Of a stretch of 64,000 nt of DNA, positions 1 through 64,000 are shown piece after piece; positions within the stretch are counted from its first letter, which is position 1, and the number at the start of each line of letters is the position of its first letter. This DNA is from Alcaligenes faecalis. Lineage in GTDB: Bacteria; Pseudomonadota; Gammaproteobacteria; Burkholderiales; Burkholderiaceae_B. The position numbers were made by a program, and so were the translations under genes. The notes under the pieces were generated by a model, which was given only the letters and a program-made list of their open reading frames with translations, searched no databases and was not told the DNA's origin. Where the stretch lies: positions 1,798,001-1,862,000 of the forward strand of contig NZ_CP031012.1 of the NCBI RefSeq assembly GCF_009497775.1. The letters run 5' to 3'.

Positions 1-188
1 TGAAAATCTAGAACTGCACCGGGAGCTTGTCCTTTCAGATGCTTGTAGGCCCGGCTGAACGTCGCCTGCAAGGTGTAGCCTAAACGCTGGGCGAAGGCGA
101 CGTGGGACAGGTAGGATTGGCTTGCCAAATGCAGGGTCGGCCCTGTTTCTGGGTTTACGGTCTTCGTATAGGCTCTGTCTGCGGCCAT
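1..188 (-). pseudogene. AraC-type regulator C-terminal fragment, running off the left edge
   Basis: A reading frame on the minus strand opens at an ATG at 188, inside the last codons of thiD in another frame, and stays open to the window edge. Its translation contains HVAFAQRLGY followed by ATFSRAYKHLKGQAPG, which is the second helix-turn-helix and signature of AraC/XylS proteins. The first helix-turn-helix and any sensor domain are missing, because the thiD gene occupies the place where they should be. I read it as the remnant of a truncated AraC regulator, though a very short HTH protein continuing past the edge is possible. The 3' end is not visible. Confidence 0.45.
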
Positions 189-979
189 AAAGCATGGAAG
201 TGATGGACCGGACCTTGCCCCAGGCCGATCTGCAATTGGTCGGCAGCGGCCAAAGCGCCATTCAGGTATTCCTTGGCCAAACCCACCGCAGCCGGTACGC
301 TGCGGCCCGGTAGCAAGGCGGCAATGGCGGAGGATAGCGAGCAGCCCGTGCCATGCGTGTTGCGTGTCGGGATGCGGGGCGACTGAAAAACATGGCTTTG
401 CCCCTGGCCTTGCAGCAAGTCCACACTGTCCGGGCCGTCCAGATGGCCGCCCTTGAGCAGCACCCACTCAGGGCCCAGCAAGCACAGTTCGCTTAAGGTG
501 CTGTGCATCTCTTGCAGCGAGGCGGGTTCCGGTTTTTGCAGCAGATCGCCCGCTTCAGGCAAGTTGGGGGTGAGCAGGGTGCACATGGGCAGCAGCTTGT
601 CGCGCACGACGGACACGGCTTCGGGGCTCAGCAAACGATCCCCGCTTTTGGCGACCATGACCGGGTCCAGCACAATCGGGCAGTCCAGGCCGTGATGGTG
701 CAGGCGGTCTGCAATTGCTTCCGCAATCCCTGCATTGGCGATCATGCCGATCTTGATGGCATCCACGCGCACATCCTCAAACACCGCGTCCAGCTGGTCC
801 GCCACAAAGTCCGGCTCCAGCGCCACAAAACGCCGCACGCCCTGGGTGTTTTGCGCGACTACGGCCGTAATCACGCTCATGCCGTAGGCGCCCAAGGCGT
901 ACATGGCTTTCAGATCCGCCTGAATACCAGCGCCGCTGGTCGGGTCCGTGCCCGCAATACTCAATACATTGGGAATCAT
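155..979 (-). CDS. thiD: Hydroxymethylpyrimidine/phosphomethylpyrimidine kinase ThiD
   Basis: This 274-residue ribokinase-fold protein phosphorylates 4-amino-5-hydroxymethyl-2-methylpyrimidine (HMP) to HMP-P and then HMP-PP, the pyrimidine precursor of thiamin. The N-terminal [18 protein letters not shown] and the C-terminal [15 protein letters not shown], with its anion-hole glycines and catalytic Cys, are diagnostic. Length matches the family (about 265). Its ATG overlaps the stop of the upstream Nudix gene by four bases, so the two are translationally coupled and share the TPP riboswitch upstream. The cytosolic thiamin role is therefore supported by both sequence and context. Confidence 0.95.
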
Positions 980-1449
980 GCCTGGCCTGCCTGATCTTGA
1001 GTGGCAGCCAATGCCAGTGCCTGACGGGCAACTCGGACTACATCAAAGCTGTGTGCCACATCCAGGTTGTCCAATTCGGCATTGCTGAACCAGCGCGCGT
1101 CCAGAGCGTCATCGCCTGCCTGCGGCTCACCTTGTTGCCAGCGAAACAGCACGGCAATCAGGATGAAATGTGAATAGGCCAAGGGTGTGGCGCTGGGCTC
1201 GCGGTCAAACACATCCAATGCATCAAAGACCTGCAAGGCCTGGCCTTGTACGCCGGTTTCTTCGGCCAGTTCCCGATGGGCCGCCGCCATGATGGTTTCT
1301 CCCGCGCGAATCTTGCCGCCCGGAAAGGCCCAGCGTCCGGCATCGGGCCGATTGGCGCGGCGTATCAGCAAAATCCGGTCGTGATGGATGACGGCAGCCA
1401 GGGTGGCGGCAACCGGGCCGACGGGGGAGGGAGAGTGGTCAGAAGACAA
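976..1449 (-). CDS. Nudix hydrolase in a TPP-riboswitch operon
   Basis: A 157-residue Nudix protein. The Nudix box is complete: G45, E51 and the R59-E60-L61-A62-E63-E64-T65-G66-V67 core fit GX5EX7REUXEEXGU, so it should bind Mg2+ and hydrolyse a nucleoside diphosphate linked to another moiety. The exact substrate cannot be read from the sequence. It lies between a TPP riboswitch and thiD and overlaps thiD by four bases, which suggests a thiamin-linked housekeeping role such as hydrolysing damaged or toxic thiamin pyrophosphates or HMP-PP, as Nudix proteins linked to thiamin genes do elsewhere. An ADP-ribose pyrophosphatase-like activity is the alternative. Confidence 0.85.
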   Translation of the reverse strand: MSSDHSPSPVGPVAATLAAVIHHDRILLIRRANRPDAGRWAFPGGKIRAGETIMAAAHRELAEETGVQGQALQVFDALDVFDREPSATPLAYSHFILIAVLFRWQQGEPQAGDDALDARWFSNAELDNLDVAHSFDVVRVARQALALAATQDQAGQA

Positions 1450-1506
1450 GATAGCAACTCCTAGTCAAGGATAGCCATCCGGCAGCAAGCGGCGAGCAGG
1501 TACATA

Positions 1507-1607
1507 CCCGTCCCTTCGCCGGCATGACCCGGATCAGGTTCAACGGGTCACTGCGGTGCAATCTGGCCAGGCAGTTTCTCAGCCTGCTCGCCAGGCTCCC
1601 CTCGGTG
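1507..1607 (-). promoter_or_regulatory. TPP riboswitch (THI element)
   Basis: Read on the minus strand, the segment has the conserved THI-box pieces in order: GGGGAGCCTGG, GGCTGAGA, a variable P3 arm, then GACCCGTTGAACCTGATC, CGGGTCATGCCGGCG and AAGGGA. These form the P2-P5 helices that bind thiamin pyrophosphate. It sits about 60 bases before the Nudix start codon and should shut off the Nudix-thiD operon when TPP is plentiful. No clear U-tract terminator follows it, so control may act on the ribosome binding site. Confidence 0.95.
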
Positions 1608-1610
1608 AAA

Positions 1611-1634
1611 AGACCGTTCCTGTAAAAACGGTCT
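1611..1634 (-). terminator. Rho-independent terminator after the tautomerase gene
   Basis: AGACCGTT and AACGGTCT form a perfect 8-bp stem with an 8-base loop. On the minus strand it is followed by TTTT just before the riboswitch begins, so it separates the tautomerase gene from the thiamin operon. Confidence 0.75.
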
Positions 1635-1657
1635 GGGCGAGTATACCTGTCTTTAGC

Positions 1658-2047
1658 CTACAGCTCCCCCGTCAAAAACTGCGCTCGCCCACGCCCGAAG
1701 GACCAGTCTGCATCGCTGTTTTCTACCAGAGCGATGATCAGGTCATTGGGCGACACGCCACAGTTCTGTTCCAGCCGCTCTGCCAGCAAGCGGTAGAACT
1801 GGACTTTCTGGATATCGCTGCGGGGGCGGGACACGATGTGCAGCAGTACCACTTTGTTGCTACGCGGGTAGCCCAGGCCAGTGTCTTCCAGCACCAGTTC
1901 GCCAGGACGATGCTGGGTGACGCATTGGTAGCGGTCGCTGGCAGGAACATCAAAGGCTTGCACCATGGCTTGGTGCGTGGTGTCCAGCAGCAGGCGCAGT
2001 TCTTCGTCGTTGCGGCCTTGGATCAGATCAAATTTCAGTAATGGCAT
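1658..2047 (-). CDS. Tautomerase family protein (4-oxalocrotonate tautomerase-like)
   Basis: 129 residues beginning Met-Pro-Leu. The proline exposed after Met removal is the catalytic base of the tautomerase superfamily. The length and the internal VLLHIVSRPRSDIQK region fit the single-chain Tautomerase_2 type rather than the 60-residue 4-OT subunit. The substrate is unknown; relatives act on keto-enol acids or halogenated acrylates. It ends at a terminator and lies 80 bases downstream of hmp on the same strand, so it may be co-transcribed with hmp. Confidence 0.8.
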   Translation of the reverse strand: MPLLKFDLIQGRNDEELRLLLDTTHQAMVQAFDVPASDRYQCVTQHRPGELVLEDTGLGYPRSNKVVLLHIVSRPRSDIQKVQFYRLLAERLEQNCGVSPNDLIIALVENSDADWSFGRGRAQFLTGEL

Positions 2048-2127
2048 GGTGGTTCACCTTGATGAGAGTGCAGGGAAATCGGGCAGGCCATCCACTCGAC
2101 ACGCAGGCCAAAGTGGATGGCTCTGCA

Positions 2128-3312
2128 TCAGTTCAGCTCCTCGGCGGGGCCAAAGAACTCGTAATGGCTTTGTTCATCGGGCAGGCCCAGCTCGCGCAGA
2201 GTGCGTCTGATCAAGGCCATAAAGGGTTTGGGGCCCAGGTAATAGGCATCGAACTGGCCGTCACAGGGCAGCCATTGGCTCAGTTGCATAGCCGTGGGGC
2301 GGCCTATGGCGTGGGGCTGTGGACCGGATAGGGCTGTGTGTTCTTCATACACCACATAAGCCTGAAAACGCGGATAGCGGTTCGCCCAGGTGGTGAGCTG
2401 GTTGGCAAAGGCGTGGACGTGCACATTGCGGGCGTAGTGGATAAAGGTGATGGGGCGTTCGGTCTGCAAGGCCGCCTCCACCATGGCCAGGGTGGGGGTA
2501 ATGCCGACGCCACCACTGATGAAAACCTGATGCCTGTCGTTGTGACGCAAGCTGAACTGTCCGGCAGGTGGGAACAGGTCCAGCGTGTCGCCTTTCTGGA
2601 TCTGATCGTGCAGAAAGTTGGAGGCCAGACCACGGGCTTCCCGCTTGACGCTGATGCGGTAGCTGCGCCCATTGGGGGCTGCAGACAGGGAGTAGTTGCG
2701 GCGAATTTCTTCACCGTTGACCTTCAGGCGCAGGCCTATGTATTGGCCGGGCTTGAAGTTCAGTACGGGTTTGCCGTCAACCGGCTCCAGATAAAAAGAG
2801 GTGATCTCCTGGCTTTCAGGGACTTTGCGTATTACCTGAAAGGCGCGTGCGCCCCGCCAGCCGCCGGGGGCGGTGGCCATATCGTCGTAAATCAGACGTT
2901 CGGCTTCGATCAGCAAATCCGCCAGTTGCTGGTAGGCGGCCGCCCAACCGGCTATGACCTCATTGGTCGCGACGTTCTCGCCCAGGACTTCGCGTATGGC
3001 TTGCAACAGACACGTGCCCACAATCGGGTAGTGCTCGGGCTGGATTTGCAGGGCGACGTGTTTGTTGACGATCTGGCTGGCCAAGGGGCCCAGGGTTTCC
3101 AGTTGGTCGATATGGCGGGCGTAAGTCAGCACGCCATTGGCCAGAGCGCGTTGCTGGGTGCCGCTGGCTTGATGGGCCTGGTTGAACAGGGGGCGCACCT
3201 GTGGGTAATCGCGCAGCATCAATTCATAAAAATGGGTGGTCAAGGCTTCGCCGCCGGTTTCCAGCAGCGGCACGGTGGCCTTGATGATGTCGCGTTGAGC
3301 GTCTGTCAGCAT
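2128..3312 (-). CDS. hmp: Flavohaemoglobin (nitric oxide dioxygenase)
   Basis: 394 residues. An N-terminal globin domain (about 1-140) is followed by FAD-binding (RKVPESQEITSFYLEP onward) and NAD(P)H-binding modules. It converts nitric oxide to nitrate using O2 and NAD(P)H in the cytosol. Starting at the ATG at 3312 puts Tyr29, Gln53 and the proximal His85 at the numbering of E. coli Hmp, which favours it over a TTG three codons earlier. GQYIGLRL and GGVGITPTL are the flavin and nucleotide motifs. It lies 92 bases downstream of mmsA on the same strand. I saw no convincing NsrR or NorR site. Confidence 0.95.
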   Translation of the reverse strand: MLTDAQRDIIKATVPLLETGGEALTTHFYELMLRDYPQVRPLFNQAHQASGTQQRALANGVLTYARHIDQLETLGPLASQIVNKHVALQIQPEHYPIVGTCLLQAIREVLGENVATNEVIAGWAAAYQQLADLLIEAERLIYDDMATAPGGWRGARAFQVIRKVPESQEITSFYLEPVDGKPVLNFKPGQYIGLRLKVNGEEIRRNYSLSAAPNGRSYRISVKREARGLASNFLHDQIQKGDTLDLFPPAGQFSLRHNDRHQVFISGGVGITPTLAMVEAALQTERPITFIHYARNVHVHAFANQLTTWANRYPRFQAYVVYEEHTALSGPQPHAIGRPTAMQLSQWLPCDGQFDAYYLGPKPFMALIRRTLRELGLPDEQSHYEFFGPAEELN

Positions 3313-3404
3313 AAGAATCAAAAGGTAAAGAGGGTGAAACAGGAAGCGTTGGCAGCAGGGAGCACCTGCTGCCGGAATAGCTGGCGGATGAGTGGTGGCC
3401 GTGT

Positions 3405-4922
3405 TTATTGCGCGGTGGGCATCACAAATTCCGCGCCTTTGGCGATGCTTTCTGGCCAGCGCTGCATGATGGATTTCTGCTTGGTGTAAAAGCGGACCCC
3501 TTCTTCGCCATAGGCGTGCATGTCGCCAAACAGGCTCTTTTTCCAGCCGCCAAAACCGTGCCAGGCCATAGGCACGGGAATCGGGACATTGATTCCCACC
3601 ATGCCGACCTGGATGCGGCGCGCAAACTCGCGGGCCACATTGCCGTCGCGGGTAAAGCAGGCCACGCCATTGCCGAATTCATGGGCATTGATCAGGTCCA
3701 CGGCTTGTTTCAGGTCCGCCACGCGCAGGCAGCCTAGTACCGGCCCAAAGATTTCTTCTTTGTAGATGCGCATGTCCGGGGTCAGGCCGTCGAACAAGGT
3801 GCCACCCATCCAGAAACCGTCCTCGCAACCTTCACCGGCCTGGCTGCCCTGGAAGTGACGGCCATCGACCAGCAGTTGTGCGCCTTCCTGTACGCCCAGC
3901 GCGATGTAGTTGGAGATGCGTTCGTGTGCGGCACGGGTCACGATGGGACCCATTTCGGCGGCCAGGTTTTCCCCGTTCAGCACTTTCAGCGTTTTCGTGC
4001 GCTTGATCAGTTTGGGGATGAGCTTGTCAGCCACATCACCGACCAATACCGCCACGCTAATGGCCATGCAGCGCTCGCCTGCGGAGCCGTAGCCTGCGCC
4101 AATCAAGGCATCCACGGCCTGATCGATGTCCGCGTCTGGCATCACCACCATATGGTTCTTGGCACCGCCCAGGGCTTGAACGCGCTTGCCGTGACGGGCG
4201 CCGGTTTCGTAGATGTAGTTTGCAATCGGGGTGGAGCCGACAAAGCTCACCGCCTGTACTTGCGGGTGTTCCAGCAGGGCGTCGACCGCTTCCTTGTCGC
4301 CTTGCACCACGTTGAACACGCCATCGGGCAGACCAGCTTGCTTGAACAAATTGGCAATGAACAGCGAGGGGCTGGGGTCAGTCGGGCTGGGTTTAAGGAC
4401 AAAGGTATTTCCGGCTGCGATGGCAACCGGGAACATCCACATGGGCACCATGACGGGGAAGTTGAAGGGAGTCACTCCGGCCACGACGCCCAAAGGCTGG
4501 CGCAAGGTCCAGTTGTCGATATTGCTGGAAACCTGTTCGGTGTAATCGCCTTTCAGCAGCTGCGGGATGCCACATGCAAATTCCACAATATCAATGCCGC
4601 GCGCCACTTCACCCTGGGCGTCCGTAAAGACCTTGCCATGCTCGGCAGTAATCAGATGGGCCAGCTCGTCCTTATGTTCATTGAGCAATTGCAGAAACTT
4701 GAACATGACTCGGGCACGGCGAATGGGCGGGGTGTCGGCCCACTTGGGGAAGGCCTGCGCTGCGGCCTGAACCGCGTCGTCAACTTCAGCATGGGTGGCC
4801 AGCGGCACATGGCCGGTGACGGCGCCGGTAGCCGGGTTGGTCACCTCCAGGTGGCGGCCCGAGGCGCCAGGCACGATGTGGCCATTTATATAGTGATCGA
4901 TATGGACAGCAGAGTGAGTCAT
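3405..4922 (-). CDS. mmsA: CoA-acylating methylmalonate-semialdehyde dehydrogenase
   Basis: 505 residues of the aldehyde dehydrogenase superfamily. [15 protein letters not shown], the nucleotide-binding FVGSTPIA and the catalytic Cys in AGERCMA are the MmsA hallmarks. The C-terminal [16 protein letters not shown] separates it from other ALDHs. It oxidises methylmalonate or malonate semialdehyde to propionyl-CoA or acetyl-CoA with NAD+ and CoA, in valine, inositol or beta-alanine breakdown. Divergent from the DUF485-actP acetate uptake pair across a 422-bp region with a long inverted repeat, which suggests shared control of acyl-unit metabolism. No mmsB or other valine genes are nearby. Confidence 0.95.
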
Positions 4923-4991
4923 GGTTTCAGTCTCCTTGTTTGATGTCTGGAAAGCAGAGCTATCTGTAGGGAAGATAGAAGACTGAATGAA

Positions 4992-5237
4992 TCATGTAAA
5001 ATGATGAATAGTGATTTGATAGATCATTAATAATGAATCTAAAGGCGATCTATCCAAGGGCGGCTCAGACGGGCCTGAGATTTACCCTAATCACGGACTA
5101 AATGTTGGCAGGAGTCGGTGCCAGGCGGCCTTGAGACTAAGAGGCCGCAAGCCAGCAGCTTGGCGGCGCGAGGGGAATGGCCTGTTTATAAATCACGGAA
5201 AGAGATTTTAATCATCAGGATTCATCATTTTACTTGA
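4992..5237. promoter_or_regulatory. Divergent control region with a 17/18 inverted repeat between mmsA and DUF485-actP
   Basis: The 422-bp gap (4923-5344) between divergent mmsA and actP genes holds TCATGTAAAATGATGAAT at 4992-5009 and, in inverse orientation at 5220-5237, TCAAGTAAAATGATGAAT, matching at 17 of 18 positions and about 210 bp apart. Further TGAT/ATCA pieces lie beside each copy. I infer paired binding sites for one regulator acting on both promoters. A GC-rich hairpin near 5144-5168 lacks a T-tract. I could not place confident -35/-10 or sigma-54 elements. Confidence 0.5.
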
Positions 5238-5344
5238 TCTATGGCTGCGCCTATCTTCAAGGCACATAAGCGGCGGTCTGTGGCAGAGCCAAGGTTCTGA
5301 GGCCGCTGTGACACAAATTCATCCACACGCCTTCAGGAGACAAC

Positions 5345-5656
5345 GTGAACACCATGACAACCCTGGCCGGTATCCGGCAACAGCCGCAATTCAAGGAACT
5401 GGTCCGACGCAGACGCCATTTTGTAGCCTGGCTGACGGCGCTGACCTTGCTGCCGTACTACGCCTTTATTCTGGTCGCCAGTTTTGCGCCGCAACTGCTG
5501 GCGACCACGCTGTCGGCAAACAGCATTATCAATGTGGGCTGGCCGCTGGGCTTTGCCTTGATTCTGGGTACCTGGTTGCTGACGGGTTTGTATATTCGAC
5601 GTGCCAATGGCGAGTTTGATGCCCTGACGGCCTTGATTCTGAAGAGGGCCAGATGA
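5345..5656 (+). CDS. DUF485 membrane protein (YjcH-like)
   Basis: 103 residues with two predicted membrane spans (about 28-50 and 62-84) after a basic N-terminus containing [12 protein letters not shown], typical of the DUF485 family. E. coli yjcH is likewise placed directly before actP. It probably helps assemble or regulate the sodium:acetate symporter. Its stop overlaps the actP start by four bases, so the two are coupled. The ATG at 5345 follows an AGGAG-type ribosome site. Confidence 0.88.
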
Positions 5657-7329
5657 TGCGCCGCCTTTCTTCCATTGCTGTTCTGCTTGCTTTATCCGGT
5701 CTGGCCTTTGCCGTGCAAGCGGACCCGGCTGCCTTGCAGGAGGTGCAAAAGCAGCCCATCAATATCACGGCCATTGTGATGTTCCTGGCCTTTGTGCTCG
5801 GCACCTTGGGCATCACTTATTGGGCCGCGTCCAAGACCAAGTCCATGGATGACTTCTACACCGCTGGGGGCGGGGTGACGGGCTTTCAGAATGGTTTGGC
5901 CCTGGCCGGAGACTATATGTCTGCCGCCGCCTTGCTGGGCCTGACCAGCATGATTTTCTTTAACGGCTACGACGGCATGATTTATGCCATCAGCTTTTTC
6001 GTGGCCTGGCCTTTGTTGCTGTTCCTGTTTGCCGAGCGCATTCGCAATCTGGGCCGCATCACGATTGCCGACATCAGTTCTTTCCGTCTGGACCAGAACC
6101 GTATCCGTACCTTGATGGCCTTTGGTTCCTTAACCGTGGTCTGTTTTTATCTGGTGGTGCAGATGGTGGGAGCCGGGCAGTTGATTCAATTGCTGTTCGG
6201 CCTGCAATACAACCATGCCGTGATTGCCGTGGGTTTGCTGATGGTGATCTACGTGACCTTTGGCGGCATGGTAGCCACGACGTGGGTGCAGATCATCAAG
6301 GCTGTGCTTTTGCTGCTGGGCGGCACCTTGTTGGCGGTTCTGGCTTTGAGCCGTTTTGGTTTTTCGCTGGAGGCCTTGTTTGTGAAGGCGGTGGAGGTTC
6401 ACAAGAACGGTGCGGCTATTTTGCTGCCCAGCAAGCTGGTTTCCGACCCGATTGCCATGATCTCGCTGTCGATTGGTCTGGTATTCGGGACTGCCGGTTT
6501 GCCGCATATTCTGATGCGCTTTTTCACCGTTCCCGATGCCAAACAAGCGCGTAAATCCGTTTTCGTCGCAACCGGCTTCATCGGCTTTTTCTTCCTGATT
6601 GTGGGCGTGCTGGGCATGGCAGCAATTGTGATCGTGGGCCAGGACCCGAGCTTTTATGAAGGCGGCCAGCTAGGCGGTAATTTGATTGGTGGCGGCAATA
6701 TGCCCGTCATGCACTTGGCCAAAGCCTTGGGCGGTGATCTGTTTCTGGGCTTTTTGTCTGCCGTTGCCTTCGCCACGATTCTGGCGGTGGTCGCGGGGCT
6801 GACCATGGCCGGAACCTCGGCCATCTCGCATGACTTGTATGCCATGGTCATCAAGAAAAATCAGGTGGACTCAGCCAAGGAACGCCGCGTCTCCAAGATT
6901 GCCTCGGTGTGTCTGGGTGTGCTGGCCGTGGTACTGGGCATCTTGTTCAAGGATCAAAACATTGCCTTTCTGGTGGCGCTGACCTTCGGGGTCGCGGCGT
7001 CCGTCAATTTTCCCATTCTGGCCTTGTCCATGTTCTGGAAGGGCTTGACCACGCGCGGCGCCTTGATCGGTGGCGTGGCCGGGCTGTTGAGTGCTGTTGG
7101 TCTGGTGATTTTGTCACCGGCTGTCTGGGTCAAGGTACTGGGCAATGAGCAGGCGATTTTTCCCTATGACTATCCCGCCATTATTTCCATGAACGTGGCT
7201 TTCTTCTTTACCTGGCTGGGCTCGGTGACCGACCGCAGCGCCCAGGCGGCGCTGGAGCAAGCCCGTTTCGAGGATCAGTTTGTGCGGGCGCATACCGGCA
7301 TTGGGGCGTCGGGCCTGGTGAATCACTAA
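5653..7329 (+). CDS. actP: Cation/acetate symporter ActP
   Basis: 558 residues of the solute:sodium symporter (SSS) family. A cleavable-looking N-terminal segment (about 1-24, ending VQA) is followed by some 13 hydrophobic spans. [26 protein letters not shown] sequence near residues 65-85 is characteristic of acetate/short-chain carboxylate permeases. It imports acetate, and probably propionate or glycolate, with a cation across the inner membrane. Coupled to DUF485 upstream and closed by a GC-rich terminator at 7346-7379. Divergent from mmsA, which makes acetyl- or propionyl-CoA. Confidence 0.93.
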
Positions 7330-7345
7330 GTATCACTATCAGCGT

Positions 7346-7379
7346 GTCACCTCAGGGGGCTTGCCCCCGGTGACCTTTT
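7346..7379 (+). terminator. Terminator after actP
   Basis: GTCACC and GGTGAC flank an inner GGGGG-CTTG-CCCCC stem (7346-7374), followed by CTTTTC. It lies 17 bases past the actP stop. The next gene starts 19 bases later, so some read-through is possible. Confidence 0.7.
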
Positions 7380-7392
7380 CAAGGAGGTAATC

Positions 7393-7938
7393 ATGCAATT
7401 GCGAGACAACGGACTCAGGTTCTCGCCCATCACTATTGTGCTGCACTGGCTTGTAGCGGCCTTGCTGTTTTCCATTCTGGGCTTGGGGGTGGCCATTGCC
7501 CAAAGCCCCGGCGAGGCGCGGCTGGTGCCGCTGCAAAATCTGCTGGGGACGTTGCTGTTCCTGATTTCCATCTACCGCTTCTGGGCGCGAGTGACGTCTT
7601 TTCACCCCTTGCCAGTGGGTTCGCCCAATCCGGTGGAAGTGATTGTGGCCCGTTCCGTGGCGACAGCCCTGGCCTTGGCGATGGTGCTGTTGCCTGTCGC
7701 CGTCTGGCTGTCTCGTGCGGCGGCTGGGGTGGCGGTGGAACTGCCCGGTGGCCTGGCTTTGCCTACCTTGATCAGCCCGAATGAGCAGGTCAAAGCCGTG
7801 GTGGATGTGCTGTTCAATATTGGCGCCACAGCCTTTTTGGCGGGGCTGGCCTTGCACCTTTTCGGGGCATTCAAGAACCATTTTGTACTGAAGAATCTGG
7901 CCCTGCGGCGCATGCTGGGCAAACAGGTGGAGTTGTAA
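7393..7938 (+). CDS. Cytochrome b561 family membrane protein
   Basis: 181 residues with four predicted membrane spans. His18 in IVLHWL and His155/His163 near the C-terminus in LHLFGAFKNH fit the haem-ligand pattern of bacterial cytochrome b561, a di-haem protein moving electrons between quinol and periplasmic acceptors. An AGGAGG ribosome site precedes the ATG. It ends three bases before the nitronate monooxygenase gene, so the two are probably co-transcribed. The electron partner is not evident. Confidence 0.85.
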   Translation: MQLRDNGLRFSPITIVLHWLVAALLFSILGLGVAIAQSPGEARLVPLQNLLGTLLFLISIYRFWARVTSFHPLPVGSPNPVEVIVARSVATALALAMVLLPVAVWLSRAAAGVAVELPGGLALPTLISPNEQVKAVVDVLFNIGATAFLAGLALHLFGAFKNHFVLKNLALRRMLGKQVEL

Positions 7939-7941
7939 ATC

Positions 7942-8874
7942 ATGAGCGAAGCAAATCGAGATTTTGCGGGCAATGTCATCACAGAAATGTGCGGTGTGCA
8001 GTACCCGATTTTTCTGGCGGGCATGGCTGCGATTTCCGGGCCACAATTGGTGGCGGCGGTAGCGAATGCGGGCGGGTTCGGTGTGCTGGGCGGCTTGCGT
8101 CTGGCTCCCTTGATGCTGCGTAAATGGCTACGGGAAACCAGGGCGCTGACGGACCAGCCTTTCGGGGTGAATGTGGTGCCGCAGTTTGGTGGCCCGGAGG
8201 TGTTCGAAGCCCAGTTTCAGGTGATCTTGCAGGAGCGGCCCCGCATCCTGTCGCTGTTCTATGCAGAGGACTATTCCGCCGACATGATTCCCCGTGCCAA
8301 AGACGCTGGCATGATCGTGATGGTGCAGACCGGCACGGCGGCTTTGGCTCGCAAAGCGATTGCGCATGGAGCCGACATTATCGTCGCTCAAGGCAGTGAG
8401 GGTGGTGGCCACCTGAATCGCGGCACCATTGGATTGATGTCTTTGCTACCCGCGATTCTGGACTGTGCCCAAGGCCGTCCCGTACTGGCAGCAGGCGGGA
8501 TTACTACCCGCCAGGATGTCAGGGCGGCCATGAGTCTGGGGGCTTCCGGCGTACTGGTGGGCACGGCCTTTCTGGCTAGCGAGGAGTCTAATGCGCACCC
8601 GCTCTACAAGCAAAAGATTCTGGAAGCGAGTACGGACGATACGGAATATCGCACCGGCTATTCCTTTGGTTGGACCTATGGCACCCCGCATCGCGTCATT
8701 CCCAACCGCGACAAGTGGAATGTGCTGCGTCTGGTCGGGGGAGGGGCGCGGGCGATTGATAAGGACAGAATGGCCAGGAAGCTGTCTTTGTATGCTGGTC
8801 AGGGCGTGGGCAAGATCCACAGCATTGTGCCAGCGGCAGAACGGGTCGCGGAGCTGGCCTTGGGCTTGTCCTGA
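7942..8874 (+). CDS. Nitronate monooxygenase (2-nitropropane dioxygenase family)
   Basis: 310-residue FMN-dependent TIM-barrel enzyme. PIFLAGMAAISGPQLVAAVA, AQGSEGGGH with its catalytic/flavin His, and VLAAGGI followed by GVLVGTAFLA are the family fingerprints. Such enzymes oxidise alkyl nitronates (for example propionate-3-nitronate) to carbonyl compounds and nitrite, or act as NAD(P)H:flavin/quinone reductases. It directly follows the b561 gene and is convergent with a LysR gene (4-bp gap). Which activity applies cannot be told from sequence. Confidence 0.85.
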   Translation: MSEANRDFAGNVITEMCGVQYPIFLAGMAAISGPQLVAAVANAGGFGVLGGLRLAPLMLRKWLRETRALTDQPFGVNVVPQFGGPEVFEAQFQVILQERPRILSLFYAEDYSADMIPRAKDAGMIVMVQTGTAALARKAIAHGADIIVAQGSEGGGHLNRGTIGLMSLLPAILDCAQGRPVLAAGGITTRQDVRAAMSLGASGVLVGTAFLASEESNAHPLYKQKILEASTDDTEYRTGYSFGWTYGTPHRVIPNRDKWNVLRLVGGGARAIDKDRMARKLSLYAGQGVGKIHSIVPAAERVAELALGLS

Positions 8875-8878
8875 CGCT

Positions 8879-9856
8879 TTACTGCGGCAAAGCCTGTGCG
8901 GCGCTGCTGGACAGACCCACAGGCTGGCCCGTCAGAGCAGGTAATTCGGCCTCGCCCTGATCCAGCCTGGGCAATTGGGCGAACTGCGCTTGAGCCAGGG
9001 CCACAAAGCTGCGCAGGGCCGAGCCAGGATTTGCGTCGGCACGACGGATAAACACGGTTTTTACCCGTGCAACTTCAGGCGGCAATTCGTGGCATTGCAC
9101 TGGCAGGCGCAAGCTGCCGTTCTGGGCGATGGCTTTGGGCAGCAGGGTAATGCCCATGCCCGAGGCCACGCAGGACAGAATGCCGTCCAGTGTGCCCATT
9201 TCCATGATCTGGTTGGGCACCAGTCCGGCCTGATAAAACCAGTGTTCCAGCGTGGAGCGGTAAAAGCAGCCCGTCCTGAACACCAGAACCGTTTGTTGGG
9301 GGATTTTTTCGATCAGGGCGGGCAGGGATTCCACTGCCTTGCTGCTGACCAGTACCAGCTCTTCTTCAAATACTTCTTCTTGAGTCAGGGCCGCGTTTTG
9401 ATGAAAGCCACCGACAAAAGCACCATCGAGCTGATGGGTCTCAATGGCCTTGATCAGTTCGGCCGTGGTGCCGGTTTGCAAGGACAGCTGAACCTGGGGG
9501 TAGCGTTCGCGGTATTGGGTCAGAACCTGGGGCAGACGGATGGCGGCCGTGGTTTCCATGGAGCCCAGACGCAGCAGACCGCTGGGAGTGCCGGTGTCTT
9601 GCAGGGCGGCACGGCTTTCATCGGTCAGCTGCAAGATACGGCGGGCGTAGGTCAGAAAGGTATGGCCAGCCGGAGTCAGCACCACGCCGCTTTTCTGGCG
9701 TATGAACAATTGCTGTTCCAGTTCGGCCTCCAGCTCTTTGACGCGCATGGTGACGTTGGATTGCACGGTGTGCACTTTCTGAGCAGCGGCCGTAAAGCTG
9801 CCATGCTCGGCAACGGCACAAAAAATCCGTAATTGGCGCATTTCCATGTCGGCCAT
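8879..9856 (-). CDS. LysR-family transcriptional regulator
   Basis: 325 residues. The N-terminal winged HTH (about 5-65, FCAVAEHGSFTAAAQ and VQSNVTMRVKELE) precedes a type 2 periplasmic-binding-like effector domain (about 95-295). A polar C-terminal tail of some 25 residues is unusual but not unique. Convergent with the nitronate monooxygenase gene. Its target is not clear: the divergent neighbour upstream is another regulator on the same strand, so it may act elsewhere. Confidence 0.88.
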   Translation of the reverse strand: MADMEMRQLRIFCAVAEHGSFTAAAQKVHTVQSNVTMRVKELEAELEQQLFIRQKSGVVLTPAGHTFLTYARRILQLTDESRAALQDTGTPSGLLRLGSMETTAAIRLPQVLTQYRERYPQVQLSLQTGTTAELIKAIETHQLDGAFVGGFHQNAALTQEEVFEEELVLVSSKAVESLPALIEKIPQQTVLVFRTGCFYRSTLEHWFYQAGLVPNQIMEMGTLDGILSCVASGMGITLLPKAIAQNGSLRLPVQCHELPPEVARVKTVFIRRADANPGSALRSFVALAQAQFAQLPRLDQGEAELPALTGQPVGLSSSAAQALPQ

Positions 9857-9941
9857 CCTATGTCTAAAAGTGATGCTTGAATTTTTATTCCATCACTTTA
9901 TGGCATTCCTAGGCGGTCGTAAAGCGCTTTAGGGCTAGGGC

Positions 9942-10730
9942 TCACAGTTGGTTGCGGTAGTTGGCCGGGGTGTGCCCAAAGCTGCGCCGGAACAGGCTGA
10001 TAAAGGCGCTGGGGCTGGAATAACCCAGATCGTAGGCAATCGTGGCGACCGGCTCCCCGGCTGCCAGCATTTCCAGGGAGCGCATCAGGCGGGCGCGTTG
10101 CCGCCAGGCGGTGAAGTTAAAGCCGGTTTCGGTCACGAAACGGCGGCTTAAGGTGCGCAGGCTGACGGCCGCCCAGTCAGCCCAATGCTCCATGCCTTGA
10201 TTGTTGCTGGGGTCGGCAATCAGGGCGCGGGCAATGCGTTGCAGGCGCGGGTCCTGGGGGAGCGGCAGCCCAAAAGGTTCGATGGGCAGATTGCGGATTT
10301 CATCCAGGATGACGGAGGCGATATGGGCCTGGGCTGGGGGCAAGGGGGCAGCGGGAATCAAATCCCAGGAGCAGGCGCGCAGCACGGCTTCACGCAGCAG
10401 GCCGGAGGTGCGCAAGGTGCAGGCTTGGGAGGGCAGGTCGGCGCAGGCCGCTTCGTCTATATAGACGCTCCAGCCATGAAACGGGCCGTGCGATTGGCCC
10501 GAATGCAGGACATGCGGCGGCAGCCAGACGGCATGGATGGCGGGCACCACCCAAACGGCGTCCTCCACCCCGACGGAAAGCAGGCCACGCAGGGAACCGA
10601 ACAACTGCCCGCGAGCGTGCTGATGGGGGCGCGAGGACAGCTCCGATTCGTGGTTGCCGGTGACGGCGAACAGGACAGGATGCTCGGGGAAGTTCAGAAA
10701 ATCATGCAGACCAATTTTGCGTTTAGGCAT
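9942..10730 (-). CDS. AraC-family regulator with N-terminal cupin
   Basis: 262 residues. A cupin-like sensor (about 20-110, with RPHQHARGQLFG metal or ligand motif and AVWLPPHVLHS) precedes an AraC DNA-binding domain with two helix-turn-helix units (about 165-262). The layout resembles NimR-type regulators, which usually control an adjacent MFS exporter. None is present here. It is divergent from a small gene at 10824, with a TATAGTG-type AT-rich promoter area between them. Confidence 0.85.
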   Translation of the reverse strand: MPKRKIGLHDFLNFPEHPVLFAVTGNHESELSSRPHQHARGQLFGSLRGLLSVGVEDAVWVVPAIHAVWLPPHVLHSGQSHGPFHGWSVYIDEAACADLPSQACTLRTSGLLREAVLRACSWDLIPAAPLPPAQAHIASVILDEIRNLPIEPFGLPLPQDPRLQRIARALIADPSNNQGMEHWADWAAVSLRTLSRRFVTETGFNFTAWRQRARLMRSLEMLAAGEPVATIAYDLGYSSPSAFISLFRRSFGHTPANYRNQL

Positions 10731-10823
10731 GGCGTAATTTTGTTATCTATTGACCGATATAGTGTACAGCTGCCAAAGCCGTTCTGCTTACACTGAAAAC
10801 CTTGATGAATAAAGGAGCGACAC

Positions 10824-11078
10824 ATGCAAGCACATGACATTCTTCCCGATCACGCCAGTGAAGTTCAGATTAATGGCACTGCCATTCGCAAAGGCACGGT
10901 GGGCGCGTTTCTGGCCAATGCAGCGGCCGTGCGCCAGCCTGATGTCCGCGATGCGGAACGACAGCGCGCCTTGAACGATATTGTGGCGGCCTTGCCAGCC
11001 CTGAAAGCGCTGGGCTTGTTTGATGCCCTGGAGATTCGAGATCCCCAATTGCGCGATTTTGTGGAGTCCAGGCTGTGA
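10824..11078 (+). CDS. Small conserved-looking protein of unknown function
   Basis: 84 residues, soluble, no Cys, rich in Ala/Asp/Leu. The N-terminal half (VQINGTAIRKGTVGAFLANA) resembles a short beta-hairpin, and the C-terminal half is helical (ALNDIVAALPALKALGLFDALE). An AAAGGAG ribosome site precedes the ATG by seven bases, and coding bias fits its neighbours, so I believe it is real. I do not recognise the family. It is divergent from the AraC-like gene and may be its target. Confidence 0.6.
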   Translation: MQAHDILPDHASEVQINGTAIRKGTVGAFLANAAAVRQPDVRDAERQRALNDIVAALPALKALGLFDALEIRDPQLRDFVESRL

Positions 11079-11234
11079 TGAGACGTGAAGGCGCAACGGT
11101 TCGTCCGTATTTACTGCGCGACACTGCCTGGTTGTATTTACCCAGCGGTTTGATGCATGCCTTTGGAGGTGTCCCGCATCTGGGCGTGCGCCGCTTCGAT
11201 ATTGGCTGTCTTTATTGATGGCAAGGAGCCGCTC

Positions 11235-11621
11235 ATGCAAGTTGATGATACGCAGTTTCCATTGGTGTTTTTAAGAGAACACAGCGCGCAGCAAACACCG
11301 CAGCAGGCACAGGATCAATTGGAGGCCTTGCTGAATCGGGGCCAACGCTTTGTCTTGTTGACTGACAGAATGGGCGGTGAAGACCATGCCCATGAAGAAA
11401 GCCACGAAGATCGCAAGCAACGTGCCTTGTTCTTCAAGCAGAACAAGCAGCGCTTGAAGGATTTGTGCGCTGGCATGGTGGTGATCAGCAAGGGGCGGGC
11501 CATTCCCGCTGCCGCACGTCTGGCGCAACAGACCTTGGGCCGGGTGCTGGGCCTGCAATTCAGTTTTGTTGTGGATGAGGGCGAAGCACGGCTTGAAGCC
11601 AGCCGTTTGCTGGCCCGCTAA
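11235..11621 (+). CDS. Uncharacterised protein, possibly nucleotide- or stress-related
   Basis: 128 residues from an ATG at 11235 placed six bases after AAGGAG; the frame is open farther upstream but without a ribosome site. The sequence has a charged central stretch (EDHAHEESHEDRKQR) and a mixed alpha/beta C-terminus (GMVVISKGRAIPAAARLAQ, then LGLQFSFVVDEGEAR). It reads like a small Rossmann-type domain in which a loop residue set is replaced by His/Glu, but I cannot assign it. It is closed by a strong terminator at 11674-11700 and may share a transcript with the 84-residue gene upstream. Confidence 0.65.
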   Translation: MQVDDTQFPLVFLREHSAQQTPQQAQDQLEALLNRGQRFVLLTDRMGGEDHAHEESHEDRKQRALFFKQNKQRLKDLCAGMVVISKGRAIPAAARLAQQTLGRVLGLQFSFVVDEGEARLEASRLLAR

Positions 11622-11673
11622 ATCGCAGGCGACACGCTTGCCTGAGAGCTGGAGCAAGTTCAAAGGAGGGACC

Positions 11674-11700
11674 ACAGGCCGTGTGATACGGCCTGTTTTT
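11674..11700 (+). terminator. Rho-independent terminator
   Basis: ACAGGCCG (11674-11681) pairs with CGGCCTGT (11689-11696) around a seven-base loop, followed by TTTTT. It ends the transcript of the 128-residue protein gene. Confidence 0.85.
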
Positions 11701-11782
11701 GCGTGGGCTAAAACAGACAGCGTCAAAGCAGGAGAGGGGCTGGATGCAGATTTTTATTTCCAGTTGCTGATTTATCTATAAA

Positions 11783-11797
11783 ATATACACCGTATAT
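11783..11797. promoter_or_regulatory. Palindromic operator before the DHFR-like/TetR operon
   Basis: ATATACACCGTATAT is an inverted repeat (TATAC-ACC-GTATA) 15 bases before the first ATG, in an AT-rich stretch that would overlap the -10 element. Size and placement suit autorepression by the TetR protein encoded second in the operon. This is inference. Confidence 0.5.
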
Positions 11798-11811
11798 AAA
11801 AAGGGTAAATT

Positions 11812-12348
11812 ATGAGTACAGCACACGTTTTCATCGGAACCAGCCTGGACGGATTCATCGCCAAACCGGATGGCGATATTGCCTGGTTACTGGAGCGCAG
11901 TGATCCTGTGGAAGACCATGGCTATATGGCTTTTATTGCGGACAAGGATGCGGTGGTCATGGGGCGTGGGACCTACGAGAAAGTCCTGACTTTTGAAGCC
12001 TGGCCTTACGAACTGCCTGTCGTGGTCTTATCCAGGCAATTGGCCGACACGCCGGTTCCTGAACATCTGCAAGGCAAAGTCCGTTTCTCCCGGCAAACTC
12101 CCGAGCAGTTGATGGAGCAATTGGCGGCAGAAAACCTCCAGCGTATTTATGTTGACGGCGGCCAGCTTATCCAGTCTTTTTTGCGTGCCGGTTTGGTGCA
12201 GGAGATGATTCTTTCCACCATGCCGGTCCTGATTGGCGAAGGCCGCCGACTGTTTGGCGGTGTGAATCAGGATATGGATTGGCGTTTGCTTTCCAGCCAG
12301 AGCTTTCCCTCCGGTCTGGTGCAATCGCGTTATCAGCTCAAACCATGA
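11812..12348 (+). CDS. Dihydrofolate reductase-family protein (RibD C-terminal-like)
   Basis: 178 residues with the RibD C-terminal/DHFR fold: start VFIGTSLDGFIA, then VVMGRGTYEKVL, then IYVDGGQLIQSFLRAG, and IGEGRRLFGG near the end. Members are NADPH-dependent reductases, many of unknown substrate and distinct from housekeeping folA. Its stop overlaps the TetR start by four bases (ATGA), so the pair forms one translation-coupled unit behind a palindromic operator. It is probably a TetR-controlled stress or drug-response reductase. Confidence 0.85.
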   Translation: MSTAHVFIGTSLDGFIAKPDGDIAWLLERSDPVEDHGYMAFIADKDAVVMGRGTYEKVLTFEAWPYELPVVVLSRQLADTPVPEHLQGKVRFSRQTPEQLMEQLAAENLQRIYVDGGQLIQSFLRAGLVQEMILSTMPVLIGEGRRLFGGVNQDMDWRLLSSQSFPSGLVQSRYQLKP

Positions 12349-12887
12349 GTCGGGGGCGAGGGCGTCCGGCGGGAGGCACCGGCCTGATACTGGACGATAT
12401 TCTGAATGCTGGCCTGGCACTGCTGGACGAGGGTGGCGAGCAAGGCTTGAGCATGCGAGCTCTGGCTTCCCGCCTGGGCGTGACTCCCATGAGTCTGTAC
12501 AACCACGTGCCGGATCGGGCGGGTTTGCTGCGCGCCTTGTCCGACCGGGTGTATGCCCAGGTTCTGCAAGGTCTGGAGGAGCAGGAAGGCTCGGAACTGC
12601 GCCGGATTTTGCTGCGTTATCACCAGGCGGTGAGTCGTCACCCGCATTTGACCATGGCCATCTTCAACGATCCGCAAGCCTTTGCCGGAGTGACACAGGA
12701 GATTACCCAGCGCCTGCGTACCTTGTTGGCCGACTGCACGGCAGAGCCGGAGCTATGGCTGGGCATCTTGATCGACCATGCCCATGGCAGCGGTCTGCCT
12801 GCCTCCATTACGAAAGATGAAGCGGCGCAGCGTGTTTATGAGCTGGCCCTGGATCGTTTGTTGATTGCGCTGAGTGGCGCGGCTTGA
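12345..12887 (+). CDS. TetR-family repressor
   Basis: 180 residues from the ATG at 12345, whose ATGA overlaps the upstream stop. The HTH region (about 15-60) reads ILNAGLALLDEGGEQGLSMR then LGVTPMSLYNHVPDR, a typical TetR_N; the C-terminal part resembles TetR_C of the small-ligand type. An upstream in-frame extension exists but has no ribosome site. It most likely represses its own operon through the palindrome at 11783-11797. Confidence 0.85.
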   Translation: MSRGRGRPAGGTGLILDDILNAGLALLDEGGEQGLSMRALASRLGVTPMSLYNHVPDRAGLLRALSDRVYAQVLQGLEEQEGSELRRILLRYHQAVSRHPHLTMAIFNDPQAFAGVTQEITQRLRTLLADCTAEPELWLGILIDHAHGSGLPASITKDEAAQRVYELALDRLLIALSGAA

Positions 12888-12977
12888 GCCTGATTTGCTT
12901 GGCCAGTCACGATGGCACGGTGATTGAAGCCTTAATATGCTAGTCGAAGGCTGGTTTGTCAGAAAAAGCAGAAACAA

Positions 12978-13010
12978 AGCCCCGGCAAGCGTTGAATACT
13001 TGCCGGGGCT
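12978..13010 (-). terminator. Bidirectional-type terminator between TetR and VOC genes
   Basis: AGCCCCGGCAAG (12978-12989) and CTTGCCGGGGCT (12999-13010) form a perfect 12-bp stem. On the minus strand it is followed by TTGTTTC, which best serves the VOC/GST transcript. Confidence 0.8.
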
Positions 13011-13036
13011 GTTATGCACCTACGTTGCGTACCAAA

Positions 13037-13447
13037 CTAGGCCGCTAGAATCTCGTTAAATTCCAGCACATTCAAATCCGGGTCGCGGATGAAGCAGACC
13101 ATGCGACGGCCATGTCCCATCATCACCGGACCTTCACTGACGCGAATATTCTCCCGCTCCAGCCAGTTCAGCAACTCGTCCATGCTGTCGATGATGAAGG
13201 CGGCATGGGTGTAGCCGGGCCGCTTCACAGGCGCATCAAGCAGCACATTGCCTTCCTCTGCGGCCTGGCCGTTATAGATCAAGTGAATACGCATTCCGTT
13301 GGTGTGAACCAGGCCGCAGGCTTTGGCCTGGGGCGCAAACTCGTCGGGGTCGCGCAGAAAACCCAGCTTGGCGTAAAAGGCTTCGGCAATGTCCAGGTCC
13401 GTTACCCGTATGCCTATATGGTCCAGTTCCAGTTTGTTGAAGTTCAT
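13037..13447 (-). CDS. VOC-family (glyoxalase/dioxygenase fold) protein
   Basis: 136 residues starting MNFNKLELDHIGIRV; the in-frame Met six codons earlier lacks a better ribosome site. Paired beta-alpha-beta units with DHIGIRVTDLD and CFIRDPDLNVLEFNE supply the metal-ligand His and Glu positions expected of VOC proteins. It may isomerise or conjugate reactive aldehydes. It follows a GST gene on the same strand with a 26-bp gap, so a glutathione-linked detoxification operon is likely, controlled by the divergent LysR gene at 14210. Confidence 0.82.
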   Translation of the reverse strand: MNFNKLELDHIGIRVTDLDIAEAFYAKLGFLRDPDEFAPQAKACGLVHTNGMRIHLIYNGQAAEEGNVLLDAPVKRPGYTHAAFIIDSMDELLNWLERENIRVSEGPVMMGHGRRMVCFIRDPDLNVLEFNEILAA

Positions 13448-13473
13448 GATGTGTTTGGGTTCCAAGGGTGTCG

Positions 13474-14088
13474 TCAGGCTTGCAGACCGGCGCGGGTTTT
13501 CTGAAAAGGAATAAAGCCAGGCAAGGCCTCGATCTGGCGCAGCCAGCTTTGAATGCGGGGATAGGCGGACAAATCCACATTGCCTTCGGGGGCGCGTTCT
13601 ACATAGCTGTACAGGGCAATGTCCGCAATCGTGGGATCTTCGGTTCCGGCAATCCAGCGCTGGTCTTTCAGGCTGTGTTCCAGAGTCGCCAAGGTGGCAT
13701 GGGCGTGCGTAATCACTTCTTCGGGATTGAAGCTGGCACCAAACACGGTAACCAATCTAGCCGCACAGGCACCGTAGGCAATCTTGCCCGCCGCCACAGA
13801 CAGCCAGCGCTGTACTTGCGCTTCCTGATACGGATCGCTGGGCAGCCAGTGCGAGGGGCCAATCTTGCGGGCGATATAGACCAGAATTGCCAGCGAGTCG
13901 GCAATGATTCGGCCATCGTCATCCAGCACAGGAATTTCCCCAAAGGCATTCAGGGCCAGAAATTCCGCCCGCTTGTGCGCTTTGGCCGCCATATCGACCT
14001 CGATCAACTCATGGGGCAAACCGCTTAAAGACAGAAACAGGGCGGCGCGATGGGCGTGCCCGGACAGGGCGTAGTGATAGAGCTTCAT
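13474..14088 (-). CDS. Glutathione S-transferase
   Basis: 204 residues. An N-terminal thioredoxin-like domain (about 1-80) includes [20 protein letters not shown], which binds glutathione, and a helical C-terminal domain (about 90-200) includes [13 protein letters not shown]. It conjugates glutathione to electrophiles in the cytosol. It is probably co-transcribed with the VOC gene and divergent from a LysR regulator 121 bp away. Confidence 0.9.
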
Positions 14089-14209
14089 GGCAGTTCACCA
14101 GTCATAAACAAGAGGTATTCATTCTGCTTTCTATGACAGTGGGAAACAATCGCTTAAAATTGCACTTTATTATTGCGATTCTTGAGGATAGTCTTTGAAG
14201 GCGGGGCGT

Positions 14210-15091
14210 ATGGACAGGCTGAAAACACTACGTACTTTTATCTGTGTCGCAGAGCAGGCCAGCTTTGCCGAGGCCGGGCGGCGCATGAATATGTCGCCCA
14301 CCACGGTGTCGCGCACCATCGCGGCGCTGGAGGCCAGCTTGGGCGTGCAATTGCTGATGCGCACCACGCGCAGCGTGCGGCTGACGGAAGAGGGCAGCCT
14401 GTTTCTGGAGCGCTGCCGGGCGGGTATCGCCCAGATTGATCAGGCCGTGGAAAGCGTGCAGGGGAGCCGTTCCGAACCCAGCGGCACCCTGACAGTCACG
14501 GCCCCGGTCATGTTCGGAAAAATGTATGTAATGCCGGTGGTGCTGGAGTTGTTGCGCCTGCATCCACAACTGCAAATTCGCCTGATTTTGCGCGACAGTC
14601 TGGTGCGATTGGTGGAGGAAGGGATAGATATTGCGGTCCGCATTGCCGACTTGCCGGACAGCTCCTTGCATGTGGTGCCGGTCGGAGAAGTTCGGCGTGT
14701 TTTCAGTGCCAGTCCCGACTATCTGGTGCGTAAAGGCAGACCGGCTTCATTGGCAGACCTGCGGCAGCACGATTTGATTTGGGTCGAGGATGAAGGCGGG
14801 CCGCATCGCGGTTGGGGGCTGGATGAGGTGCGCCGTGCGGGTGGCGTGCCGCGCCTGTCCGTCAGCCATGTGGATGCGGCAATTGCTGCAGCGGTGGCGG
14901 GCCTGGGTGTGTTGCGCACCCTGTCTTATCAGGTGGCGGGCGAGATAGAGGCTGGGGGGCTGGAGCCATTGCTACGTGATGATGATGCGCCGGCCTTGCC
15001 CGTGTCTTTACTGTTTGAAGGCGGGCGCAAACATCATCCCAATGTTCGCGCCTTTATCGAGGCCACCAAGCGTTATATGAAACCCTTCTGA
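14210..15091 (+). CDS. LysR-family regulator, probable controller of the GST-VOC pair
   Basis: 293 residues from ATG 14210 (MDRLKTLRTFICVAEQ); a TTG five codons upstream is less likely. The N-terminal HTH carries FAEAGRRMNMSPTTVSRTIA. The effector domain shows SGTLTVTAPVMFGKMYVMP, the signature of the GcvA/DsdC-like LysR subgroup that regulates divergent detoxification genes. Shares its promoter region with the GST gene, so autoregulated divergent control is likely. Confidence 0.88.
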   Translation: MDRLKTLRTFICVAEQASFAEAGRRMNMSPTTVSRTIAALEASLGVQLLMRTTRSVRLTEEGSLFLERCRAGIAQIDQAVESVQGSRSEPSGTLTVTAPVMFGKMYVMPVVLELLRLHPQLQIRLILRDSLVRLVEEGIDIAVRIADLPDSSLHVVPVGEVRRVFSASPDYLVRKGRPASLADLRQHDLIWVEDEGGPHRGWGLDEVRRAGGVPRLSVSHVDAAIAAAVAGLGVLRTLSYQVAGEIEAGGLEPLLRDDDAPALPVSLLFEGGRKHHPNVRAFIEATKRYMKPF

Positions 15092-15107
15092 TTTCGGGGC
15101 GCGGGGT

Positions 15108-16730
15108 TTAGTCGGCTTGCAGATTCAGCGTGCTATCCAGGTGAATACGTTCAAAGTCTGAAATCAGCACCTGAATACGAATATTCCAGCTGGTCAGATG
15201 CGGTAGCTGGATATTGCTTACCTCCCATTGATCCTGCCGCGTGAGTTCCGCCGGAAAGGTAATGGACTCCACCCCGGCCTGCGGGTTGCTGAAAATCACC
15301 TCTACTTCTTGCGCCTTCAAGGGACTGAAATCCGGCTCGTATAAAGAGACGGTCAGAATGGCCGGGTGCTGTGTTGTAGCCGGGATGTACAGCAAGTCCG
15401 CCATGCCTGCTTCGGTATGGATATGGCTGGAAATGGTGGGGGGGACGAGCTGGGCCAAGGCGCGTGGGGGCGGGGTAAAGCGCCACAAAGCGGCCACGGC
15501 CAGGATCAGCACTACCAACACATATTCCAGACGAACCACACGCCGCAGAGCTTGCCGAGCATCGCTACGCTGTTGCAAGACGGCTTGAGTCAGGCGATAG
15601 CGGTTGTAGGCTCCCAGGCCCAGCAAGAGCAGAACCAGAATCAGCTTGGCACTGAGCACTTGCCCATATCGGCTTTTCCATAGCGAGGCGAGCTGATCGA
15701 ATTGCACGTAGATCAGTGCAGCTCCGCTCAGAATCAGGACCAGCAGGACGGCGGGAATCCAGCGTGAGAACAGCGTCAGCAAGCGGGATTCCTGAGCATG
15801 TTGAAGCGCGTAGGCCAAAGGCAGGAAAGAACCAATCCACAGTGTCACCGTCACGATATGCAGCCAGACACTGGGGCGGGACAGCCAGGCGGGATCGGCC
15901 GTGCTGGCATGGCCGCTGGAAGCCAGAGAAGCGCCCAAAAGAATCAGCGCCAAAGCAGCCAGCCATTTCTGACTAGTTGCGTTTTTTGCTTTCCAGGAGA
16001 GGGCGGCACAGGCCAGGGCTATCCAGCCCAGCAGCACCGCCAAGCCCATCGAGGTGGATGCCGCCGTTTTCCAAGCTGCCGTGCTGAGCAAGGCGGACAA
16101 GGGCAAGTCCAGCGCATCGACACCGACCAGGCCCAGGTTCAGCAATAAGGCGACGGCACCTATAGCCAACATGCGCGGCGCGATACGACTTTGCGGGTTT
16201 GATGCGTCGTTTGATTCTGGAATCAGGGCGCGGTAGATCACCCAGCCTATCCCCGTAAACAGACCCAGATAGCCCAGGAGTCGGGCCAGCCAGATCAGGC
16301 TGTTTCTGACGGGATTGCTGCTGGCACCTTCCACCAGATTAGCGCTGGGCGTGCCAACGGAAAACGTCAGCGTCCCACCTACGGGATGGCCGTCAGCAGA
16401 AATGACTCGCCAGCTCAGCCCATAAGTGCCTTCGGTCTCCATGGGCGGCAAGGCCAGTTCCAGCCGCTGGTCTTGCAGCAGAACGTCCTCCAGTTCTTCG
16501 GAGGAACCATCGGGACGAATCAGCTTCATCAGCAAGGGCGAGACAGACTCATTGAAGCTCAGGCTGGCCGTGCGGGGAGCCTGAGCCAGCACTGTGCCGC
16601 TATCGGGCTTGCTGGCTACCAGAGATGCATGGGCATACAGAACCGGTGCCCAGGCCAGCAACAGCAAGGCAATCAGCAACACGACCAGTGGGTGGCAACA
16701 CGCCTGCCCACGCAGGGTATGCGTTTGCAT
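15108..16730 (-). CDS. CopC-CopD fusion protein (copper binding and transport)
   Basis: 540 residues. After a signal sequence ending at Ala33, the mature N-terminus begins His34, which with Asp113 and His115 (SADGHPVGG) makes the Cu(II) site of CopC. A CopD-like membrane domain with about eight spans follows (about 140-415) and then a C-terminal periplasmic beta domain (about 430-540). It likely binds copper outside and passes it through the inner membrane. Fusions of this kind are known. It is third in a minus-strand copper cluster behind DUF2946 and YcnI genes. Confidence 0.9.
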   Translation of the reverse strand: MQTHTLRGQACCHPLVVLLIALLLLAWAPVLYAHASLVASKPDSGTVLAQAPRTASLSFNESVSPLLMKLIRPDGSSEELEDVLLQDQRLELALPPMETEGTYGLSWRVISADGHPVGGTLTFSVGTPSANLVEGASSNPVRNSLIWLARLLGYLGLFTGIGWVIYRALIPESNDASNPQSRIAPRMLAIGAVALLLNLGLVGVDALDLPLSALLSTAAWKTAASTSMGLAVLLGWIALACAALSWKAKNATSQKWLAALALILLGASLASSGHASTADPAWLSRPSVWLHIVTVTLWIGSFLPLAYALQHAQESRLLTLFSRWIPAVLLVLILSGAALIYVQFDQLASLWKSRYGQVLSAKLILVLLLLGLGAYNRYRLTQAVLQQRSDARQALRRVVRLEYVLVVLILAVAALWRFTPPPRALAQLVPPTISSHIHTEAGMADLLYIPATTQHPAILTVSLYEPDFSPLKAQEVEVIFSNPQAGVESITFPAELTRQDQWEVSNIQLPHLTSWNIRIQVLISDFERIHLDSTLNLQAD

Positions 16731-16777
16731 AAGATCTCCTTCAGGCTGATGCCCAAGGGCACCAGCCGCCTGGGTGT

Positions 16778-17314
16778 TTAAGGCTTGGGCAAGAGTTGCA
16801 GCGCAGGAGCAGGGGCGTCGGAATGGTCAGCCGCTTCCTTGGTGCCCGGAGCTGCTTGATCAATCCAGCGCTCCACGCCTTGCTCGCATTCCTGAACAAC
16901 TGGGAAGTAGAGCGTGCTATTGGGTTTGAGCTCATCGGCCAGGTAGCTGATGAACACGAACTCGTCATAGTGCTCGTCCTGCAAGGGACCGCCAGCCCAG
17001 ACGACTTCCTGAACACCGGAACTGACCTTGGCACCCCAACGCGTATAGGCCTGCTTGTAGTCACCTTTTACCGTTTCCAGCGTCCAGCCTGCTTTGGGTT
17101 GTGGCTTTACACCGACCACACCTTCAGGAATACGGACGCGGATTTTGGTGGTGGCAGAGCCCTTGCAACCATGCGGCACGGACAGAACAGCCTTGTAGCT
17201 GCTGCCTACCGGGGCTTGCTTGGTTTGCAGGGAAACGTGGGCAACAGCGGAAGAGGCGAACAGCACAGCAGCCATGCCCAGAGTGGCACGGAAAGACGTA
17301 GAAGAAATCGACAT
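16778..17314 (-). CDS. YcnI-family copper-binding protein (DUF1775)
   Basis: 178 residues. A signal peptide ends AVA, so the mature protein starts at His26, the copper ligand of YcnI domains. The beta-sandwich shows VPHGCKGSATTKIRVRIPEG and WTLET and a conserved Trp in EVVWAGGPL. YcnI proteins accompany CopC/CopD genes and bind Cu(II) in the periplasm. It lies 47 bp upstream of the CopC-CopD gene on the same strand. Confidence 0.9.
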   Translation of the reverse strand: MSISSTSFRATLGMAAVLFASSAVAHVSLQTKQAPVGSSYKAVLSVPHGCKGSATTKIRVRIPEGVVGVKPQPKAGWTLETVKGDYKQAYTRWGAKVSSGVQEVVWAGGPLQDEHYDEFVFISYLADELKPNSTLYFPVVQECEQGVERWIDQAAPGTKEAADHSDAPAPALQLLPKP

Positions 17315-17366
17315 TGAAAACCTCGGCTAGATAGAAAAAGAGAGACCGTCCAAGGACGGGGACATA

Positions 17367-17792
17367 TCAAGCGAGGGATAAGGGTGGGGCGCGTGAACCT
17401 AAAGGCGGGCCTTGTGCAGGTAGCGGTGGCCGGGTTTGATTGCTCTCGGCCAGTAAAACCGGCCGATACGTGATCAGGCTGATCAGAACTGGGGCGTCCA
17501 GAGTCGGCAACAAGGCGGGGGACGCCGCGATGCCAAAGGGACAATCCTGCTGGTTTTGATGCGTATCGGAATCTGCCTGACCATCCTGGCCGACCAGATC
17601 AATCCAGAGCGTATTGGCTGGATTACCTGCGGTACAGAAGGTAATGGCAAAGCCATTGTCCTGGGTAGAGCGGGTCGGCATATAGCCCGCCGGGACGATA
17701 GCGCGACAGACGTAGGCCAGCAGAGCCAGGCAAAACAGAAGTTGCCAAACTCGGATTTCGCGGAAAACGAAACGGGGACCCAGGGCGCGCAT
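17367..17792 (-). CDS. DUF2946-family protein of the copper cluster
   Basis: 141 residues with one N-terminal hydrophobic helix. RAIVPAGYMP, ITFCT and CPFGIAA are the DUF2946 fingerprints, and the spaced Cys and His residues (including THQNQQDCPF) suggest periplasmic metal binding. Such proteins commonly sit beside copper resistance genes. It is first in the DUF2946-YcnI-CopCD run. I saw no clear CueR or CopR operator upstream. Confidence 0.82.
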   Translation of the reverse strand: MRALGPRFVFREIRVWQLLFCLALLAYVCRAIVPAGYMPTRSTQDNGFAITFCTAGNPANTLWIDLVGQDGQADSDTHQNQQDCPFGIAASPALLPTLDAPVLISLITYRPVLLAESNQTRPPLPAQGPPLGSRAPPLSLA

Positions 17793-17891
17793 GCGGAAAA
17801 GTATATTACAAAAGTGGTGGCCGACTGATGAGGCGTTTGCCAGTTATCTGGCGCCAAATTTTAAGTAGATTTGGATTTAGAGTTTGCTGGT

Positions 17892-17915
17892 TTGCCGTTG
17901 CCGTTGCCGTTGCCG
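17892..17915. repeat. Hexanucleotide tandem repeat (TTGCCG)4
   Basis: Four perfect TTGCCG units lie in the non-coding stretch between the divergently placed DUF2946 gene (start 17792) and the terminator of the next GST gene, followed by TTTTT. A short hexamer array such as this can change in copy number by slippage. Confidence 0.85.
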
Positions 17916-17965
17916 TTTTTGAAAAAAGGGCGTTAAGTGGCCTTGATGTTCAGTCACGCATAAAA

Positions 17966-17990
17966 AAAGCCGCAAACACAGCAGGCGGCT
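17966..17990 (-). terminator. Terminator after the second GST gene
   Basis: AGCCGC (17968-17973) pairs with GCGGCT (17985-17990); on the minus strand the stem is followed by TTTTTTTAT. It lies 26 bases beyond the GST stop codon. Confidence 0.8.
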
Positions 17991-18015
17991 TTGGTCAGGC
18001 AATGCAAAGCAGTGC

Positions 18016-18636
18016 TTAGGGGAAACCGGCGCATTGCTCTACAAAGGCAGGCCGTGAAGCCAGGCGATGGTAGTAGTCTTCGGTCGCTTTGAGCACCGGA
18101 CGATCAAATGGCGTATTCAGCCAGCGGTGAATCGACAGGCCCAGAATAATATCGGCCAGGCTGAACTCCGATCCGGCGGCATAGTCTGGGGTCTGCGCCA
18201 AGTGCTTGTCCAGAATCGACATTACCTTCGTCCAGGCCGCCAGGGATGCCTGAATTTGTGCTGCATCCTGATGCTTGGGCGATTGACGTACCAAACCCCA
18301 AAACGCATAAGTCCAGGTTGGGTTCAGCTCGGACGCCTGCCAGTCCAGCCATTGATCCACTTTGGCGCGTTGCCAGGCATCTTGCGGATACAAGGCCGTT
18401 GGTGCCTGGCGGTTGGCCAGATAACGCACAATGGTATGGGATTCCCACAGCACGCGATCCCCATCCAGCAGGACGGGAATCTTCGCGTTGGGATTCAGCG
18501 CACGGAACTCGTCCGTGTTCACGTCCTTGAAACCCATGCCCCAATCCTGCCGCTCAAATTCCAGATTCAGCTCCGCGCAGGTCCACATGACTTTGCGCAC
18601 ATTGATGGAGGATTCTCTGCCAAGAATAGTCAGCAT
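18016..18636 (-). CDS. Glutathione S-transferase
   Basis: 206 residues. The thioredoxin-like half has SSINVRKVMWTCAELNLEFE and PNAKIPVLLDGDRVLWESHT, with the cis-Pro and the glutathione gamma-Glu site (Glu-Ser). The C-terminal helical half has FSLADIILGLSIHRW. The SSINV start is shared with bacterial theta/zeta-like GSTs. It sits 21 bp downstream of the ClpP-like gene on the same strand. Confidence 0.9.
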   Translation of the reverse strand: MLTILGRESSINVRKVMWTCAELNLEFERQDWGMGFKDVNTDEFRALNPNAKIPVLLDGDRVLWESHTIVRYLANRQAPTALYPQDAWQRAKVDQWLDWQASELNPTWTYAFWGLVRQSPKHQDAAQIQASLAAWTKVMSILDKHLAQTPDYAAGSEFSLADIILGLSIHRWLNTPFDRPVLKATEDYYHRLASRPAFVEQCAGFP

Positions 18637-18657
18637 GATGGGGCTCTCAGGTGATAT

Positions 18658-19260
18658 TTACTTGCTGGCGGGCAGTAGTTCGTCACGGCGCTCGATAATG
18701 CGCGAGATCAGGCCATATTCAATGGCTTCCTCGGCACCCATCCATTTGTCGCGCTCGATATCGTCACGCACACGCTCGATAGGCTGGCCAGTTTCACGGG
18801 CAATCACCTGAGCGATACGTTCGCGCGCTTTCATGATTTCCTGCGCTTGAATGGCCATATCGCTGGCCTGACCACCGGCGCCACCGCTGGGCTGGTGAAT
18901 CAGAAAACGGGTTTGCGGCAGGCACACGCGGCGCTCGCGGGCAGCACCCAGGAACAGGTGGGTGGCAGCACTGCCAACCCAACCGGTGCCGACCATGGTG
19001 ACGGGCGAGGAAATAAAACGCACCACATCATGGATGGCGTCGCCCGATTCCAGGTGCCCACCGGGCGAGGACACGATCATGGTGATGGGGGCGGTGGATT
19101 CGGCATCCAGCGCCAGCAGCTTGCGCACGGTTTCCGAGGCGAGCTTATCCGTGATGGTGCCAAAGACCAGCACAGTACGGGCGCGGAAGGCTTTTTCTTC
19201 CAGAAAGGCGCTGTCTTGAGGGCTGGTATCAGAGCGAGTTTCTTTTTCTTGGCCAAGCAT
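18658..19260 (-). CDS. ClpP-like serine protease
   Basis: 200 residues from ATG 19260; the longer frame upstream lacks a ribosome site. The fold matches ClpP: IVSSPGGHLESGDAIHD, then GTGWVGSAATHLFLG, then RFLIHQPSGGAGGQASD, and ERDKWMGAEEAIEYGL. Ungapped alignment to E. coli ClpP from the CLP motif backwards puts the Ser of VGSAAT on the catalytic Ser, with His in IHQP and Asp in ERD completing the triad. No clpX lies adjacent, so this is a second, stand-alone ClpP paralogue rather than the housekeeping clpP-clpX pair. Confidence 0.85.
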   Translation of the reverse strand: MLGQEKETRSDTSPQDSAFLEEKAFRARTVLVFGTITDKLASETVRKLLALDAESTAPITMIVSSPGGHLESGDAIHDVVRFISSPVTMVGTGWVGSAATHLFLGAARERRVCLPQTRFLIHQPSGGAGGQASDMAIQAQEIMKARERIAQVIARETGQPIERVRDDIERDKWMGAEEAIEYGLISRIIERRDELLPASK

Positions 19261-19716
19261 GGGGAAAGACTCCAAGGGATAAGTATTCTGTCTGCTAAGG
19301 AAAATCGATTGCTCGACTATATCCCGGCTGATGGTCAACCGGGCTTTCACTTGGCAATTTTTGTGGTTTTTTTTGTCCGGGCTGGGACCGTAATAGGGCG
19401 CAACGCAAGCAGACAAAGCAAATGCAGGGCGGTTGGCCCTGCAAACTCATCATAGTCTCATGCTTGTCGCGTGTTTTATCTGGGGAACAAGACCTTATAG
19501 TCCTGTCTCTTGGACCAGCATCACGGGAAGGGCTGATCTACACGCTGCCGCTGGGCCTGGAGACCTGCCACAGAACCCCGATACATCATTGGAAGCGCTT
19601 CTCTCAACAGTGACACGACGCTCCCTGTCACTAAAAAAACTACCTGTCGCTTCAGGCGCTTGATGCTAAAACGGGACTGCACCAGATCAGCCCGCCAAGG
19701 TCGAAGAAGTCCCTGC
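19261..19716. other. 456-bp non-coding region between slam and the ClpP-like gene
   Basis: No convincing gene is present. It must hold the ClpP-like promoter and the end of the haem-operon transcript. Visible structures are a perfect stem GCAGGGC-ggttg-GCCCTGC (19424-19442), and AGTGACA/TGTCACT (19609-19632) next to a run of seven A, which on the minus strand is a T7 preceded by a weak CCTG/CAGG hairpin that may terminate the slam transcript. A small RNA cannot be ruled out. Confidence 0.4.
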
Positions 19717-21204
19717 TTAAAAACGCTTTTCCAGCTTCAGCGCGACTTCGGTTTGCTTGTATTTGAAAGCCCAGTCGATATTGCTGTTGTTGAAGGTGTG
19801 CTTCACATACAGATTGGGCGTAATGCCTTTGAAGGCGAAGCGTGACATGCCCACGTTCAGGATGTAAATCTGTTGCCGGTCCTTGCGCAGCCCACCCAGG
19901 AACAAGTCCTCGGCATCGTGACGGGTCTGCCGGTACAGTGCCGTGGCGTTGATGTTGAAACCCGCATCAAAGGCCCTGTAGATTCCCAGGTTCGCCATAT
20001 AGCTGCGGCTTTGCGCAGTTTGTTGAGACTGCAGATTACGGGTGTAATTCAGGCCCCCGTAGACCACGGTTTTGGCATCAATCAGATACGAGCCGTACAA
20101 GCCTATCTGGTTCTCTTTGACGCCTTCAAAGTACTGCCGTAAATCGCCTTTGTAGGACAGGCTCTTGTGCTGGGCATTCACGCCTATTTGCAGCCTGTCG
20201 CTAAGATTGTGCTTCCAGTCCACGCGCCCGCCCCAGGACTGATAGCTGGTGCGACGGTTGGTGTAATTGTTCTCGAACAAGGGCGTAATCGACAAATCGT
20301 TTTTAGCGTCCTGATAGTTGTAGCCCGCGTAAATAATGCTGGTGTTGTCGCTGTAATAAATATTCTTGGGCTCGGCTTCCTTATGCTTGTCGTACAGATT
20401 GCCGTAGCTCAGACCGCGCAGCAGCAGATTGTGGTTGCTGCTTAGCTGGAAGCGCCGGTTCAAGGTCAGGTCGTAGACCATGGCCGTGGATTTGACCGGG
20501 TCCGGCATCTTGCGCACTGACGGAAAGCACCCAAAGAAATAGCAGGTAAAGAAGGTGTCTTCCTGGCCGTTTTCTTTGTTGATATTGCTGTTGTAGCCCA
20601 AGCCAATCGAGGCGGAACCGTGCCAGGCATTGCGGTCTTGCAGGGCACCCTGGAAGCCTTCGATTACGGGCCGTACTTCATCAGGAATACCGGCAGAGGA
20701 AATCTGGCTGAACAGCTCCTTGGCTTCGCTGGATTGATAATCCTCGAACAGCAGGCGGGCCAGCTCCAGCTTGGCGCGCATCATATTGGGATCGCTTTCC
20801 TGAGCCTGGCGCAGCTTGCTGATCGCCAGGCTGTGATTGTCCTTGCTACGGGCCACCATCCCTTGAGCCATCAGCACCAGGGCAGGGTTGTGGCCGGGCA
20901 GCTCCTGATACTTTTCTACAAACTGATCCACCTTGGCCCACTGCTGCAGATTGATGGCGACATAGATAGCCGGTTCCAGATCAGTCAGCGTGGCATCGAC
21001 GCTATAGGTTGTGCCGTTGATGGTGATCAGGGCTGATGGGTCCACATCGGGCGGGGTTTCTTCCACTAAATGGGAGCGTTCGCGTTCGTTCAGATTGCGG
21101 TCGATTTGATTCAGAAGTCGGCGCGTATCGTCGTCGTTGGCTTGCACCGCGCTGGATGCCATGGCCAGCAGCAGGCACAAAAGGGGAAGGGCTCGCCCAT
21201 GCAT
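19717..21204 (-). CDS. Slam-type surface (lipo)protein assembly modulator
   Basis: 495 residues. A signal peptide (about 1-22) leads to an N-terminal TPR-like helical domain (about 75-195, with AISKLRQAQESDPNMMRAKLELARLLFE) and a C-terminal 14-strand-type outer-membrane barrel (about 200-495) rich in alternating aromatic residues and ending in KLEKRF with terminal Phe. This is the DUF560/Slam architecture, which moves selected lipoproteins or hemophilins across the outer membrane. It follows the hemophilin-like gene, its likely client, on the same strand, with a hairpin between them. Confidence 0.9.
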   Translation of the reverse strand: MHGRALPLLCLLLAMASSAVQANDDDTRRLLNQIDRNLNERERSHLVEETPPDVDPSALITINGTTYSVDATLTDLEPAIYVAINLQQWAKVDQFVEKYQELPGHNPALVLMAQGMVARSKDNHSLAISKLRQAQESDPNMMRAKLELARLLFEDYQSSEAKELFSQISSAGIPDEVRPVIEGFQGALQDRNAWHGSASIGLGYNSNINKENGQEDTFFTCYFFGCFPSVRKMPDPVKSTAMVYDLTLNRRFQLSSNHNLLLRGLSYGNLYDKHKEAEPKNIYYSDNTSIIYAGYNYQDAKNDLSITPLFENNYTNRRTSYQSWGGRVDWKHNLSDRLQIGVNAQHKSLSYKGDLRQYFEGVKENQIGLYGSYLIDAKTVVYGGLNYTRNLQSQQTAQSRSYMANLGIYRAFDAGFNINATALYRQTRHDAEDLFLGGLRKDRQQIYILNVGMSRFAFKGITPNLYVKHTFNNSNIDWAFKYKQTEVALKLEKRF

Positions 21205-21257
21205 GAATGAAAACCTTGCAAGAAAAAGGGGAGATGGACGCAGGGTCCGGAGAGAAA

Positions 21258-21280
21258 GGGGATCGAGCTTGTCGATCCCC
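21258..21280 (-). terminator. Intercistronic hairpin, possible partial terminator
   Basis: GGGGATCGA (21258-21266) and TCGATCCCC (21272-21280) make a perfect 9-bp stem with a five-base loop. On the minus strand TTTCTC follows. It lies between the hemophilin-like gene and slam and could lower slam expression relative to the secreted protein, or protect the upstream mRNA end. Confidence 0.6.
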
Positions 21281-21319
21281 CTTTTCTTATGGCAACACTA
21301 GGGTGTTGTCAGAGGCGGA

Positions 21320-22201
21320 TTACTGTTTTGCACCGCCGAAGGCCATGTCTTTGGCACCGTTGGCTGGGTTGTAGTAAATACCTGCCAAGGCTTCTGCTTG
21401 GGAACCGTAGAATTGGCCTCGAATTTTCGAGGAGTCACTAAAGTCTTGTGCAAATTGGCCATTGGAAGCAATGGAGGTGCCGTTGAAGTTCACACCACCG
21501 ACAGAGCCAGCCAATGTACCGCTACCGCCGCCGTAGTTAGCTGTCAAAACGCCGCTAAATACACCACCTTGAGTGCCTGGATTGTATTTACGTACAGCTA
21601 CAACGTTGTATTCAGCATTGACCAGAGCAGGCATGGCAGTGGTTGGGTTTTCGCCTGTGTAGAACACTGTGCGGTCTGCGCTGTTCATGTTCAAGTTGGT
21701 GCTGCTGCCTTGGCTAGGGTTGGCGACGCGCGGAGCCCATTCACCAAAATACACTTCTTGACCAGAAACTTTTGCCACGACCTCACCGCCGAAGTGTGGG
21801 TAGCCAGTCAGGGGGTCGTTCATTTGACGATAAGCGTAGACTTGCGTGCCTGTACCAGTACCGCTGCTAATCGTGTGACGCCAAGTTTCCGAGATTTTCG
21901 TGCCAGCAGGCATTTCAATGTAACCATGGCCGTCTGCATTGCTTAACACCTGGTTTGTTTGCCAAATGGGACCGCTCTTGAAGCTGACCACACCCGACTG
22001 ATCGGCTGGGTTCGCAGTGTAAGGATCGGTGCCGGGCATGGAGATGCCTGCTTCGCCGATAGCCATCATCGTGGAGGGTTTGTCAGCAACGACAAAACCT
22101 TTGGAAGCGCCACCTGCAACGGGGGCGGCGAAGCTGCTGGCGGAGGCCAGCAGGAAAGCCGAAACAATAGCCAGTTTTTGTACATTCAGACTTGCTTTCA
22201 T
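21320..22201 (-). CDS. Secreted hemophilin-like, Slam-dependent protein
   Basis: 293 residues from ATG 22201, six bases after GGAG; the Met four codons earlier would put the ribosome site inside the gene. A signal peptide ends SSFAAP with no lipobox Cys, so the mature protein is released rather than lipid-anchored. The C-terminal region is a glycine-rich, beta-strand-rich barrel ending in GQFYGSQAEALAGIYY, the TbpB-type barrel tail seen in Slam substrates and hemophilins (HphA, HrpC). It sits between a large TonB receptor and slam. I infer capture of haem outside the cell and delivery to the receptor; the ligand is not proven. Confidence 0.82.
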   Translation of the reverse strand: MKASLNVQKLAIVSAFLLASASSFAAPVAGGASKGFVVADKPSTMMAIGEAGISMPGTDPYTANPADQSGVVSFKSGPIWQTNQVLSNADGHGYIEMPAGTKISETWRHTISSGTGTGTQVYAYRQMNDPLTGYPHFGGEVVAKVSGQEVYFGEWAPRVANPSQGSSTNLNMNSADRTVFYTGENPTTAMPALVNAEYNVVAVRKYNPGTQGGVFSGVLTANYGGGSGTLAGSVGGVNFNGTSIASNGQFAQDFSDSSKIRGQFYGSQAEALAGIYYNPANGAKDMAFGGAKQ

Positions 22202-22265
22202 TACGAACTCCATTAAGTGAAGAAAAAGGGCGTTTTTACGAAAACGACCAAAAAAACTGATTAAC

Positions 22266-25200
22266 TTAAAAACGTGCTGTCATACCGACGCGCACTGTTC
22301 GCCCAGGGGCCGGAATAGAGGTGCGGGCCATGGGATCCAGGTAGTACTGATTGGTGAGATTGCTGATCGCCACGTCTACATTCAGGTTCTTCTGCACCTG
22401 ATAGCTGGCGTAGGCATCAAAGACCAGGATCGGGTTCCAGTAGTTGGCTCGGTTATAGGCCCAGCCCATAGCTCCAAAGGCACCCTCGTCTTTGTTCTTG
22501 GCGGCACTGTGATAAACGGCGCGTGCACCCAGCAATAGCTTCTTTTCCAGGAGACGAGCACCTACATCCAGATTCAGTGAGTACTGGGGTTGCAGACTGG
22601 TTCTGGCAAAGGTGCGAGGGAAGCCACCATCTACGCAGCCAGGGACGTTGCGACCACCTGACGCTCCAGGAATGGGATTAAAAGTTTGTGCGTAGTCGTG
22701 GTCGCACAGTTGTTGTTTCAGGCGGTACGTGCCACCAAAGTTGGCAAAGTATTTGCCACTATCCACCCGAGCTTGCAGTTCAATGCCGGACATTTTTTTC
22801 TCGGCAAATTGCACGACATTGAAGTCCCAATCCCGGTCTATATAGTCTTTGATGCGGTTATTGAAGTAGTTGATCCTGATGTCTGCGTAGTCCAGGCTGG
22901 GAAAGTAGCCGCTCAGGTTGTGGGCATAACCAATTTCCCAGTTGTAGGCATGCTCCGGGCTAACTGCGACACCTGTGGAGCTTTTGCTGCTGCCAGCCAT
23001 TGCCATGGAGGACTCAAACAGGCTAGGGAAGCGGACAAACTCGTTGTACCGCGCATAGATACGGATATCGTCTGTGACGAAAGCAGTCAGCCCAATATGG
23101 GGAACCCAAGCGTGATCTTTTTGCTTTTTGGGCTCTTCCCATTTATTCGGTATTTCAGACTCATCTTGATAAACTGGCTTTCGGTTGGCATTCGATGCAA
23201 TATATTTATCCACTGTGCCTTTTTGGCCCTGGGCATCGGTGACCTTCTCACTTGTATCGATTTCGCCATTCGTGAAGGGGTTGTTTGCAGTAAAGCCGGC
23301 ATGTGATTGGCCAGATGGCACAAAAACTGATTCGTCTGTGTAGCGATACCCGTTGACTTTCCCTCGTTGCAGTTGGTCACCCATAAACTCCTCAGGGGTT
23401 AAGAGGGGGCCATCAACAAAACTGGGGTCAAAGTCATACCAGGTTTGCCAGTCTTCTTTGTATTTTTCATAGGCTGGCGTCAAGCTTTGAATAATCTTGT
23501 TCTCGTACGCGTTTGCCTCTTGATCGGTCATCAAACGCTGTACTTGATAGTTGTAGCCCGTCAGAGCGGGCCTAATGGCCCAATCCTTATGCTGCTGGCT
23601 ACGCATCTCGGCCAGCTTGTCGTCATACGACCAATAGTCGCTGTAACGAGCGCCAGCATTCACCTGCAACCAGTCGATTGGGCGCCAATCAAAATTAAAA
23701 CCAAAGTTCCATTGTTGGCGGGTGCCCGAACGCGGTCCCATATGGTTTACGCCCCAGTTCAGTTCAGTCAGGTGCGTGAGGTTTTCCGAAGCGTCATGCT
23801 GTTTGAGTTTTTCGCGCGTAAAGTCCGCTTGCAAGCTCAAGTCCAGGGTGGAGTGCAAAGTCATTTCATTGCTCAGGTTCAAACCTGTGCGACGGTGATC
23901 GGTAATTTGCAAGGCGCGAGGCACAATGTTGAAACGACCATCCGCATTGGATTCTTTATCGGGTGGAGTCGTAGGGACGTTGGCACACATGGGTAGATCT
24001 CTGCCCAGGACGTGGCAATCCGTATAGTCATCCCACGCGTTATCCCGACCATTCCATCCGTCGCCTTGAGTGCCATAGATCACGTCACCGTTCTGATGGC
24101 GAGCACTGTCACTTTGGGTAATCCAAGCGCCGGCTTTCAGGTTGATGAAACGGTTGCCTTCGGGGTTCCAGGAGTAGTTCAGATTCCAGGTGTCTTGTTT
24201 GACCTTGCTATAGGGGTTCTCGTTTTGCAGAATCTTTTTTTCGCCCTGACCATCCAGCGCATGCACGGCCCAGACCACGTTCCAAGGCACACTTTCGCCA
24301 AAGGTATGGTTGCTGCGCATGTAGCTCATATCAATGGCTTGATCGTGAGGTAAGCGCAGCGTTCCCTTGAGCAGGGTGGTTTCCAGTTCGCTGGATGTGT
24401 TCAGGACCTCTTCACCGGGGCGGAAATATTTGGCGATGTAGCTGATGCTTGGGGATGAGAAGCCCGGCCTTTTATCGTTCTTGGCATCTTCCTGCCACGA
24501 GTCGTACTCGTATTTCTCGCTACCCTTTTTACCGCTGTAATAGTTGCCGCGGCTGCGGTAGCTGTATGCGGCTAGCAGGTCAAAGTTCTCTTGTTTGGTT
24601 GCGATTGCCAGGCGATAGGAGTGGTCTTCGAAGTTGAAGTTCTTGCCGCCATTGCCTTCTTTAGGCATACGCTCTGGCGAAACGGATCCCGGCAGAATGA
24701 CGCCGTTAGTACCACCTTTATCAAATACTGCGCCAGGGATGTCTCTGTAGTCTTTACCGAACACTCCGAACGAACGCTCATTCGGCTTGGTCGAATTCGT
24801 CGCCGTTTCCGCCTTCAGCTCAATCCCGAAGGTCTCGCCCGGTTTGACTATATCCTCCACCTGCAGCGTGCGGATCTGCACCGATCCGCCAATCCCGCTG
24901 GCTCCCGACGTTGCCGACACGCCTTTTTCCACCAGAATGCTGCTGATCATATTGGGATCAACATAGTTGCGGTTGGCCACCCCGGCCGGTCCCAGCCAGA
25001 CTGATGTTGCCTGTTCCGTGCCGTCAATCGTCAGTGGAATACGGCCTTCACCCTGGATACCGCGAATGTTCGGGTCCAGCGCGCCGCTATTGCGCGAGTC
25101 TCCCGCATACACACCGTTCAGGCCCTTGAACAAATCTCCCACGGAGCTGCCCTTGTACAGCTCGATCTCTTCCTTGCCGGCGTACACATTGGAGACGTCT

Positions 25201-25433
25201 TTCTCGAATATATCGGTTTTACCGGCCTCATCGCGGGTTTCACGCACGACGGTAATGGTGTCCAGACGTGTGGCTCTGTCCGTGTCTTCCTGGCTCTCGT
25301 CCTGACGGGAGGAGGGTGGGGCGCTGCCCACGCTTTGGGCCTGTGTCTGCCCGGCCCAGGAGGCCAGAATCAAGGCATACACCAGCGGCTTGAGCGCGTG
25401 TTTTTTGTGTAGGGGTGAAAGGGTAGCGGACAT
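22266..25433 (-). CDS. TonB-dependent outer-membrane receptor, probably for haem/hemophore
   Basis: 1055 residues. After a signal peptide (about 1-33), a TonB box-like stretch (DTITVVRE) leads into the plug (about 60-190, with NIRGIQGEGRIPLTIDG and GIGGSVQIRT) and a large 22-strand barrel ending in RVGMTARF with terminal Phe. The length exceeds the usual 700-800 because of long extracellular loops (for example around residues 600-770), as in haemoglobin, transferrin or hemophilin receptors. First gene of the receptor-hemophilin-slam operon, preceded by a Fur-like box. It could instead serve the metallophore cluster next door, but gene order favours haem. Confidence 0.88.
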   Translation of the reverse strand: MSATLSPLHKKHALKPLVYALILASWAGQTQAQSVGSAPPSSRQDESQEDTDRATRLDTITVVRETRDEAGKTDIFEKDVSNVYAGKEEIELYKGSSVGDLFKGLNGVYAGDSRNSGALDPNIRGIQGEGRIPLTIDGTEQATSVWLGPAGVANRNYVDPNMISSILVEKGVSATSGASGIGGSVQIRTLQVEDIVKPGETFGIELKAETATNSTKPNERSFGVFGKDYRDIPGAVFDKGGTNGVILPGSVSPERMPKEGNGGKNFNFEDHSYRLAIATKQENFDLLAAYSYRSRGNYYSGKKGSEKYEYDSWQEDAKNDKRPGFSSPSISYIAKYFRPGEEVLNTSSELETTLLKGTLRLPHDQAIDMSYMRSNHTFGESVPWNVVWAVHALDGQGEKKILQNENPYSKVKQDTWNLNYSWNPEGNRFINLKAGAWITQSDSARHQNGDVIYGTQGDGWNGRDNAWDDYTDCHVLGRDLPMCANVPTTPPDKESNADGRFNIVPRALQITDHRRTGLNLSNEMTLHSTLDLSLQADFTREKLKQHDASENLTHLTELNWGVNHMGPRSGTRQQWNFGFNFDWRPIDWLQVNAGARYSDYWSYDDKLAEMRSQQHKDWAIRPALTGYNYQVQRLMTDQEANAYENKIIQSLTPAYEKYKEDWQTWYDFDPSFVDGPLLTPEEFMGDQLQRGKVNGYRYTDESVFVPSGQSHAGFTANNPFTNGEIDTSEKVTDAQGQKGTVDKYIASNANRKPVYQDESEIPNKWEEPKKQKDHAWVPHIGLTAFVTDDIRIYARYNEFVRFPSLFESSMAMAGSSKSSTGVAVSPEHAYNWEIGYAHNLSGYFPSLDYADIRINYFNNRIKDYIDRDWDFNVVQFAEKKMSGIELQARVDSGKYFANFGGTYRLKQQLCDHDYAQTFNPIPGASGGRNVPGCVDGGFPRTFARTSLQPQYSLNLDVGARLLEKKLLLGARAVYHSAAKNKDEGAFGAMGWAYNRANYWNPILVFDAYASYQVQKNLNVDVAISNLTNQYYLDPMARTSIPAPGRTVRVGMTARF

Positions 25434-25553
25434 AAAACGAACCAGGGCTCCGTGCGAAAAATAACAATCTGTCGTGGGGAAATACTTCCCGTTTGATGGC
25501 CAGGCTCACCACTTGTCTCAAAAGGTGAGGAAAGGCACGGGGATATTATTCAC

Positions 25554-25572
25554 ATTAATGAGAATAATTATC
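25554..25572. promoter_or_regulatory. Fur-like box upstream of the TonB receptor
   Basis: ATTAATGAGAATAATTATC agrees with the 19-bp Fur consensus at 15 positions by my count. It lies about 120 bp before the receptor start, in the 317-bp gap (25434-25750) between the receptor and the AraC gene, both on the minus strand. The rest of the gap holds a GC stem near 25675-25692 without a T-tract and no gene. Confidence 0.75.
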
Positions 25573-25750
25573 ACTTAGATTGATATGCAGAACGGAGCAA
25601 TTCCTATGCAGGACCGGAAATCCGCTGCAATTGCAGGGATTTGTCAAAGCAGGAGGGGAACTTTTCAGGGAGAGGGCCGCAGGGGGCGGCCCGAAAAGAA
25701 GGGTGGGCCTCTATGAGTCCAGAGGCCGAAAACAGTGGAAATACAAGGGT

Positions 25751-26728
25751 TTAGGCGCGCTTGTTGCCAAAAATGGATTTTGGCGAGCGGCCAAAGTAGC
25801 GCGTAAAGGCGACGGAAAAATTATTGGGGTATTTGTAGCCGACTTGCCAGGCGGCCTGGGCCACTTGTTGGCCGGACTCCAGCAAGGTATAGGCTTTGCG
25901 CATACGCAGTTCCAGTAGCAGGCCGATAGGCGTGTTGTCGTACAGATAGCGAAAACCTTCTTTAAGTTTGTGCTCGTTAATGCCCACCGTCGTCGCCAAA
26001 TACTCCACCGTGATTTGCTGGTCCAGTTGCGAGCTGAGCAAATCGCGTGCTCGCTCGACCCGCTGAATATCATCCACCGACAGCGGGGCGCTGTTGGGGG
26101 CGTCGGGCGGAGCCAGGCGGTTGAACTGCTCGGCCAGCAAGCTTAGTGCATGGATTTGCAGGTTCAGCCTGTGGTTATGAATGGGCTGCTCCGGGGTGCA
26201 CGGCTGCATATAGCGTGCCAGTGCCGCCGCATGGGCCATGGTGGCCTGGCTGCTGGCATGAAAGGACAGACGGTGCAGTCCCACGCAGTCCATCAACTGG
26301 GTTGCGCGTGCCGGGCCCACGTATTTGTTCAAGGCCGCCTCGCTGATGACCAGCCGTAATTGCGATACGGATTGGTCCTCTTGATAGTGGCGTTCCCCCC
26401 GCAGGGATCGGAAAGCCGTCACCGTGGTATGGCCTGCCTTGAACAGCAGGTCTGAACTCTCTCGACCCTGATAGGCCGACTGTCCTTGCAGACCCACGGT
26501 CACCACAATGACACGGCCCGCATGGGGGCCGTTGCTTTCTTCAACCAGCGATCGGCTGGGGTGATAGTGCAAACGGCCCAACAAAAACCCTTGTTCCAGT
26601 TCCACGCATTCGGAATAGCAGTGGCCCAGTTCTTCGGGTAGTTGCAGCCGGACTCGGCCATCGCTCAGAGCGCGGCATGACCTGGGTTCATCCGTGGTTA
26701 AGCGATAGCCAAATTTGCGCGTGCTCAT
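25751..26728 (-). CDS. AraC-family regulator (PchR-like)
   Basis: 325 residues. The second of two adjacent ATGs (26728) is five bases from AGGAG and is the better start. A long N-terminal sensor part (about 1-220) precedes two HTH units (about 225-322) with ATTVGINEHKLKEGFRYLYDNTP and GYKYPNNFSVAFTRYFGRSP. The NEHKLKEGFR pattern is typical of PchR/YbtA-type activators that sense a ferri-siderophore. It lies between the Fur-boxed receptor operon and the divergent methyltransferase-MFS genes with their own Fur-like box, so it may activate either or both. Confidence 0.87.
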   Translation of the reverse strand: MSTRKFGYRLTTDEPRSCRALSDGRVRLQLPEELGHCYSECVELEQGFLLGRLHYHPSRSLVEESNGPHAGRVIVVTVGLQGQSAYQGRESSDLLFKAGHTTVTAFRSLRGERHYQEDQSVSQLRLVISEAALNKYVGPARATQLMDCVGLHRLSFHASSQATMAHAAALARYMQPCTPEQPIHNHRLNLQIHALSLLAEQFNRLAPPDAPNSAPLSVDDIQRVERARDLLSSQLDQQITVEYLATTVGINEHKLKEGFRYLYDNTPIGLLLELRMRKAYTLLESGQQVAQAAWQVGYKYPNNFSVAFTRYFGRSPKSIFGNKRA

Positions 26729-26787
26729 CATTTCTCCTGCTAAAAGCGCCTCGCATATGAATTGCTCCGTTCAGCATAGATCTTAAT

Positions 26788-26806
26788 GCAAATAATTCTC
26801 ATTAAA
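26788..26806. promoter_or_regulatory. Fur-like box between the AraC and methyltransferase genes
   Basis: On the minus strand the 19-mer TTTAATGAGAATTATTTGC matches the Fur consensus at 13 positions by my count. It lies 60 bp before the AraC gene and 68 bp before the methyltransferase gene, so iron could control both directions. Confidence 0.6.
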
Positions 26807-26873
26807 TATATATCATTTCTAGCTGTGATGGCAGAGGGAAGGGCCATTGTGGAATTCACGGAGGTAAAAAACA

Positions 26874-27938
26874 GTGCTGGATCGATCGCTAGGAGAAGTC
26901 GTTTTGTCGGAGCAATTGCTGGAGTCGCATGCTCTGCAAGCCTGTTGGGACGCGCAATTGGCGGGTTTAAGTGCAGATGCCTTGAACCTGGCTTTGGGAT
27001 ATGGCGTGTTTGCGCATCTGGATAAGTTTATCGCTGCTGAGGAACTTGCGCTTGTGCTCAAGTGGGACGCCGACAACACCGCCTACCTGCTGGAGTTGCT
27101 GTGGAGTCTGGAGCTGCTGGAGTGTCAGTGGACCTGTCCGCGACGCTATCGCAGCCTGCCGCAAACGGCGCGTTATCTGAATCCGGGTTCGGCGCAATAT
27201 TGTGGCGATGCCTTGCTGTTTCGGCATGGCGTCTTGCGCCAGGTGGGCAATCAGCTCGATGAGCTGCTGCGCAATGGCAAATCGCCTCCAGCGGATCCGG
27301 CATTGATTCAGCAAGGCTGGGCAGCGGCGGCACGTTCGCAAATTGCCCAGGAACAAACGGCGGTGACGGCCGAGGTGGCCTGTGAGATTTTTGGGGCAGT
27401 GCCGGAGTTCTGGCAGGCGCAACGTCTGCTGGATTTGGGCGGTGGGCCAGGATTGGTAGCCATCGCCTTGGCGCAACAGCAGCAGGACTTGAATGCCGTG
27501 GTGTTCGAGTATGAAGCGGCGGCTGCCGTCGCCCAACAAAAAATTCTTGATGCCGGTCTGGAAGCGCGTGTCAGCACCTTGGCCGGTGATCTGCTGGTGG
27601 ACGATTTCGGGTCGGATTACGACCTGATCTGGTGCTCCTCCGTGCTGCATTTTGTGCCGGACATTCCCGCTTTGCTGGCCCGTCTGTATCGCGCGCTGCG
27701 CCCCGGTGGGGTGCTGGTGTGCTGTCACGCCGAAGTGCATACCGAGGTCAGCAAGGCCAGACGGATTTTGCATTACTACCTGCATATGCGCATGCAAGGC
27801 CGCCATGTGTTGCCGGAAGGGCAGTTGGCCCAGTTGCTGGAACAAGCCGGATTTGATGATGTTCAGCAGTTTGATGAGGTGCGCTTTCCGGTTGCGCCCG
27901 TCACTGCATTGATTGCGCGCAAGACGTGCAAAGGGTGA
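26874..27938 (+). CDS. SAM-dependent methyltransferase (O-methyltransferase family 2 type)
   Basis: 354 residues from a GTG at 26874, eight bases after GGAGG. An N-terminal helical dimerisation/winged-helix region (about 20-110) precedes a Rossmann domain with LLDLGGGPGLVAIALA (motif I), DLIWCSSVLHFVPD and RALRPGGVLVCC. This layout is that of plant-like and natural-product O-methyltransferases. Its stop overlaps the start of an MFS gene (TGATG). Methylation of a small secreted product, or S-methylation of a thiocarboxylate as a detoxification step, is plausible; the substrate is not known. Confidence 0.87.
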   Translation: MLDRSLGEVVLSEQLLESHALQACWDAQLAGLSADALNLALGYGVFAHLDKFIAAEELALVLKWDADNTAYLLELLWSLELLECQWTCPRRYRSLPQTARYLNPGSAQYCGDALLFRHGVLRQVGNQLDELLRNGKSPPADPALIQQGWAAAARSQIAQEQTAVTAEVACEIFGAVPEFWQAQRLLDLGGGPGLVAIALAQQQQDLNAVVFEYEAAAAVAQQKILDAGLEARVSTLAGDLLVDDFGSDYDLIWCSSVLHFVPDIPALLARLYRALRPGGVLVCCHAEVHTEVSKARRILHYYLHMRMQGRHVLPEGQLAQLLEQAGFDDVQQFDEVRFPVAPVTALIARKTCKG

Positions 27939-29179
27939 TGACAATGAAGACGTGGAAAGCGTGGGGGGCGCAGCTGCTGTTTGGCTGGATGAATCTGGTG
28001 CTGGCCGTCCCCAGTATTTACCTGATGCTGGGCATGCCCCTGGTGATGCGCCAGCATGGCTGGTCCGGCACCGAGATAGGCTTGTTCCAGCTGGCGGCCC
28101 TGCCCGCCATTTTCAAGCTGGTGCTGGCCATGCCGGTGCAGCGTGTCCGCCTGGGTGGCGGACATTTTGTGCATTGGCTGTGGTTGATGGCGGTGCTGTT
28201 GCTGGCTTTGTATGTGGGCATAGGCCGCGAGAATCTGATTGATCAGCGGACCCTGCTGTTTGCCCTGACGTTTGCCATCAGCATTGTGGCGACCTGGATG
28301 GACATTCCCTTGAATGCCTTGGCCGTGCAATACCTGCCGCGCGAGGAACAGTTACGTGCGGGCAGTATTCGTTCTGCCGCCTTGTTTCTGGGCGCGATTG
28401 TCGGGGCGGGAGTGATGGTGCTGGTGCAGGCCCGCTGGGGTTGGCAGGCACCGTTCGCCTTGATGGGCCTGGGGCTGGTGATTGGTTGTTTGCCTTTTGT
28501 CTTCTTGCGTTCGAAAGCCGGTTTGCAAGCGGCTGAAACCGAGCAGGCACCGCCCGGTTTTGTTGCCGATTGGGTCAGCTTTTTCGGGCAGGAAGGGGCC
28601 AAGCAATGGACCAGCTTGCTGCTGACCAGCTTCCCCTTTATTGGCGCTGTCTGGTTTTACCTGAAACCTTTGATGCTGGACCAGGGCATGCCCTTGGAAG
28701 AGGTGGCCTGGACGGTAGGGATTGCCGGTGGCATTACGGGTGCCGTGTTCAGCCTGATTGGTGGTCGCTTGGCCTCATTGCTGGGTGCCGCACGTGCCAT
28801 TCCTATTTATCTGCTGGCGGCCTTGCTGTCCCTGATTCTGCTGATGGTCTCGGTCTGGGCCAAGCTGGGCCCGGTGTGGCTGATCAGCAGTGCCATGTTG
28901 ATTGCAGCCAGCATGGGGGCGGTGTCAGCCTTGCTCTTTGGACTGACCATGTTCTTTACCCGTAGACAGCGCAATGCCTCGGACTACGGTTTGCAGTCGA
29001 CCATCTTCACCCTGGCACGTATGGCCGTTCCCATTGCCGCTGGCATCTTGCTGGACCGTTTCGGTCAGGTTGTCATGCTGGGCGTGCTCACCCTGGGCGT
29101 TCTGTTTGCCTTTGTATTGGCCTGGCGCGTGCGCCATAGCGTCGGTGCCAGCACCGAAGTTCTGCTGCGTAGCCAGTAA
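27938..29179 (+). CDS. MFS transporter paired with the methyltransferase
   Basis: 413 residues with twelve predicted spans and the MFS domain split around residue 200. The first ATG (27938) overlaps the methyltransferase stop; a second ATG two codons later is also possible. The protein lacks the drug-exporter motif C but resembles PucC/AmpG-like or siderophore MFS carriers in layout (WMDIPLNALAVQYLPRE). It may export or re-import the cluster product or its iron complex across the inner membrane. A stem-loop terminator follows at 29193-29223. Confidence 0.82.
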   Translation: MTMKTWKAWGAQLLFGWMNLVLAVPSIYLMLGMPLVMRQHGWSGTEIGLFQLAALPAIFKLVLAMPVQRVRLGGGHFVHWLWLMAVLLLALYVGIGRENLIDQRTLLFALTFAISIVATWMDIPLNALAVQYLPREEQLRAGSIRSAALFLGAIVGAGVMVLVQARWGWQAPFALMGLGLVIGCLPFVFLRSKAGLQAAETEQAPPGFVADWVSFFGQEGAKQWTSLLLTSFPFIGAVWFYLKPLMLDQGMPLEEVAWTVGIAGGITGAVFSLIGGRLASLLGAARAIPIYLLAALLSLILLMVSVWAKLGPVWLISSAMLIAASMGAVSALLFGLTMFFTRRQRNASDYGLQSTIFTLARMAVPIAAGILLDRFGQVVMLGVLTLGVLFAFVLAWRVRHSVGASTEVLLRSQ

Positions 29180-29192
29180 ATCAGGGCCTGAA

Positions 29193-29223
29193 AACGCCAG
29201 CGCACACAGCTTGCGTTGGCGTT
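29193..29223 (+). terminator. Terminator after the first MFS gene
   Basis: AACGCCA and TGGCGTT pair, extended inwards by GCGCA/TGCGT with one bulge, and CGTTTTTGC follows seven bases later. It marks the end of the methyltransferase-MFS transcript. The 116 bp beyond it carry the promoter for the moeZ operon. Confidence 0.6.
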
Positions 29224-29339
29224 CATCGTTTTTGCTCCGTCTCGCATAGAAATTAGAACCCAAAGGCTATTGTGTCATTTTCAGTCATATTTGAGAATAA
29301 GTCTTGTTCGTATTCATATGTATTTAACCAGGAGTCATT

Positions 29340-30512
29340 ATGACCTTGCCCCCCTTAGTTGAGCCCGGTGAGCCTTTAAGCCGCGAAGAGGTTAACCGTT
29401 ATAGCCGTCACCTCTTGATTCCCAATGTGGGCATGGAAGGTCAGCGCCGCATCAAAAATGCCAAAGTGCTGGTCATCGGGGCAGGCGGCCTGGGTTCGCC
29501 CACCTTGCTGTACTTGGCCGCAGCCGGGGTGGGCACACTGGGCATCATAGACTTCGACCGGGTGGATGAATCCAATTTGCAGCGCCAGATCATTCACACC
29601 GTAGACAGCATTGACGAGCTGAAAGTGGAAAGCGCCAAGCGTGCGATTCACAAGCTCAACCCCCACATCAAGGTAGAAACGTATACCGACAGGTTGGAAC
29701 CGGACATGGCGGTCGAGCTGTTTTCGCGCTACGACCTGATTCTGGATGGCACCGACAACTTTGCGACCCGCTATCTGGTCAATGACGCGTGCATGCTGGC
29801 CGATAAACCCTATGTCTGGGGTTCGATCTTCCGCTTTGAAGGCCAGGTCTCGGTGTTCTGGGAAAACGCACCCGGTGGCATAGGCTTGAACTACCGCGAC
29901 CTGTACCCCGAACCCCCACCACCCGAGCTGGCTCCTTCTTGCGCGCAGGGCGGTGTGTTTGGTGTCTTGTGCGCTTCGATTGCCTCCATCATGTCCACCG
30001 AAGCCATCAAGCTGATTACCGGCATTGGCGATCCTTTGATCGGCCGTCTGATCGCTTACGACGCACTGGATATGTGCTACCGCGAACTGCCCATCCGTCG
30101 CCTGCCCAATCGCAAGCCCGTGACCGAGCTGGGCGATTACCAAACCTTCTGCGGCCTGAATCCACCGGCTGATGCCATGGCCATCCCCGTGCCTGTCATG
30201 ACCGTGCTGGAGCTGAAAGAGCGGCTGGACCAAGAACAGGCCCCCGTCCTGGTGGACGTGCGCGATCCCAATGAATGGGAAATCGTGAACATTCCTGGCG
30301 CGATTCTGATGCCCAAATCTCCCACTGTCGCTGCCGAGATTCTGGCTGCCTTTGGTCCGAATGCGGATCTGGTGATCTCGTGCCGCTCCGGTGCACGTTC
30401 CAGGACCGTGTGCGAAGAGCTGATCAAGTTGAATGCCTCCAAGGTGCGCAATCTGGAAGGCGGTGTACTGGCTTGGGTGGAGCAGGTCGCTCCCGAATTG
30501 GCGTCTTACTAA
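29340..30512 (+). CDS. moeZ: MoeZ-type adenylyltransferase/sulfurtransferase
   Basis: 390 residues in two parts: an E1-like adenylating domain (about 15-275; nucleotide loop G47-A-G-G-L-G52, catalytic-type Cys201 in PSCAQGGVFG) and a C-terminal rhodanese domain (about 285-388, persulfide Cys348 in ISCRSGARS). It adenylates the C-terminal glycine of a ubiquitin-like carrier and replaces AMP with sulfur to give a thiocarboxylate. It lacks the zinc CxxC pairs of MoeB, as does actinobacterial MoeZ, and NYRDLYPEPPPP is shared with that group. First gene of an eight-gene run with JAMM and CysO-like genes. Confidence 0.92.
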   Translation: MTLPPLVEPGEPLSREEVNRYSRHLLIPNVGMEGQRRIKNAKVLVIGAGGLGSPTLLYLAAAGVGTLGIIDFDRVDESNLQRQIIHTVDSIDELKVESAKRAIHKLNPHIKVETYTDRLEPDMAVELFSRYDLILDGTDNFATRYLVNDACMLADKPYVWGSIFRFEGQVSVFWENAPGGIGLNYRDLYPEPPPPELAPSCAQGGVFGVLCASIASIMSTEAIKLITGIGDPLIGRLIAYDALDMCYRELPIRRLPNRKPVTELGDYQTFCGLNPPADAMAIPVPVMTVLELKERLDQEQAPVLVDVRDPNEWEIVNIPGAILMPKSPTVAAEILAAFGPNADLVISCRSGARSRTVCEELIKLNASKVRNLEGGVLAWVEQVAPELASY

Positions 30513-30531
30513 GTTCGGGAGGGAGCACATC

Positions 30532-30939
30532 ATGGCCTTGCAGATTCGTCGTTCTGCCCTGGAGCAAGTTCTGAATCATGCCAAGCAGGATCACCCCATC
30601 GAGGCATGCGGACTGATTGCCGCCCAGGAGGGCTCGCTGGTAGCCGAACGTGTGCTGCCCATGCAAAACCGGGCGGCCTCGGAGGTGTTTTATCAGTTCG
30701 ATTCGCGTGAGCAATTTCAGGTCTATCGCCGTCTGGATGAGGACGATCAGGAGTGCTGCGTGATCTACCACTCCCATACCGCCAGCCAGGCTTTTCCCAG
30801 CAAGGACGACATTGATTTTGCAGGCCATCCCGAACTGCATTACCTGATCGTGTCCACCTGGGACCAAGCCACCGTGCCGGTTCGATCCTTCCGGATTATC
30901 GACGGCGGTGTGACCGAAGAAACCATCGTGATTGTCTAG
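30532..30939 (+). CDS. JAMM/MPN metalloprotease (Mec-like)
   Basis: 135 residues from ATG 30532 after GGGAGG. The JAMM zinc site is complete: Glu24 in HPIEACG, His80-Ser-His82, Ser90 and Asp93 in HSHTASQAFPSKDD. It should cleave an isopeptide or peptide bond after the Gly-Gly end of a ubiquitin-like carrier; in Mycobacterium, Mec+ frees cysteine from CysO-cysteine, and in thioquinolobactin synthesis QbsD trims its carrier. The neighbouring carrier here already ends in Gly-Gly, so a product-releasing hydrolase is more likely than a maturation role. Confidence 0.9.
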   Translation: MALQIRRSALEQVLNHAKQDHPIEACGLIAAQEGSLVAERVLPMQNRAASEVFYQFDSREQFQVYRRLDEDDQECCVIYHSHTASQAFPSKDDIDFAGHPELHYLIVSTWDQATVPVRSFRIIDGGVTEETIVIV

Positions 30940-31013
30940 GGAACAGCGTTGCTTCCCTCAAGGGAGCGTGCGTCCCGGCTGTTGGAAACCACTATTTCAA
31001 AGGAGTTTTAAGC

Positions 31014-31286
31014 ATGTCCATTTCAGTCTCTATTCCGACCTTGCTGCGTCCACTGACGAACGGCGAGAAGAAAGTCCAGGCCCAGGGCGCTTCGGTAGGC
31101 GAAGTGATCGAGCATCTTGAAGGTCAGTTTCCCGGCATCAAGGCACGCCTGATGAGCGGCGAAGACCTGCATCGCTTTGTGAACATTTACGTGAACGAAG
31201 AGGACATCCGTTTCAGCGATGGCCTGAAAACCGCCACCCGCGCTGGCGACAGCCTGACCGTACTGCCTGCCGTAGCAGGGGGCTAA
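31014..31286 (+). CDS. CysO-like ubiquitin-fold sulfur carrier
   Basis: 90 residues with the MoaD/ThiS beta-grasp fold. It starts MSISVSIPTLLRP and ends LPAVAGG, both closely resembling actinobacterial CysO (also the internal LHRFVNIYVNEEDIRFS). The free C-terminal Gly-Gly is the site of adenylation by MoeZ and conversion to thiocarboxylate, and it donates sulfur in the cytosol. An AAAGGAG ribosome site precedes it. No cysM or cysteine synthase lies nearby; acid-activating genes follow instead, so sulfur is probably put on a small carboxylic acid. Confidence 0.92.
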   Translation: MSISVSIPTLLRPLTNGEKKVQAQGASVGEVIEHLEGQFPGIKARLMSGEDLHRFVNIYVNEEDIRFSDGLKTATRAGDSLTVLPAVAGG

Positions 31287-31369
31287 GACCGTCTGGTCTG
31301 GATTTTCATGGTGCAAGTGCTGGTTTCTGCAATCAGCACTTGGCGTGCGCATCACTCTGGTTTGGAACT

Positions 31370-33181
31370 ATGTCTGAATTACTACATGGCAGCGGATTAC
31401 GTTGGCAGATGGGCTCACAGCCCCCGTATTGGCCGGGCTTGCCCGCTGCCTTGAGCCGTCAGGCCCGATTGCTGGGTTTGTCCGAGCAAGCAGCAGGCCA
31501 GCAAGACGAAGCAGCATTCAGCCTGCATTCGCCTGATTTTGGAACGATTAGCACGCGTCTGGAAACCGAGGCAGGTGGCATGACGCAAGCCGCGATCAGC
31601 GAGCTGAGCATGCAGGCCGCCAGCGGTATCTTGTCCGTGCATGGACGCTCCAGTGGCCCGTCGGGCACGCTGGGTCTGGATTATCTGGCTGTACTCAGTT
31701 CAGCCATGAGTTTGCAGGCGACCTTGGCAGCCGCCTTGGGCAAGTTGCGTGGCGGGCGTTTCTCCACGGTGTCGGTTTCGCCCTTGGGTTGTGGCTTGCT
31801 CAGTATCGGTCAGTATCTGGCCGGGGCAACGGCGGCTCAGGACCCCGAGCAGTTATTGGCAGGCAGTTACGATCCCGGCTTGCGGCCACCCTTTATTTCG
31901 CAGGACGGTGTGGTCTTTGAACTGGAAACGTTGGACCCCCGGCCCTGGCGCGCCTTTTGGGAAGCGGTGGGTGTACCGGCCGATCTGGCTGGTCAGGCCT
32001 GGAAAGCGTTTCTGCTGCGCTATGCCAAGGCGGTGTGCCCCATGCCAGCGGCGTGTTTAAGCAGTCTGCAAGCCCTGAACTTTGCCCGTTTGCAGGAACT
32101 GGCCTTGCAGACCGGAATGGCCATCTTGCCGGTACGTACGCCGGCTCAACGCCAAAGCGATAGTGATTACGCAGCCTTGGCCGGTCTGTGGCAGCACCAG
32201 ACTCATGCTGCGCCCGGTTCATTGCGTGCTTTGCCGTCCAACGCCGATTTGCCCCTGCGCGGTTTGCGGGTGGTGGAATCCTGCCGCCGGATTCAAGGGC
32301 CTATTGCCGGTCATTTGCTGGCGCTGCTGGGGGCGGAGGTGATTCGTCTGGAACCGCCAGGTGGTGATCCCTTGCGTGCCATGCCGCCGTGCGTGGATGG
32401 CTGCTCGGTGCGCTTTGATGCGCTCAATCAATTCAAGACGGTGCAGGAAGTGGACATCAAATCGGCTCAAGGCCGCCAGGCCATTTACGAGCTGGTGAGC
32501 GAGTCCGATGTGTTCCTGCATAACTGGGCACCGGGCAAGGCGGCCGAGCTGCAACTGGATGCCCAGGATCTGCACGCGGTGCGCCCGGATCTGGTCTACG
32601 CCTATGCGGGCGGTTGGGGCCAGGAGCAAGTGGATGCACCGGGGACGGACTTCACGGTGCAAGCCTGGTCGGGCATTGCTCACACCATTTCTCAAACCTC
32701 GGATGCACGAGGTGGGTCTTTGTTTACGGTGCTGGATGTGCTGGGCGGGGTGATGGCCGCGCTGGGTATCAGTGCCGCCTTGCTGCGCCGGGGCCTGAGC
32801 GGGTCGGGCTTGCGGGTAGACAGCTCCTTGCTGGCCACGGCCGATCATCTGGCCCAGGCCGTTTCTCCCATCAGTAAAACCGGCGTGTCGGCGGTGTTCC
32901 AGACGGGCGAGGGCTTCATGGTCATCGACTGTCTGGATCAAACGCATCTGCATGCCCTGGCCGGGTGGCTGAATGTGTCGCCCGATGCCGTCTGGACGGT
33001 CTTGCCGGATCGTCTTCTGTCCCAGTCTGCCCTGAGCCTGGAAGCGCAACTGGATGTGCTGGGCATACCGGCCCGCCGTGTCCACAGCAATCTGGCGCAA
33101 CTGCGTGCTGATCCACGCCTGGCGTCCCATTTCCATGACAAGGGCTATTCGTCTGTTAATTCTCCCTGGAGGTTTTTATGA
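31370..33181 (+). CDS. Double-domain class III CoA-transferase (CaiB-like)
   Basis: 603 residues from ATG 31370; an earlier in-frame GTG or ATG lacks a ribosome site. The C-terminal half (about 275-600) is a CaiB/BaiF class III CoA-transferase: LRGLRVVESCRRIQGPIAGHLLALLGAEVIRLEPPGGD-type sequence, though the usual catalytic Asp region reads GTDFTVQAWSG. The N-terminal half (about 40-270) resembles the middle of a second CaiB unit (ELSMQAASGILSVHGRSSGPSGTLG). Half-size N-terminal copies suggest a dead or substrate-holding domain. It probably transfers CoA to or from an acid in the cluster. Coupled to the next gene by ATGA. Confidence 0.8.
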   Translation: MSELLHGSGLRWQMGSQPPYWPGLPAALSRQARLLGLSEQAAGQQDEAAFSLHSPDFGTISTRLETEAGGMTQAAISELSMQAASGILSVHGRSSGPSGTLGLDYLAVLSSAMSLQATLAAALGKLRGGRFSTVSVSPLGCGLLSIGQYLAGATAAQDPEQLLAGSYDPGLRPPFISQDGVVFELETLDPRPWRAFWEAVGVPADLAGQAWKAFLLRYAKAVCPMPAACLSSLQALNFARLQELALQTGMAILPVRTPAQRQSDSDYAALAGLWQHQTHAAPGSLRALPSNADLPLRGLRVVESCRRIQGPIAGHLLALLGAEVIRLEPPGGDPLRAMPPCVDGCSVRFDALNQFKTVQEVDIKSAQGRQAIYELVSESDVFLHNWAPGKAAELQLDAQDLHAVRPDLVYAYAGGWGQEQVDAPGTDFTVQAWSGIAHTISQTSDARGGSLFTVLDVLGGVMAALGISAALLRRGLSGSGLRVDSSLLATADHLAQAVSPISKTGVSAVFQTGEGFMVIDCLDQTHLHALAGWLNVSPDAVWTVLPDRLLSQSALSLEAQLDVLGIPARRVHSNLAQLRADPRLASHFHDKGYSSVNSPWRFL

Positions 33182-34839
33182 ATCACGCTGGCATCATCGA
33201 TCTGGTCCCTGCGTCATTGCGCCAACGCTGGATAGAGGACGGTACCTACCCGAACAAGCCGGTCTTTACGCTGTTCGCGGAAAAAGCCCAGGCTCATCCG
33301 GACAAGCTGGCGGTGCTCTCGCCCGAAGGCAATATCAGCTATAGCGCCTTGATGGACGCGGCTCTGCGTCTGGCAGGCAGCTTGCGTCGTGCAGGGATTA
33401 TGGCGGGCGACGTGGTGGCGTATCAGCTCAGCAACCATTGGGTGTGCTGCGCCATTGATCTGGCCGCCGCTGCTTTGGGGGCGATTGTCGCGCCTTTCCC
33501 ACCCGGACGGGGCAAGCTGGATATTCAGTCGCTGGTGCGTCGTTGCGATGCACGGGCGGTGATTGTGCCGCATGAATATGCAGGCATTGATTTGTGCGAA
33601 GTGATCGAGTCCTTGCGGCCTACGCTGTTGTCCTTGCGTGTCCTGATTGTGCAAGGCCCATCGCGTCCGGGCTGGATGACCTTGGATTCCCTGTTCGAGG
33701 GCGAGCCTTTGGCCTTGTCAGAATTGCCGGTGGTGTCCCCCAATTCGCCCGTGCGTTTGCTGGTGTCCTCGGGCACCGAGTCCGAGCCCAAGCTGGTGGC
33801 TTATTCGCATAATGCGTTGGTGGGTGGGCGTGGCCGATTCCTGCAACGCATTTCTCCCAATGATGTGGAGTTCCGGGGCATGTATCTGGTGCCGCTGGGC
33901 TCTTCGTTTGGCTCTACAGCTACCTTTGGCGTGCTGTGCTGGTTGGGTGGTTCTTTGGTGGTCTTGCCCAAGTTTGATGTGCCTAGTGCGATTGCCGCCA
34001 TCAATGCCTTTAAACCCAGCTTCATTCTGGGCGTGCCCACCATGTTCCAGCGTATTGCGGCAGCACCTGAACTGGAGAAGGCCGATAAAGCCAGCTTGCG
34101 CGGCTTGATTGTGGGCGGTTCAGTCATTGACGAAGCCACGGTACGCCGTTGCGTGGAAGCGTTTGATTGCGGCTTCATCAGTCTGTACGGCTCGGCCGAT
34201 GGGGTGAACTGCCACAACACGCTGGATGATCCTATCGAAGTGGTCTTGAGCAGTGTGGGGACTCCCAATCCGCAAGTGTGCGAGATTCGCCTGATTGACG
34301 ATGAGGGTGCCGAAGTGCCACAAGGTGAAGTGGGTGAAATCACCGCACGTGGTCCCTTGAGCCCCATGCAATATGTGAACGCCCCGGAACTGGATGCCCA
34401 GTATCGGGACGAGCAGGGTTGGGTGAAAACGGGCGATCTGGGTTACATCAATGCCCAAGGGCAATTGGTGCTGGCGGGTCGCAAGAAAGACATCATTATT
34501 CGTGGTGGTGCGAACATCAGCCCGGTGCAAATTGAAGGCCTGGTCATGGCTCACCCGGATGTGGTTACCGTGGCGTGCGTGCCGGTCCCCGATGCGGATC
34601 TGGGTCAGCGTATTTGCTTGTGCGTGACGGTGCGTGAAGGCGTGCCGCGTTTCTCCCTGAAAGAGATCACCGACTTCTTGCGTGAGCAGGGTCTGGAAGT
34701 GAACAAGTTGCCCGAGTATCTGCGCTTTTACCGCAGCTTGCCGCTGACACCTGCGGGCAAGATCGACAAGCGCGCCTTGACTGCCGATGCGGCTGCATTG
34801 GGTTCCGGGGCCAAGACCGCAGCGGGGATAGCAGCATGA
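33178..34839 (+). CDS. Acyl-AMP ligase / acyl-CoA synthetase of the ANL superfamily
   Basis: 553 residues. Core motifs are in order: A3 LLVSSGTESEPKLVAYSHN, A5 YGSADG, A7 KTGDLG, A8 GRKKDIIIRGG, and A10 Lys in PLTPAGKIDK. It activates a carboxylic acid as acyl-AMP and may hand it to CoA or directly to the thiocarboxylate of the sulfur carrier. PDTC and thioquinolobactin clusters have a similar ligase beside their MoeZ/JAMM/carrier genes. Four-base overlaps with the genes on both sides show tight coupling. Specificity residues do not tell me the substrate. Confidence 0.9.
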   Translation: MNHAGIIDLVPASLRQRWIEDGTYPNKPVFTLFAEKAQAHPDKLAVLSPEGNISYSALMDAALRLAGSLRRAGIMAGDVVAYQLSNHWVCCAIDLAAAALGAIVAPFPPGRGKLDIQSLVRRCDARAVIVPHEYAGIDLCEVIESLRPTLLSLRVLIVQGPSRPGWMTLDSLFEGEPLALSELPVVSPNSPVRLLVSSGTESEPKLVAYSHNALVGGRGRFLQRISPNDVEFRGMYLVPLGSSFGSTATFGVLCWLGGSLVVLPKFDVPSAIAAINAFKPSFILGVPTMFQRIAAAPELEKADKASLRGLIVGGSVIDEATVRRCVEAFDCGFISLYGSADGVNCHNTLDDPIEVVLSSVGTPNPQVCEIRLIDDEGAEVPQGEVGEITARGPLSPMQYVNAPELDAQYRDEQGWVKTGDLGYINAQGQLVLAGRKKDIIIRGGANISPVQIEGLVMAHPDVVTVACVPVPDADLGQRICLCVTVREGVPRFSLKEITDFLREQGLEVNKLPEYLRFYRSLPLTPAGKIDKRALTADAAALGSGAKTAAGIAA

Positions 34840-36029
34840 GCCACCTTGCCATTTCCAGCGCGGCCTTGAGCCGCAAGCTGCGGCAGTTTGTGGATACCGA
34901 GATCATCCCCAACGAGGGCATTCTGGCCCAGGGAGATAATCTGGCCCGCGAGCTGACTCTGGATCTGACACGTCGGGCTCAACAGGCGGGTTTGTTCGGC
35001 AGTTTCTACCCCATGCATCGCGGCGGTCGGATCGCCAGTTTGGTCGAATACTTGCCTGTGGCTGAACAAGAAGGGCGCTCCGAATATGGCCCCGGCATTT
35101 TCGGGGCAGATGCCACGCTGGATGCGTATATGTTGAGCCATCACGGCTCGGCCAGCGTCAAACAGCGCTTTCTGACGCCCTTGCTCAAGGGCGATGCGGT
35201 GTCCAGCTACGCCATGTCCGAGCCGGACAGCATTGGTTCGATTCCGGCCACCATGCAATGTCAGGCTCGTCTGAAAGACGGGCAATGGCATGTGAATGGC
35301 CGCAAGTGGTTTATTTGCCGGGCGCAACTGGCCAGCTTCGCGACTGTGGTGGCGCGCAGCGCGGACGGTCCCGTGAATGAGTCCTTGTCCATGGTGATCG
35401 TGCCCACGGATGCGGCGGGCTTTAAAGTCGTGCGTCCCTTGCCTTTGCTGGGACGTTATCAGGGGCAGAACGAGCTGCTGTTCAACAATGTGACCGTGCC
35501 GGAGGACTATGTACTGGGCAGCGCCGGGCAGGGCATTGCCTTGATGCAAAAGCGCCTGGCCCTGGGCCGTATTCTGCGATCCGTGCAATGGCTGGGCTTG
35601 GCGCAACGCAGCTTTGAAATCATGTGCGAGCGCATTCATTCAGAGCGCGGAGAACTGGCCCGTCTGGCAGACAAGCAACTGGTTCGGGCGCGGGTCTATC
35701 AGGTGTATCGCGCCATTACCTCGGCTCGGTGCTTGCTGCGTGAAGCCGCCGTCAAGTTCGATGCGGGCTTGCCCAATTCCGTGGAGGTGAATGTGGCCAA
35801 GCTGGCGGCGTCGGATGCGGTCAGCGAGGCGGCAGATTCCGCTATCCAGATCATGGGGGCGGAAGGGCTGGCGGATTGGAGTCCCTTGTCTGGCATCTAC
35901 CGGGCAGCACGTACCACGCATATTCTGGATGGGGCGGACGATGCCTTGATCAGCACGGTCGGCAAGCACTTGCTGCAAGCCCACTACGCCATTCAGGATA
36001 CGGCAGACATGAACAAGGCAGTCGCATGA
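34836..36029 (+). CDS. Acyl-CoA dehydrogenase-family flavoenzyme
   Basis: 397 residues with the three ACAD domains: helical N-terminus, beta domain with YAMSEPDSIGS (FAD/substrate loop) and QWHVNGRKWFI, and helical C-terminus. The residue usually Glu in the IYEGT motif is Asp365 in HILDGADDALI; an Asp there also occurs in ACAD groups with an ADGPDEVH motif. It probably desaturates or oxidises the activated acid. Four-base overlaps join it to the ligase before and the MFS gene after. No electron-transfer flavoprotein gene is present. Confidence 0.88.
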   Translation: MSHLAISSAALSRKLRQFVDTEIIPNEGILAQGDNLARELTLDLTRRAQQAGLFGSFYPMHRGGRIASLVEYLPVAEQEGRSEYGPGIFGADATLDAYMLSHHGSASVKQRFLTPLLKGDAVSSYAMSEPDSIGSIPATMQCQARLKDGQWHVNGRKWFICRAQLASFATVVARSADGPVNESLSMVIVPTDAAGFKVVRPLPLLGRYQGQNELLFNNVTVPEDYVLGSAGQGIALMQKRLALGRILRSVQWLGLAQRSFEIMCERIHSERGELARLADKQLVRARVYQVYRAITSARCLLREAAVKFDAGLPNSVEVNVAKLAASDAVSEAADSAIQIMGAEGLADWSPLSGIYRAARTTHILDGADDALISTVGKHLLQAHYAIQDTADMNKAVA

Positions 36030-37216
36030 TGCTATCGACACGGGCAAGTCGTTCCCCCTGGGTGCTGGCCAGTTTGATGACTCTGGCGATGGGCATGCCC
36101 ATGATGGTGTTTTATGCCATCGGCGTCCTGGGCCCGCAAATCATTCAGGATCTGGGTATCTCGCGCGAGCAACTGGGGTGGTTGACCACCAGCACCTTTG
36201 GTCTGGCTGCCTTGCTCTCGCCGTGGGCGGGGGCCTTGGTGCAGCGCATGGGCAATCGGCAAGGCTTGTTTTTGCTGTTCTTGCTGGTAGCCATGTCCTT
36301 TAGTTTGATCGCGGTGTTGCCGGGTTTCTGGGGTGTGCTGACGGCTCTGCTCTTGTGCGGCTTGGCGCAGTCCTTGGCGAACCCGGTGACCAATCAGGCC
36401 ATTGCCCAGTTGGTACCGGCAGAGCGTAAGGCCGGGTTGGTCGGTATCAAGCAGTCCGGCGTGCAGGCTTCGGCCTTGCTGGCCGGTCTGGTCCTGCCCA
36501 CCCTGGCCTACAAGCTGGGGTGGCGGGGAGCGTTTGTGGTATGGGTGCCCGCCATGCTGTGCCTGTCCTACTTTGCCTTGCAGCTTTTGCCGGCCAGAGC
36601 CAGCACCGCAGCTGGCAGCATGTCCTGGCGCTTGCCCTGGCCCAGCCAACAGCTTTGGCTGTTGATGGCCATTCAGCTATGCGCGGGTCTGGTGCTGTCG
36701 TCCTTCATCACTTTTCTGGGCGTTTTTGCGCAGCAACTGGGCGTGTCGCCGTACTGGGTAGGGATGCTGATCAGTGGCTTTGGGGTGATGGGGATTGTGT
36801 CCCGAGTGCTCTTGACGCCTATCGCTGCCCGCTTTGGTGATGAAACCTTGTTGCTGGGCATCCTGTTTGTCATCCCGATTGTGGCCTTGTTGTTGATGAT
36901 GATGGCCGCGCCGGACAGGCTCTGGCCCTTGGGAGCCGGGGTGCTGGCCATCGGCCTGACCCTGGTTGCGACCAATGCAATTGCCATGAGCATGTTGCTG
37001 CGAGATGCCCGCTTTGGCGCACCGGCTCGTACGGCAGGGCTGTTGTCCGTAGGGTTCTTTGGCGGCTTTGCCTTTGGCCCGCCACTGTTTGGTGTGCTGC
37101 TGCGTTCGCCCGAAGGCTTTGCCGCTGCCTGGCCTTTCCTGATGGGCATTCTGGTGTGCGCCAGCTTGTTGTGCCTGATTCTGTACCAGGTTCGTCGTAT
37201 GGTGAAAGGGGAATGA
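36026..37216 (+). CDS. MFS transporter of the sulfur-carrier cluster
   Basis: 396 residues, starting at the first of two ATGs (36026) that overlap the ACAD stop. Twelve predicted spans; the N-terminal half has LGISREQLGWLTTSTFGLAALLSPWAGALVQRMGNR, a clear MFS motif A region. It fits CynX/OppP-like or metabolite:H+ carriers and is the obvious exporter or importer of the cluster product. It ends five bases before the GH88-like gene. Confidence 0.85.
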   Translation: MMLSTRASRSPWVLASLMTLAMGMPMMVFYAIGVLGPQIIQDLGISREQLGWLTTSTFGLAALLSPWAGALVQRMGNRQGLFLLFLLVAMSFSLIAVLPGFWGVLTALLLCGLAQSLANPVTNQAIAQLVPAERKAGLVGIKQSGVQASALLAGLVLPTLAYKLGWRGAFVVWVPAMLCLSYFALQLLPARASTAAGSMSWRLPWPSQQLWLLMAIQLCAGLVLSSFITFLGVFAQQLGVSPYWVGMLISGFGVMGIVSRVLLTPIAARFGDETLLLGILFVIPIVALLLMMMAAPDRLWPLGAGVLAIGLTLVATNAIAMSMLLRDARFGAPARTAGLLSVGFFGGFAFGPPLFGVLLRSPEGFAAAWPFLMGILVCASLLCLILYQVRRMVKGE

Positions 37217-37220
37217 TGGG

Positions 37221-38261
37221 ATGTCTGTAGATGTATTGGGATCAGCCAGCATAGAGTCCATTTTTGCGAATATGGACCAGGTTGCCGAGCAATGTGGGGA
37301 GCAGTTTCCCTTGTTCAGACAGTCCTCGTCCGAGCAATGGACCTTGTCGCGACGTGGCTCCTGGTTGGGAGGGTTCTGGGCTGGGTTGTGGTGGCGACGC
37401 GCTTTGATCAGCGGTCAGGAGCAGGATAAGGAGCAGGCGCTGAACTGGAGCCAGAAGCTGCAAGTCTGGCTGGAAGAGCCCAGCATCAATCGCAGCTTTG
37501 TGTTCTGGTATGGCTCCGGTCTGGGCAGCATCTGGCATGGGGATAGGGAGGCTGAAGCCAATGTCGATCAGGCGGCACAAGCTCTGCTGAACAGCTTTGA
37601 TGCCTCCAGCGGCTTCTGGCCCTTGGGTTCCGGAATGGGGGGCGGGGAAGCGGGCAATCACATTTTGAATGTGGATGCTCTGGCTCCCACGCTCTTGGTG
37701 CTGGATGCGCAGGGCGGGCCGGTGGCGCGTCAGTTTGGGCAATGGCATGTGGATGCCTGCCTGCGTTACTTGCAAAAGCGTAGCGGAGCCTGGCGGGATA
37801 CGGTCTTGCTACGCGGGAACGATGTACTGGCCGAGCAGGGCGCTGAAACCTGGCAACGAGGGCAGGCCTGGGCCATGTTGGGCATGGCAACCGCAACGCG
37901 CTTGTATGACAGAAAGTCTTATGCTCAAGCAGCCCTGAATGCCTGCCGATATTGGCACGAGCGTTGGGGGAAGTTTGCGCATGGTTTTTTGACGCAGGAT
38001 TCCCCACTGAGCCCGGTAGACCGTTCCGCCTGGGCGATTGCTTCTTTGGCCATGTATGAGCTGTGGCAAATTCTGCCGGAACAGCAATGGCTGCACGAGC
38101 AATCGCGCTTGTATCTGGATGCTTTGCTGACTCCCGAGTTAAGTGAAACAGGGCGTTTTGTGGGACATCTTTATAAAGTTGCGCCGGGGCAGTCTGAATT
38201 GGTGGAATCGGCCTGCGCCAGTTTTTTTTTGCTGGAGGCCTTGCTGGCGCATTCGGCTTGA
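37221..38261 (+). CDS. GH88/GH105-like (alpha/alpha)6-barrel protein
   Basis: 346 residues, no signal peptide. RRGSWLGGFWAGLWWRRA, ILNVDALAPTLLVLDA, TWQRGQAWAMLGMATATRLY and DRSAWAIASLAMYELWQI are the internal repeats of the unsaturated-glucuronyl-hydrolase barrel. It lacks obvious equivalents of one of the two catalytic Asp residues, although Asp152 in NVDALAP may be one. Such a sugar-lyase-product hydrolase is unexpected in a thiocarboxylate cluster; the fold may have been recruited for another hydration. It is last in the run from moeZ, five bases after the MFS gene. Confidence 0.72.
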   Translation: MSVDVLGSASIESIFANMDQVAEQCGEQFPLFRQSSSEQWTLSRRGSWLGGFWAGLWWRRALISGQEQDKEQALNWSQKLQVWLEEPSINRSFVFWYGSGLGSIWHGDREAEANVDQAAQALLNSFDASSGFWPLGSGMGGGEAGNHILNVDALAPTLLVLDAQGGPVARQFGQWHVDACLRYLQKRSGAWRDTVLLRGNDVLAEQGAETWQRGQAWAMLGMATATRLYDRKSYAQAALNACRYWHERWGKFAHGFLTQDSPLSPVDRSAWAIASLAMYELWQILPEQQWLHEQSRLYLDALLTPELSETGRFVGHLYKVAPGQSELVESACASFFLLEALLAHSA

Positions 38262-38344
38262 AGAGCGACCATAAACAGCTTGCCTGCTCCCTCGTGAGTG
38301 CTCAAGGGGGCGGCACTGTCGGTATGATGTGCGCTTGAGTGTTC

Positions 38345-38377
38345 TTGATAGCCTTTCCTTACAGGAAAGCATCAAGC
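38345..38377. promoter_or_regulatory. Stem-loop in the leader of the GNAT gene
   Basis: CTTGAT-a-GCCTTTCC and GGAAAG-c-ATCAAG pair around ttaca, a hairpin of about 12 bp with small bulges. It lies 23-55 bases before the GNAT start. Without a T-tract it is more likely a leader structure than a terminator. Confidence 0.4.
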
Positions 38378-38399
38378 ACAAGGAGCGGGTTTTCATCCT

Positions 38400-38861
38400 A
38401 TGGCAGCCGTAAAAGAACAAACTCCCATGCAGATCCGATCCGCCGTTCAGGCAGATTATGAAGGCTTGCTGGCCCTGGATACGGTAGCGTCGCAGGATCC
38501 TGAACGCGCCTTGCAGATTCAGGATTGGATTCAGCAATCGCAGTGCTATGTGGCTGAACGGGAAGGCGTCTTGCTGGGCTATGGCGTCTTGAATTACCAC
38601 TTCTTTGGCCACGGCTTTGTCGAGATGTTGATGGTGGGCGAATCCGGTCGAGGGCAGGGCATTGGTTCGGCTTTGCTGCGATATTTCCGGCAGATTAGCC
38701 GGACAGAAAAGCTGTTTTCTTCTACCAACCAATCCAATCAGGCCATGCATGGCTTGTTTCAGAAACTGGGCTTTCAGCGTAGCGGTGTGATTGAAAATCT
38801 GGATGAAGGTGACCCGGAGATTGTGTACGTTTCTTTGGCTAACACCGGGCCAGAAGCGTAG
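38400..38861 (+). CDS. GNAT-family N-acetyltransferase
   Basis: 153 residues with the GNAT fold: EMLMVGESGRGQGIGSALLRYF is motif A for acetyl-CoA pyrophosphate binding, and SNQAMHGLFQKLGFQRSG is motif B. It begins at an ATG after AAGGAG; a Met nine codons later is a possible start. The substrate is unknown, perhaps an amine or protein N-terminus. It is separated from the thiocarboxylate-like cluster by 138 bp and ends before a bidirectional terminator. Confidence 0.85.
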   Translation: MAAVKEQTPMQIRSAVQADYEGLLALDTVASQDPERALQIQDWIQQSQCYVAEREGVLLGYGVLNYHFFGHGFVEMLMVGESGRGQGIGSALLRYFRQISRTEKLFSSTNQSNQAMHGLFQKLGFQRSGVIENLDEGDPEIVYVSLANTGPEA

Positions 38862-38909
38862 GGGCCAAGGCAAACTTGCTGCATTGAATGCCAGTATCTT
38901 GTTTTGAAA

Positions 38910-38948
38910 AAAGCAGGCCAAAACACAGAAATGGTTTTGGCCTGCTTT
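38910..38948. terminator. Bidirectional terminator between GNAT and DsrE genes
   Basis: AAAGCAGGCCAAAA (38910-38923) and TTTTGGCCTGCTTT (38935-38948) form a perfect 14-bp stem. A and T runs on both sides suit both convergent transcripts. Confidence 0.85.
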
Positions 38949-38968
38949 GCATTTGACAATGCAGCGTA

Positions 38969-39343
38969 TCAGGAAATCTGCAAAGACCCGGTCGCACCCA
39001 TCAACAGGTCGATCACATCCGGTGCGGTAATGATCTCAAAGCGCGGGTCCATTTGCTCGGCGCTCAGGCCGTTGTGCAGCATGCAGGACTTGCAGACGGC
39101 CACGCGTCCACCTTGCTCCAGATACTTCTTCAACAGATCTGCGGCCGGTTCAAAGGGTGCGCCAATACTGATAGGCTCGGCGGCACCGGGTACACCCAGC
39201 GCGACTCCTTCAGCCATCAGAATCAGGCAGGCGCTATGTCCTTTCTGAACTGCATTGACCGCCATGGTCAGGGCCACGGTTACCTTGTCGGGATTGCCCT
39301 GTGCATGAAACAGCGTGGATACGAAAGCAGCGGGTTTAGGCAT
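38969..39343 (-). CDS. DsrE-family sulfur-relay protein
   Basis: 124 residues from ATG 39343 after GGAG. The DsrE/TusD Rossmann-like fold shows VALTMAVNAVQKGHSACLILMAEGVAL. Two cysteines, Cys84 and Cys87 in CKSCMLH, are placed where DsrE proteins carry a persulfide. It probably handles sulfane sulfur or acts as a small-molecule/protein persulfide carrier. It follows a CMD gene by 22 bp and is opposite a YgaV-like persulfide sensor, so it is probably sulfide- or persulfide-responsive. Confidence 0.85.
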   Translation of the reverse strand: MPKPAAFVSTLFHAQGNPDKVTVALTMAVNAVQKGHSACLILMAEGVALGVPGAAEPISIGAPFEPAADLLKKYLEQGGRVAVCKSCMLHNGLSAEQMDPRFEIITAPDVIDLLMGATGSLQIS

Positions 39344-39365
39344 CACAGTTCTCCTTGGTTCCGGT

Positions 39366-39710
39366 TCAAGACTTGAATTCGTTGAATGCTGCAACGGCAT
39401 TGGCGGCGTACATCACGGACGGGCCACCGCCCATATAAATTGCCACGCCCAAGGCTTCGTGCACTTCTTCCAGGCTGGCTCCCATCTGCGCCAGGGCCTT
39501 GCTATGAAAGCCTATGCAGCCCTCGCAATGGGTGGCTACACCAATCGCCAAAGCCATCAGTTCTTTGGTTTTGGCATCAATGGCACCGCCAGTCATGGCG
39601 GCCTTGCCCAGATCTCCAAATCCTTTCATCACATCAGGTTGGGTCTGACGTAGCTGCGCCAGATTGCTGGAAATGCCTTGGGTCAGTTGCTTGTAGCTGG
39701 TTTCACTCAT
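39366..39710 (-). CDS. Carboxymuconolactone decarboxylase-family (AhpD-like) protein
   Basis: 114 residues. The AhpD-type CMD fold is shown by ELMALAIGVATHCEGCIGFHSKAL with Cys62, Cys65 and His69, a redox CxxC. Despite the family name it should act as a peroxidase/disulfide reductase, not in muconolactone chemistry (catC is elsewhere). Paired with DsrE and divergent from the ArsR-type regulator, it likely protects against or uses reactive sulfur species. Confidence 0.87.
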   Translation of the reverse strand: MSETSYKQLTQGISSNLAQLRQTQPDVMKGFGDLGKAAMTGGAIDAKTKELMALAIGVATHCEGCIGFHSKALAQMGASLEEVHEALGVAIYMGGGPSVMYAANAVAAFNEFKS

Positions 39711-39757
39711 GCGTAACTCCTGTCGTATTTAACAAAAGCAAAGGAATGCTGAAATTG

Positions 39758-39806
39758 TTGACTGCATTAATTAAGTATATGCTAAATTAAGATTTATCTA
39801 AATTAA
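39758..39806. promoter_or_regulatory. Divergent promoter/operator of the reactive-sulfur genes
   Basis: The 120-bp gap between the CMD and YgaV-like genes is AT-rich. It has TTGACT near 39758, TTAATTAA, and a direct repeat CTAAATTAA at 39782-39790 and 39798-39806, 16 bp apart. These are likely the binding sites for the ArsR/YgaV-type repressor and would control both directions. Confidence 0.5.
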
Positions 39807-39830
39807 TAAACAAGAAAAGCTGGATAAACC

Positions 39831-40142
39831 ATGATCCAAAGCAAATCCGACATCGAGCTCTTGCAAGAGAGCGCTGATCAGGCCGCAGCCTTGTTGCAAG
39901 CGGTGGGTAACCCCAAGCGCCTGGTGATCTTGTGCCTCTTGATTGAGCAGGGCGAAATGAGTGTAGGAGCGCTGAACGAAATGGTGGCGCTAAGCCCCTC
40001 GGCCCTGTCGCAGCATTTGGCGCGTATGCGCCAGGAAGGCCTGGTCAGCTACCGGCGCGAAGCGCAGACCTTGTATTACCGCATTGAAGACCCGAACGTT
40101 GCCAAGTTGATTGGCACCTTGAAAGATATTTTCTGTCCCTGA
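39831..40142 (+). CDS. ArsR-family persulfide-sensing repressor (YgaV/SqrR/BigR type)
   Basis: 103 residues, winged HTH (SPSALSQHLARMRQEGLVSYRRE). Cys35 in RLVILCLL and Cys102 in the terminal IFCP occupy the positions of the two sensor cysteines in SqrR/BigR/YgaV, which form a tetrasulfide bridge with persulfides and leave DNA. NPKRL and QHLARMR closely resemble E. coli YgaV. It is divergent from CMD-DsrE and followed by a DUF2892 protein of the YgaP type, as in E. coli ygaV-ygaP. It should derepress these genes under sulfide or sulfane sulfur. Confidence 0.88.
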   Translation: MIQSKSDIELLQESADQAAALLQAVGNPKRLVILCLLIEQGEMSVGALNEMVALSPSALSQHLARMRQEGLVSYRREAQTLYYRIEDPNVAKLIGTLKDIFCP

Positions 40143-40230
40143 GCCTGAAGGCCGCAGGGAGCAGGGCGCATCGCCTTCCAGCCATCGCCCGACCCGTTTT
40201 TCCCTTGCTTCTTTGTTGAAAGGATTGGCC

Positions 40231-40428
40231 ATGAAAAGCAATGTAGGTGGTTTGGATCGTATTGCTCGTATCGTTGTGGGTGTGGTGCTGATTGCGTTGG
40301 CAGCCACGCAGGTCATAGGCTGGTGGGGCTGGCTGGGCCTGATTCCCCTGATCACGGGCCTGGTCGGTTTCTGCCCGCTTTACCCCATGCTGGGTCTGAG
40401 CTCTTGCCCGTTGAAAAAACGTCAGTAA
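40231..40428 (+). CDS. DUF2892 membrane protein (YgaP-membrane-domain-like)
   Basis: 65 residues from ATG 40231 after AAAGGA. NVGGLDRIARIVVGVVLIALA and GLVGFCPLYPMLGLSSC, with two short membrane helices, match DUF2892, the membrane part of the E. coli rhodanese YgaP. The rhodanese domain is absent here. Cys residues near the end may pick up sulfur. It is 88 bp behind the YgaV-like regulator and ends before a strong terminator. Confidence 0.85.
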   Translation: MKSNVGGLDRIARIVVGVVLIALAATQVIGWWGWLGLIPLITGLVGFCPLYPMLGLSSCPLKKRQ

Positions 40429-40466
40429 AGCAGTCTTGATAGCCCAATAGCGGGACATTCCCGCCC

Positions 40467-40506
40467 GCTCCTTGAGAAAGTTCATCCTGCTCAAGGAGCC
40501 TTTTTA
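40467..40506 (+). terminator. Terminator after the DUF2892 gene
   Basis: GCTCCTTGAG (40467-40476) and CTCAAGGAGC (40490-40499) form a 10-bp stem, followed by CTTTTTATT. Confidence 0.9.
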
Positions 40507-40598
40507 TTGCCTGAAAATCTGCTTTGCCCAGCGGATGCGTGGCGGCCAAAGCAAGGCGCTTGGCTGGCCTTTTCGCCAATGTATGATACAAATCTGTT

Positions 40599-40612
40599 CA
40601 ATGTGGACATTG
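40599..40612. promoter_or_regulatory. Operator palindrome before the zeta-type kinase gene
   Basis: CAATGTGGACATTG is a perfect inverted repeat (CAATGT-GG-ACATTG) 14 bases before the ATG and just after a TATGAT -10-like element. Toxin-antitoxin operons often autoregulate through such a site, but no DNA-binding domain is visible in the two proteins. Confidence 0.45.
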
Positions 40613-40625
40613 TTTAGGTGTATTT

Positions 40626-41174
40626 ATGTCTGGCAACAACGCTGACACGGGCAAGAGCAAAAAGATTCTGATCATTGCTGGCCCGAACGGGGCAGGCAAG
40701 ACGACATTTGCGCGCTCTTTTCTGCCGGCCGAGGCGGAAGTGCTGCGTTTTATCAATGCAGATCTGATTGCAGCGGGCCTGTCGCCTTTTGCGCCAGAAA
40801 GCGCGGCTATCAAAGCCGGTCGTTTGATGCTGGATGAGTTGAAAGAAGCGGTTCGCCTGGGCGAGAGCTTCGCGCTGGAAACGACCTTGTCTGGCCAGGG
40901 CTATGTGCGCCATATCGAAAAATGGCAGGCGCAGGGTTATCGAGTCAGCTTGTATTTTTTAAGTTTGCCCGACGCGGATATGGCGATCGCGCGGGTGGCA
41001 GAACGGGTACGTCAGGGTGGTCATAACATCCCCGAACCCGTCATTCGTCGCCGCTTTGCGGCTGGCATGAAGAACTTCCTGCATCATTATCGGGATACCG
41101 TGGATGATTGGGTTTTGTACGATAACGCAGGCAGTGTGCCAGTCCTGTTGGAGTGGGGAGAGAAAGATGAATAA
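40626..41174 (+). CDS. Zeta toxin-family P-loop kinase
   Basis: 182 residues. Walker A GPNGAGKTT (about 19-27), INADLIAAGLSPFAPE, and SFALETTLSGQGY are typical of the zeta/PezT-like and COG4185 ATPases. True zeta toxins phosphorylate UDP-N-acetylglucosamine and stop cell-wall synthesis. Shorter proteins of this type are chromosomal and of uncertain toxicity. It overlaps the next small gene by eight bases. No epsilon-type antitoxin is seen, so the small downstream protein is the best partner candidate. Confidence 0.85.
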   Translation: MSGNNADTGKSKKILIIAGPNGAGKTTFARSFLPAEAEVLRFINADLIAAGLSPFAPESAAIKAGRLMLDELKEAVRLGESFALETTLSGQGYVRHIEKWQAQGYRVSLYFLSLPDADMAIARVAERVRQGGHNIPEPVIRRRFAAGMKNFLHHYRDTVDDWVLYDNAGSVPVLLEWGEKDE

Positions 41175-41355
41175 AGAAGATATTTCCAAAGCAAAGAACC
41201 CGGACTTGCGGGCCTCCCTGGTTGCCCTGGAGCGCGCCGCGCAGTCAGCACGTTTTGTGGCCATGCAAACCAATACCTCGGTGGTGTTGGTGGAGAACGG
41301 CAAGATGATCAAGATCTCGGCAGAGCAATTGCGGCAGGAAGTCTGCAAGAGCTGA
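41167..41355 (+). CDS. Small partner protein of the zeta-type kinase
   Basis: 62 residues, soluble, helical: LRASLVALERAAQSARFVAMQTNTSVVLVENGKMIKISAEQLRQE. The ATG lies inside the 3' end of the kinase gene (8-base overlap), so the two are translated together. A beta-hairpin (TSVVLVENGKMIKIS) after a helix is seen in small proteins placed behind chromosomal zeta-like ATPases. It could be an antitoxin or a subunit. No DNA-binding motif is evident. Confidence 0.7.
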   Translation: MNKEDISKAKNPDLRASLVALERAAQSARFVAMQTNTSVVLVENGKMIKISAEQLRQEVCKS

Positions 41356-41575
41356 TGATGCTTGGCTGCTACGCTGTTCTGGCCTGCTCATACGGTACTT
41401 TTATTTCCGCTGAGCGGCTGATGTCTTGAAGTGCTCAAGGGGGCGATGGGTCTTGTAGAGCGGCCTTGGGTGGTCGCATGAATATCCATATAGAGTATTC
41501 AATCAAGCAGGAAGCAGGCTGGCGGACTGAGTTGCTACTACAGTCTGCCAGGCCCTCTGGCCATAGCGATCGGCT

Positions 41576-42412
41576 TCAAACCATGCCCGCATCCTGCCCT
41601 GTATCAGGATACTGGCTCAAGGTCGCCAAAAACTCCGAAGGCGGATAGGCAAAGGTCTTCTTAAAGGCCACTGAATATGCGCTCAGGCTTTCATAGCCGC
41701 TTTCCAGCGCCGCCTGCGTGATGGATTTGCCTTGCAGCAGAAACTGGATCGAGGCCATCAGCCGCATCTGCTGCCGCCATTTCCCCAGATTCATCCCCGT
41801 GCTTTTCAGAAAACGCCGATGCAGGGTTTTCGGCGTCAAGGCGTATTGCTGCGCCACCTCATCCATCGTTTTTTGCTGTGCGGGCGAGCGCACCAGATCT
41901 TCGCAAATCCGCCGCATCAATTCATCTTCTGGCCAAGGCAAATGAAAAGGCAGGGGATGGAGCACGCGCAGCTCTTCGATCAATAGCTGGCCCAGCAGTG
42001 CGTCTCGTAAAGGTGGGTTTTCTTGCGGAATCACCTGCACCAGCGCGGCAATCAGTTCACGTACCAGTGGCGTGACATGGATCACGCAATCATGGTCAGG
42101 CAACTGCGCGGCCAGAATTTCATCAATAAACAAACCATGCACATTCACTGCGGTGGTGGCATTGAGCTGATGCGGCACACCGGGCCGCAGCCAGACGGCC
42201 GTAGTAGGTGGCACCAGCCACTGACCGGTATCGGCCTGCACCAGCAGCACTCCTTCAGTGGCATACAAAAGATGCCCACGGTGGTGGCTATGGCGGGGCA
42301 CTTCATGCCCGGCGGGGTAATGCTCGATCACCCCGCTGACCAGCAAGGGCGAGGTATCGGAGTGCGACAAGTCTAGCGCTCGCCCACCGCGCTCAGGGGA
42401 TGCGTAGCCCAT
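41576..42412 (-). CDS. AraC-family regulator with cupin sensor
   Basis: 278 residues. The cupin half (about 20-115) has HYPAGHEVPRHSHHRGHLLYA metal-type His residues and AVWLRPGVPHQ. The two C-terminal HTH units (about 170-270) include QYALTPKTLHRRFLKSTGMNLGKW and GYESLSAYSVAFKKTFAYPPSEF. A NimR-like layout. It starts 117 bp upstream of the leuA leader on the opposite strand. Its targets are not obvious. Confidence 0.85.
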   Translation of the reverse strand: MGYASPERGGRALDLSHSDTSPLLVSGVIEHYPAGHEVPRHSHHRGHLLYATEGVLLVQADTGQWLVPPTTAVWLRPGVPHQLNATTAVNVHGLFIDEILAAQLPDHDCVIHVTPLVRELIAALVQVIPQENPPLRDALLGQLLIEELRVLHPLPFHLPWPEDELMRRICEDLVRSPAQQKTMDEVAQQYALTPKTLHRRFLKSTGMNLGKWRQQMRLMASIQFLLQGKSITQAALESGYESLSAYSVAFKKTFAYPPSEFLATLSQYPDTGQDAGMV

Positions 42413-42528
42413 GTTCAGGAATGTCCAAAAAGATAAAACAAATGACTATTTTTTGATAGAAGGCCAAGTGCCTTGCAGTCTAAAGTGCTTTTATCGTCTT
42501 CATCAAGCATTTTGGGATTGAACCTGCT

Positions 42529-42642
42529 GTGACTCATTTGCACGTGCTATCGCTAGGCCTACTAGCCCTGACATCCGGTCGGGGTCCGTACGCCTGTGTG
42601 TGCGAATGGTCCTATCCTGGTTTCCCCAGACCCCGACTGTAG
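42529..42642 (+). CDS. Leucine leader peptide (leuL-like attenuator peptide)
   Basis: A 37-codon frame from a GTG reads VTHLHVLSLGLLAL near the start. Seven of its first 14 residues, counting TTG and CTG, are Leu or in the Leu block, and four are the rare codon CTA (CTA-TCG-CTA-GGC-CTA-CTA), as in E. coli leuL. It ends at TAG (42640-42642), 55 bases before leuA. Stalling at CTA codons when Leu-tRNA is short would change the folding of the stems that follow. The GTG lacks a strong ribosome site, so the exact start is not certain. Confidence 0.7.
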   Translation: MTHLHVLSLGLLALTSGRGPYACVCEWSYPGFPRPRL

Positions 42643-42683
42643 CCAGCTCCTTGGAGTAGGGAAGCCAGGTATGTCATTCCCTA
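42578..42683 (+). promoter_or_regulatory. Attenuator stems of the leuA leader
   Basis: GTCGGGGTC (42578-42586) and GACCCCGAC (42629-42637) form a perfect 9-bp stem inside the leader-peptide frame just after the CTA codons. A second stem, TAGGGAA (42657-42663) with TTCCCTA (42677-42683), ends six bases before the leuA ribosome site. No U-tract follows, so control may be translational or Rho-dependent rather than classical termination. Confidence 0.55.
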
Positions 42684-42697
42684 TATTCGAGGTTCTC

Positions 42698-44368
42698 ATG
42701 CTGACTGATCCTTCCCACAAATACCGTCCCTTTCCTGTCGTCAACTTGCCTGATCGCCAGTGGCCACAACGTACCCTGAACAAGGCGCCCGTGTGGTTGT
42801 CTACCGATTTGCGAGACGGCAACCAGGCCCTGTTCGAGCCCATGAATCGCGACCGCAAATTGCGCCTGTTTCAGGAGCTGGTCCGCATTGGTTTCAAGGA
42901 AATCGAGGTGGGTTTTCCGTCTGCCTCGCAAACAGATTTTGATATCGTCCGCCAGCTGATTGACGAGGGCATGATCCCGAACGACGTCACGCCCATGGTC
43001 ATCACCCAGCTGCGAGAGGATCTGATTGAAACCACGGTACGCAGCGTAGCGGGGGCGCGTCGTGTGATTGTGCATTTCTACAATGCCATCGCACCTGCAT
43101 TTCGTGAAATTGTCTTTGGTATGGAAGTGCCGCAAATCATTGAAATGGTGCGGCACCATGTGGAACTGTTCAAGCGCCTGACCGCCCAGCACCCGGAAAC
43201 GGAGTGGGTGTTGCAGTACTCGCCTGAAACCTTTTGCATGGCGGAACTGGATGTGTCGCTGGCTGTCTGCAATGCGGCCATTGATGCCTGGGATGCAGGT
43301 TCAGCTCGGCCCATGATCATCAATCTGCCCACCACGGTGGAAGTGACGACCGCGAACGTCTTTGCCGATCAGATTGAATGGATGGATCGCCATCTGGATA
43401 GACGCGAACATATCGTCCTGTCGGTACACCCGCATAACGACCGTGGCACAGGCGTTGCTTGCGCCGAACAAGCCATGCTGGCTGGAGCACAACGTGTCGA
43501 GGGCTGCTTATTCGGCAATGGCGAGCGCAGTGGCAATCTGGATGTGGTGACCTTGGCTCTGAATCTGTATACCCAGGGTATTTCTCCGAACCTGGATTTC
43601 TCCGACATTTCAGCAGTAGCCCGTATCGCGGAAGAGGCGACTTCCTTGCCGATCCACCCGCGTCATCCCTATGTGGGCGATCTGGTCTTTACCGCTTTTT
43701 CCGGTTCCCATCAGGACGCGATTGCCAAGGGCTTCGCGGTGCAGAAAGAAGACGCCCCGTGGCGTGTGCCGTATCTGCCGGTTGATCCCAAGGATTTGGG
43801 CCGTACTTACGACAGTATCGTGCGTGTTAACAGCCAGTCCGGCAAAGGCGGCATCGCTTTTCTGCTGCAACGCGATTACGGCATTGTGATGCCTCGACGT
43901 ATGCAAGTGGAGTTCAGTGCCATTGTTCAGCAGATAGCCGATTCCAGCGAAACGGAGTTGAACAGTCAGCAGATCTGGGAGCTGTTTGAAACCACCTATC
44001 TGCAAGCCAATCAGCGCCAAGGCAACACAAGCTACCGTACGCATCGTCTGTTCGATGAGGTGCAAGGGCAGCAGGGCATAGAGCTGCAATGCGTCAATGC
44101 CAATGGCCAGACTGAAATCTATACCGGAACAGGCAATGGCCCGATTGCGGCGACGGTGGCAGCCTTGAATCTGCCTTTGCGTATCGACAGCTACGAGGAA
44201 CGTAGCCTGGGTTCTGGTGCAGACGCCTGCGCAATGGCGATTGTGGAAGCGGTCATGCCGGGTGTGCCTGGATCGAAATTTGGCGTGGGCAAGCACGCGA
44301 ATATCATTACGGCCAGTGTGATGGCGGTGATGAATGCGGCGGCGCGTTTCGAGGAGGTGGAGGCATAA
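42698..44368 (+). CDS. leuA: 2-Isopropylmalate synthase (long form, LeuA2)
   Basis: 556 residues from ATG 42698 after CGAGG. The DRE-TIM barrel (about 30-300) has STDLRDGNQAL (catalytic Arg/Asp) and HPHNDRGTG; the C-terminal leucine-binding regulatory domain follows (about 430-550). It condenses acetyl-CoA with 2-oxoisovalerate, the first step of leucine synthesis, and should be inhibited by leucine. The length fits the type found in Bordetella and actinobacteria. It is transcribed behind a leucine leader peptide and has no other leu genes nearby. Confidence 0.95.
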   Translation: MLTDPSHKYRPFPVVNLPDRQWPQRTLNKAPVWLSTDLRDGNQALFEPMNRDRKLRLFQELVRIGFKEIEVGFPSASQTDFDIVRQLIDEGMIPNDVTPMVITQLREDLIETTVRSVAGARRVIVHFYNAIAPAFREIVFGMEVPQIIEMVRHHVELFKRLTAQHPETEWVLQYSPETFCMAELDVSLAVCNAAIDAWDAGSARPMIINLPTTVEVTTANVFADQIEWMDRHLDRREHIVLSVHPHNDRGTGVACAEQAMLAGAQRVEGCLFGNGERSGNLDVVTLALNLYTQGISPNLDFSDISAVARIAEEATSLPIHPRHPYVGDLVFTAFSGSHQDAIAKGFAVQKEDAPWRVPYLPVDPKDLGRTYDSIVRVNSQSGKGGIAFLLQRDYGIVMPRRMQVEFSAIVQQIADSSETELNSQQIWELFETTYLQANQRQGNTSYRTHRLFDEVQGQQGIELQCVNANGQTEIYTGTGNGPIAATVAALNLPLRIDSYEERSLGSGADACAMAIVEAVMPGVPGSKFGVGKHANIITASVMAVMNAAARFEEVEA

Positions 44369-44562
44369 GCAACTATCAAGCTGCGGTGGGCCGCGCTAGC
44401 TTCTGTGTGTAATACAACGGCGCGGACCACCTTTGACGGGTAAGTGGCTCTGAGTCAGGGGCGACTCTGCTTGAAGAATGCTTCACATAGCGAGCGGATA
44501 AAACCGCATTCACGTCCCTGGCTTACGAAAAACGGACACGCTTTACATTCAAGTAAATGCGA

Positions 44563-45033
44563 TCAAGCAGGCAGTTCGTCTTTTTGATCAACATTCTTGT
44601 CTGTGGGCAGGTCTAGATTCACCACCTGGCTTAACCAGCGTGCCACCACCTTCAGTTCATTCTCCGTAAAGCCGTCGGATAGTTGCTGATTCAAGTCCTG
44701 CAACGTTGATTTGGCCTTGATGCTGGCTTCCTCACCAGCCGGAGTCAGCGTCAGGCAAATCTTGCGCGTATCCACATCATCCGTCAGGCGTTGAATCAGG
44801 CCTGCTGCCTGCATGCGCTTGGATAGCCCGGTAATCGCAGCCGGAGCCACTTGCAAGGCACTGGCCGCTTCCCCCACCGTGACAGAGCCTTGAGAGCGAA
44901 TCAAGAACAACATGCCAACCTGAGCCGCGCTGATATCTGTCCAGGCCGAAGGCTGCTTCTGAATCCAGCGCTGCAAAGCCTTGTGGGCGTGGTTCAACAA
45001 AAAGACAAAACGTGGCTGTGATTTCTGGCTCAT
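44563..45033 (-). CDS. MarR-family regulator
   Basis: 156 residues with a winged HTH in the middle (QVAPAAITGLSKRMQAAGLIQRL, then DTRKICLTLTPAGEEA). The N- and C-terminal helices form the dimer interface. It is encoded 33 bp downstream of an alpha/beta hydrolase gene on the same strand, so it is likely co-transcribed and represses that pair through the GTTAA palindrome at 45960. Confidence 0.87.
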   Translation of the reverse strand: MSQKSQPRFVFLLNHAHKALQRWIQKQPSAWTDISAAQVGMLFLIRSQGSVTVGEAASALQVAPAAITGLSKRMQAAGLIQRLTDDVDTRKICLTLTPAGEEASIKAKSTLQDLNQQLSDGFTENELKVVARWLSQVVNLDLPTDKNVDQKDELPA

Positions 45034-45066
45034 TTTGGCGACGGCTGGAGGGGTTTGGGTTAGGCC

Positions 45067-45942
45067 TTACGGGTTTGATGCGGGGCCGGATTCGCTTTGT
45101 GCGATCAGCCAGTCAATCACTATAGGCCAAAGTGCCTCGGCATTGCGTTTACGAAAGAAGCCCATGTGCCCAATATGCGCCAAACCCAGTTTTTTATGCT
45201 CCAGTTGCAGCCTTTCTATAGGGGCCTTGCTCAGTGGTTCCAGCAGCCGGGAAATAGCCCGCGGATTGGCCCAGGGATCATCATCAAAACCCAGAACCAG
45301 CAAGGGAATACCGACCTGGCCAGCGCGTTTTTTTGCATCCAGCTGCGGGTCGTCATAAAAGTAATGGGGCTTTTTTGTCCAGCGGCTCCATTGCTGCATG
45401 ACGCCACGCGGAAGGTCCTCGCCAAAGCCCAAACGCCGAGTCGGCATATAACCGCAAAGACCGCAAAGCACGGGAGTAAACACTCGCATGATCAAGCCCA
45501 CCCGAAAGCGCTCCATGGGCTTTTCGATCAAAGCGGTGATCCCCGCATGAGATGCAATCATGACGGCCGCTTTCACGGAACGCGTCGCGGGAGAGATAGC
45601 AATCGCATGCCCACCAACGCTATGGCCAATGGCCAAAATGGGCAGACCTTCAAAATGATGGGTAAGCCAATCCGTGACGTAAACCGCATCTTCCAGCATC
45701 CAGTCGGACATGGAGACATCGCATTGCCGAATGTCCTTCTGACGAGATTGGCCTATGCCCCGGTAGTCGTAGCTCAGAACAATGAAACCCAGGCTGTTCA
45801 GGTGCTCTGCAAAAGGACGATAGAAGTCCTGCGGAACGGCTGTGGCGGGGTGGATGATGATGCTCGCTTTGGCATCAGCAGCAGGCCATAAGGTTGCACT
45901 GATCGGGTCCTTGCCAGCCTGCTGAATCGTCACCTGTTGCAT
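45067..45942 (-). CDS. Alpha/beta hydrolase
   Basis: 291 residues. FIVLSYDYRGIGQSR, nucleophile elbow GHSVGG with Ser, and the C-terminal LAHIGHMGFF with His supply a complete catalytic fold; the acid is probably in GFDDDPWA. It acts on an ester, thioester or amide of unknown nature. Upstream lies a MarR-type operator; downstream, the MarR gene itself. Not part of the cat operon, which begins beyond the divergent LysR gene. Confidence 0.85.
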   Translation of the reverse strand: MQQVTIQQAGKDPISATLWPAADAKASIIIHPATAVPQDFYRPFAEHLNSLGFIVLSYDYRGIGQSRQKDIRQCDVSMSDWMLEDAVYVTDWLTHHFEGLPILAIGHSVGGHAIAISPATRSVKAAVMIASHAGITALIEKPMERFRVGLIMRVFTPVLCGLCGYMPTRRLGFGEDLPRGVMQQWSRWTKKPHYFYDDPQLDAKKRAGQVGIPLLVLGFDDDPWANPRAISRLLEPLSKAPIERLQLEHKKLGLAHIGHMGFFRKRNAEALWPIVIDWLIAQSESGPASNP

Positions 45943-45959
45943 GCTTGTCTCTGATTTTA

Positions 45960-45973
45960 GTTAATGTGTTAAC
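45960..45973. promoter_or_regulatory. Probable MarR operator
   Basis: GTTAATGTGTTAAC is a perfect inverted repeat (GTTAA-TGTG-TTAAC), 18 bases before the hydrolase start. The size and position suit autorepression by the MarR protein at 44563-45033. Confidence 0.6.
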
Positions 45974-46050
45974 GATATTAGAGTGGCTTCAGAAGTGAGT
46001 CAATCCTGTCTCAAAGAGGGAAGGGGATGGCCAGTGGCGGCACCCAGGAC

Positions 46051-46923
46051 TTACATCTCTGCGACCAAGCCCTTGATCGCCTCTATATACCAGGCCTGAT
46101 CATTAATCCTGTGCGTCAAAATAATCGGTGAAGTCGCCTGTGGCTCTTCTATCAAGCGATAGTGCAGATCGTTGCGCAGGCGCGCCGAGGTAGGGATCAG
46201 GCACAATCCGGAATCGGCCGCCACCAGGCCCAAGGCCGCTTGAATTTCCCCGGCCTCATAGACTTCTGCCGGGCGCACGCTGTGATCGTGCAGCAGATGC
46301 AGAACGTGGTCTGCAAAGCTGGGTCGGGGCTCTTTGGGATACACAATCAGTTTTTGCCCCTGTACCTTTTTCAAGCTTATAGGTTCATCCGAATCTGCTA
46401 AATCCGAGCTGGGTGGAAGTGCCAAAGCCAGCTGTTCTTCCCGCAGCACTGTTCTTTGCACCGACGCATCATTCAGCCGTATCCGCCCAAAGCCCACATC
46501 AATCCGTCCCGACTTCAAGGCCTCCAACTGCTGCATGGAGGTCAGTTCCACCGTTTGCATATCCACTTCCGGATACTGATGTCTTAGCTTGCGCATCAAG
46601 GCGGGCAGGCCGCCATACAGAGTAGAAGCCACAAAGCCTATCGACAGGGTTTGTCGTTGATGTAGCCCGATCTGCCGTGTCGTATGCACCAGCTGATCCA
46701 CCCGGCTCAATATCTGCAAGGCCTGCTCATAAAACACCCGTCCGGCTTCCGTCAGCCTCAAGGGGCGGTTATTGCGTAGCAGCAGTGTGACGCCCAGCTC
46801 CTCTTCCAGCAATTGGATCTGTCGGCTAAGCGGGGGCTGGGCCATATGCAGGCGTTCGGATGCCCGCGTGAAGTTGCGGGTTTCGGCAACGGCCACAAAA
46901 TATTTGAGCTGACGTAGATCCAT
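46051..46923 (-). CDS. catR: LysR-type regulator of the catechol operon (CatR/BenM-like)
   Basis: 290 residues. The N-terminal HTH reads MDLRQLKYFVAVAETRNFTRASERLHMAQPPLS-like, the CatR/CatM/BenM fingerprint; the effector domain with IGFVASTLYGGLPALMR is the muconate-binding type. It should activate catB and the following genes when cis,cis-muconate is present. Divergent from catB across 143 bp that holds an exact ATAC-N7-GTAT site. Confidence 0.92.
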   Translation of the reverse strand: MDLRQLKYFVAVAETRNFTRASERLHMAQPPLSRQIQLLEEELGVTLLLRNNRPLRLTEAGRVFYEQALQILSRVDQLVHTTRQIGLHQRQTLSIGFVASTLYGGLPALMRKLRHQYPEVDMQTVELTSMQQLEALKSGRIDVGFGRIRLNDASVQRTVLREEQLALALPPSSDLADSDEPISLKKVQGQKLIVYPKEPRPSFADHVLHLLHDHSVRPAEVYEAGEIQAALGLVAADSGLCLIPTSARLRNDLHYRLIEEPQATSPIILTHRINDQAWYIEAIKGLVAEM

Positions 46924-46994
46924 AAGGGAAAACCATACCTAGTCTGAATTGATGGTGTTTAGTTTCTTGATTTTTAATATTTATATCAGAAACT

Positions 46995-47009
46995 ATACTC
47001 TTAAGGTAT
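46995..47009. promoter_or_regulatory. CatM/BenM-type operator (ATAC-N7-GTAT)
   Basis: ATAC (46995-46998), seven bases TCTTAAG and GTAT (47006-47009) match the CatM/BenM consensus exactly, in the larger palindrome CTATACTCTTAAGGTATAG. It lies 58 bp before the catB start and 71 bp before catR, so it can serve both. Confidence 0.8.
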
Positions 47010-47066
47010 AGAACTAGACCTATTTAGTCTTGGAAATAACAGGCCTGATTCGTGTTCAATCAAGCC

Positions 47067-48242
47067 ATGGAACACACGCGATCTTCTCAACTTTTAGCAG
47101 CTCCGGCCCTGATCGAACGGGTGGAGACTTTGCTGCTGGATCTGCCTACGATCCGTCCTCATCAATTGGCGATGACGACCATGCAAGGCCAGACTCTGAT
47201 GCTGGTGCGCTTGTACTGTTCGGACGGTACGGTGGGTGTCGGCGAGGGCACGACCATTGGTGGTCTGGCCTACGGCGCCGAGTCGCCCGAAGGCATGAAG
47301 CTGGCCATCGACACCTATTTCACTCCCTTGCTGCTGGGCGCCAATGCCAATGCTGTGCCTGCCATCATGGCCCGCTTGAACACGGCGATTCAGGATAACC
47401 GTTTTGCCAAGAGTGCGGTGGAAACGGCGCTGTTTGATGCCTTGGGCAAGCGCACGGGTCTGCCGGTTTCGCACCTGCTGGGTGGTCGCATGCGCGACAG
47501 CCTGCCGGTGGCCTGGACACTGGCCTCGGGTGACACCGCCAAGGATATTGATGAAGCCGAGCGCATGCTGGCGCAGGCTCGTCACCGTATTTTCAAACTG
47601 AAGATTGGTCGCCGCCCGGTAAAGGACGATGTGGCACACGTGGCGGCCATCAAGAAGGCCTTGGGCGACCGCGCCGAAGTGCGTGTGGACGTGAACATGG
47701 CCTGGAGCCCCTTGCAGGCTCAGCATGGTCTGGCGGGTCTGGTGGATGCAGGTTGCTCCCTGGTAGAGCAGCCGGTACGACGCGCCGATGCGCTGGCTGA
47801 CCTGAAAGGTCGCTTCCCGATTGCCCTGATGGCTGATGAATCCCTGACAGGTCCGGCCTCTGCCTTTGCGCTGGCCCGTGACTGTGCTGCCGATGTGTTC
47901 GCCATCAAGATTGAACAGTCCGGTGGTTTGCGTGCGGGCTTGCAAGTGGCCGCCGTGGCCGAAGCGGCCGGAATTGAGTTGTATGGCGGCACCATGCTGG
48001 AAGGCGCGATCGGTACGATTGCCGCTGCCCATGTGTTTGCCACGGTGAACCAGTTGCAGTGGGGCACCGAACTGTTCGGGCCCTTGCTCTTGACCGAGGA
48101 AATCCTGGCAGAGCCGTTGAATTACAGCAATTTTGAATTACAGATACCTCAAGGGCCGGGTTTGGGTATCGTACTGGACGAGGATCGTGTCCAGTATTTC
48201 CGCCGCGACAGGACACAAATCAGTGTTGGCTCGGCTGCCTAG
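47067..48242 (+). CDS. catB: Muconate cycloisomerase
   Basis: 391 residues from ATG 47067; a GTG five codons earlier is possible. Enolase-superfamily barrel with FKLKIG (Lys177, Lys179), metal ligands in VDVNMAW (Asp208), VEQPV (Glu234) and MADESL (Asp257). It cyclises cis,cis-muconate to muconolactone. First gene of the cat run, divergent from catR. Confidence 0.95.
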   Translation: MEHTRSSQLLAAPALIERVETLLLDLPTIRPHQLAMTTMQGQTLMLVRLYCSDGTVGVGEGTTIGGLAYGAESPEGMKLAIDTYFTPLLLGANANAVPAIMARLNTAIQDNRFAKSAVETALFDALGKRTGLPVSHLLGGRMRDSLPVAWTLASGDTAKDIDEAERMLAQARHRIFKLKIGRRPVKDDVAHVAAIKKALGDRAEVRVDVNMAWSPLQAQHGLAGLVDAGCSLVEQPVRRADALADLKGRFPIALMADESLTGPASAFALARDCAADVFAIKIEQSGGLRAGLQVAAVAEAAGIELYGGTMLEGAIGTIAAAHVFATVNQLQWGTELFGPLLLTEEILAEPLNYSNFELQIPQGPGLGIVLDEDRVQYFRRDRTQISVGSAA

Positions 48243-48310
48243 GCGCAATAAGAAGCCAGTCGTAGCGGCTTTGCTTGGAACACTTTTTTCAGGATATTAG
48301 GAGACACAGA

Positions 48311-49246
48311 ATGAGCGTTAAGATTTTTGATACCCCCGATGTACAAGACTTCCTGCGTTTGGCTTCCGGCCTGGATCAGCCTGGTGGCAATCCACGCGTC
48401 AAGCAGATCATGTACCGCATCATCAGCGATCTGTTCAAGACCATTGAAGATCTGGAAATCACCAACGATGAGTACTGGGCAGCCGTGGCTTACCTGAACC
48501 GTCTGGGTACGGCCAGCGAAGCCGGTTTGCTTTCTCCCGGTCTGGGCTTTGACCGTTTCCTGGACATGCGCATGGACGCCATGGACAAGGAACTGGGTCT
48601 GGACAACGGGACTCCACGTACCATTGAAGGTCCTTTGTACGTATCGGGCGCTCCTGTTGCGCAAGGTTTTGTTCGCCTGGATGATGGTTCCGATACCGCT
48701 GGCGAAACCCTGATCATGCACGGTGTCGTGGCTGGTGCGGACGGCAAGCCTATCGCGGGTGCTCAGGTTGAAGTCTGGCACGCCAATACCAAAGGCTTTT
48801 ATTCGCACTTTGACCCCACCGGCGAGCAACAGCCCTTCAATATGCGCCGCACCATCATTACCGATGAGAACGGTCGCTACAAGTTCCAGAGCATTGTGCC
48901 CAAGGGCTACGGCTGTCCTCCGGATGGTCCTACCCAAGGCCTGCTGAACGAGCTGGGTCGCCACGGTAACCGTCCTGCGCACATTCACTTCTTTGTGACG
49001 GCTCCCGGCCACCGCAAACTGACCACGCAGATCAATATCGACGGCGATCCGCTGGTGTACGACGACTTCGCCTACGCCACTCGCGACGGTCTGGTGCCAC
49101 CACTGACCGAGCATACCGATCCTGCCCGTATCGCTGCTGAAAACCTGGATGGTCCTTTTGCAGAGATCGTGTTTGATATTTCCTTGACCCCCTTGGTCGA
49201 TGGCAAGGACAACCAGATCGTGAATCGTCCACGTCTGGCTGCCTAA
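48311..49246 (+). CDS. catA: Catechol 1,2-dioxygenase
   Basis: 311 residues from ATG 48311 after AGGAG. With that start the Fe(III) ligands fall at Tyr164, Tyr200, His224 and His226 (PAHIHFF), as in Pseudomonas CatA, which supports both identity and start. It cleaves catechol between the hydroxyl groups to cis,cis-muconate. Lies 68 bp after catB. Confidence 0.97.
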   Translation: MSVKIFDTPDVQDFLRLASGLDQPGGNPRVKQIMYRIISDLFKTIEDLEITNDEYWAAVAYLNRLGTASEAGLLSPGLGFDRFLDMRMDAMDKELGLDNGTPRTIEGPLYVSGAPVAQGFVRLDDGSDTAGETLIMHGVVAGADGKPIAGAQVEVWHANTKGFYSHFDPTGEQQPFNMRRTIITDENGRYKFQSIVPKGYGCPPDGPTQGLLNELGRHGNRPAHIHFFVTAPGHRKLTTQINIDGDPLVYDDFAYATRDGLVPPLTEHTDPARIAAENLDGPFAEIVFDISLTPLVDGKDNQIVNRPRLAA

Positions 49247-49371
49247 GTCCTGATTCAGTCCAGCGCCTGTGTTTGCCTAGTCAAACCAGGCCCTGGGCTG
49301 ACTTGTTTTTGCTGTGCCTGACGTAAGGGCCAAGCCCATCCGTAGCGTCAGTGCTTTATACGGAGAACGGA

Positions 49372-50067
49372 GTGATCGATAAACAGGTAAGCAGTGTTGC
49401 ACAGGCTTTGCATGATGTGCAGGACGGCGCCACGATTCTGGTCGGTGGTTTTGGAACGGCTGGCATACCCACGGAGTTGATCGACGGTCTGATCGAGCAA
49501 GGCGCTCGTGACCTGACCATCGTCAACAACAACGCGGGTAATGGCGATGTGGGGCTGGCGGCTTTGCTTAAAACGGGCCGGGTACGCAAGATTATTTGCA
49601 GCTTCCCCCGTCAGGCTGATTCCTGGGTATTTGATGACTTGTATCGCAGCGGCAAGATCGAGCTGGAGTTGGTGCCACAAGGCAATCTGGCCGAACGATT
49701 GCGCGCCGCCGGTGCGGGTATCGGTGGCTTTTTCTGCCCCACAGGCTATGGCACAGAACTGGCCAAGGGCAAGGAAACACGTTTGATCAATGGTCGCTGG
49801 CATGTCTATGAAGAGCCCATTCATGGAGATGTCGCCCTGATCAAGGCCGAGCGGGGGGACCGTTGGGGGAATTTGACCTACCGCATGGCGGCGCGCAACT
49901 TTGGTCCGGTCATGGCGACCGCGGCTCGCACCACCATTGCCAGTGTGTTTGAACTGGCGGAACTGGGTCAACTGGACCCTGAAACCATTGTGACGCCCGG
50001 CATTCACGTGCGCCGCGTCGTGGTGGTGCCACGCAGTCGCACAGAAGCAGGTGGGTTCAAGGCATGA
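49372..50067 (+). CDS. catI: 3-Oxoadipate CoA-transferase, subunit A
   Basis: 231 residues from a GTG at 49372, six bases after GGAG; a GTG seven codons earlier is less likely because the Ile-Asp-Lys that follows matches the usual PcaI start. IMVGGFGTAG-type and NNAGNGDVGLAALL, then CSFPRQADSWVFDDL are the subunit A motifs. With subunit B it moves CoA from succinyl-CoA to 3-oxoadipate. Coupled to catJ. Confidence 0.92.
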   Translation: MIDKQVSSVAQALHDVQDGATILVGGFGTAGIPTELIDGLIEQGARDLTIVNNNAGNGDVGLAALLKTGRVRKIICSFPRQADSWVFDDLYRSGKIELELVPQGNLAERLRAAGAGIGGFFCPTGYGTELAKGKETRLINGRWHVYEEPIHGDVALIKAERGDRWGNLTYRMAARNFGPVMATAARTTIASVFELAELGQLDPETIVTPGIHVRRVVVVPRSRTEAGGFKA

Positions 50068-50093
50068 ACGGACAGAGCATGAAGGGGGACAGC

Positions 50094-50762
50094 ATGACGC
50101 TCAATTATCAGCGCCGCAGTAAAGACGAATTGGCGCAGCGCGTCGCCCAGGATATCCATGACGGCGCCTATGTGAATCTGGGTATTGGCATGCCAACCCT
50201 GGTGGCCAACCATTTGCCCGCCGGTGTGGAAGTGGTGCTGCACAGCGAGAACGGTATTCTGGGCATGGGCCCGGCACCGGCAGCTGGGCAGGAAGATTAC
50301 GATTTGATCAATGCAGGCAAGCAGGCGGTGACGCTGCTGCCCGGTGGTGCGTTTTTCCATCATGCCGACAGCTTTGGCATGATGCGTGGCGGCCATCTGG
50401 ATATTTGTGTGCTGGGCGCTTTTCAGGTGTCGGCTACCGGGGATCTGGCCAACTGGAGCACGGGTGAGCCCGGCGCGATTCCGGCGGTAGGCGGTGCCAT
50501 GGATCTGGCCATTGGCGCGAAACAGACCTGGGTCATGATGGATGTGCTGACCAAGCAAGGCGTCAGCAAGCTGGTTGAACAATGCAGCTACCCCTTGACC
50601 GGCCTGGCTTGCGTCAAGCGTGTGTATACCGATTTGGCGACCCTGGCTTGCACACCAGACGGTTTGCAGCTGATTGATCTGGTGCCCGGTTTGACCCATG
50701 AGGCACTGGAAGAAATGATTGGTTTGCCCATTGCCGCTGCCAAGCAGGGAGAGGGCCAATGA
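50094..50762 (+). CDS. catJ: 3-Oxoadipate CoA-transferase, subunit B
   Basis: 222 residues from ATG 50094 four bases after GGGGGA; an ATG at 50064 that overlaps catI is also open and would add ten residues. NLGIGMPTLVANHL and the catalytic Glu in HSENGILGMGP mark subunit B. GGHLDICVLGAFQVS follows. It forms the active transferase with catI, and its stop overlaps catD by four bases. Confidence 0.92.
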   Translation: MTLNYQRRSKDELAQRVAQDIHDGAYVNLGIGMPTLVANHLPAGVEVVLHSENGILGMGPAPAAGQEDYDLINAGKQAVTLLPGGAFFHHADSFGMMRGGHLDICVLGAFQVSATGDLANWSTGEPGAIPAVGGAMDLAIGAKQTWVMMDVLTKQGVSKLVEQCSYPLTGLACVKRVYTDLATLACTPDGLQLIDLVPGLTHEALEEMIGLPIAAAKQGEGQ

Positions 50763-51562
50763 CGGTCAGCCCCAGCGCCTTGAATACCGAACGGGGCATG
50801 TTCCGCGTCAGCGTGGAAGGTGATCCGCTGGCCCCGGCCCTGATTCTGAGCAACTCCCTGGGCACCACACAAGAGATGTGGGACCCGCAGGTGGAAGGCT
50901 TCGCCCAGTCCTATCGTCTGATTCGTTATGACACCCGTGGTCATGGCGGCAGCCCGGTCACTCCCGGCCCATACCGCTTCAAGGATTTGGGGCGTGATGT
51001 GCTGGCGATTCTGGATGCGCTGGATATTGAACGCGCTGCGTTTTGTGGCCTGTCCATGGGCGGCCACACTGGCTTGTGGTTGGGGGTGAATGCACCGGAG
51101 CGTTTGAACGCGCTGATCGTGTGCAATAGCGCGGCCAAGATTGGTACTGCCCAAGCCTGGCAGGAACGGGCCGACGCTTTGCGTCAAGGCGGTGCCGCCC
51201 AGATGCGTACCCTGGCGGACTCGGCGCCTTCGCGCTGGTTTGGTGAAGCCTTTATCCAGCAATCGCCCGAACTGGTCAAAGCCATGCAGGATAGTCTGGC
51301 CAAGCTGGACCCACTGGGTTACGCCGCCTGCTGCGATGCCTTGGCCGAGTCGGATTTGCGTGATCAGATCAGCCGTATTGCGGCACCAACCCTGCTGGTC
51401 GCTGGCGAGTGGGACCCGGTTACGACAGTTGCCGATGCTCAGGCCATGCAAGCCAGTATTCCTGGCTCCAAAGTGGCCGTCGTACCAGCCTCGCACCTGT
51501 CCAATCTGGAAGCGCCCGAAGCCTTCGAGCGCGCCGTACTGAATTTTTTAGCCCAGGCCTGA
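50759..51562 (+). CDS. catD: 3-Oxoadipate enol-lactonase
   Basis: 267 residues of the alpha/beta-hydrolase fold. The nucleophile elbow GLSMGG carries Ser; DTRGHGGSP and the C-terminal VVPASHLSNLEAPEAF with His complete the pattern of PcaD/CatD. It opens 3-oxoadipate enol-lactone, linking muconolactone isomerase to the CoA transferase. Its ATG overlaps the catJ stop (ATGA). Confidence 0.92.
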   Translation: MTVSPSALNTERGMFRVSVEGDPLAPALILSNSLGTTQEMWDPQVEGFAQSYRLIRYDTRGHGGSPVTPGPYRFKDLGRDVLAILDALDIERAAFCGLSMGGHTGLWLGVNAPERLNALIVCNSAAKIGTAQAWQERADALRQGGAAQMRTLADSAPSRWFGEAFIQQSPELVKAMQDSLAKLDPLGYAACCDALAESDLRDQISRIAAPTLLVAGEWDPVTTVADAQAMQASIPGSKVAVVPASHLSNLEAPEAFERAVLNFLAQA

Positions 51563-51595
51563 GTGCCCGAGCGCTTGTTTTTAGAAAGGAACACC

Positions 51596-51871
51596 ATGCT
51601 TTATCTGGTTCACATGATTGTTGATATCCCTGATTCCCTGCCAGCCGAAGAGGCTGCCCGTATCAAGGCCGAAGAAAAAGCCTACTCGCAGGACCTGCAG
51701 CGTTCGGGCAAGTGGCCGCATATCTGGCGCGTGGTGGGTCAGTACGCCAACTACAGCGTGTTCGATGTAGAGAGCAATGAAGAGCTGCACAATATGCTCA
51801 GCGCCTTGCCCTTGTTCCCTTACATGCAGATTTCCGTGACTCCCTTGGCGACGCACCCTTCGGCCATTTAA
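51596..51871 (+). CDS. catC: Muconolactone delta-isomerase
   Basis: 91 residues from ATG 51596 after AAAGGA. MLYLVHMIVDIPDSLP and GKWPHIWRVVGQYANYSVFDVES match CatC, a small decameric enzyme that isomerises muconolactone to 3-oxoadipate enol-lactone. It is last in the run catB-A-I-J-D-C, which is an unusual gene order compared with catBCA of Pseudomonas. A terminator-like repeat follows. Confidence 0.95.
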   Translation: MLYLVHMIVDIPDSLPAEEAARIKAEEKAYSQDLQRSGKWPHIWRVVGQYANYSVFDVESNEELHNMLSALPLFPYMQISVTPLATHPSAI

Positions 51872-51889
51872 GTTACACAGCAATAAGAA

Positions 51890-51940
51890 GGGCCCCCACG
51901 CCGCGCCTTCGGCTTGCTGCCCCCCGAGGGGGCGCTTTTT
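51890..51940. repeat. GC-rich intergenic repeat with terminator
   Basis: GGCCCCCACGCCGCGCCTTC followed by GGCTTGCTGCCCCCCGAGGG and GGCGCTTTTT. This block is a form I recognise from intergenic regions of many Burkholderiales. GCCCCC (51919-51924) pairs with GGGGGC (51928-51933), followed by TTTTT, so here it also acts as the cat operon terminator. Confidence 0.75.
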
Positions 51941-52061
51941 ACCGGGGGTGCCGAGCCTTGGGACGGCCCGGCAGTAAAAAAAACTCAGGCTGCGATCCCA
52001 GCGCAGTCTGAGCACCGAGTAAAGTTGAGAATTCAAACAACAAGACTGGGGAGACAAAACG

Positions 52062-53225
52062 ATGGGATTGAAAAGTGGATCGGCGTCGGTCTGGGTGGCC
52101 GGATTTTTGTCGGTGTTGATTGCCTATGCCGGGCCTTTGCTGATCTTTATTCAGGCTGCACAAGTAGGCCGAATTGCCGATGCGGAGCTGATCTCCTGGA
52201 TCTGGGCGATTTCCATAGGCGCGGGTTTGAGCGGTTTGCTCCTGAGTGCGTATCTGAAACTGCCCATTATTACGGCCTGGTCCGCGCCAGGCACGGCCTT
52301 GCTGCTGACCCTGTTTCCAGGCATCACCATGCCTGAAGTGGTGGGGGCGTATCTTAGCGCCGCCTTGATTATCGTCGTCATTGGTCTGACAGGCGGTTTT
52401 GAAAAGATTCTTTCCTTCATCCCCAAAGGCATTGCCGGGGGCATGATGGCCGGTATTTTGCTCCAGTTCGGTATGGCGGCGTTCAAGTCCAGCAGCGACA
52501 TGCCTGCCATCGTACTGGTGATGTTGGCGGTGTATTTGCTGGGCAAGCGTTTCTTGCCGCGTTATGCGATTGTGCTGGTGGCCTTGTCCGGATTTGTGAT
52601 GGCCATGGCTAGCGGCCAAGTGCATATGGAAGCGTTCCAGCTGGAGCTGGCCCGCCCGGTGTGGGTGACTCCGGAATTCAATATCGCCACCTTGTTGAGC
52701 CTGACTTTACCCTTGGTGCTGGTCAGTTTGACGGGGCAGTATCTGCCCGGCATGGCGGTCTTGCAGTTGGCGGGTTACCCCACGCCGTCGCGCCCCGTGC
52801 TGGCTGGCACCGGCCTGGCCTCGATGCTGGTGGCCTGTTTTGGTGGCATCACCATTGTGCTGTCTTCCATTACTGCCGCCTTGTGCACGGGCAAGGATGC
52901 TCATCCTGACCCGGACAAGCGTTATGTGGCCGGTATTGCCAATGGCGTGTTTTATCTTTTGGGCGGCACTTTTGCTGGCTCGATTGTGTATTTGTTCACC
53001 GCTTTGCCCGCCTCCTTGATTGCAGCCCTGGCGGGTCTGGCTTTGATAGGGGCCATTGTGGCCAATGTGCGGGTGATGGTCAGTGAAAGCGGCTATATCG
53101 AGCCGTCTGTCATCACATTTCTAACTACCGCATCAGGTATGAGCCTGTTTGGACTGGGCGCCGCATTTTGGGGCGTGGTGTTTGGCTTGGTGGCTTATCG
53201 CCTGCTTGGGTCCAAACATAAGTGA
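52062..53225 (+). CDS. benE: Benzoate/H+ symporter BenE
   Basis: 387 residues with about twelve membrane spans. GAGLSGLLLSAYLKLPIITAWSAPGTALL is the BenE family signature, and PKGIAGGMMAGILL a second. It imports benzoate, which benABCD would convert to catechol for the cat enzymes. No benABCD genes are in the window. It starts after its own ribosome site, 190 bp from catC and beyond the terminator repeat. Confidence 0.93.
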   Translation: MGLKSGSASVWVAGFLSVLIAYAGPLLIFIQAAQVGRIADAELISWIWAISIGAGLSGLLLSAYLKLPIITAWSAPGTALLLTLFPGITMPEVVGAYLSAALIIVVIGLTGGFEKILSFIPKGIAGGMMAGILLQFGMAAFKSSSDMPAIVLVMLAVYLLGKRFLPRYAIVLVALSGFVMAMASGQVHMEAFQLELARPVWVTPEFNIATLLSLTLPLVLVSLTGQYLPGMAVLQLAGYPTPSRPVLAGTGLASMLVACFGGITIVLSSITAALCTGKDAHPDPDKRYVAGIANGVFYLLGGTFAGSIVYLFTALPASLIAALAGLALIGAIVANVRVMVSESGYIEPSVITFLTTASGMSLFGLGAAFWGVVFGLVAYRLLGSKHK

Positions 53226-53241
53226 AAAAAAGGAAGAGACT

Positions 53242-54504
53242 ATGAATCAGTTGGCACTATCTCTTGATCAAGTATTGGAGCCTGTGTTGGCCGTGTTGCC
53301 ACAGCGCCGCTGGGATCTGGATCGTTTGCGCGTTCTCTTGCAATTGAACGTGCCGCCAACGGTGACCGTAGTCGGTAAATACAATCACGGTAAAAGTCGT
53401 CTGCTCAATGAGTTGATGGGCAGTGATGTGTTCAATGTGGCTGACCGCCGTGAAACCGTCGCGCTGGCCGAGCACGTGCATGAAGGTGTGCGCTGGCTGG
53501 ATGCGCCGGGCCTGTATGCAGACGTGGCCTTGCAGGATGATGCCCTGGCACGTGAAGCCATGGGTTTGCAGGCGGATATTCGCCTGTTCGTCCACGCTGC
53601 CAAAGAAGGTGAGCTGGACGCCTTGGAAAGCAATTTGCTGCAAGAGCTGGCCGCAGATCATCAGCGCTCGCAGCGTCAGAATCTGATGGTCATCAGCCAG
53701 ATCGACCAGTTGACCGATGACGAGCAGCAAGAGAAAGTGCTGGGCGCCATTCAGCAGCAGTGTGCCGGTGTGACACTGCACCCGGTGTCCAGCACCCGCT
53801 ATCGCCAGGGCCGTGAAGGTGGCAAGCAGCTCATGCTGGAGAAAAGCGGAATTCCAGCTTTGCAGGCTTCTTTGGAGGCCGCCTTGAAGCGTGTGCCGCA
53901 AGCCCGCGAGTTCGAACGTGAAGCCTTGCTGACCGAGCTGACGCAAGAACTGAATGCCTTGCAACAAACGCAAGAGCAAAGTCTGCACAGCCTGCAGCAG
54001 ACGCAAAAGCAGCAGCACATTGATTTTGTGGAAGGTCTGCGCAAGATTCTGGAAGGTATCGAGAAGGATCTGGAGCCGGTGGTCAATGCCCCTGGTGTGG
54101 ATCATTCCCTGGTGCCGGATACCTTCGAGTTTGGTTTCAAGATGACAGCAGGCAAGCAAGAGCGGGCCCGTTTGCAGATTGCCTATTCGCGTGCGTGTAT
54201 TGCGATCAATGGTCACTTGGTGGAGTACGGTGCCGTAGGTTTGCCAGCGGCTCAACGTACTTCGGTGCGCAGCATGGATACCGTCATGATTGCGGTGATG
54301 GGTGTGTCGGTGAAGTACCGTGCCGATCTGCGCCGCATCTTCTGCGAACAGGCCGGACGCGACAAGCTGGTTCAGGACTTCACCCATTATTTTGAAGTCT
54401 CGGATGGCCGTGTGGCTTTGGAAAAGCAGATCGAAACGACTGAAAACCAGCTTGAACAAACGCGCCAGGCGTTGGAAGGTCTGTCCACATTGGAGCATGC
54501 GTAA
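53242..54504 (+). CDS. Dynamin-like GTPase, first of a tandem pair
   Basis: 420 residues from ATG 53242 after AGGAAGAG. GTPase motifs: G1 GKYNHGKS (45-52), G2-type Thr72 in ETVALAEH, G3 DAPG (87-90), and G4-like SQID (152-155). A long helical stretch follows (about 240-290 with many Gln/Leu, then 395-420), suitable for a stalk/coiled coil. No transmembrane span is clear. It probably tubulates or scaffolds membranes or DNA-associated structures. Translationally coupled to the second GTPase gene (1-base overlap at 54504). I do not recognise a named member. Confidence 0.85.
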   Translation: MNQLALSLDQVLEPVLAVLPQRRWDLDRLRVLLQLNVPPTVTVVGKYNHGKSRLLNELMGSDVFNVADRRETVALAEHVHEGVRWLDAPGLYADVALQDDALAREAMGLQADIRLFVHAAKEGELDALESNLLQELAADHQRSQRQNLMVISQIDQLTDDEQQEKVLGAIQQQCAGVTLHPVSSTRYRQGREGGKQLMLEKSGIPALQASLEAALKRVPQAREFEREALLTELTQELNALQQTQEQSLHSLQQTQKQQHIDFVEGLRKILEGIEKDLEPVVNAPGVDHSLVPDTFEFGFKMTAGKQERARLQIAYSRACIAINGHLVEYGAVGLPAAQRTSVRSMDTVMIAVMGVSVKYRADLRRIFCEQAGRDKLVQDFTHYFEVSDGRVALEKQIETTENQLEQTRQALEGLSTLEHA

Positions 54505-56045
54505 TGTCGGTGGAAAGCACGTTTATCAAGGCAGTTGCGGAGCTTAATCCTGCCAGTCAGGATATGCAGCCCGCTATTGCCAGGATGGAGCAGTGGCTGG
54601 CGGATTTGGGCCAGACGACGGTGGCGCAAGCCTTGTCCGGCACGGCTTTGGTCGAGCAGGGGGCGTTGGCGCAAACTGCTCAACAAGTGAATCAGCAGTT
54701 GCAGGCACAAAGAGAAGCCTGGGCGGCTTCCTGGTCTGCATTGGCACCGGCACAGGAATTGGCGGATCGTTTCCGCGATCGCATCATGCTGCTGGTATTT
54801 GGCTCCTTTAATGCCGGTAAAAGCTCCTTGTGCAATTTCCTGGCGGACCGTTTTCGTCGTCAGGGCCATAGCGTGGATTTCTTCCGTCTTGCCGATGGGC
54901 AGATGCAGCCCATGCCTGAGGGTTTTCAGGAGGGCGCAACGGAAACCACCGTTGCCTTGCAAGGCGTGTGTCTGGGCGAGAAGCTGGTCTTGCTGGATAC
55001 CCCCGGTTTGCACTCGGCCAATGCTCATAATGCTGCATTGACGCAGCAGTTTCTGGAAAGCACGGATGCGCTCTTGTGGCTGAGCAGTTCCAGCGCACCG
55101 GGGCAGGTTCAGGAGCTGGGCGATTTGCTGGTGGAATTGCGCCGCAACAAGCCCTTGCTGCCGGTGATTACCCGCAGCGATCGTATCGAGGAAGATGAGA
55201 TCGACGACGAGATCGTCAAAGTGCTTTGCAACAAGACGGCCGATAACCGCCAGTTGCAGGAAGAGGACCTGATGACGCGGGCAGCGCAGGCGCTGAACCA
55301 TTGGGGGCTGAGCAGTGATTTGCTCAAACCGGCCTTGTCCCTGTCCGTGCATATGGCGCGCAGTCAACAGGATGAAGAGCAGGGCTTGGAGCAAGCGGGT
55401 TTCGAGCGCTTGTATCTGGCGGTGCAAAACTTGCTGAAGCCTGCCTTGGCGTACAAGCAGCGCAAACCTGCCGAGCTGCAATTGCACCATATTGAAGAGG
55501 CAATCCTGAGTCCTTTGACGCAAACGCTGGAGCAGGCCGCTGCTCAATTGCGTCAGCGTATTGAAGAACAAACAGTAGTCTTGCAAGGAGCCGTCCAGGC
55601 TCTGACCGAAGGCACCTGGCGGCGAGTCGTGCCCCAATTGCCCGAGGTGCTGGAAAAACATGCTGCCCAGCAAGATGTTGCCGCTGTGCGTACCGAGCTT
55701 GGCCAGAACATAGGCAAGGTATTTGCAGAGCTCAACCAGACGGTTCTGGCGAATTTTCAGCTGACTCAGCCAGACTTGCCGACACTGAATCTGCCTGCTC
55801 ATATTGGCTATGAAGTGTTCCAGGAGCAGGGGGAAGGGCAAGCGCCGCTGATTGACTACAACCGCCTGTACATGAGCTTGAATGATGTGGTGATGAATAG
55901 CGCCCAGGAGCTGGCGGAACAGGTGGTGGAGCAGGCTGAACAAAGCCTGGAACAGCTCAAGCAGGAGCTGGTTGAATTGGAAAATGCCGTGGCTGATCAG
56001 GCCCAGGCTTTGGAGGCGATCAAGCACCAATTGCACGCTGCGTGA
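54504..56045 (+). CDS. Dynamin-like GTPase, second of a tandem pair
   Basis: 513 residues. A helical N-terminus (about 1-90) is followed by a GTPase domain with G1 GSFNAGKSS (100-108), Thr149-rich G2 (ATETTVALQG), G3 DTPG (165-168) and G4 TRSD (223-226). The C-terminal 150 residues are helical and end in a Gln/Glu-rich coiled coil. Two adjacent, different dynamins resemble bacterial hetero-dynamin pairs such as LeoABC, DynAB or those in membrane-defence operons. The neighbours (benE, a ZIP transporter) give no clue to its partner. Confidence 0.85.
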   Translation: MSVESTFIKAVAELNPASQDMQPAIARMEQWLADLGQTTVAQALSGTALVEQGALAQTAQQVNQQLQAQREAWAASWSALAPAQELADRFRDRIMLLVFGSFNAGKSSLCNFLADRFRRQGHSVDFFRLADGQMQPMPEGFQEGATETTVALQGVCLGEKLVLLDTPGLHSANAHNAALTQQFLESTDALLWLSSSSAPGQVQELGDLLVELRRNKPLLPVITRSDRIEEDEIDDEIVKVLCNKTADNRQLQEEDLMTRAAQALNHWGLSSDLLKPALSLSVHMARSQQDEEQGLEQAGFERLYLAVQNLLKPALAYKQRKPAELQLHHIEEAILSPLTQTLEQAAAQLRQRIEEQTVVLQGAVQALTEGTWRRVVPQLPEVLEKHAAQQDVAAVRTELGQNIGKVFAELNQTVLANFQLTQPDLPTLNLPAHIGYEVFQEQGEGQAPLIDYNRLYMSLNDVVMNSAQELAEQVVEQAEQSLEQLKQELVELENAVADQAQALEAIKHQLHAA

Positions 56046-56146
56046 GGCAGTATTAATTCGGTTTTGCATTGCCATGCAAAACACAGAAAACTGGCTGGAG
56101 AGCGATCAAACCCCACGCTGATTTCATGGATTGTGGCTTATTTGTT

Positions 56147-56175
56147 GAAATGCTAATGAGAATTGTTAGCATTTC
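56147..56175. promoter_or_regulatory. 29-bp palindromic metal-type operator before the ZIP gene
   Basis: GAAATGCTAA (56147-56156) and TTAGCATTTC (56166-56175) are perfect 10-bp arms around tgagaattg. The inner GCTAATGAGAATTGTTAGC matches the Fur consensus at 14 of 19 positions by my count, while the outer GAAATG/CATTTC arms resemble Zur boxes. It lies 135 bp before the ZIP start. Confidence 0.65.
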
Positions 56176-56240
56176 GATATTTATGTTTTAAATCGAAGAT
56201 GAAGTCGCTATGATGGTTTGTACAGCATCCATGCCTTTGC

Positions 56241-56263
56241 AAAGAGCCGTTTTACGGCTCTTT
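56241..56263 (+). promoter_or_regulatory. Strong hairpin in the ZIP gene leader
   Basis: AAAGAGCCGT (56241-56250) pairs perfectly with ACGGCTCTTT (56254-56263) around a three-base loop. Only TTT follows, so it is a weak terminator at best. It may end the dynamin transcript, or bound a short RNA starting at the 56147 palindrome, or structure the ZIP leader. Confidence 0.5.
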
Positions 56264-56309
56264 GCGTCTGTACTAGGCAAACCTGGATTGCGTAATTTTC
56301 TGGGGGCGC

Positions 56310-57254
56310 ATGGCTATGAAACCGAAAACAAGCCACTACTTTTTACCCAATAAGGGAACCTCGCCTAACTGGTGCCAACACCTGCGCCTGTGGGTTGGAC
56401 TCATCATCTCCATGGGCGGCGTCTGGGCGCTCTGTCATCAGTTCTGGCTGTATGCACAAGATCACCCGGTGGTCCTGCAGGCCCTGGTAGGCGGCTCCAT
56501 CGCTGCACTGGCCACGGCACTGGGGACTGTGCCTGTCATGTTTTCTCAAACCATGTCGCAGCGTACGCAAGATACGCTGTATGGCTTTGGGGCAGGGGTG
56601 ATGCTGGCTGCTTGTGCTTTCTCGCTGGTGCTGCCGGGTCTGGAAGCGGCACAGAGCCAGCAAGTGTTTGGCGGTGGTGCCTGGGGTGCGGGTTCCGCTG
56701 TGGGCCTGTCCATCTTGTTGGGTGCCGCAGCCTTGATGCTGCTTGATCGCATCCTGCCACACGAGCACTTCATCAAGGGGCGCGAAGGTCCCGGTAGCGC
56801 CTCGTCTACCAAGCTGCGCCGCACCTGGCTGTTTGTGATCGCCATTACGCTGCACAACTTCCCGGAAGGCTTGGCCATTGGCGTGGGCTATGTGGGTAAT
56901 GAAGGTGTGCGCGCCAATGCGCTGGCCACGGGTATTGCCATTCAGGACGTGCCTGAAGGTTTGGTGGTGGCGCTGGCCTTGCTGGCCGCGGGTTATAGCC
57001 GTACTTTCTCGGTGGTTTTGGGTATGGCCAGTGGCCTGGTGGAGCCGGTTGGGGCCGTGCTGGGTGCGGTGGCTGTCAGCAGCTCGCTGGTGCTTCTGCC
57101 TTTTGGTCTGGGCTTTGCAGCGGGTGCCATGTTGTTTGTGATCAGCCACGAGATCATTCCCGAATCGCACCGGCAAGGACATGAAACCTTTGCGACTGGC
57201 GGTTTGATGATCGGCTTTGTCCTGATGATGCTGCTGGATACAGCCTTAGGATAA
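56310..57254 (+). CDS. ZIP-family metal transporter
   Basis: 314 residues with eight predicted spans. HNFPEGLAIGVG (TM4 metal site His/Glu) and the TM5 GIAIQDVPEGLVVA site, plus HEIIPESHRQGHE near the end, define ZIP carriers of the GufA/ZupT type. It moves Zn2+ or another divalent metal (Fe2+, Mn2+) into or within the cell. A GGGGG ribosome site precedes the ATG. It has a metal-type palindrome upstream and a strong terminator downstream. Confidence 0.92.
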   Translation: MAMKPKTSHYFLPNKGTSPNWCQHLRLWVGLIISMGGVWALCHQFWLYAQDHPVVLQALVGGSIAALATALGTVPVMFSQTMSQRTQDTLYGFGAGVMLAACAFSLVLPGLEAAQSQQVFGGGAWGAGSAVGLSILLGAAALMLLDRILPHEHFIKGREGPGSASSTKLRRTWLFVIAITLHNFPEGLAIGVGYVGNEGVRANALATGIAIQDVPEGLVVALALLAAGYSRTFSVVLGMASGLVEPVGAVLGAVAVSSSLVLLPFGLGFAAGAMLFVISHEIIPESHRQGHETFATGGLMIGFVLMMLLDTALG

Positions 57255-57266
57255 GCAGGTCCGCAC

Positions 57267-57311
57267 AAAAAATAGCCTGAACAAGCTTGTCTTGTTTCAG
57301 GCTATTTTTTT
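57267..57311 (+). terminator. Terminator after the ZIP gene
   Basis: AAAAAATAGCCTGA (57267-57280) and the opposing TTCAGGCTATTTTTT (57296-57310) form a long stem, followed by further T. It works on both strands but suits the ZIP transcript. Confidence 0.9.
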
Positions 57312-57543
57312 GGCTGTGGCTGTAGATCTGCACATGAGTGCCTGGCAAGATTGTTCCCGACAAGGTTTTTGCTTTATTTCTGCTGAACCCTGTATGGTCA
57401 CGACGCAGCAAGCAGCCCAAACGTCAGCCCATAAAGACCTATACTAAGGCCCCTGTTCGGGGCAGTCCCGTACTTGTTTTTCATCCCGCCTCGTCAGAGC
57501 ATCTTGTGTCTGTCCGGGCGCCTCTTTGGCAGTGATTTCCAGC

Positions 57544-58158
57544 ATGCTACGCATAGATAATCTCAGTAAAAACTATGGCGATTACCCCGTTTTCAAGGGG
57601 CTGACTCATACATTTCAGCCTGGCTGCGTGGCTCTCTGTGAAGAAGACAGTACCGGCAAATCCACCTTGCTGAATATCATTGCTGGCTTGCTCGAACCGG
57701 ATACCGGAGAAGTGTGGATAGACGGGCATTCGCTGATGAAAGCCGCCCGACAAGCCCGCGCCCGTATGGCTTATGTGCCGGACAACTGCATGCTGTTTCC
57801 GTCCCAGACAGGCCGAGAACTGCTGGAGCAAATCGCCGCAGAAAAGAACACCCATGTGGATGACAATGCGCTGGATCTGGCCTACCGATTAGGGCTGGAA
57901 CCACATTTGGATAAACGCTTTGAGCAGATGTCCACAGGCACGCGCCGCAAGGTATTTCTGACGGCGGCGGCCTTGGGAGACCCGGCTGTAGTCATTGCCG
58001 ATGGCCCTAGCAACGGTCTGGATGCGCAGGCTCGTGCTGCTTTGGCTGAACAGTTCGAGATCTGGTCACAAGACCGTGTCGTGCTGTTCGCCAGCTACGA
58101 TGCCGAGCTGGTTGAGGCTTGTGGAGCCACAGTAATCAAGGTAGCCGAGCTGGTTTAG
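57544..58158 (+). CDS. ABC-type ATPase with degenerate catalytic motifs
   Basis: 204 residues from ATG 57544 (a TTG six codons earlier is also open). The fold is that of an ABC nucleotide-binding domain, but motifs are eroded: Walker A reads EEDSTGKST (33-41) instead of GxxGxGKST; the signature is MSTGT (129-133); Walker B IADGPSNGLD has Gly154 where the catalytic Glu should be; and the H-loop His is Tyr185. No permease gene lies nearby. Lys39, Asp153 and the D-loop Asp160 remain, so it may bind ATP without turning it over efficiently. I infer a regulatory or structural role. Confidence 0.82.
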   Translation: MLRIDNLSKNYGDYPVFKGLTHTFQPGCVALCEEDSTGKSTLLNIIAGLLEPDTGEVWIDGHSLMKAARQARARMAYVPDNCMLFPSQTGRELLEQIAAEKNTHVDDNALDLAYRLGLEPHLDKRFEQMSTGTRRKVFLTAAALGDPAVVIADGPSNGLDAQARAALAEQFEIWSQDRVVLFASYDAELVEACGATVIKVAELV

Positions 58159-58351
58159 ACCTTGCCCGCCATTTACAAGTAAATCGGCCCGAATAAAGAG
58201 GTAGAGAGCGCTTTGGCAAACAAGCGTCCTCTGCCTCTTTTGCCGTGGGTGTTTCCTGACCCGTCTATAAATTCGGCAATCCTACGGATTCTTTCCGCCG
58301 TTCAGATCCCTACTATGGTTCTGCCAAACAAACCAAAAGAAAGGAGACGAC

Positions 58352-59461
58352 ATGGCAACAGGATATATTTGGAACACACTTTACGGCTGGGTAGATACAG
58401 GGACAGGCAGTCTTGCCTCTGCGAATCTGGGCGCGCGTTTGCAGCCGATTGGTCATCACTTGGCCCACCCGGATACCAAGCGCCGCTTTCACGAGCTGGT
58501 CTGCGCGTCCGGGCAAATTGATCATCTGACCAGCATCCAGGCCAAGCCTGCGCGCGACAAGGATATTTTGCGCGTTCATACTGCAGAGCATCTGGAAAAC
58601 ATGAAGCGTGTCAGTGCCTTGCCAACCGGTGGCGATACGGGCGATGGCATTACCACCATGGGTAATGGCGGGCTTGAAATTGCCATGCTGTCCGCGGGTG
58701 GTGCCATTGAGATGGTCAAGAAAGTAGTCAGCCGTGAAGTCAGCAATGGCTATGCGCTGGTGAATCCACCCGGCCACCATGCACCCCGTGCCGGTGCGAT
58801 GGGCTTTTGCATTTTCAATAACACCTCAGTAGCTGCGGCATATGCCCGCGAGGAACTGGGTCTGGACCGTGTCGCCATTGTGGATTGGGACGTGCACCAC
58901 GGTAATGGCACGCAAGATATCTGGTGGAATGATCCTTCGGTTCTGACCATTTCCCTGCACCAGCATCTGTGCTTTCCCGCCAATAGCGGCTTCACGACGG
59001 AGCGCGGCGAGGGCGAAGGCCTGGGCTACAACCTGAACGTCCCCTTGCCTCCTGGTGGCGGGAATGCAGCCTACCTTTATGCCATGGAAAAAGTGGTGTT
59101 GCCTGCTCTGCGCGCCTACAAACCGCAGCTGATTATTGTGGGCTCGGGTTTTGATGCCAGCATGATGGACCCACTGGCGCGCATGATGGTGACAGCGTCC
59201 GGCTTCCGTCAGATGGCCCGTCAAATCATCGACTGCGCCGAGGAAGTTTGCGAAGGCCGTATCGCTTTTGTGCAGGAAGGAGGATACAGCCCGCATTACT
59301 TGCCATTCTGCGGTCAGGCCGTTATTGAGGAGCTGACTGGCGTACGCACGCTGGCTGATCCTTACGCGGAATTCCTGGGTGGGATGGGCGGCGATACGCT
59401 GCTGGATGCGGAACGTGCTTGCGTGGATGAAGCGGCAAACTTGCTAAGCGGTCTGCGTTAA
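58352..59461 (+). CDS. Class II histone deacetylase-like amidohydrolase (HDAH)
   Basis: 369 residues, the same length as the characterised Bordetella/Alcaligenes FB188 HDAH. The Zn site and catalytic residues are at His142-His143 (NPPGHHAPR), Asp180 and His182 (VDWDVHHGNG), Asp268 (GSGFDAS) and Tyr312 (QEGGYSP). It deacylates acetyl-lysine-like amides or acetylpolyamines in the cytosol; the natural substrate is not known. It is transcribed alone and convergent with a LuxR gene. Confidence 0.95.
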   Translation: MATGYIWNTLYGWVDTGTGSLASANLGARLQPIGHHLAHPDTKRRFHELVCASGQIDHLTSIQAKPARDKDILRVHTAEHLENMKRVSALPTGGDTGDGITTMGNGGLEIAMLSAGGAIEMVKKVVSREVSNGYALVNPPGHHAPRAGAMGFCIFNNTSVAAAYAREELGLDRVAIVDWDVHHGNGTQDIWWNDPSVLTISLHQHLCFPANSGFTTERGEGEGLGYNLNVPLPPGGGNAAYLYAMEKVVLPALRAYKPQLIIVGSGFDASMMDPLARMMVTASGFRQMARQIIDCAEEVCEGRIAFVQEGGYSPHYLPFCGQAVIEELTGVRTLADPYAEFLGGMGGDTLLDAERACVDEAANLLSGLR

Positions 59462-59507
59462 CTCGCCTTTATCCGCATGGCTTGAACGGCACCCCGGACT
59501 TTGTCGT

Positions 59508-60443
59508 TTAGTGGCAGAGTCCGGGCACCGCCGCCAGAATAGCGCCATGCATATCCGGCACATACCAATGATTCAGAGCCGCTTTGACAGCGGCTTCTGT
59601 TCGTCTGGTAATGCCCAGTTTGCGCAGCAAGGAGGTGACATGAGAATGCACGGTGCGCTCGCTTAAAAACAGGCTGGCTGCAATTTCCCGGTCGGTATAG
59701 CCCGTCACCAACCAGCCCAGCACCTGCATTTCCTTGGCGCTGAGCGCAGCAGGCAAGGGGGCGGGCACCAGTCGCACCAAGACATCCCCCTTGGGAAAGC
59801 GCTGCGCTTGCAGTCGATAGCTTCGTTTGCCTTCCAACCAGAACGCTTGCAAGGTTGAAGTTTCCTGGCCCATGAAGGACAGAGCTTTAGCTAAAGCAGG
59901 GCTGAACTGGGAAGCGTCAGAGAGCATGTCCTCACGCATGATCAGCCCGCCTGCCTGTGGCACCAGATGCAAGACAAGGCCGTTTTGCGAAACCATGTTC
60001 TGCATGGCATCTTCCAGCAAGATTTTTGCGCCCAGCGCCAGCGTACGGACATGGCGATTGAAGCTTCCTGGCTGTTGGGACGAGAAGTGAATCATCCCCA
60101 AATATGAATCCCCGCGTTGTAGTTCTACCGTCATTCCATCCTGAAACCCGCCACGCAGCAGGGCATCGGTATAGATGGCGGTACTGCGAAAAGGAGGGTC
60201 CATGGTGTCCGAACATTCGGAAATGGAGGGTGGCAGCAAATCGTGGGGAGAGGCCTGGGCCGTAAAGCCTGGTGCGTAGATCTGTGGAAAGCCCGTTCCC
60301 AAGGCAGAGGCACAGTTCAGGTTATAGCCTTCGCAATGCAATTCCAGATGCGTACGGCTTTGCGGTGCACAACCCAGAAGCTGCACTGCATCGAAGTGAA
60401 ACAGGGAACGTAGGGATTGAATACGATCGCAGAGACTCAACAT
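59508..60443 (-). CDS. LuxR-type (GerE HTH) regulator
   Basis: 311 residues from ATG 60443; a TTG 13 codons earlier is open but falls in the inverted repeat. The C-terminal LuxR HTH is clear (LSAKEMQVLGWLVTGYTDREIAASLFLSERTVHSHVTSLLRKLG-type, residues about 235-295). The N-terminal 220 residues resemble a GAF/PAS-like sensor without receiver Asp, so it is not a response regulator. A TAACAATCA inverted repeat lies directly upstream and may be its own binding site. It is convergent with HDAH. Confidence 0.85.
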   Translation of the reverse strand: MLSLCDRIQSLRSLFHFDAVQLLGCAPQSRTHLELHCEGYNLNCASALGTGFPQIYAPGFTAQASPHDLLPPSISECSDTMDPPFRSTAIYTDALLRGGFQDGMTVELQRGDSYLGMIHFSSQQPGSFNRHVRTLALGAKILLEDAMQNMVSQNGLVLHLVPQAGGLIMREDMLSDASQFSPALAKALSFMGQETSTLQAFWLEGKRSYRLQAQRFPKGDVLVRLVPAPLPAALSAKEMQVLGWLVTGYTDREIAASLFLSERTVHSHVTSLLRKLGITRRTEAAVKAALNHWYVPDMHGAILAAVPGLCH

Positions 60444-60476
60444 GATGGGGCCTAAGGACGAGTGTGGTAAGGGCGC

Positions 60477-60507
60477 TAACAATCAACATAGCGTTTGGTG
60501 ATTGTTA
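60477..60507. promoter_or_regulatory. Inverted repeat before the LuxR-type gene
   Basis: TAACAATCA (60477-60485) and TGATTGTTA (60499-60507) are perfect 9-bp arms, 13 bases apart, 34-64 bases upstream of the LuxR start. The spacing suits a dimeric regulator and possible autoregulation. Confidence 0.6.
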
Positions 60508-60565
60508 ACGCAATTGGGCCAAACCCAGGCTTGGAAGCGGGACTGAGTATGGATGTCTCCCCAAA

Positions 60566-60592
60566 GCAAAAACCCTCCAGAAGTGGAGGGTT
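60566..60592 (-). terminator. Terminator of the orfX-sodA operon
   Basis: AACCCTCCA (60571-60579) and TGGAGGGTT (60584-60592) pair around a four-base loop. On the minus strand TTTTTGC follows. It lies 100 bp beyond the sodA stop; the space between holds no gene. Confidence 0.8.
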
Positions 60593-60692
60593 GCTTGGAA
60601 AGGGCGACAAGCCAAAGCGTTTGACGCCACCTATTTCCGGGCAGGGAGATAGGGTTACGGCAGGTTGTAAAACGACAGGCTGTAAAAGCGCC

Positions 60693-61304
60693 TTATTTAA
60701 CGGCTTCCAGATATCTTCTCAGCACTTCAGGCCAATTGATCACATTGAAGAAAGCTGCAATATATTCAGGCCGACGGTTCTGATACTTCAGGTAGTAGGC
60801 GTGTTCCCACACGTCCAGGCCCAGAATGGGCGTGTTGCCGTGCATCAGCGGGCTGTCCTGATTGCCGCTGCTCTCCACCACCAGTTTCTTTTCCGGGGTG
60901 ACACTCAGCCAGGCCCAGCCACTGCCAAAACGCGAGATCGCCGCTTTGGTAAAGGCATCCTTGAATTTCTCGAAGCCGCTCAGATCCCGGTCTATGGCAT
61001 GGGCCAGATCTTTGGGAATGGTGGTATCGGCATCGGGCGTCATGACGGTCCAGAACAAGCTGTGGTTGGCATGACCGCCGCCATTGTTGCGCACGACATT
61101 ACGCAGGGATTCAGGCAAGGTATCCAGCCCGGCTACCAGCTCATCAATAGGCGGGTAGGGCAAGTTGGCCGCTTCCAGTGCCGCATTCAGATTATTGATA
61201 TAGGTCTGATGATGTTTGCTGTAGTGAATCTCCATGGTCTGGGTGTCGATATGGGGCTCCAGAGCATGGTAGGCATAAGGCAGGGCAGGTAAGGTGTAAG
61301 ACAA
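60693..61304 (-). CDS. sodA: Superoxide dismutase, Mn type
   Basis: 203 residues. Metal ligands His27, His81, Asp164 and His168 ([10 protein letters not shown]) are in place. Gly77 and Gln149 (GNQDSPL) at the metal-selectivity positions favour manganese over iron. It dismutates superoxide in the cytosol. It lies 54 bp after an orfX-like gene behind a Fur-like box, echoing the Fur-regulated orfX-sodA order in Pseudomonas, where low iron raises MnSOD. Confidence 0.93.
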
Positions 61305-61358
61305 AACGCACTCCTCGATAAACCCCAGGCCGGTTGCGCCTGGGGGACAGAATGAAAC

Positions 61359-61838
61359 TTAATGAGAAAAAGAGCGTTCCTGCGGGCTGACCGCCCCTAA
61401 GAACAGGGCAGAGCAGGTAGGGACATGATGGGGGTAGCGACGCGCATAGCGGGCCAGCTCGGCATAAGTGCGTCGGCTGTGCTGCCAGGCGGCCATGCGC
61501 CAGTCGTCGGCCAGGTGCGTATTGGCTGCCGCGCAGCACAGGGTTTCATGCGCCGTACACAGGTGCAGACCCTGTTCGTCGCTTTGACCCAGCTGCTCGC
61601 AGGCATCGGCCAGATTCAAATGAGCAATAACCCAGGCGGCAATGGTGGCGTCGGCCCCTTCACAAGAGCCAAACAGCAGCGGTTTTACATAAGCGCGGGC
61701 CTGTTGGTAGTGCGCGATGGCATCGGTGTAATTGTGGGATTGAAAGGCCTGGTTTCCCTGTGTGATCAAACTGCGCCAGGAGGCCAGTTCGTCGCGTTGG
61801 GTGAGAGCGTGTTGGGGCTGTTGTGCGAGTGTCTGCAT
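61359..61838 (-). CDS. OrfX-like TPR-type protein upstream of sodA
   Basis: 159 residues, helical, with a TPR-like unit (AFQSHNYTDAIAHYQQARAYVK) and NLADACEQLGQSDEQGLHL. Cys residues at several sites (TAHETLCCAAAN, GSCEGAD) are not in a clear metal motif. The protein resembles Pseudomonas OrfX, encoded in the Fur-regulated fagA-fumC-orfX-sodA operon; fagA and fumC are absent here. The ATG at 61838 is followed upstream by a Fur-like box. The function is unknown; a role in iron-independent stress metabolism is inferred. Confidence 0.8.
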   Translation of the reverse strand: MQTLAQQPQHALTQRDELASWRSLITQGNQAFQSHNYTDAIAHYQQARAYVKPLLFGSCEGADATIAAWVIAHLNLADACEQLGQSDEQGLHLCTAHETLCCAAANTHLADDWRMAAWQHSRRTYAELARYARRYPHHVPTCSALFLGAVSPQERSFSH

Positions 61839-61876
61839 GCATTGCTCCTGATAAAAGGTAGCGCATCAATAATGAA

Positions 61877-61895
61877 ATTAATGATAATGATTTGC
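61877..61895. promoter_or_regulatory. Fur-like box of the orfX-sodA operon
   Basis: ATTAATGATAATGATTTGC matches the Fur consensus at 14 of 19 positions by my count and overlaps further GATAAT units. It lies 39-57 bases before the orfX-like gene. The rest of the 303-bp gap (61839-62141) holds the terminator of the PPC gene and no coding sequence I trust. Confidence 0.8.
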
Positions 61896-62089
61896 ATTTA
61901 TATTATCAAGGTAATCCAAAAAGCAAATCGTAAGCAGATCAAACGCCAGGCAAAAAAGGAGAGAGGGTACTTTTCAAAGCCAGTGTCGATGCGGCTTTGC
62001 GGGCAGGGAGAGCGTACTTAGGTGTATACCCTGAAGGGTGAAAACTCTTGCTCCAGATCAAGGCCAGGCTGGCCTTCGGGCAAGAAAAA

Positions 62090-62119
62090 AGGCTGAAAGC
62101 CCGGGAGCTTTCAGCCTTG
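62090..62119 (-). terminator. Terminator after the PPC-domain gene
   Basis: AAGGCTGAAAGC (62090-62101) and GCTTTCAGCCTT (62108-62119) form a perfect 12-bp stem. On the minus strand TTTTTTCTT follows. Confidence 0.9.
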
Positions 62120-62141
62120 ATATCAGCTTGCCTGAATTGTC

Positions 62142-63575
62142 TTAGCGACGTTTCACCGACAGCTCATATTCCATGTCGCGGTCATAGCTGCCCAGGGACA
62201 TGGCTTGTATTTCGTACTCGCCCACTTCCAGCTGAACTTCCAGACGAGCATTCAGATCGCCACCGCTATCGTCGTCTTCAGCCACTGTCTGGCCATTTTT
62301 ACGCAAGGTCAGGTAGGTGTCGAAGGTAGGGGAGGTCATATCGATGACATAGCTGCCTGCCTGACGCACGGACAATTGGTAGCTGTCGCTGGTAATGCCT
62401 TGCAGCATCAAAGCCTGACGAGGCTCGCCCACGCGGATCACGCCACCGCCGGCATTTTCAGGAACGCCATCTTCGGAGGCCGACAGCACAAACAGGCCAG
62501 CCTGGTTGGAGCCGGAGATCTTGACCTTGTGTTCGCCAGCAGCCAGGACACCGCGTACGCGTTGTTGGCCGGCTTCATCGCCATACTGATTGGCGCTGGT
62601 GGAGTCCACTTCCAGTGTGGCCTGGAAGCCTTGGGCGTCCATTTGTACCGTCACCAGTTTGGGCTCAGCCAAGGTGAAGCTGTAGGTTTGGGTTTCGCCG
62701 GTAAACAAGCCGGTTTTGCCATCGCCGTCCAGTGTCAGGGTATCGCCATTCTTCAGTTCGATTTCGCCGGACATTTCTTCAGGCTTGATCTCCAGCGAGA
62801 AGCCGCCCTGGAAGTTTTGTGCGCCCATGGCCGAGCTAGCCTGAACAATGTATTCACCGGCTTTCAGGTACACCTGCAAGCGTGCATCGGTGCCGCCACC
62901 GCTGTCATCGTCCGAGGCCAGTTCCATGCCGCGACGATCCATCAGCTTCAGATAGGCGTCCATACTGTTTTGCTCGGCCTTCATGGCCAGGCTGTACAAG
63001 CCGTCCTTGTCGATATTCAAGCGGTAGCGCTTCTGGCCGCCCAGTGCCCAGTCATGAATGGTCTGGTCTTGAGTCAAAGGCTCGCCGGTGTAGGCTTTCA
63101 GAGTGTCGACGACAACCTGGAACGGACCGTAGGCGCTGGTGTTGAAACCGCTGACAACCACTTGGTAGGTGTCGTTGAAATCAGCCTTGAAGCCCAGTGT
63201 GGTGGCCTGGCCTTTGGTCTCGCTCTCGGGGCAGTCCTCGCAGCGCTGAGTACGTGTTACCAGCTCGCCGTTGCGCAGCACGCTGATTTGCGGGCGCAGG
63301 GGGCCGCTCACGCTGATCTTGATGATCTGGCCGGCTTCAGCCTTTACATCAAACAGGCTGCTGCGTACGCCATCGCTCAGGTTCAAAAAGCTCTTGCTGG
63401 TCAATTCGCCAGAGACGGATTGGCCCAATACCAGGGTTTGAGCAGCACCGATGCTGCTGGGGGCGCTGCTGATCGGGCTGCTTGCCGGTACGGGTACGTT
63501 TTTGGCGTAATAAATCGCGCCACCGGCGCCGATGACGACGCCCAACAGGGCTGCAAATAAGGTAGTTGGCTTCAT
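62142..63575 (-). CDS. Membrane-anchored protein with repeated PPC-type beta domains
   Basis: 477 residues from ATG 63575; an upstream open frame has no ribosome site. A single N-terminal hydrophobic helix (about 5-25, VVIGAGGAIYYAKN) anchors it to the inner membrane facing the periplasm. Two clear pre-peptidase C-terminal (PPC) beta-sandwiches carry DAYLKLMDRRG followed by ASDDDSGGGTDARLQV, and FDTYLTLRKNG followed by AEDDDSGGDLNARLEV; a third, with CEDC, lies nearer the N-terminus. PPC domains often bind Ca2+ or surface polymers. No protease or enzyme domain is present. I can state the architecture but not a function. Confidence 0.8.
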   Translation of the reverse strand: MKPTTLFAALLGVVIGAGGAIYYAKNVPVPASSPISSAPSSIGAAQTLVLGQSVSGELTSKSFLNLSDGVRSSLFDVKAEAGQIIKISVSGPLRPQISVLRNGELVTRTQRCEDCPESETKGQATTLGFKADFNDTYQVVVSGFNTSAYGPFQVVVDTLKAYTGEPLTQDQTIHDWALGGQKRYRLNIDKDGLYSLAMKAEQNSMDAYLKLMDRRGMELASDDDSGGGTDARLQVYLKAGEYIVQASSAMGAQNFQGGFSLEIKPEEMSGEIELKNGDTLTLDGDGKTGLFTGETQTYSFTLAEPKLVTVQMDAQGFQATLEVDSTSANQYGDEAGQQRVRGVLAAGEHKVKISGSNQAGLFVLSASEDGVPENAGGGVIRVGEPRQALMLQGITSDSYQLSVRQAGSYVIDMTSPTFDTYLTLRKNGQTVAEDDDSGGDLNARLEVQLEVGEYEIQAMSLGSYDRDMEYELSVKRR

Positions 63576-63820
63576 GATCTCTGAAGAGTAGCTAAAAGAG
63601 TAAGGCACCGATAAGCCGGCGGCCGTTAGCGGGCGATTGTACTGGAGCTGAGAGAGCCAGCGCACGCTGTTGCAACAAGATACTACGGTATGGGTCTTGA
63701 TTCCGGGTTTAGGGCCGGGGCGTGGATCAATAACTGGATTCGCTTCTTGGCCCGGCTTTGCTCTGGAAGCCCGGCTCGTGCTTGCGTACTTTGTTACGTT
63801 TTAAAGGGCTAATTCGGGCC

Positions 63821-64000
63821 TCAAGGCTGCACATAGGGTTGGGTGATGAAGGCGGGGGCTTCGCTAAAGGACTGTCCTCCTCCAGGGGGCGGGGCCTGCG
63901 TCAAGGCTACCTGCACCCACTTGCCATGACGGCGCTCCAGCAGTCGATAGCGCTGCAGGGGGCCGACGGGACGGCTGGCCAGATACAGCGTGCCGTTCAG
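63821..64000 (-). CDS. C-terminal end of an uncharacterised protein, cut by the right edge
   Basis: An open minus-strand frame enters from the right edge and stops at TGA (63821-63823). The 59 visible residues include RPVGPLQRYRLLERRHGKWV then QVALTQAPPPGGGQSFSE, a basic stretch and a proline/glycine-rich tail. Nothing here identifies the family. The codon pattern is typical of the region and the frame is uninterrupted, so I believe it is coding. Confidence 0.6.
   Translation of the reverse strand: MNGTLYLASRPVGPLQRYRLLERRHGKWVQVALTQAPPPGGGQSFSEAPAFITQPYVQP

Follow-up and report, generated by a model that had tools for sequence, protein, structure and literature searches.

Thiocarboxylate metallophores are typified by PDTC, the product of the pdt locus of Pseudomonas stutzeri KC, P. 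putida and F113, for which the gene order pdtCKPELMFGHIJON has been reported in F113. This class of gene neighbourhoods was published by 2006, and row 4a of the corresponding table combines five genes encoding E1-rhodanese, JAB, ThiS-like, CaiB-like and AMP ligase proteins (Iyer et al., 2006, PMC1779556, in the part drawn on here). A related thioacid cassette consists of a ligase and a two-domain CoA-transferase with a conserved Asp, as described in the relevant part of PMC6006322 for PtmA3/PtmU4, QbsL/QbsK and YtkG/YtkF. On the side of protein-mediated uptake, the HphA-HphR-HsmA and HrpC-HrpA-HrpB hemophore loci, as far as presented in the parts of PMC8560813 and PMC8406197 considered, place the genes for a soluble hemophilin-family cargo, a SLAM secretin and a TonB receptor next to each other. 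The T11SS cargos described in the portions of PMC12282271 and PMC8406197 drawn on relate to heme, transferrin, lactoferrin, factor H, cobalt-receptor proteins and adhesins, and none of them is linked, in those portions, to a small chelator made by the cell itself. The main text of PMC12282271 never uses the word 'siderophore', and PMC8406197 has it once, in the references.

In this study, we propose that the window (the whole stretch analysed, i.e., 64,000 nt of Alcaligenes faecalis, GCF_009497775.1, NZ_CP031012.1, positions 1,798,001 to 1,862,000 of the forward strand) carries a pdt-type metallophore locus. Judged from its genes, an arm for making the compound is probably combined with an arm for recovering it, in which a secreted metallophore-binding protein acts instead of or besides a PdtK-type receptor. 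Gene content, order, families and conservation, the alternation of the uptake genes with a PdtK-type receptor and the existence of uptake-only loci are the parts that the sequences support. All genes named in a preliminary description of this DNA were recovered, including the methyltransferase-MFS pair that precedes the biosynthetic run. The first gene of this pair encodes an O/S-methyltransferase in a PdtP-like position (26874-27938, + strand; PF13489, PF00891, PF08100) and the second a proposed MFS importer in a PdtE-like position (27926-29179, +; PF07690), the two overlapping by 13 bases given a GTG start at 27926. This MFS protein scores below the cut-off with both the RhtX/FptX siderophore transporter family (37 bits) and the AmpG family (54.8 bits), and falls in a trio-linked clade with a support of 100/100. 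A terminator-like hairpin of 12 pairs followed by a T-rich tail (29193-29223, +) divides the pair, as an uptake unit, from the biosynthetic run; terminator-like sites overall number 17, close to the shuffle mean of 14.7.

The biosynthetic run comprises eight genes on the + strand, encoding a MoeZ-like adenylyl/sulfurtransferase (PdtF; 29340-30512; PF00899, PF00581), a JAMM metallopeptidase (PdtG; 30532-30939; PF14464), a ThiS/MoaD-like sulfur carrier with a bare C-terminal Gly-Gly, as claimed before (PdtH; 31014-31286; PF02597), a two-domain type III CoA-transferase of the PdtI/QbsK/PtmU4 type as proposed thioacid synthase (31370-33181; PF02515 in two stretches), an acid-CoA/AMP ligase of the PdtJ/PtmA3 type (33178-34839; PF00501, PF13193), an acyl-CoA dehydrogenase-like oxidase (ACAD; 34836-36029; PF00441, PF02770, PF02771), a second MFS transporter and proposed exporter (36026-37216; PF07690) and a GH88-fold protein (37221-38261). 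The MoeZ-like protein reaches 577 bits with NF005902, below the cut-off of 647. For the JAMM gene, the open reading frame start at 30433 was judged too far upstream. The run had been described as having mostly four-base overlaps, which holds for three of the seven junctions (CoA-transferase/ligase/ACAD/MFS), while gaps of 4, 19, 74 and 83 bases occur at the remaining four.

The five-gene core of MoeZ, JAMM, ThiS-like carrier, CoA-transferase and ligase belongs to the pdt-typified thiocarboxylate class: exactly the five genes of row 4a are all present, and the Nitrosomonas and Hahella relatives of that class were recovered again. Core, AraC, methyltransferase and MFS genes also follow one another as in the F113 gene order. 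Conservation was assessed in 65 non-actinobacterial (proteobacterial) loci, drawn from the best 80 of 316 CoA-transferase relatives. All eight genes are found together in 49 of these loci, in the same order and strand in 47, and thus the run is not a chance arrangement; the scattering among relatives that would have spoken against the earlier proposal is not seen. ACAD, the second MFS and the GH88-like gene are matched in 61, 60 and 52 of the 65 loci, respectively. These three conserved pdt-type parts can now be named; they are unlisted in the parts of PMC6006322 and PMC1779556 drawn on here. Compared with the cassette of PMC6006322, as given in that part, the window adds its own carrier, MoeZ, JAMM, ACAD, MFS and GH88-like genes; compared with the row in PMC1779556, in the part used, it adds the ACAD, MFS and GH88-like genes and a T11SS trio. 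No quinaldate or platensimycin genes were seen at the window locus. In a class-wide draw, the CoA-transferase was found in one of 369 genomes, the window's own, and a plasmid search returned just two matches, both distant and partial.

Synthesis of cysteine or a cofactor is another role in which a bare Gly-Gly tail and a JAMM protein resemble a known pair, CysO and Mec, and the MoeZ-carrier-JAMM set could then stand here by coincidence. We regard this as highly improbable and rejected CysO-type cysteine synthesis, since no cysteine synthase-like gene is among the neighbours searched, the genome holds two ThiS-family matches besides the carrier (three in total), and MoeZ, JAMM and carrier co-occur with the cassette in 63 of the 65 loci. 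Carrier caps as a general reason for the JAMM protein were likewise unsupported: 46 of 63 carriers have a bare Gly-Gly end, and L058 is the only one of those 63 loci in which no JAMM motif was found. Some of the 17 other carrier tails are short extensions and some apparent frame artefacts. The motif itself, HxH...PSxxD, was read in the window protein and its Alcaligenes relatives.

The two-domain CoA-transferase has an invariant Asp427 within a GTDF motif of its C-terminal domain and adjoins the ligase, the arrangement of the thioacid cassette; from this motif, Asp427 is presumably the equivalent of the catalytic Asp430 of PtmU4. The ligase is 74-82% identical to those of the pdt-type Pseudomonas, Thauera and Stutzerimonas loci compared, and identity is lower for both the CoA-transferase (51-57%) and ACAD (58-66%) of the same loci. 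Two ligase stretches, SSFGSTATFG and YGSADGVNCHNT, are unchanged across them. A salicylate-AMP ligase is the one solved structure listed for this protein at E 1e-80. A ligase of the salicylate/DHB type was rejected, the His-Asn pair of salicylate-AMP ligase being Ser-Ser here. The GH88 assignment made earlier is borne out by the family profile, which matches the unsaturated glucuronyl hydrolase 1vd5 at E 9.5e-34, and Pfam gave no match for the window protein itself. Unsaturated glucuronyl hydrolases use the catalytic aspartates Asp88 and Asp149. In the family alignment, the equivalent of Asp149 is invariant in 41 sequences and Asp88 is not retained, so that the pair expected of a glucuronyl hydrolase is incomplete.

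Thioacid chemistry is known from the literature for relatives of these proteins, whereas we infer the substrate and the directions of both MFS transporters. MoeZ would charge the carrier to a thiocarboxylate and the ligase would activate a carboxylic acid, after which ACAD may oxidise the acyl intermediate, possibly aromatising a ring. The CoA-transferase would then replace CoA by sulfur, yielding a thiocarboxylic acid for export by the second MFS. The product is likely a thiocarboxylate metallophore, PDTC or an analogue, with dipicolinate, as in PDTC, as the most likely substrate. The K, P, E, L, M, O and N identities used here follow from gene order, not from KC or F113 sequences. By family match, the genes at the pdtL and pdtM positions of other loci are relatives of PigD and PigE, a finding relevant to the assembly of the compound skeleton. 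In Alcaligenes, pdtL had no match in any of 10 genomes with a query from an L/M-bearing locus and no positive-control genome, and pdtM was matched by its aminotransferase half only. Without these two genes the product may differ from PDTC, and the prospect of another thiocarboxylate falls only slightly short of even: none of the loci with L and M is from the Nitrosomonas group, whose loci carry other added genes, but the conserved ligase stretches are identical to those of L/M-bearing loci.

A pdt/qbs-like thiocarboxylate pathway linked to metal uptake, as originally suggested, is supported, and the grounds then given for a new variant are not. The CoA-transferase fusion is of the known PtmU4/QbsK/pdt OrfI type (PMC6006322, part considered), and a CaiB-like PdtI already appears in the part used of Iyer et al. 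(2006; PMC1779556). In Pseudomonas pdt-type loci, ACAD, MFS and the GH88-like gene are likewise members of this conserved run. Dipicolinate genes, the lack of which had also been cited, seem to be missing from locus L033 as well, where no gene was seen between the MFS and GH88-like genes besides L, M and the run. The real departures, which the preliminary description did not cover or mention, are the T11SS trio and the missing pdtL and pdtM; what makes the locus unusual is its uptake side.

Both arms may be under the control of Fur and of an AraC-family regulator in a PdtC-like position (25751-26731, - strand; PF12833), whose relatives at related loci share 46-64% identity. The two Fur-like boxes reported beside this gene were confirmed, one on each side: at 25554-25578 in the TonB/AraC gap (15/19 bases at 25554, overlapping 13/19 at 25560) and at 26782-26806 in the AraC/methyltransferase gap (13/19 at 26782/26788). 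In nine regions homologous to the latter gap, the best Fur-like site matches 12-14/19 bases. The window has 12 sites of at least 13/19, four of them at the locus; ten simulated 64-kb sequences had 0-5 such sites each and a single site of at least 14/19 in total.

The trio (19717-25433, all on the - strand) lies left of AraC and occupies the place of the PdtK-type receptor in other loci. It encodes a T11SS (SLAM, DUF560) outer-membrane secretin (19717-21204; PF04575, 131 bits, cut-off 22), a soluble cargo of the hemophilin family (21320-22213, translation taken from 22198; NF041636, 108.4 bits, cut-off 80), which we propose as a metallophore-binding protein, and a TonB-dependent receptor (22266-25433; PF00593/PF07715). 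Profiles thus identify both elements of a T11SS locus, a DUF560 secretin and a cargo with a C-terminal 8-strand barrel domain, and the cargo family profile matches the hemophilins 7re4 (E 3.9e-21) and 6om5 (E 2.7e-14). In Stutzerimonas, Thauera and Pseudomonas, SLAM relatives with 52-61% identity adjoin loci of the thioacid, uptake-only or trio-only kind. Different from the Hph and Hrp loci, in the parts of PMC8560813 and PMC8406197 considered, the window trio is joined to a small-molecule metallophore locus and the heme-ligand His is not kept.

Ordinary Slam-dependent heme uptake, with no tie to the biosynthetic cluster beyond Fur control and location, is an explanation we consider unlikely. 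Both the hemophilin family of the cargo and the receptor's nearest family, TIGR01785 heme/hemoglobin receptors (215.6 bits, below the cut-off of 316.85), speak for it. Against it, thio-linked TonB receptors and SLAM proteins form their own clades (100/100 each), the SLAM clade apart from six paralogs, and hemR and hutX are already present in the A. faecalis Mc250 genome according to its paper. Furthermore, the ten thio-clade cargos have no Cys and no invariant His, and seven have a single His, in contrast to the bis-His heme binding by HphA H43/H106. Hemophilin-type His ligation is not recognizable from sequence, as the segment taken to hold H106 has no fixed His in a comparison confined to the His-bearing segment of hemophilin chains, with the H106 placement assumed. 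The missing His does not set the thio-linked clade apart, because no fixed His exists in the paralogous cargos from outside thioacid loci either. Such paralogous trios (33-44% identity) occur without thioacid clusters, which again agrees with heme uptake, yet the linkage of trio and cluster is kept in several genera, and all 18 genomes compared have a trio or a PdtK-type receptor.

In these 18 genomes with the core, which are no random sample, 10 have the trio only, four a PdtK-type receptor only, four both and none neither, the trio being scored mostly by its cargo and the PdtK search in large genomes covering 56 of up to 124 first-look candidates. The complete trio is found at the cluster in S. 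kirkiae, two Thauera, four Pseudomonas and the window itself. Ventosimonas has part of it, TonB together with a cargo gene that is interrupted by an internal stop. The position next to AraC that the trio takes in sister loci is filled by a PdtK-type gene in two Pseudomonas loci. The window genome and five further core-bearing Alcaligenes have no PdtK-type match at E 1e-60; in G005, the seventh such genome, a match lies at a distance of about 1 Mb. Cargo is present in all seven Alcaligenes genomes with the CoA-transferase and in none of the three without. Among 328 Pseudomonas genomes, seven have the cargo (at least 55% identity), 13 the CoA-transferase and four both (hypergeometric P 4.9e-5; 7e-4 without the centre genome); three of the seven lack the CoA-transferase, and trio and cluster are unlinked in two genomes with both. 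No cargo match was obtained in Advenella, nor, outside the putida-like group, in the Pseudomonas genomes searched except two.

A secreted protein system known mainly from heme scavenging, located beside this cluster, suggests a new way to recover metallophores. SLAM would secrete the hemophilin-like cargo, which would capture the metal complex extracellularly and pass it on to the TonB receptor. Import across the inner membrane would fall to the first MFS, and the methyltransferase perhaps S-methylates the thioacid, freeing the metal. Cargo binding and metal release are inferred parts of this scheme. In its full form, we tentatively picture a two-part metallophore, with not quite an even chance of being right, in which a secreted small thiocarboxylate chelator is joined by a T11SS-secreted, hemophilin-derived protein that binds the chelator's metal complex without metal-ligating His or Cys and serves a dedicated TonB receptor; the module could replace PdtK, and some Pseudomonas would retain nothing but this module, with which they take up chelator made by others. 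If true, a producer-side protein carrying a siderophore complex changes the view of how secreted siderophores are guarded from competitors. Uptake-only loci, which share one chromosomal position, provide a naturally occurring collection of putative takers: in three Pseudomonas genomes (L161-L163), trio, AraC, methyltransferase and MFS importer, with no core detected, are flanked by the two chromosomal genes that also enclose the full loci.

Pfam and NCBIfam searches bear out the gene list of the preliminary description, namely a methyltransferase-MFS pair (26874-27938 and 27926-29179) followed by MoeZ, JAMM, a ThiS-like carrier, a two-domain CoA-transferase, a ligase, an ACAD, a second MFS and a GH88-like protein (29340-38261, + strand). 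They add three genes on the minus strand to the left of AraC (19717-25433), encoding a TonB receptor (1055 aa), a protein of 297 aa that carries the barrel of Slam-dependent proteins at its C-terminus (the cargo) and a SLAM/T11SS secretin, together called the trio here. Since a terminator-like hairpin lies 5' of the eight-gene biosynthetic run (MoeZ through GH88-like), this run and the methyltransferase-MFS pair are probably transcribed separately. The genome comprises 4,159,911 bases in one contig. For A. faecalis Mc250, the siderophore-related genes given in the relevant part of its description are enterobactin-type genes and a hemin receptor (PMC7643998). As 11 of the 18 antiSMASH gene sets noted there are unnamed putatives, the thioacid cluster may be one of them.

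Scanning genome contigs with a CoA-transferase alignment gave 316 relatives, the best 80 of which were kept (65 non-actinobacterial and 15 actinobacterial loci); counts of loci below refer to these best 80 of 316. MoeZ, JAMM, carrier, CoA-transferase and ligase co-occur in 63 of the 65 non-actinobacterial loci, and all eight genes in 49, with the same order and strand in 47. In five of the 16 incomplete loci (L023, L047, L055, L076, L080) the contig is short or an edge truncates the locus, and the GH88-like gene, matched in 52/65 overall, is what most of the others lack. Within the stretch examined, MoeZ, JAMM and the carrier were matched in none of the 15 actinobacterial loci, while ACAD, MFS and the GH88-like gene are present in eight. 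Ligase, CoA-transferase, ACAD, MFS and GH88-like genes are clustered, with no local match to carrier, MoeZ or JAMM, in actinobacterial L083, L084, L085, L088, L092, L093, L096 and L099. The cluster class is already known, since the five-gene core is class 4a of Iyer et al., 2006 (PMC1779556), with PdtF, G, H, I and J named, and thioacid formation by PtmA3 and PtmU4, relatives of QbsL/QbsK and pdt OrfJ/OrfI, was shown by Dong et al., 2018 (PMC6006322). Iyer et al. also term the JAMM link to siderophore operons mysterious; among the carrier genes of 63 loci (e.g., L042, L045, L056, L057, L073, L082), Gly-Gly is bare in 46, yet JAMM is retained, and a few carriers have short Cys-ending tails. Nitrosomonas-group loci (L048, L051 and others) combine the core with an alginate-export-family protein, an alpha/beta hydrolase and an amidohydrolase, and some with a TonB plug-domain protein; this add-on set differs (Pfam was run on L048 only).

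The trio also occurs at thioacid loci of Stutzerimonas kirkiae, two Thauera and four Pseudomonas (L120, L144, L145, L146). It adjoins pdtM, not AraC, in Thauera Sel9 and lies 3 kb from AraC in T. linaloolentis. In Ventosimonas (L119) the TonB gene is open, the cargo gene (L119:7243-7602) has an internal stop and SLAM had no match within the stretch fetched. The cargo is present in 7/7 Alcaligenes genomes with the full CoA-transferase (TonB and SLAM were checked in part of the seven) and in 0/3 without it. Eight other genomes of the family carry cargo homologs at 39-44% identity (one partial, 54%) and no CoA-transferase match. Among 328 Pseudomonas genomes, a sample centred on a genome holding both genes, nine have a cargo match (E 1e-20), seven of these reaching at least 55% identity; the CoA-transferase is present in 13, four of which also have a close cargo.

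Three Pseudomonas genomes have a close cargo, and the CoA-transferase had no match in them at E 1e-100. In each (L161, L162, L163), the trio, AraC, methyltransferase and MFS importer are flanked by a solute-binding protein gene on one side and rnr on the other. That solute-binding protein gene also lies 3' of the GH88-like gene in the full loci L025, L027, L029 and L032, and in the three of these four where the contig extends to it, rnr comes after SLAM; in two more genomes the trio stands alone between both genes, with the cluster elsewhere. Thus, a single chromosomal site occurs in three states: full, uptake-only and trio-only. The persistence of the trio with AraC, methyltransferase and importer where biosynthesis is absent is the strongest sign that trio and importer share one job. 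Retention of the methyltransferase there suggests that the imported compound is its substrate. PDTC esters and thioesters are reported from F113 cultures (PMC7415375). S-methylation could serve to release the metal. L161-L163 are possible xenosiderophore takers.

A different receptor occupies some loci. PdtK and PdtE are reportedly the PDTC transporters of Pseudomonas; our PdtK-type reference is Advenella L028:19266-21302, so named for its position in L174, where AraC and methyltransferase flank it as in the F113 order. In 18 genomes with CoA-transferase, with trio status mostly judged from the cargo, ten have only the trio, four only the PdtK-type gene, four both and none neither. In Pseudomonas L175 and L170 the PdtK-type gene adjoins AraC in opposite orientation, at the trio position of sister loci (in L170 the contig ends there). 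Trio-adjacent importers fall in one clade of 16 (100/100), which includes one PdtK-type locus (L031). Ventosimonas has an in-clade importer beside the trio-type TonB gene and an out-of-clade one, a long branch of unsure exact placement, beside the PdtK-type gene.

The window cargo is a member of the hemophilin family. In HphA, heme is bound through H43 and H106 (PMC8560813). The ten cargos compared from the thio-linked clade share no invariant His; seven have a single His of varying position, and none has Cys. The four paralogs compared have no fixed His either, so its absence is not special to this clade. A coordinatively saturated complex could do without any metal ligand contributed by the protein. 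Seven residues, Tyr123, Glu139 and Glu148 among them (292-aa translation numbering), are fixed throughout the clade but missing from the four paralogs.

Regarding the acid substrate, the ligase is the most conserved of five compared genes, followed by MoeZ. The window's ligase shares 74-82% identity with the six pdt-type rows of Pseudomonas and the three of Thauera/Stutzerimonas, and 59-66% with the six of the Nitrosomonas group; the corresponding CoA-transferase values are 51-57 and 43-44%. Both SSFGSTATFG and YGSADGVNCHNT recur unchanged in the window and the pdt-type rows compared. This argues for a single acid in the window and pdt-type rows, which would be dipicolinate if pdt is taken as guide. 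In the GH88-like family, Asp149 of UGL has a conserved equivalent and the RGQAW motif is mostly retained, whereas Asp88 is not kept. Because UGL hydrates a ring double bond adjoining a carboxylate, our guess is that the GH88-like protein could perform hydration or dehydration on a carboxylated ring.

Pseudomonas pdt-type loci have two extra genes between MFS and MoeZ, which, judged from the order given for F113 (pdtCKPELMFGHIJON), should be pdtL and pdtM. The Advenella gene at the pdtL position matches PigD with 595.7 bits, under the cut-off of 950, and that at the pdtM position matches PigE with 1335.6 bits, over the cut-off of 850. PigD, a ThDP enzyme, and PigE are proteins of prodigiosin (pyrrole) synthesis. 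Both types are present in 23/65 non-actinobacterial loci (L028:2759-7809 and 22 others). In ten Alcaligenes genomes, pdtL had no match (10/10) and pdtM matched by its aminotransferase half only. Among the matches listed, with most subscription papers outside scope, no published title links PigD/PigE with pdt, Alcaligenes with a thiocarboxyl cluster, or hemophilin/SLAM/T11SS with thiocarboxyl, metallophore or sulfur-carrier.

Elsewhere in the window, at 56152-57254, a Fur-like site (14 of 19) precedes a ZIP metal transporter gene (PF02535), and overlapping Fur-like sites (13, 14 and 14 of 19) lie at 61868-61901 near ORFs without Pfam match. At 40626-41355, a Zeta-toxin/AAA-type kinase gene and the short ORF after it are possibly a toxin-antitoxin-like pair.
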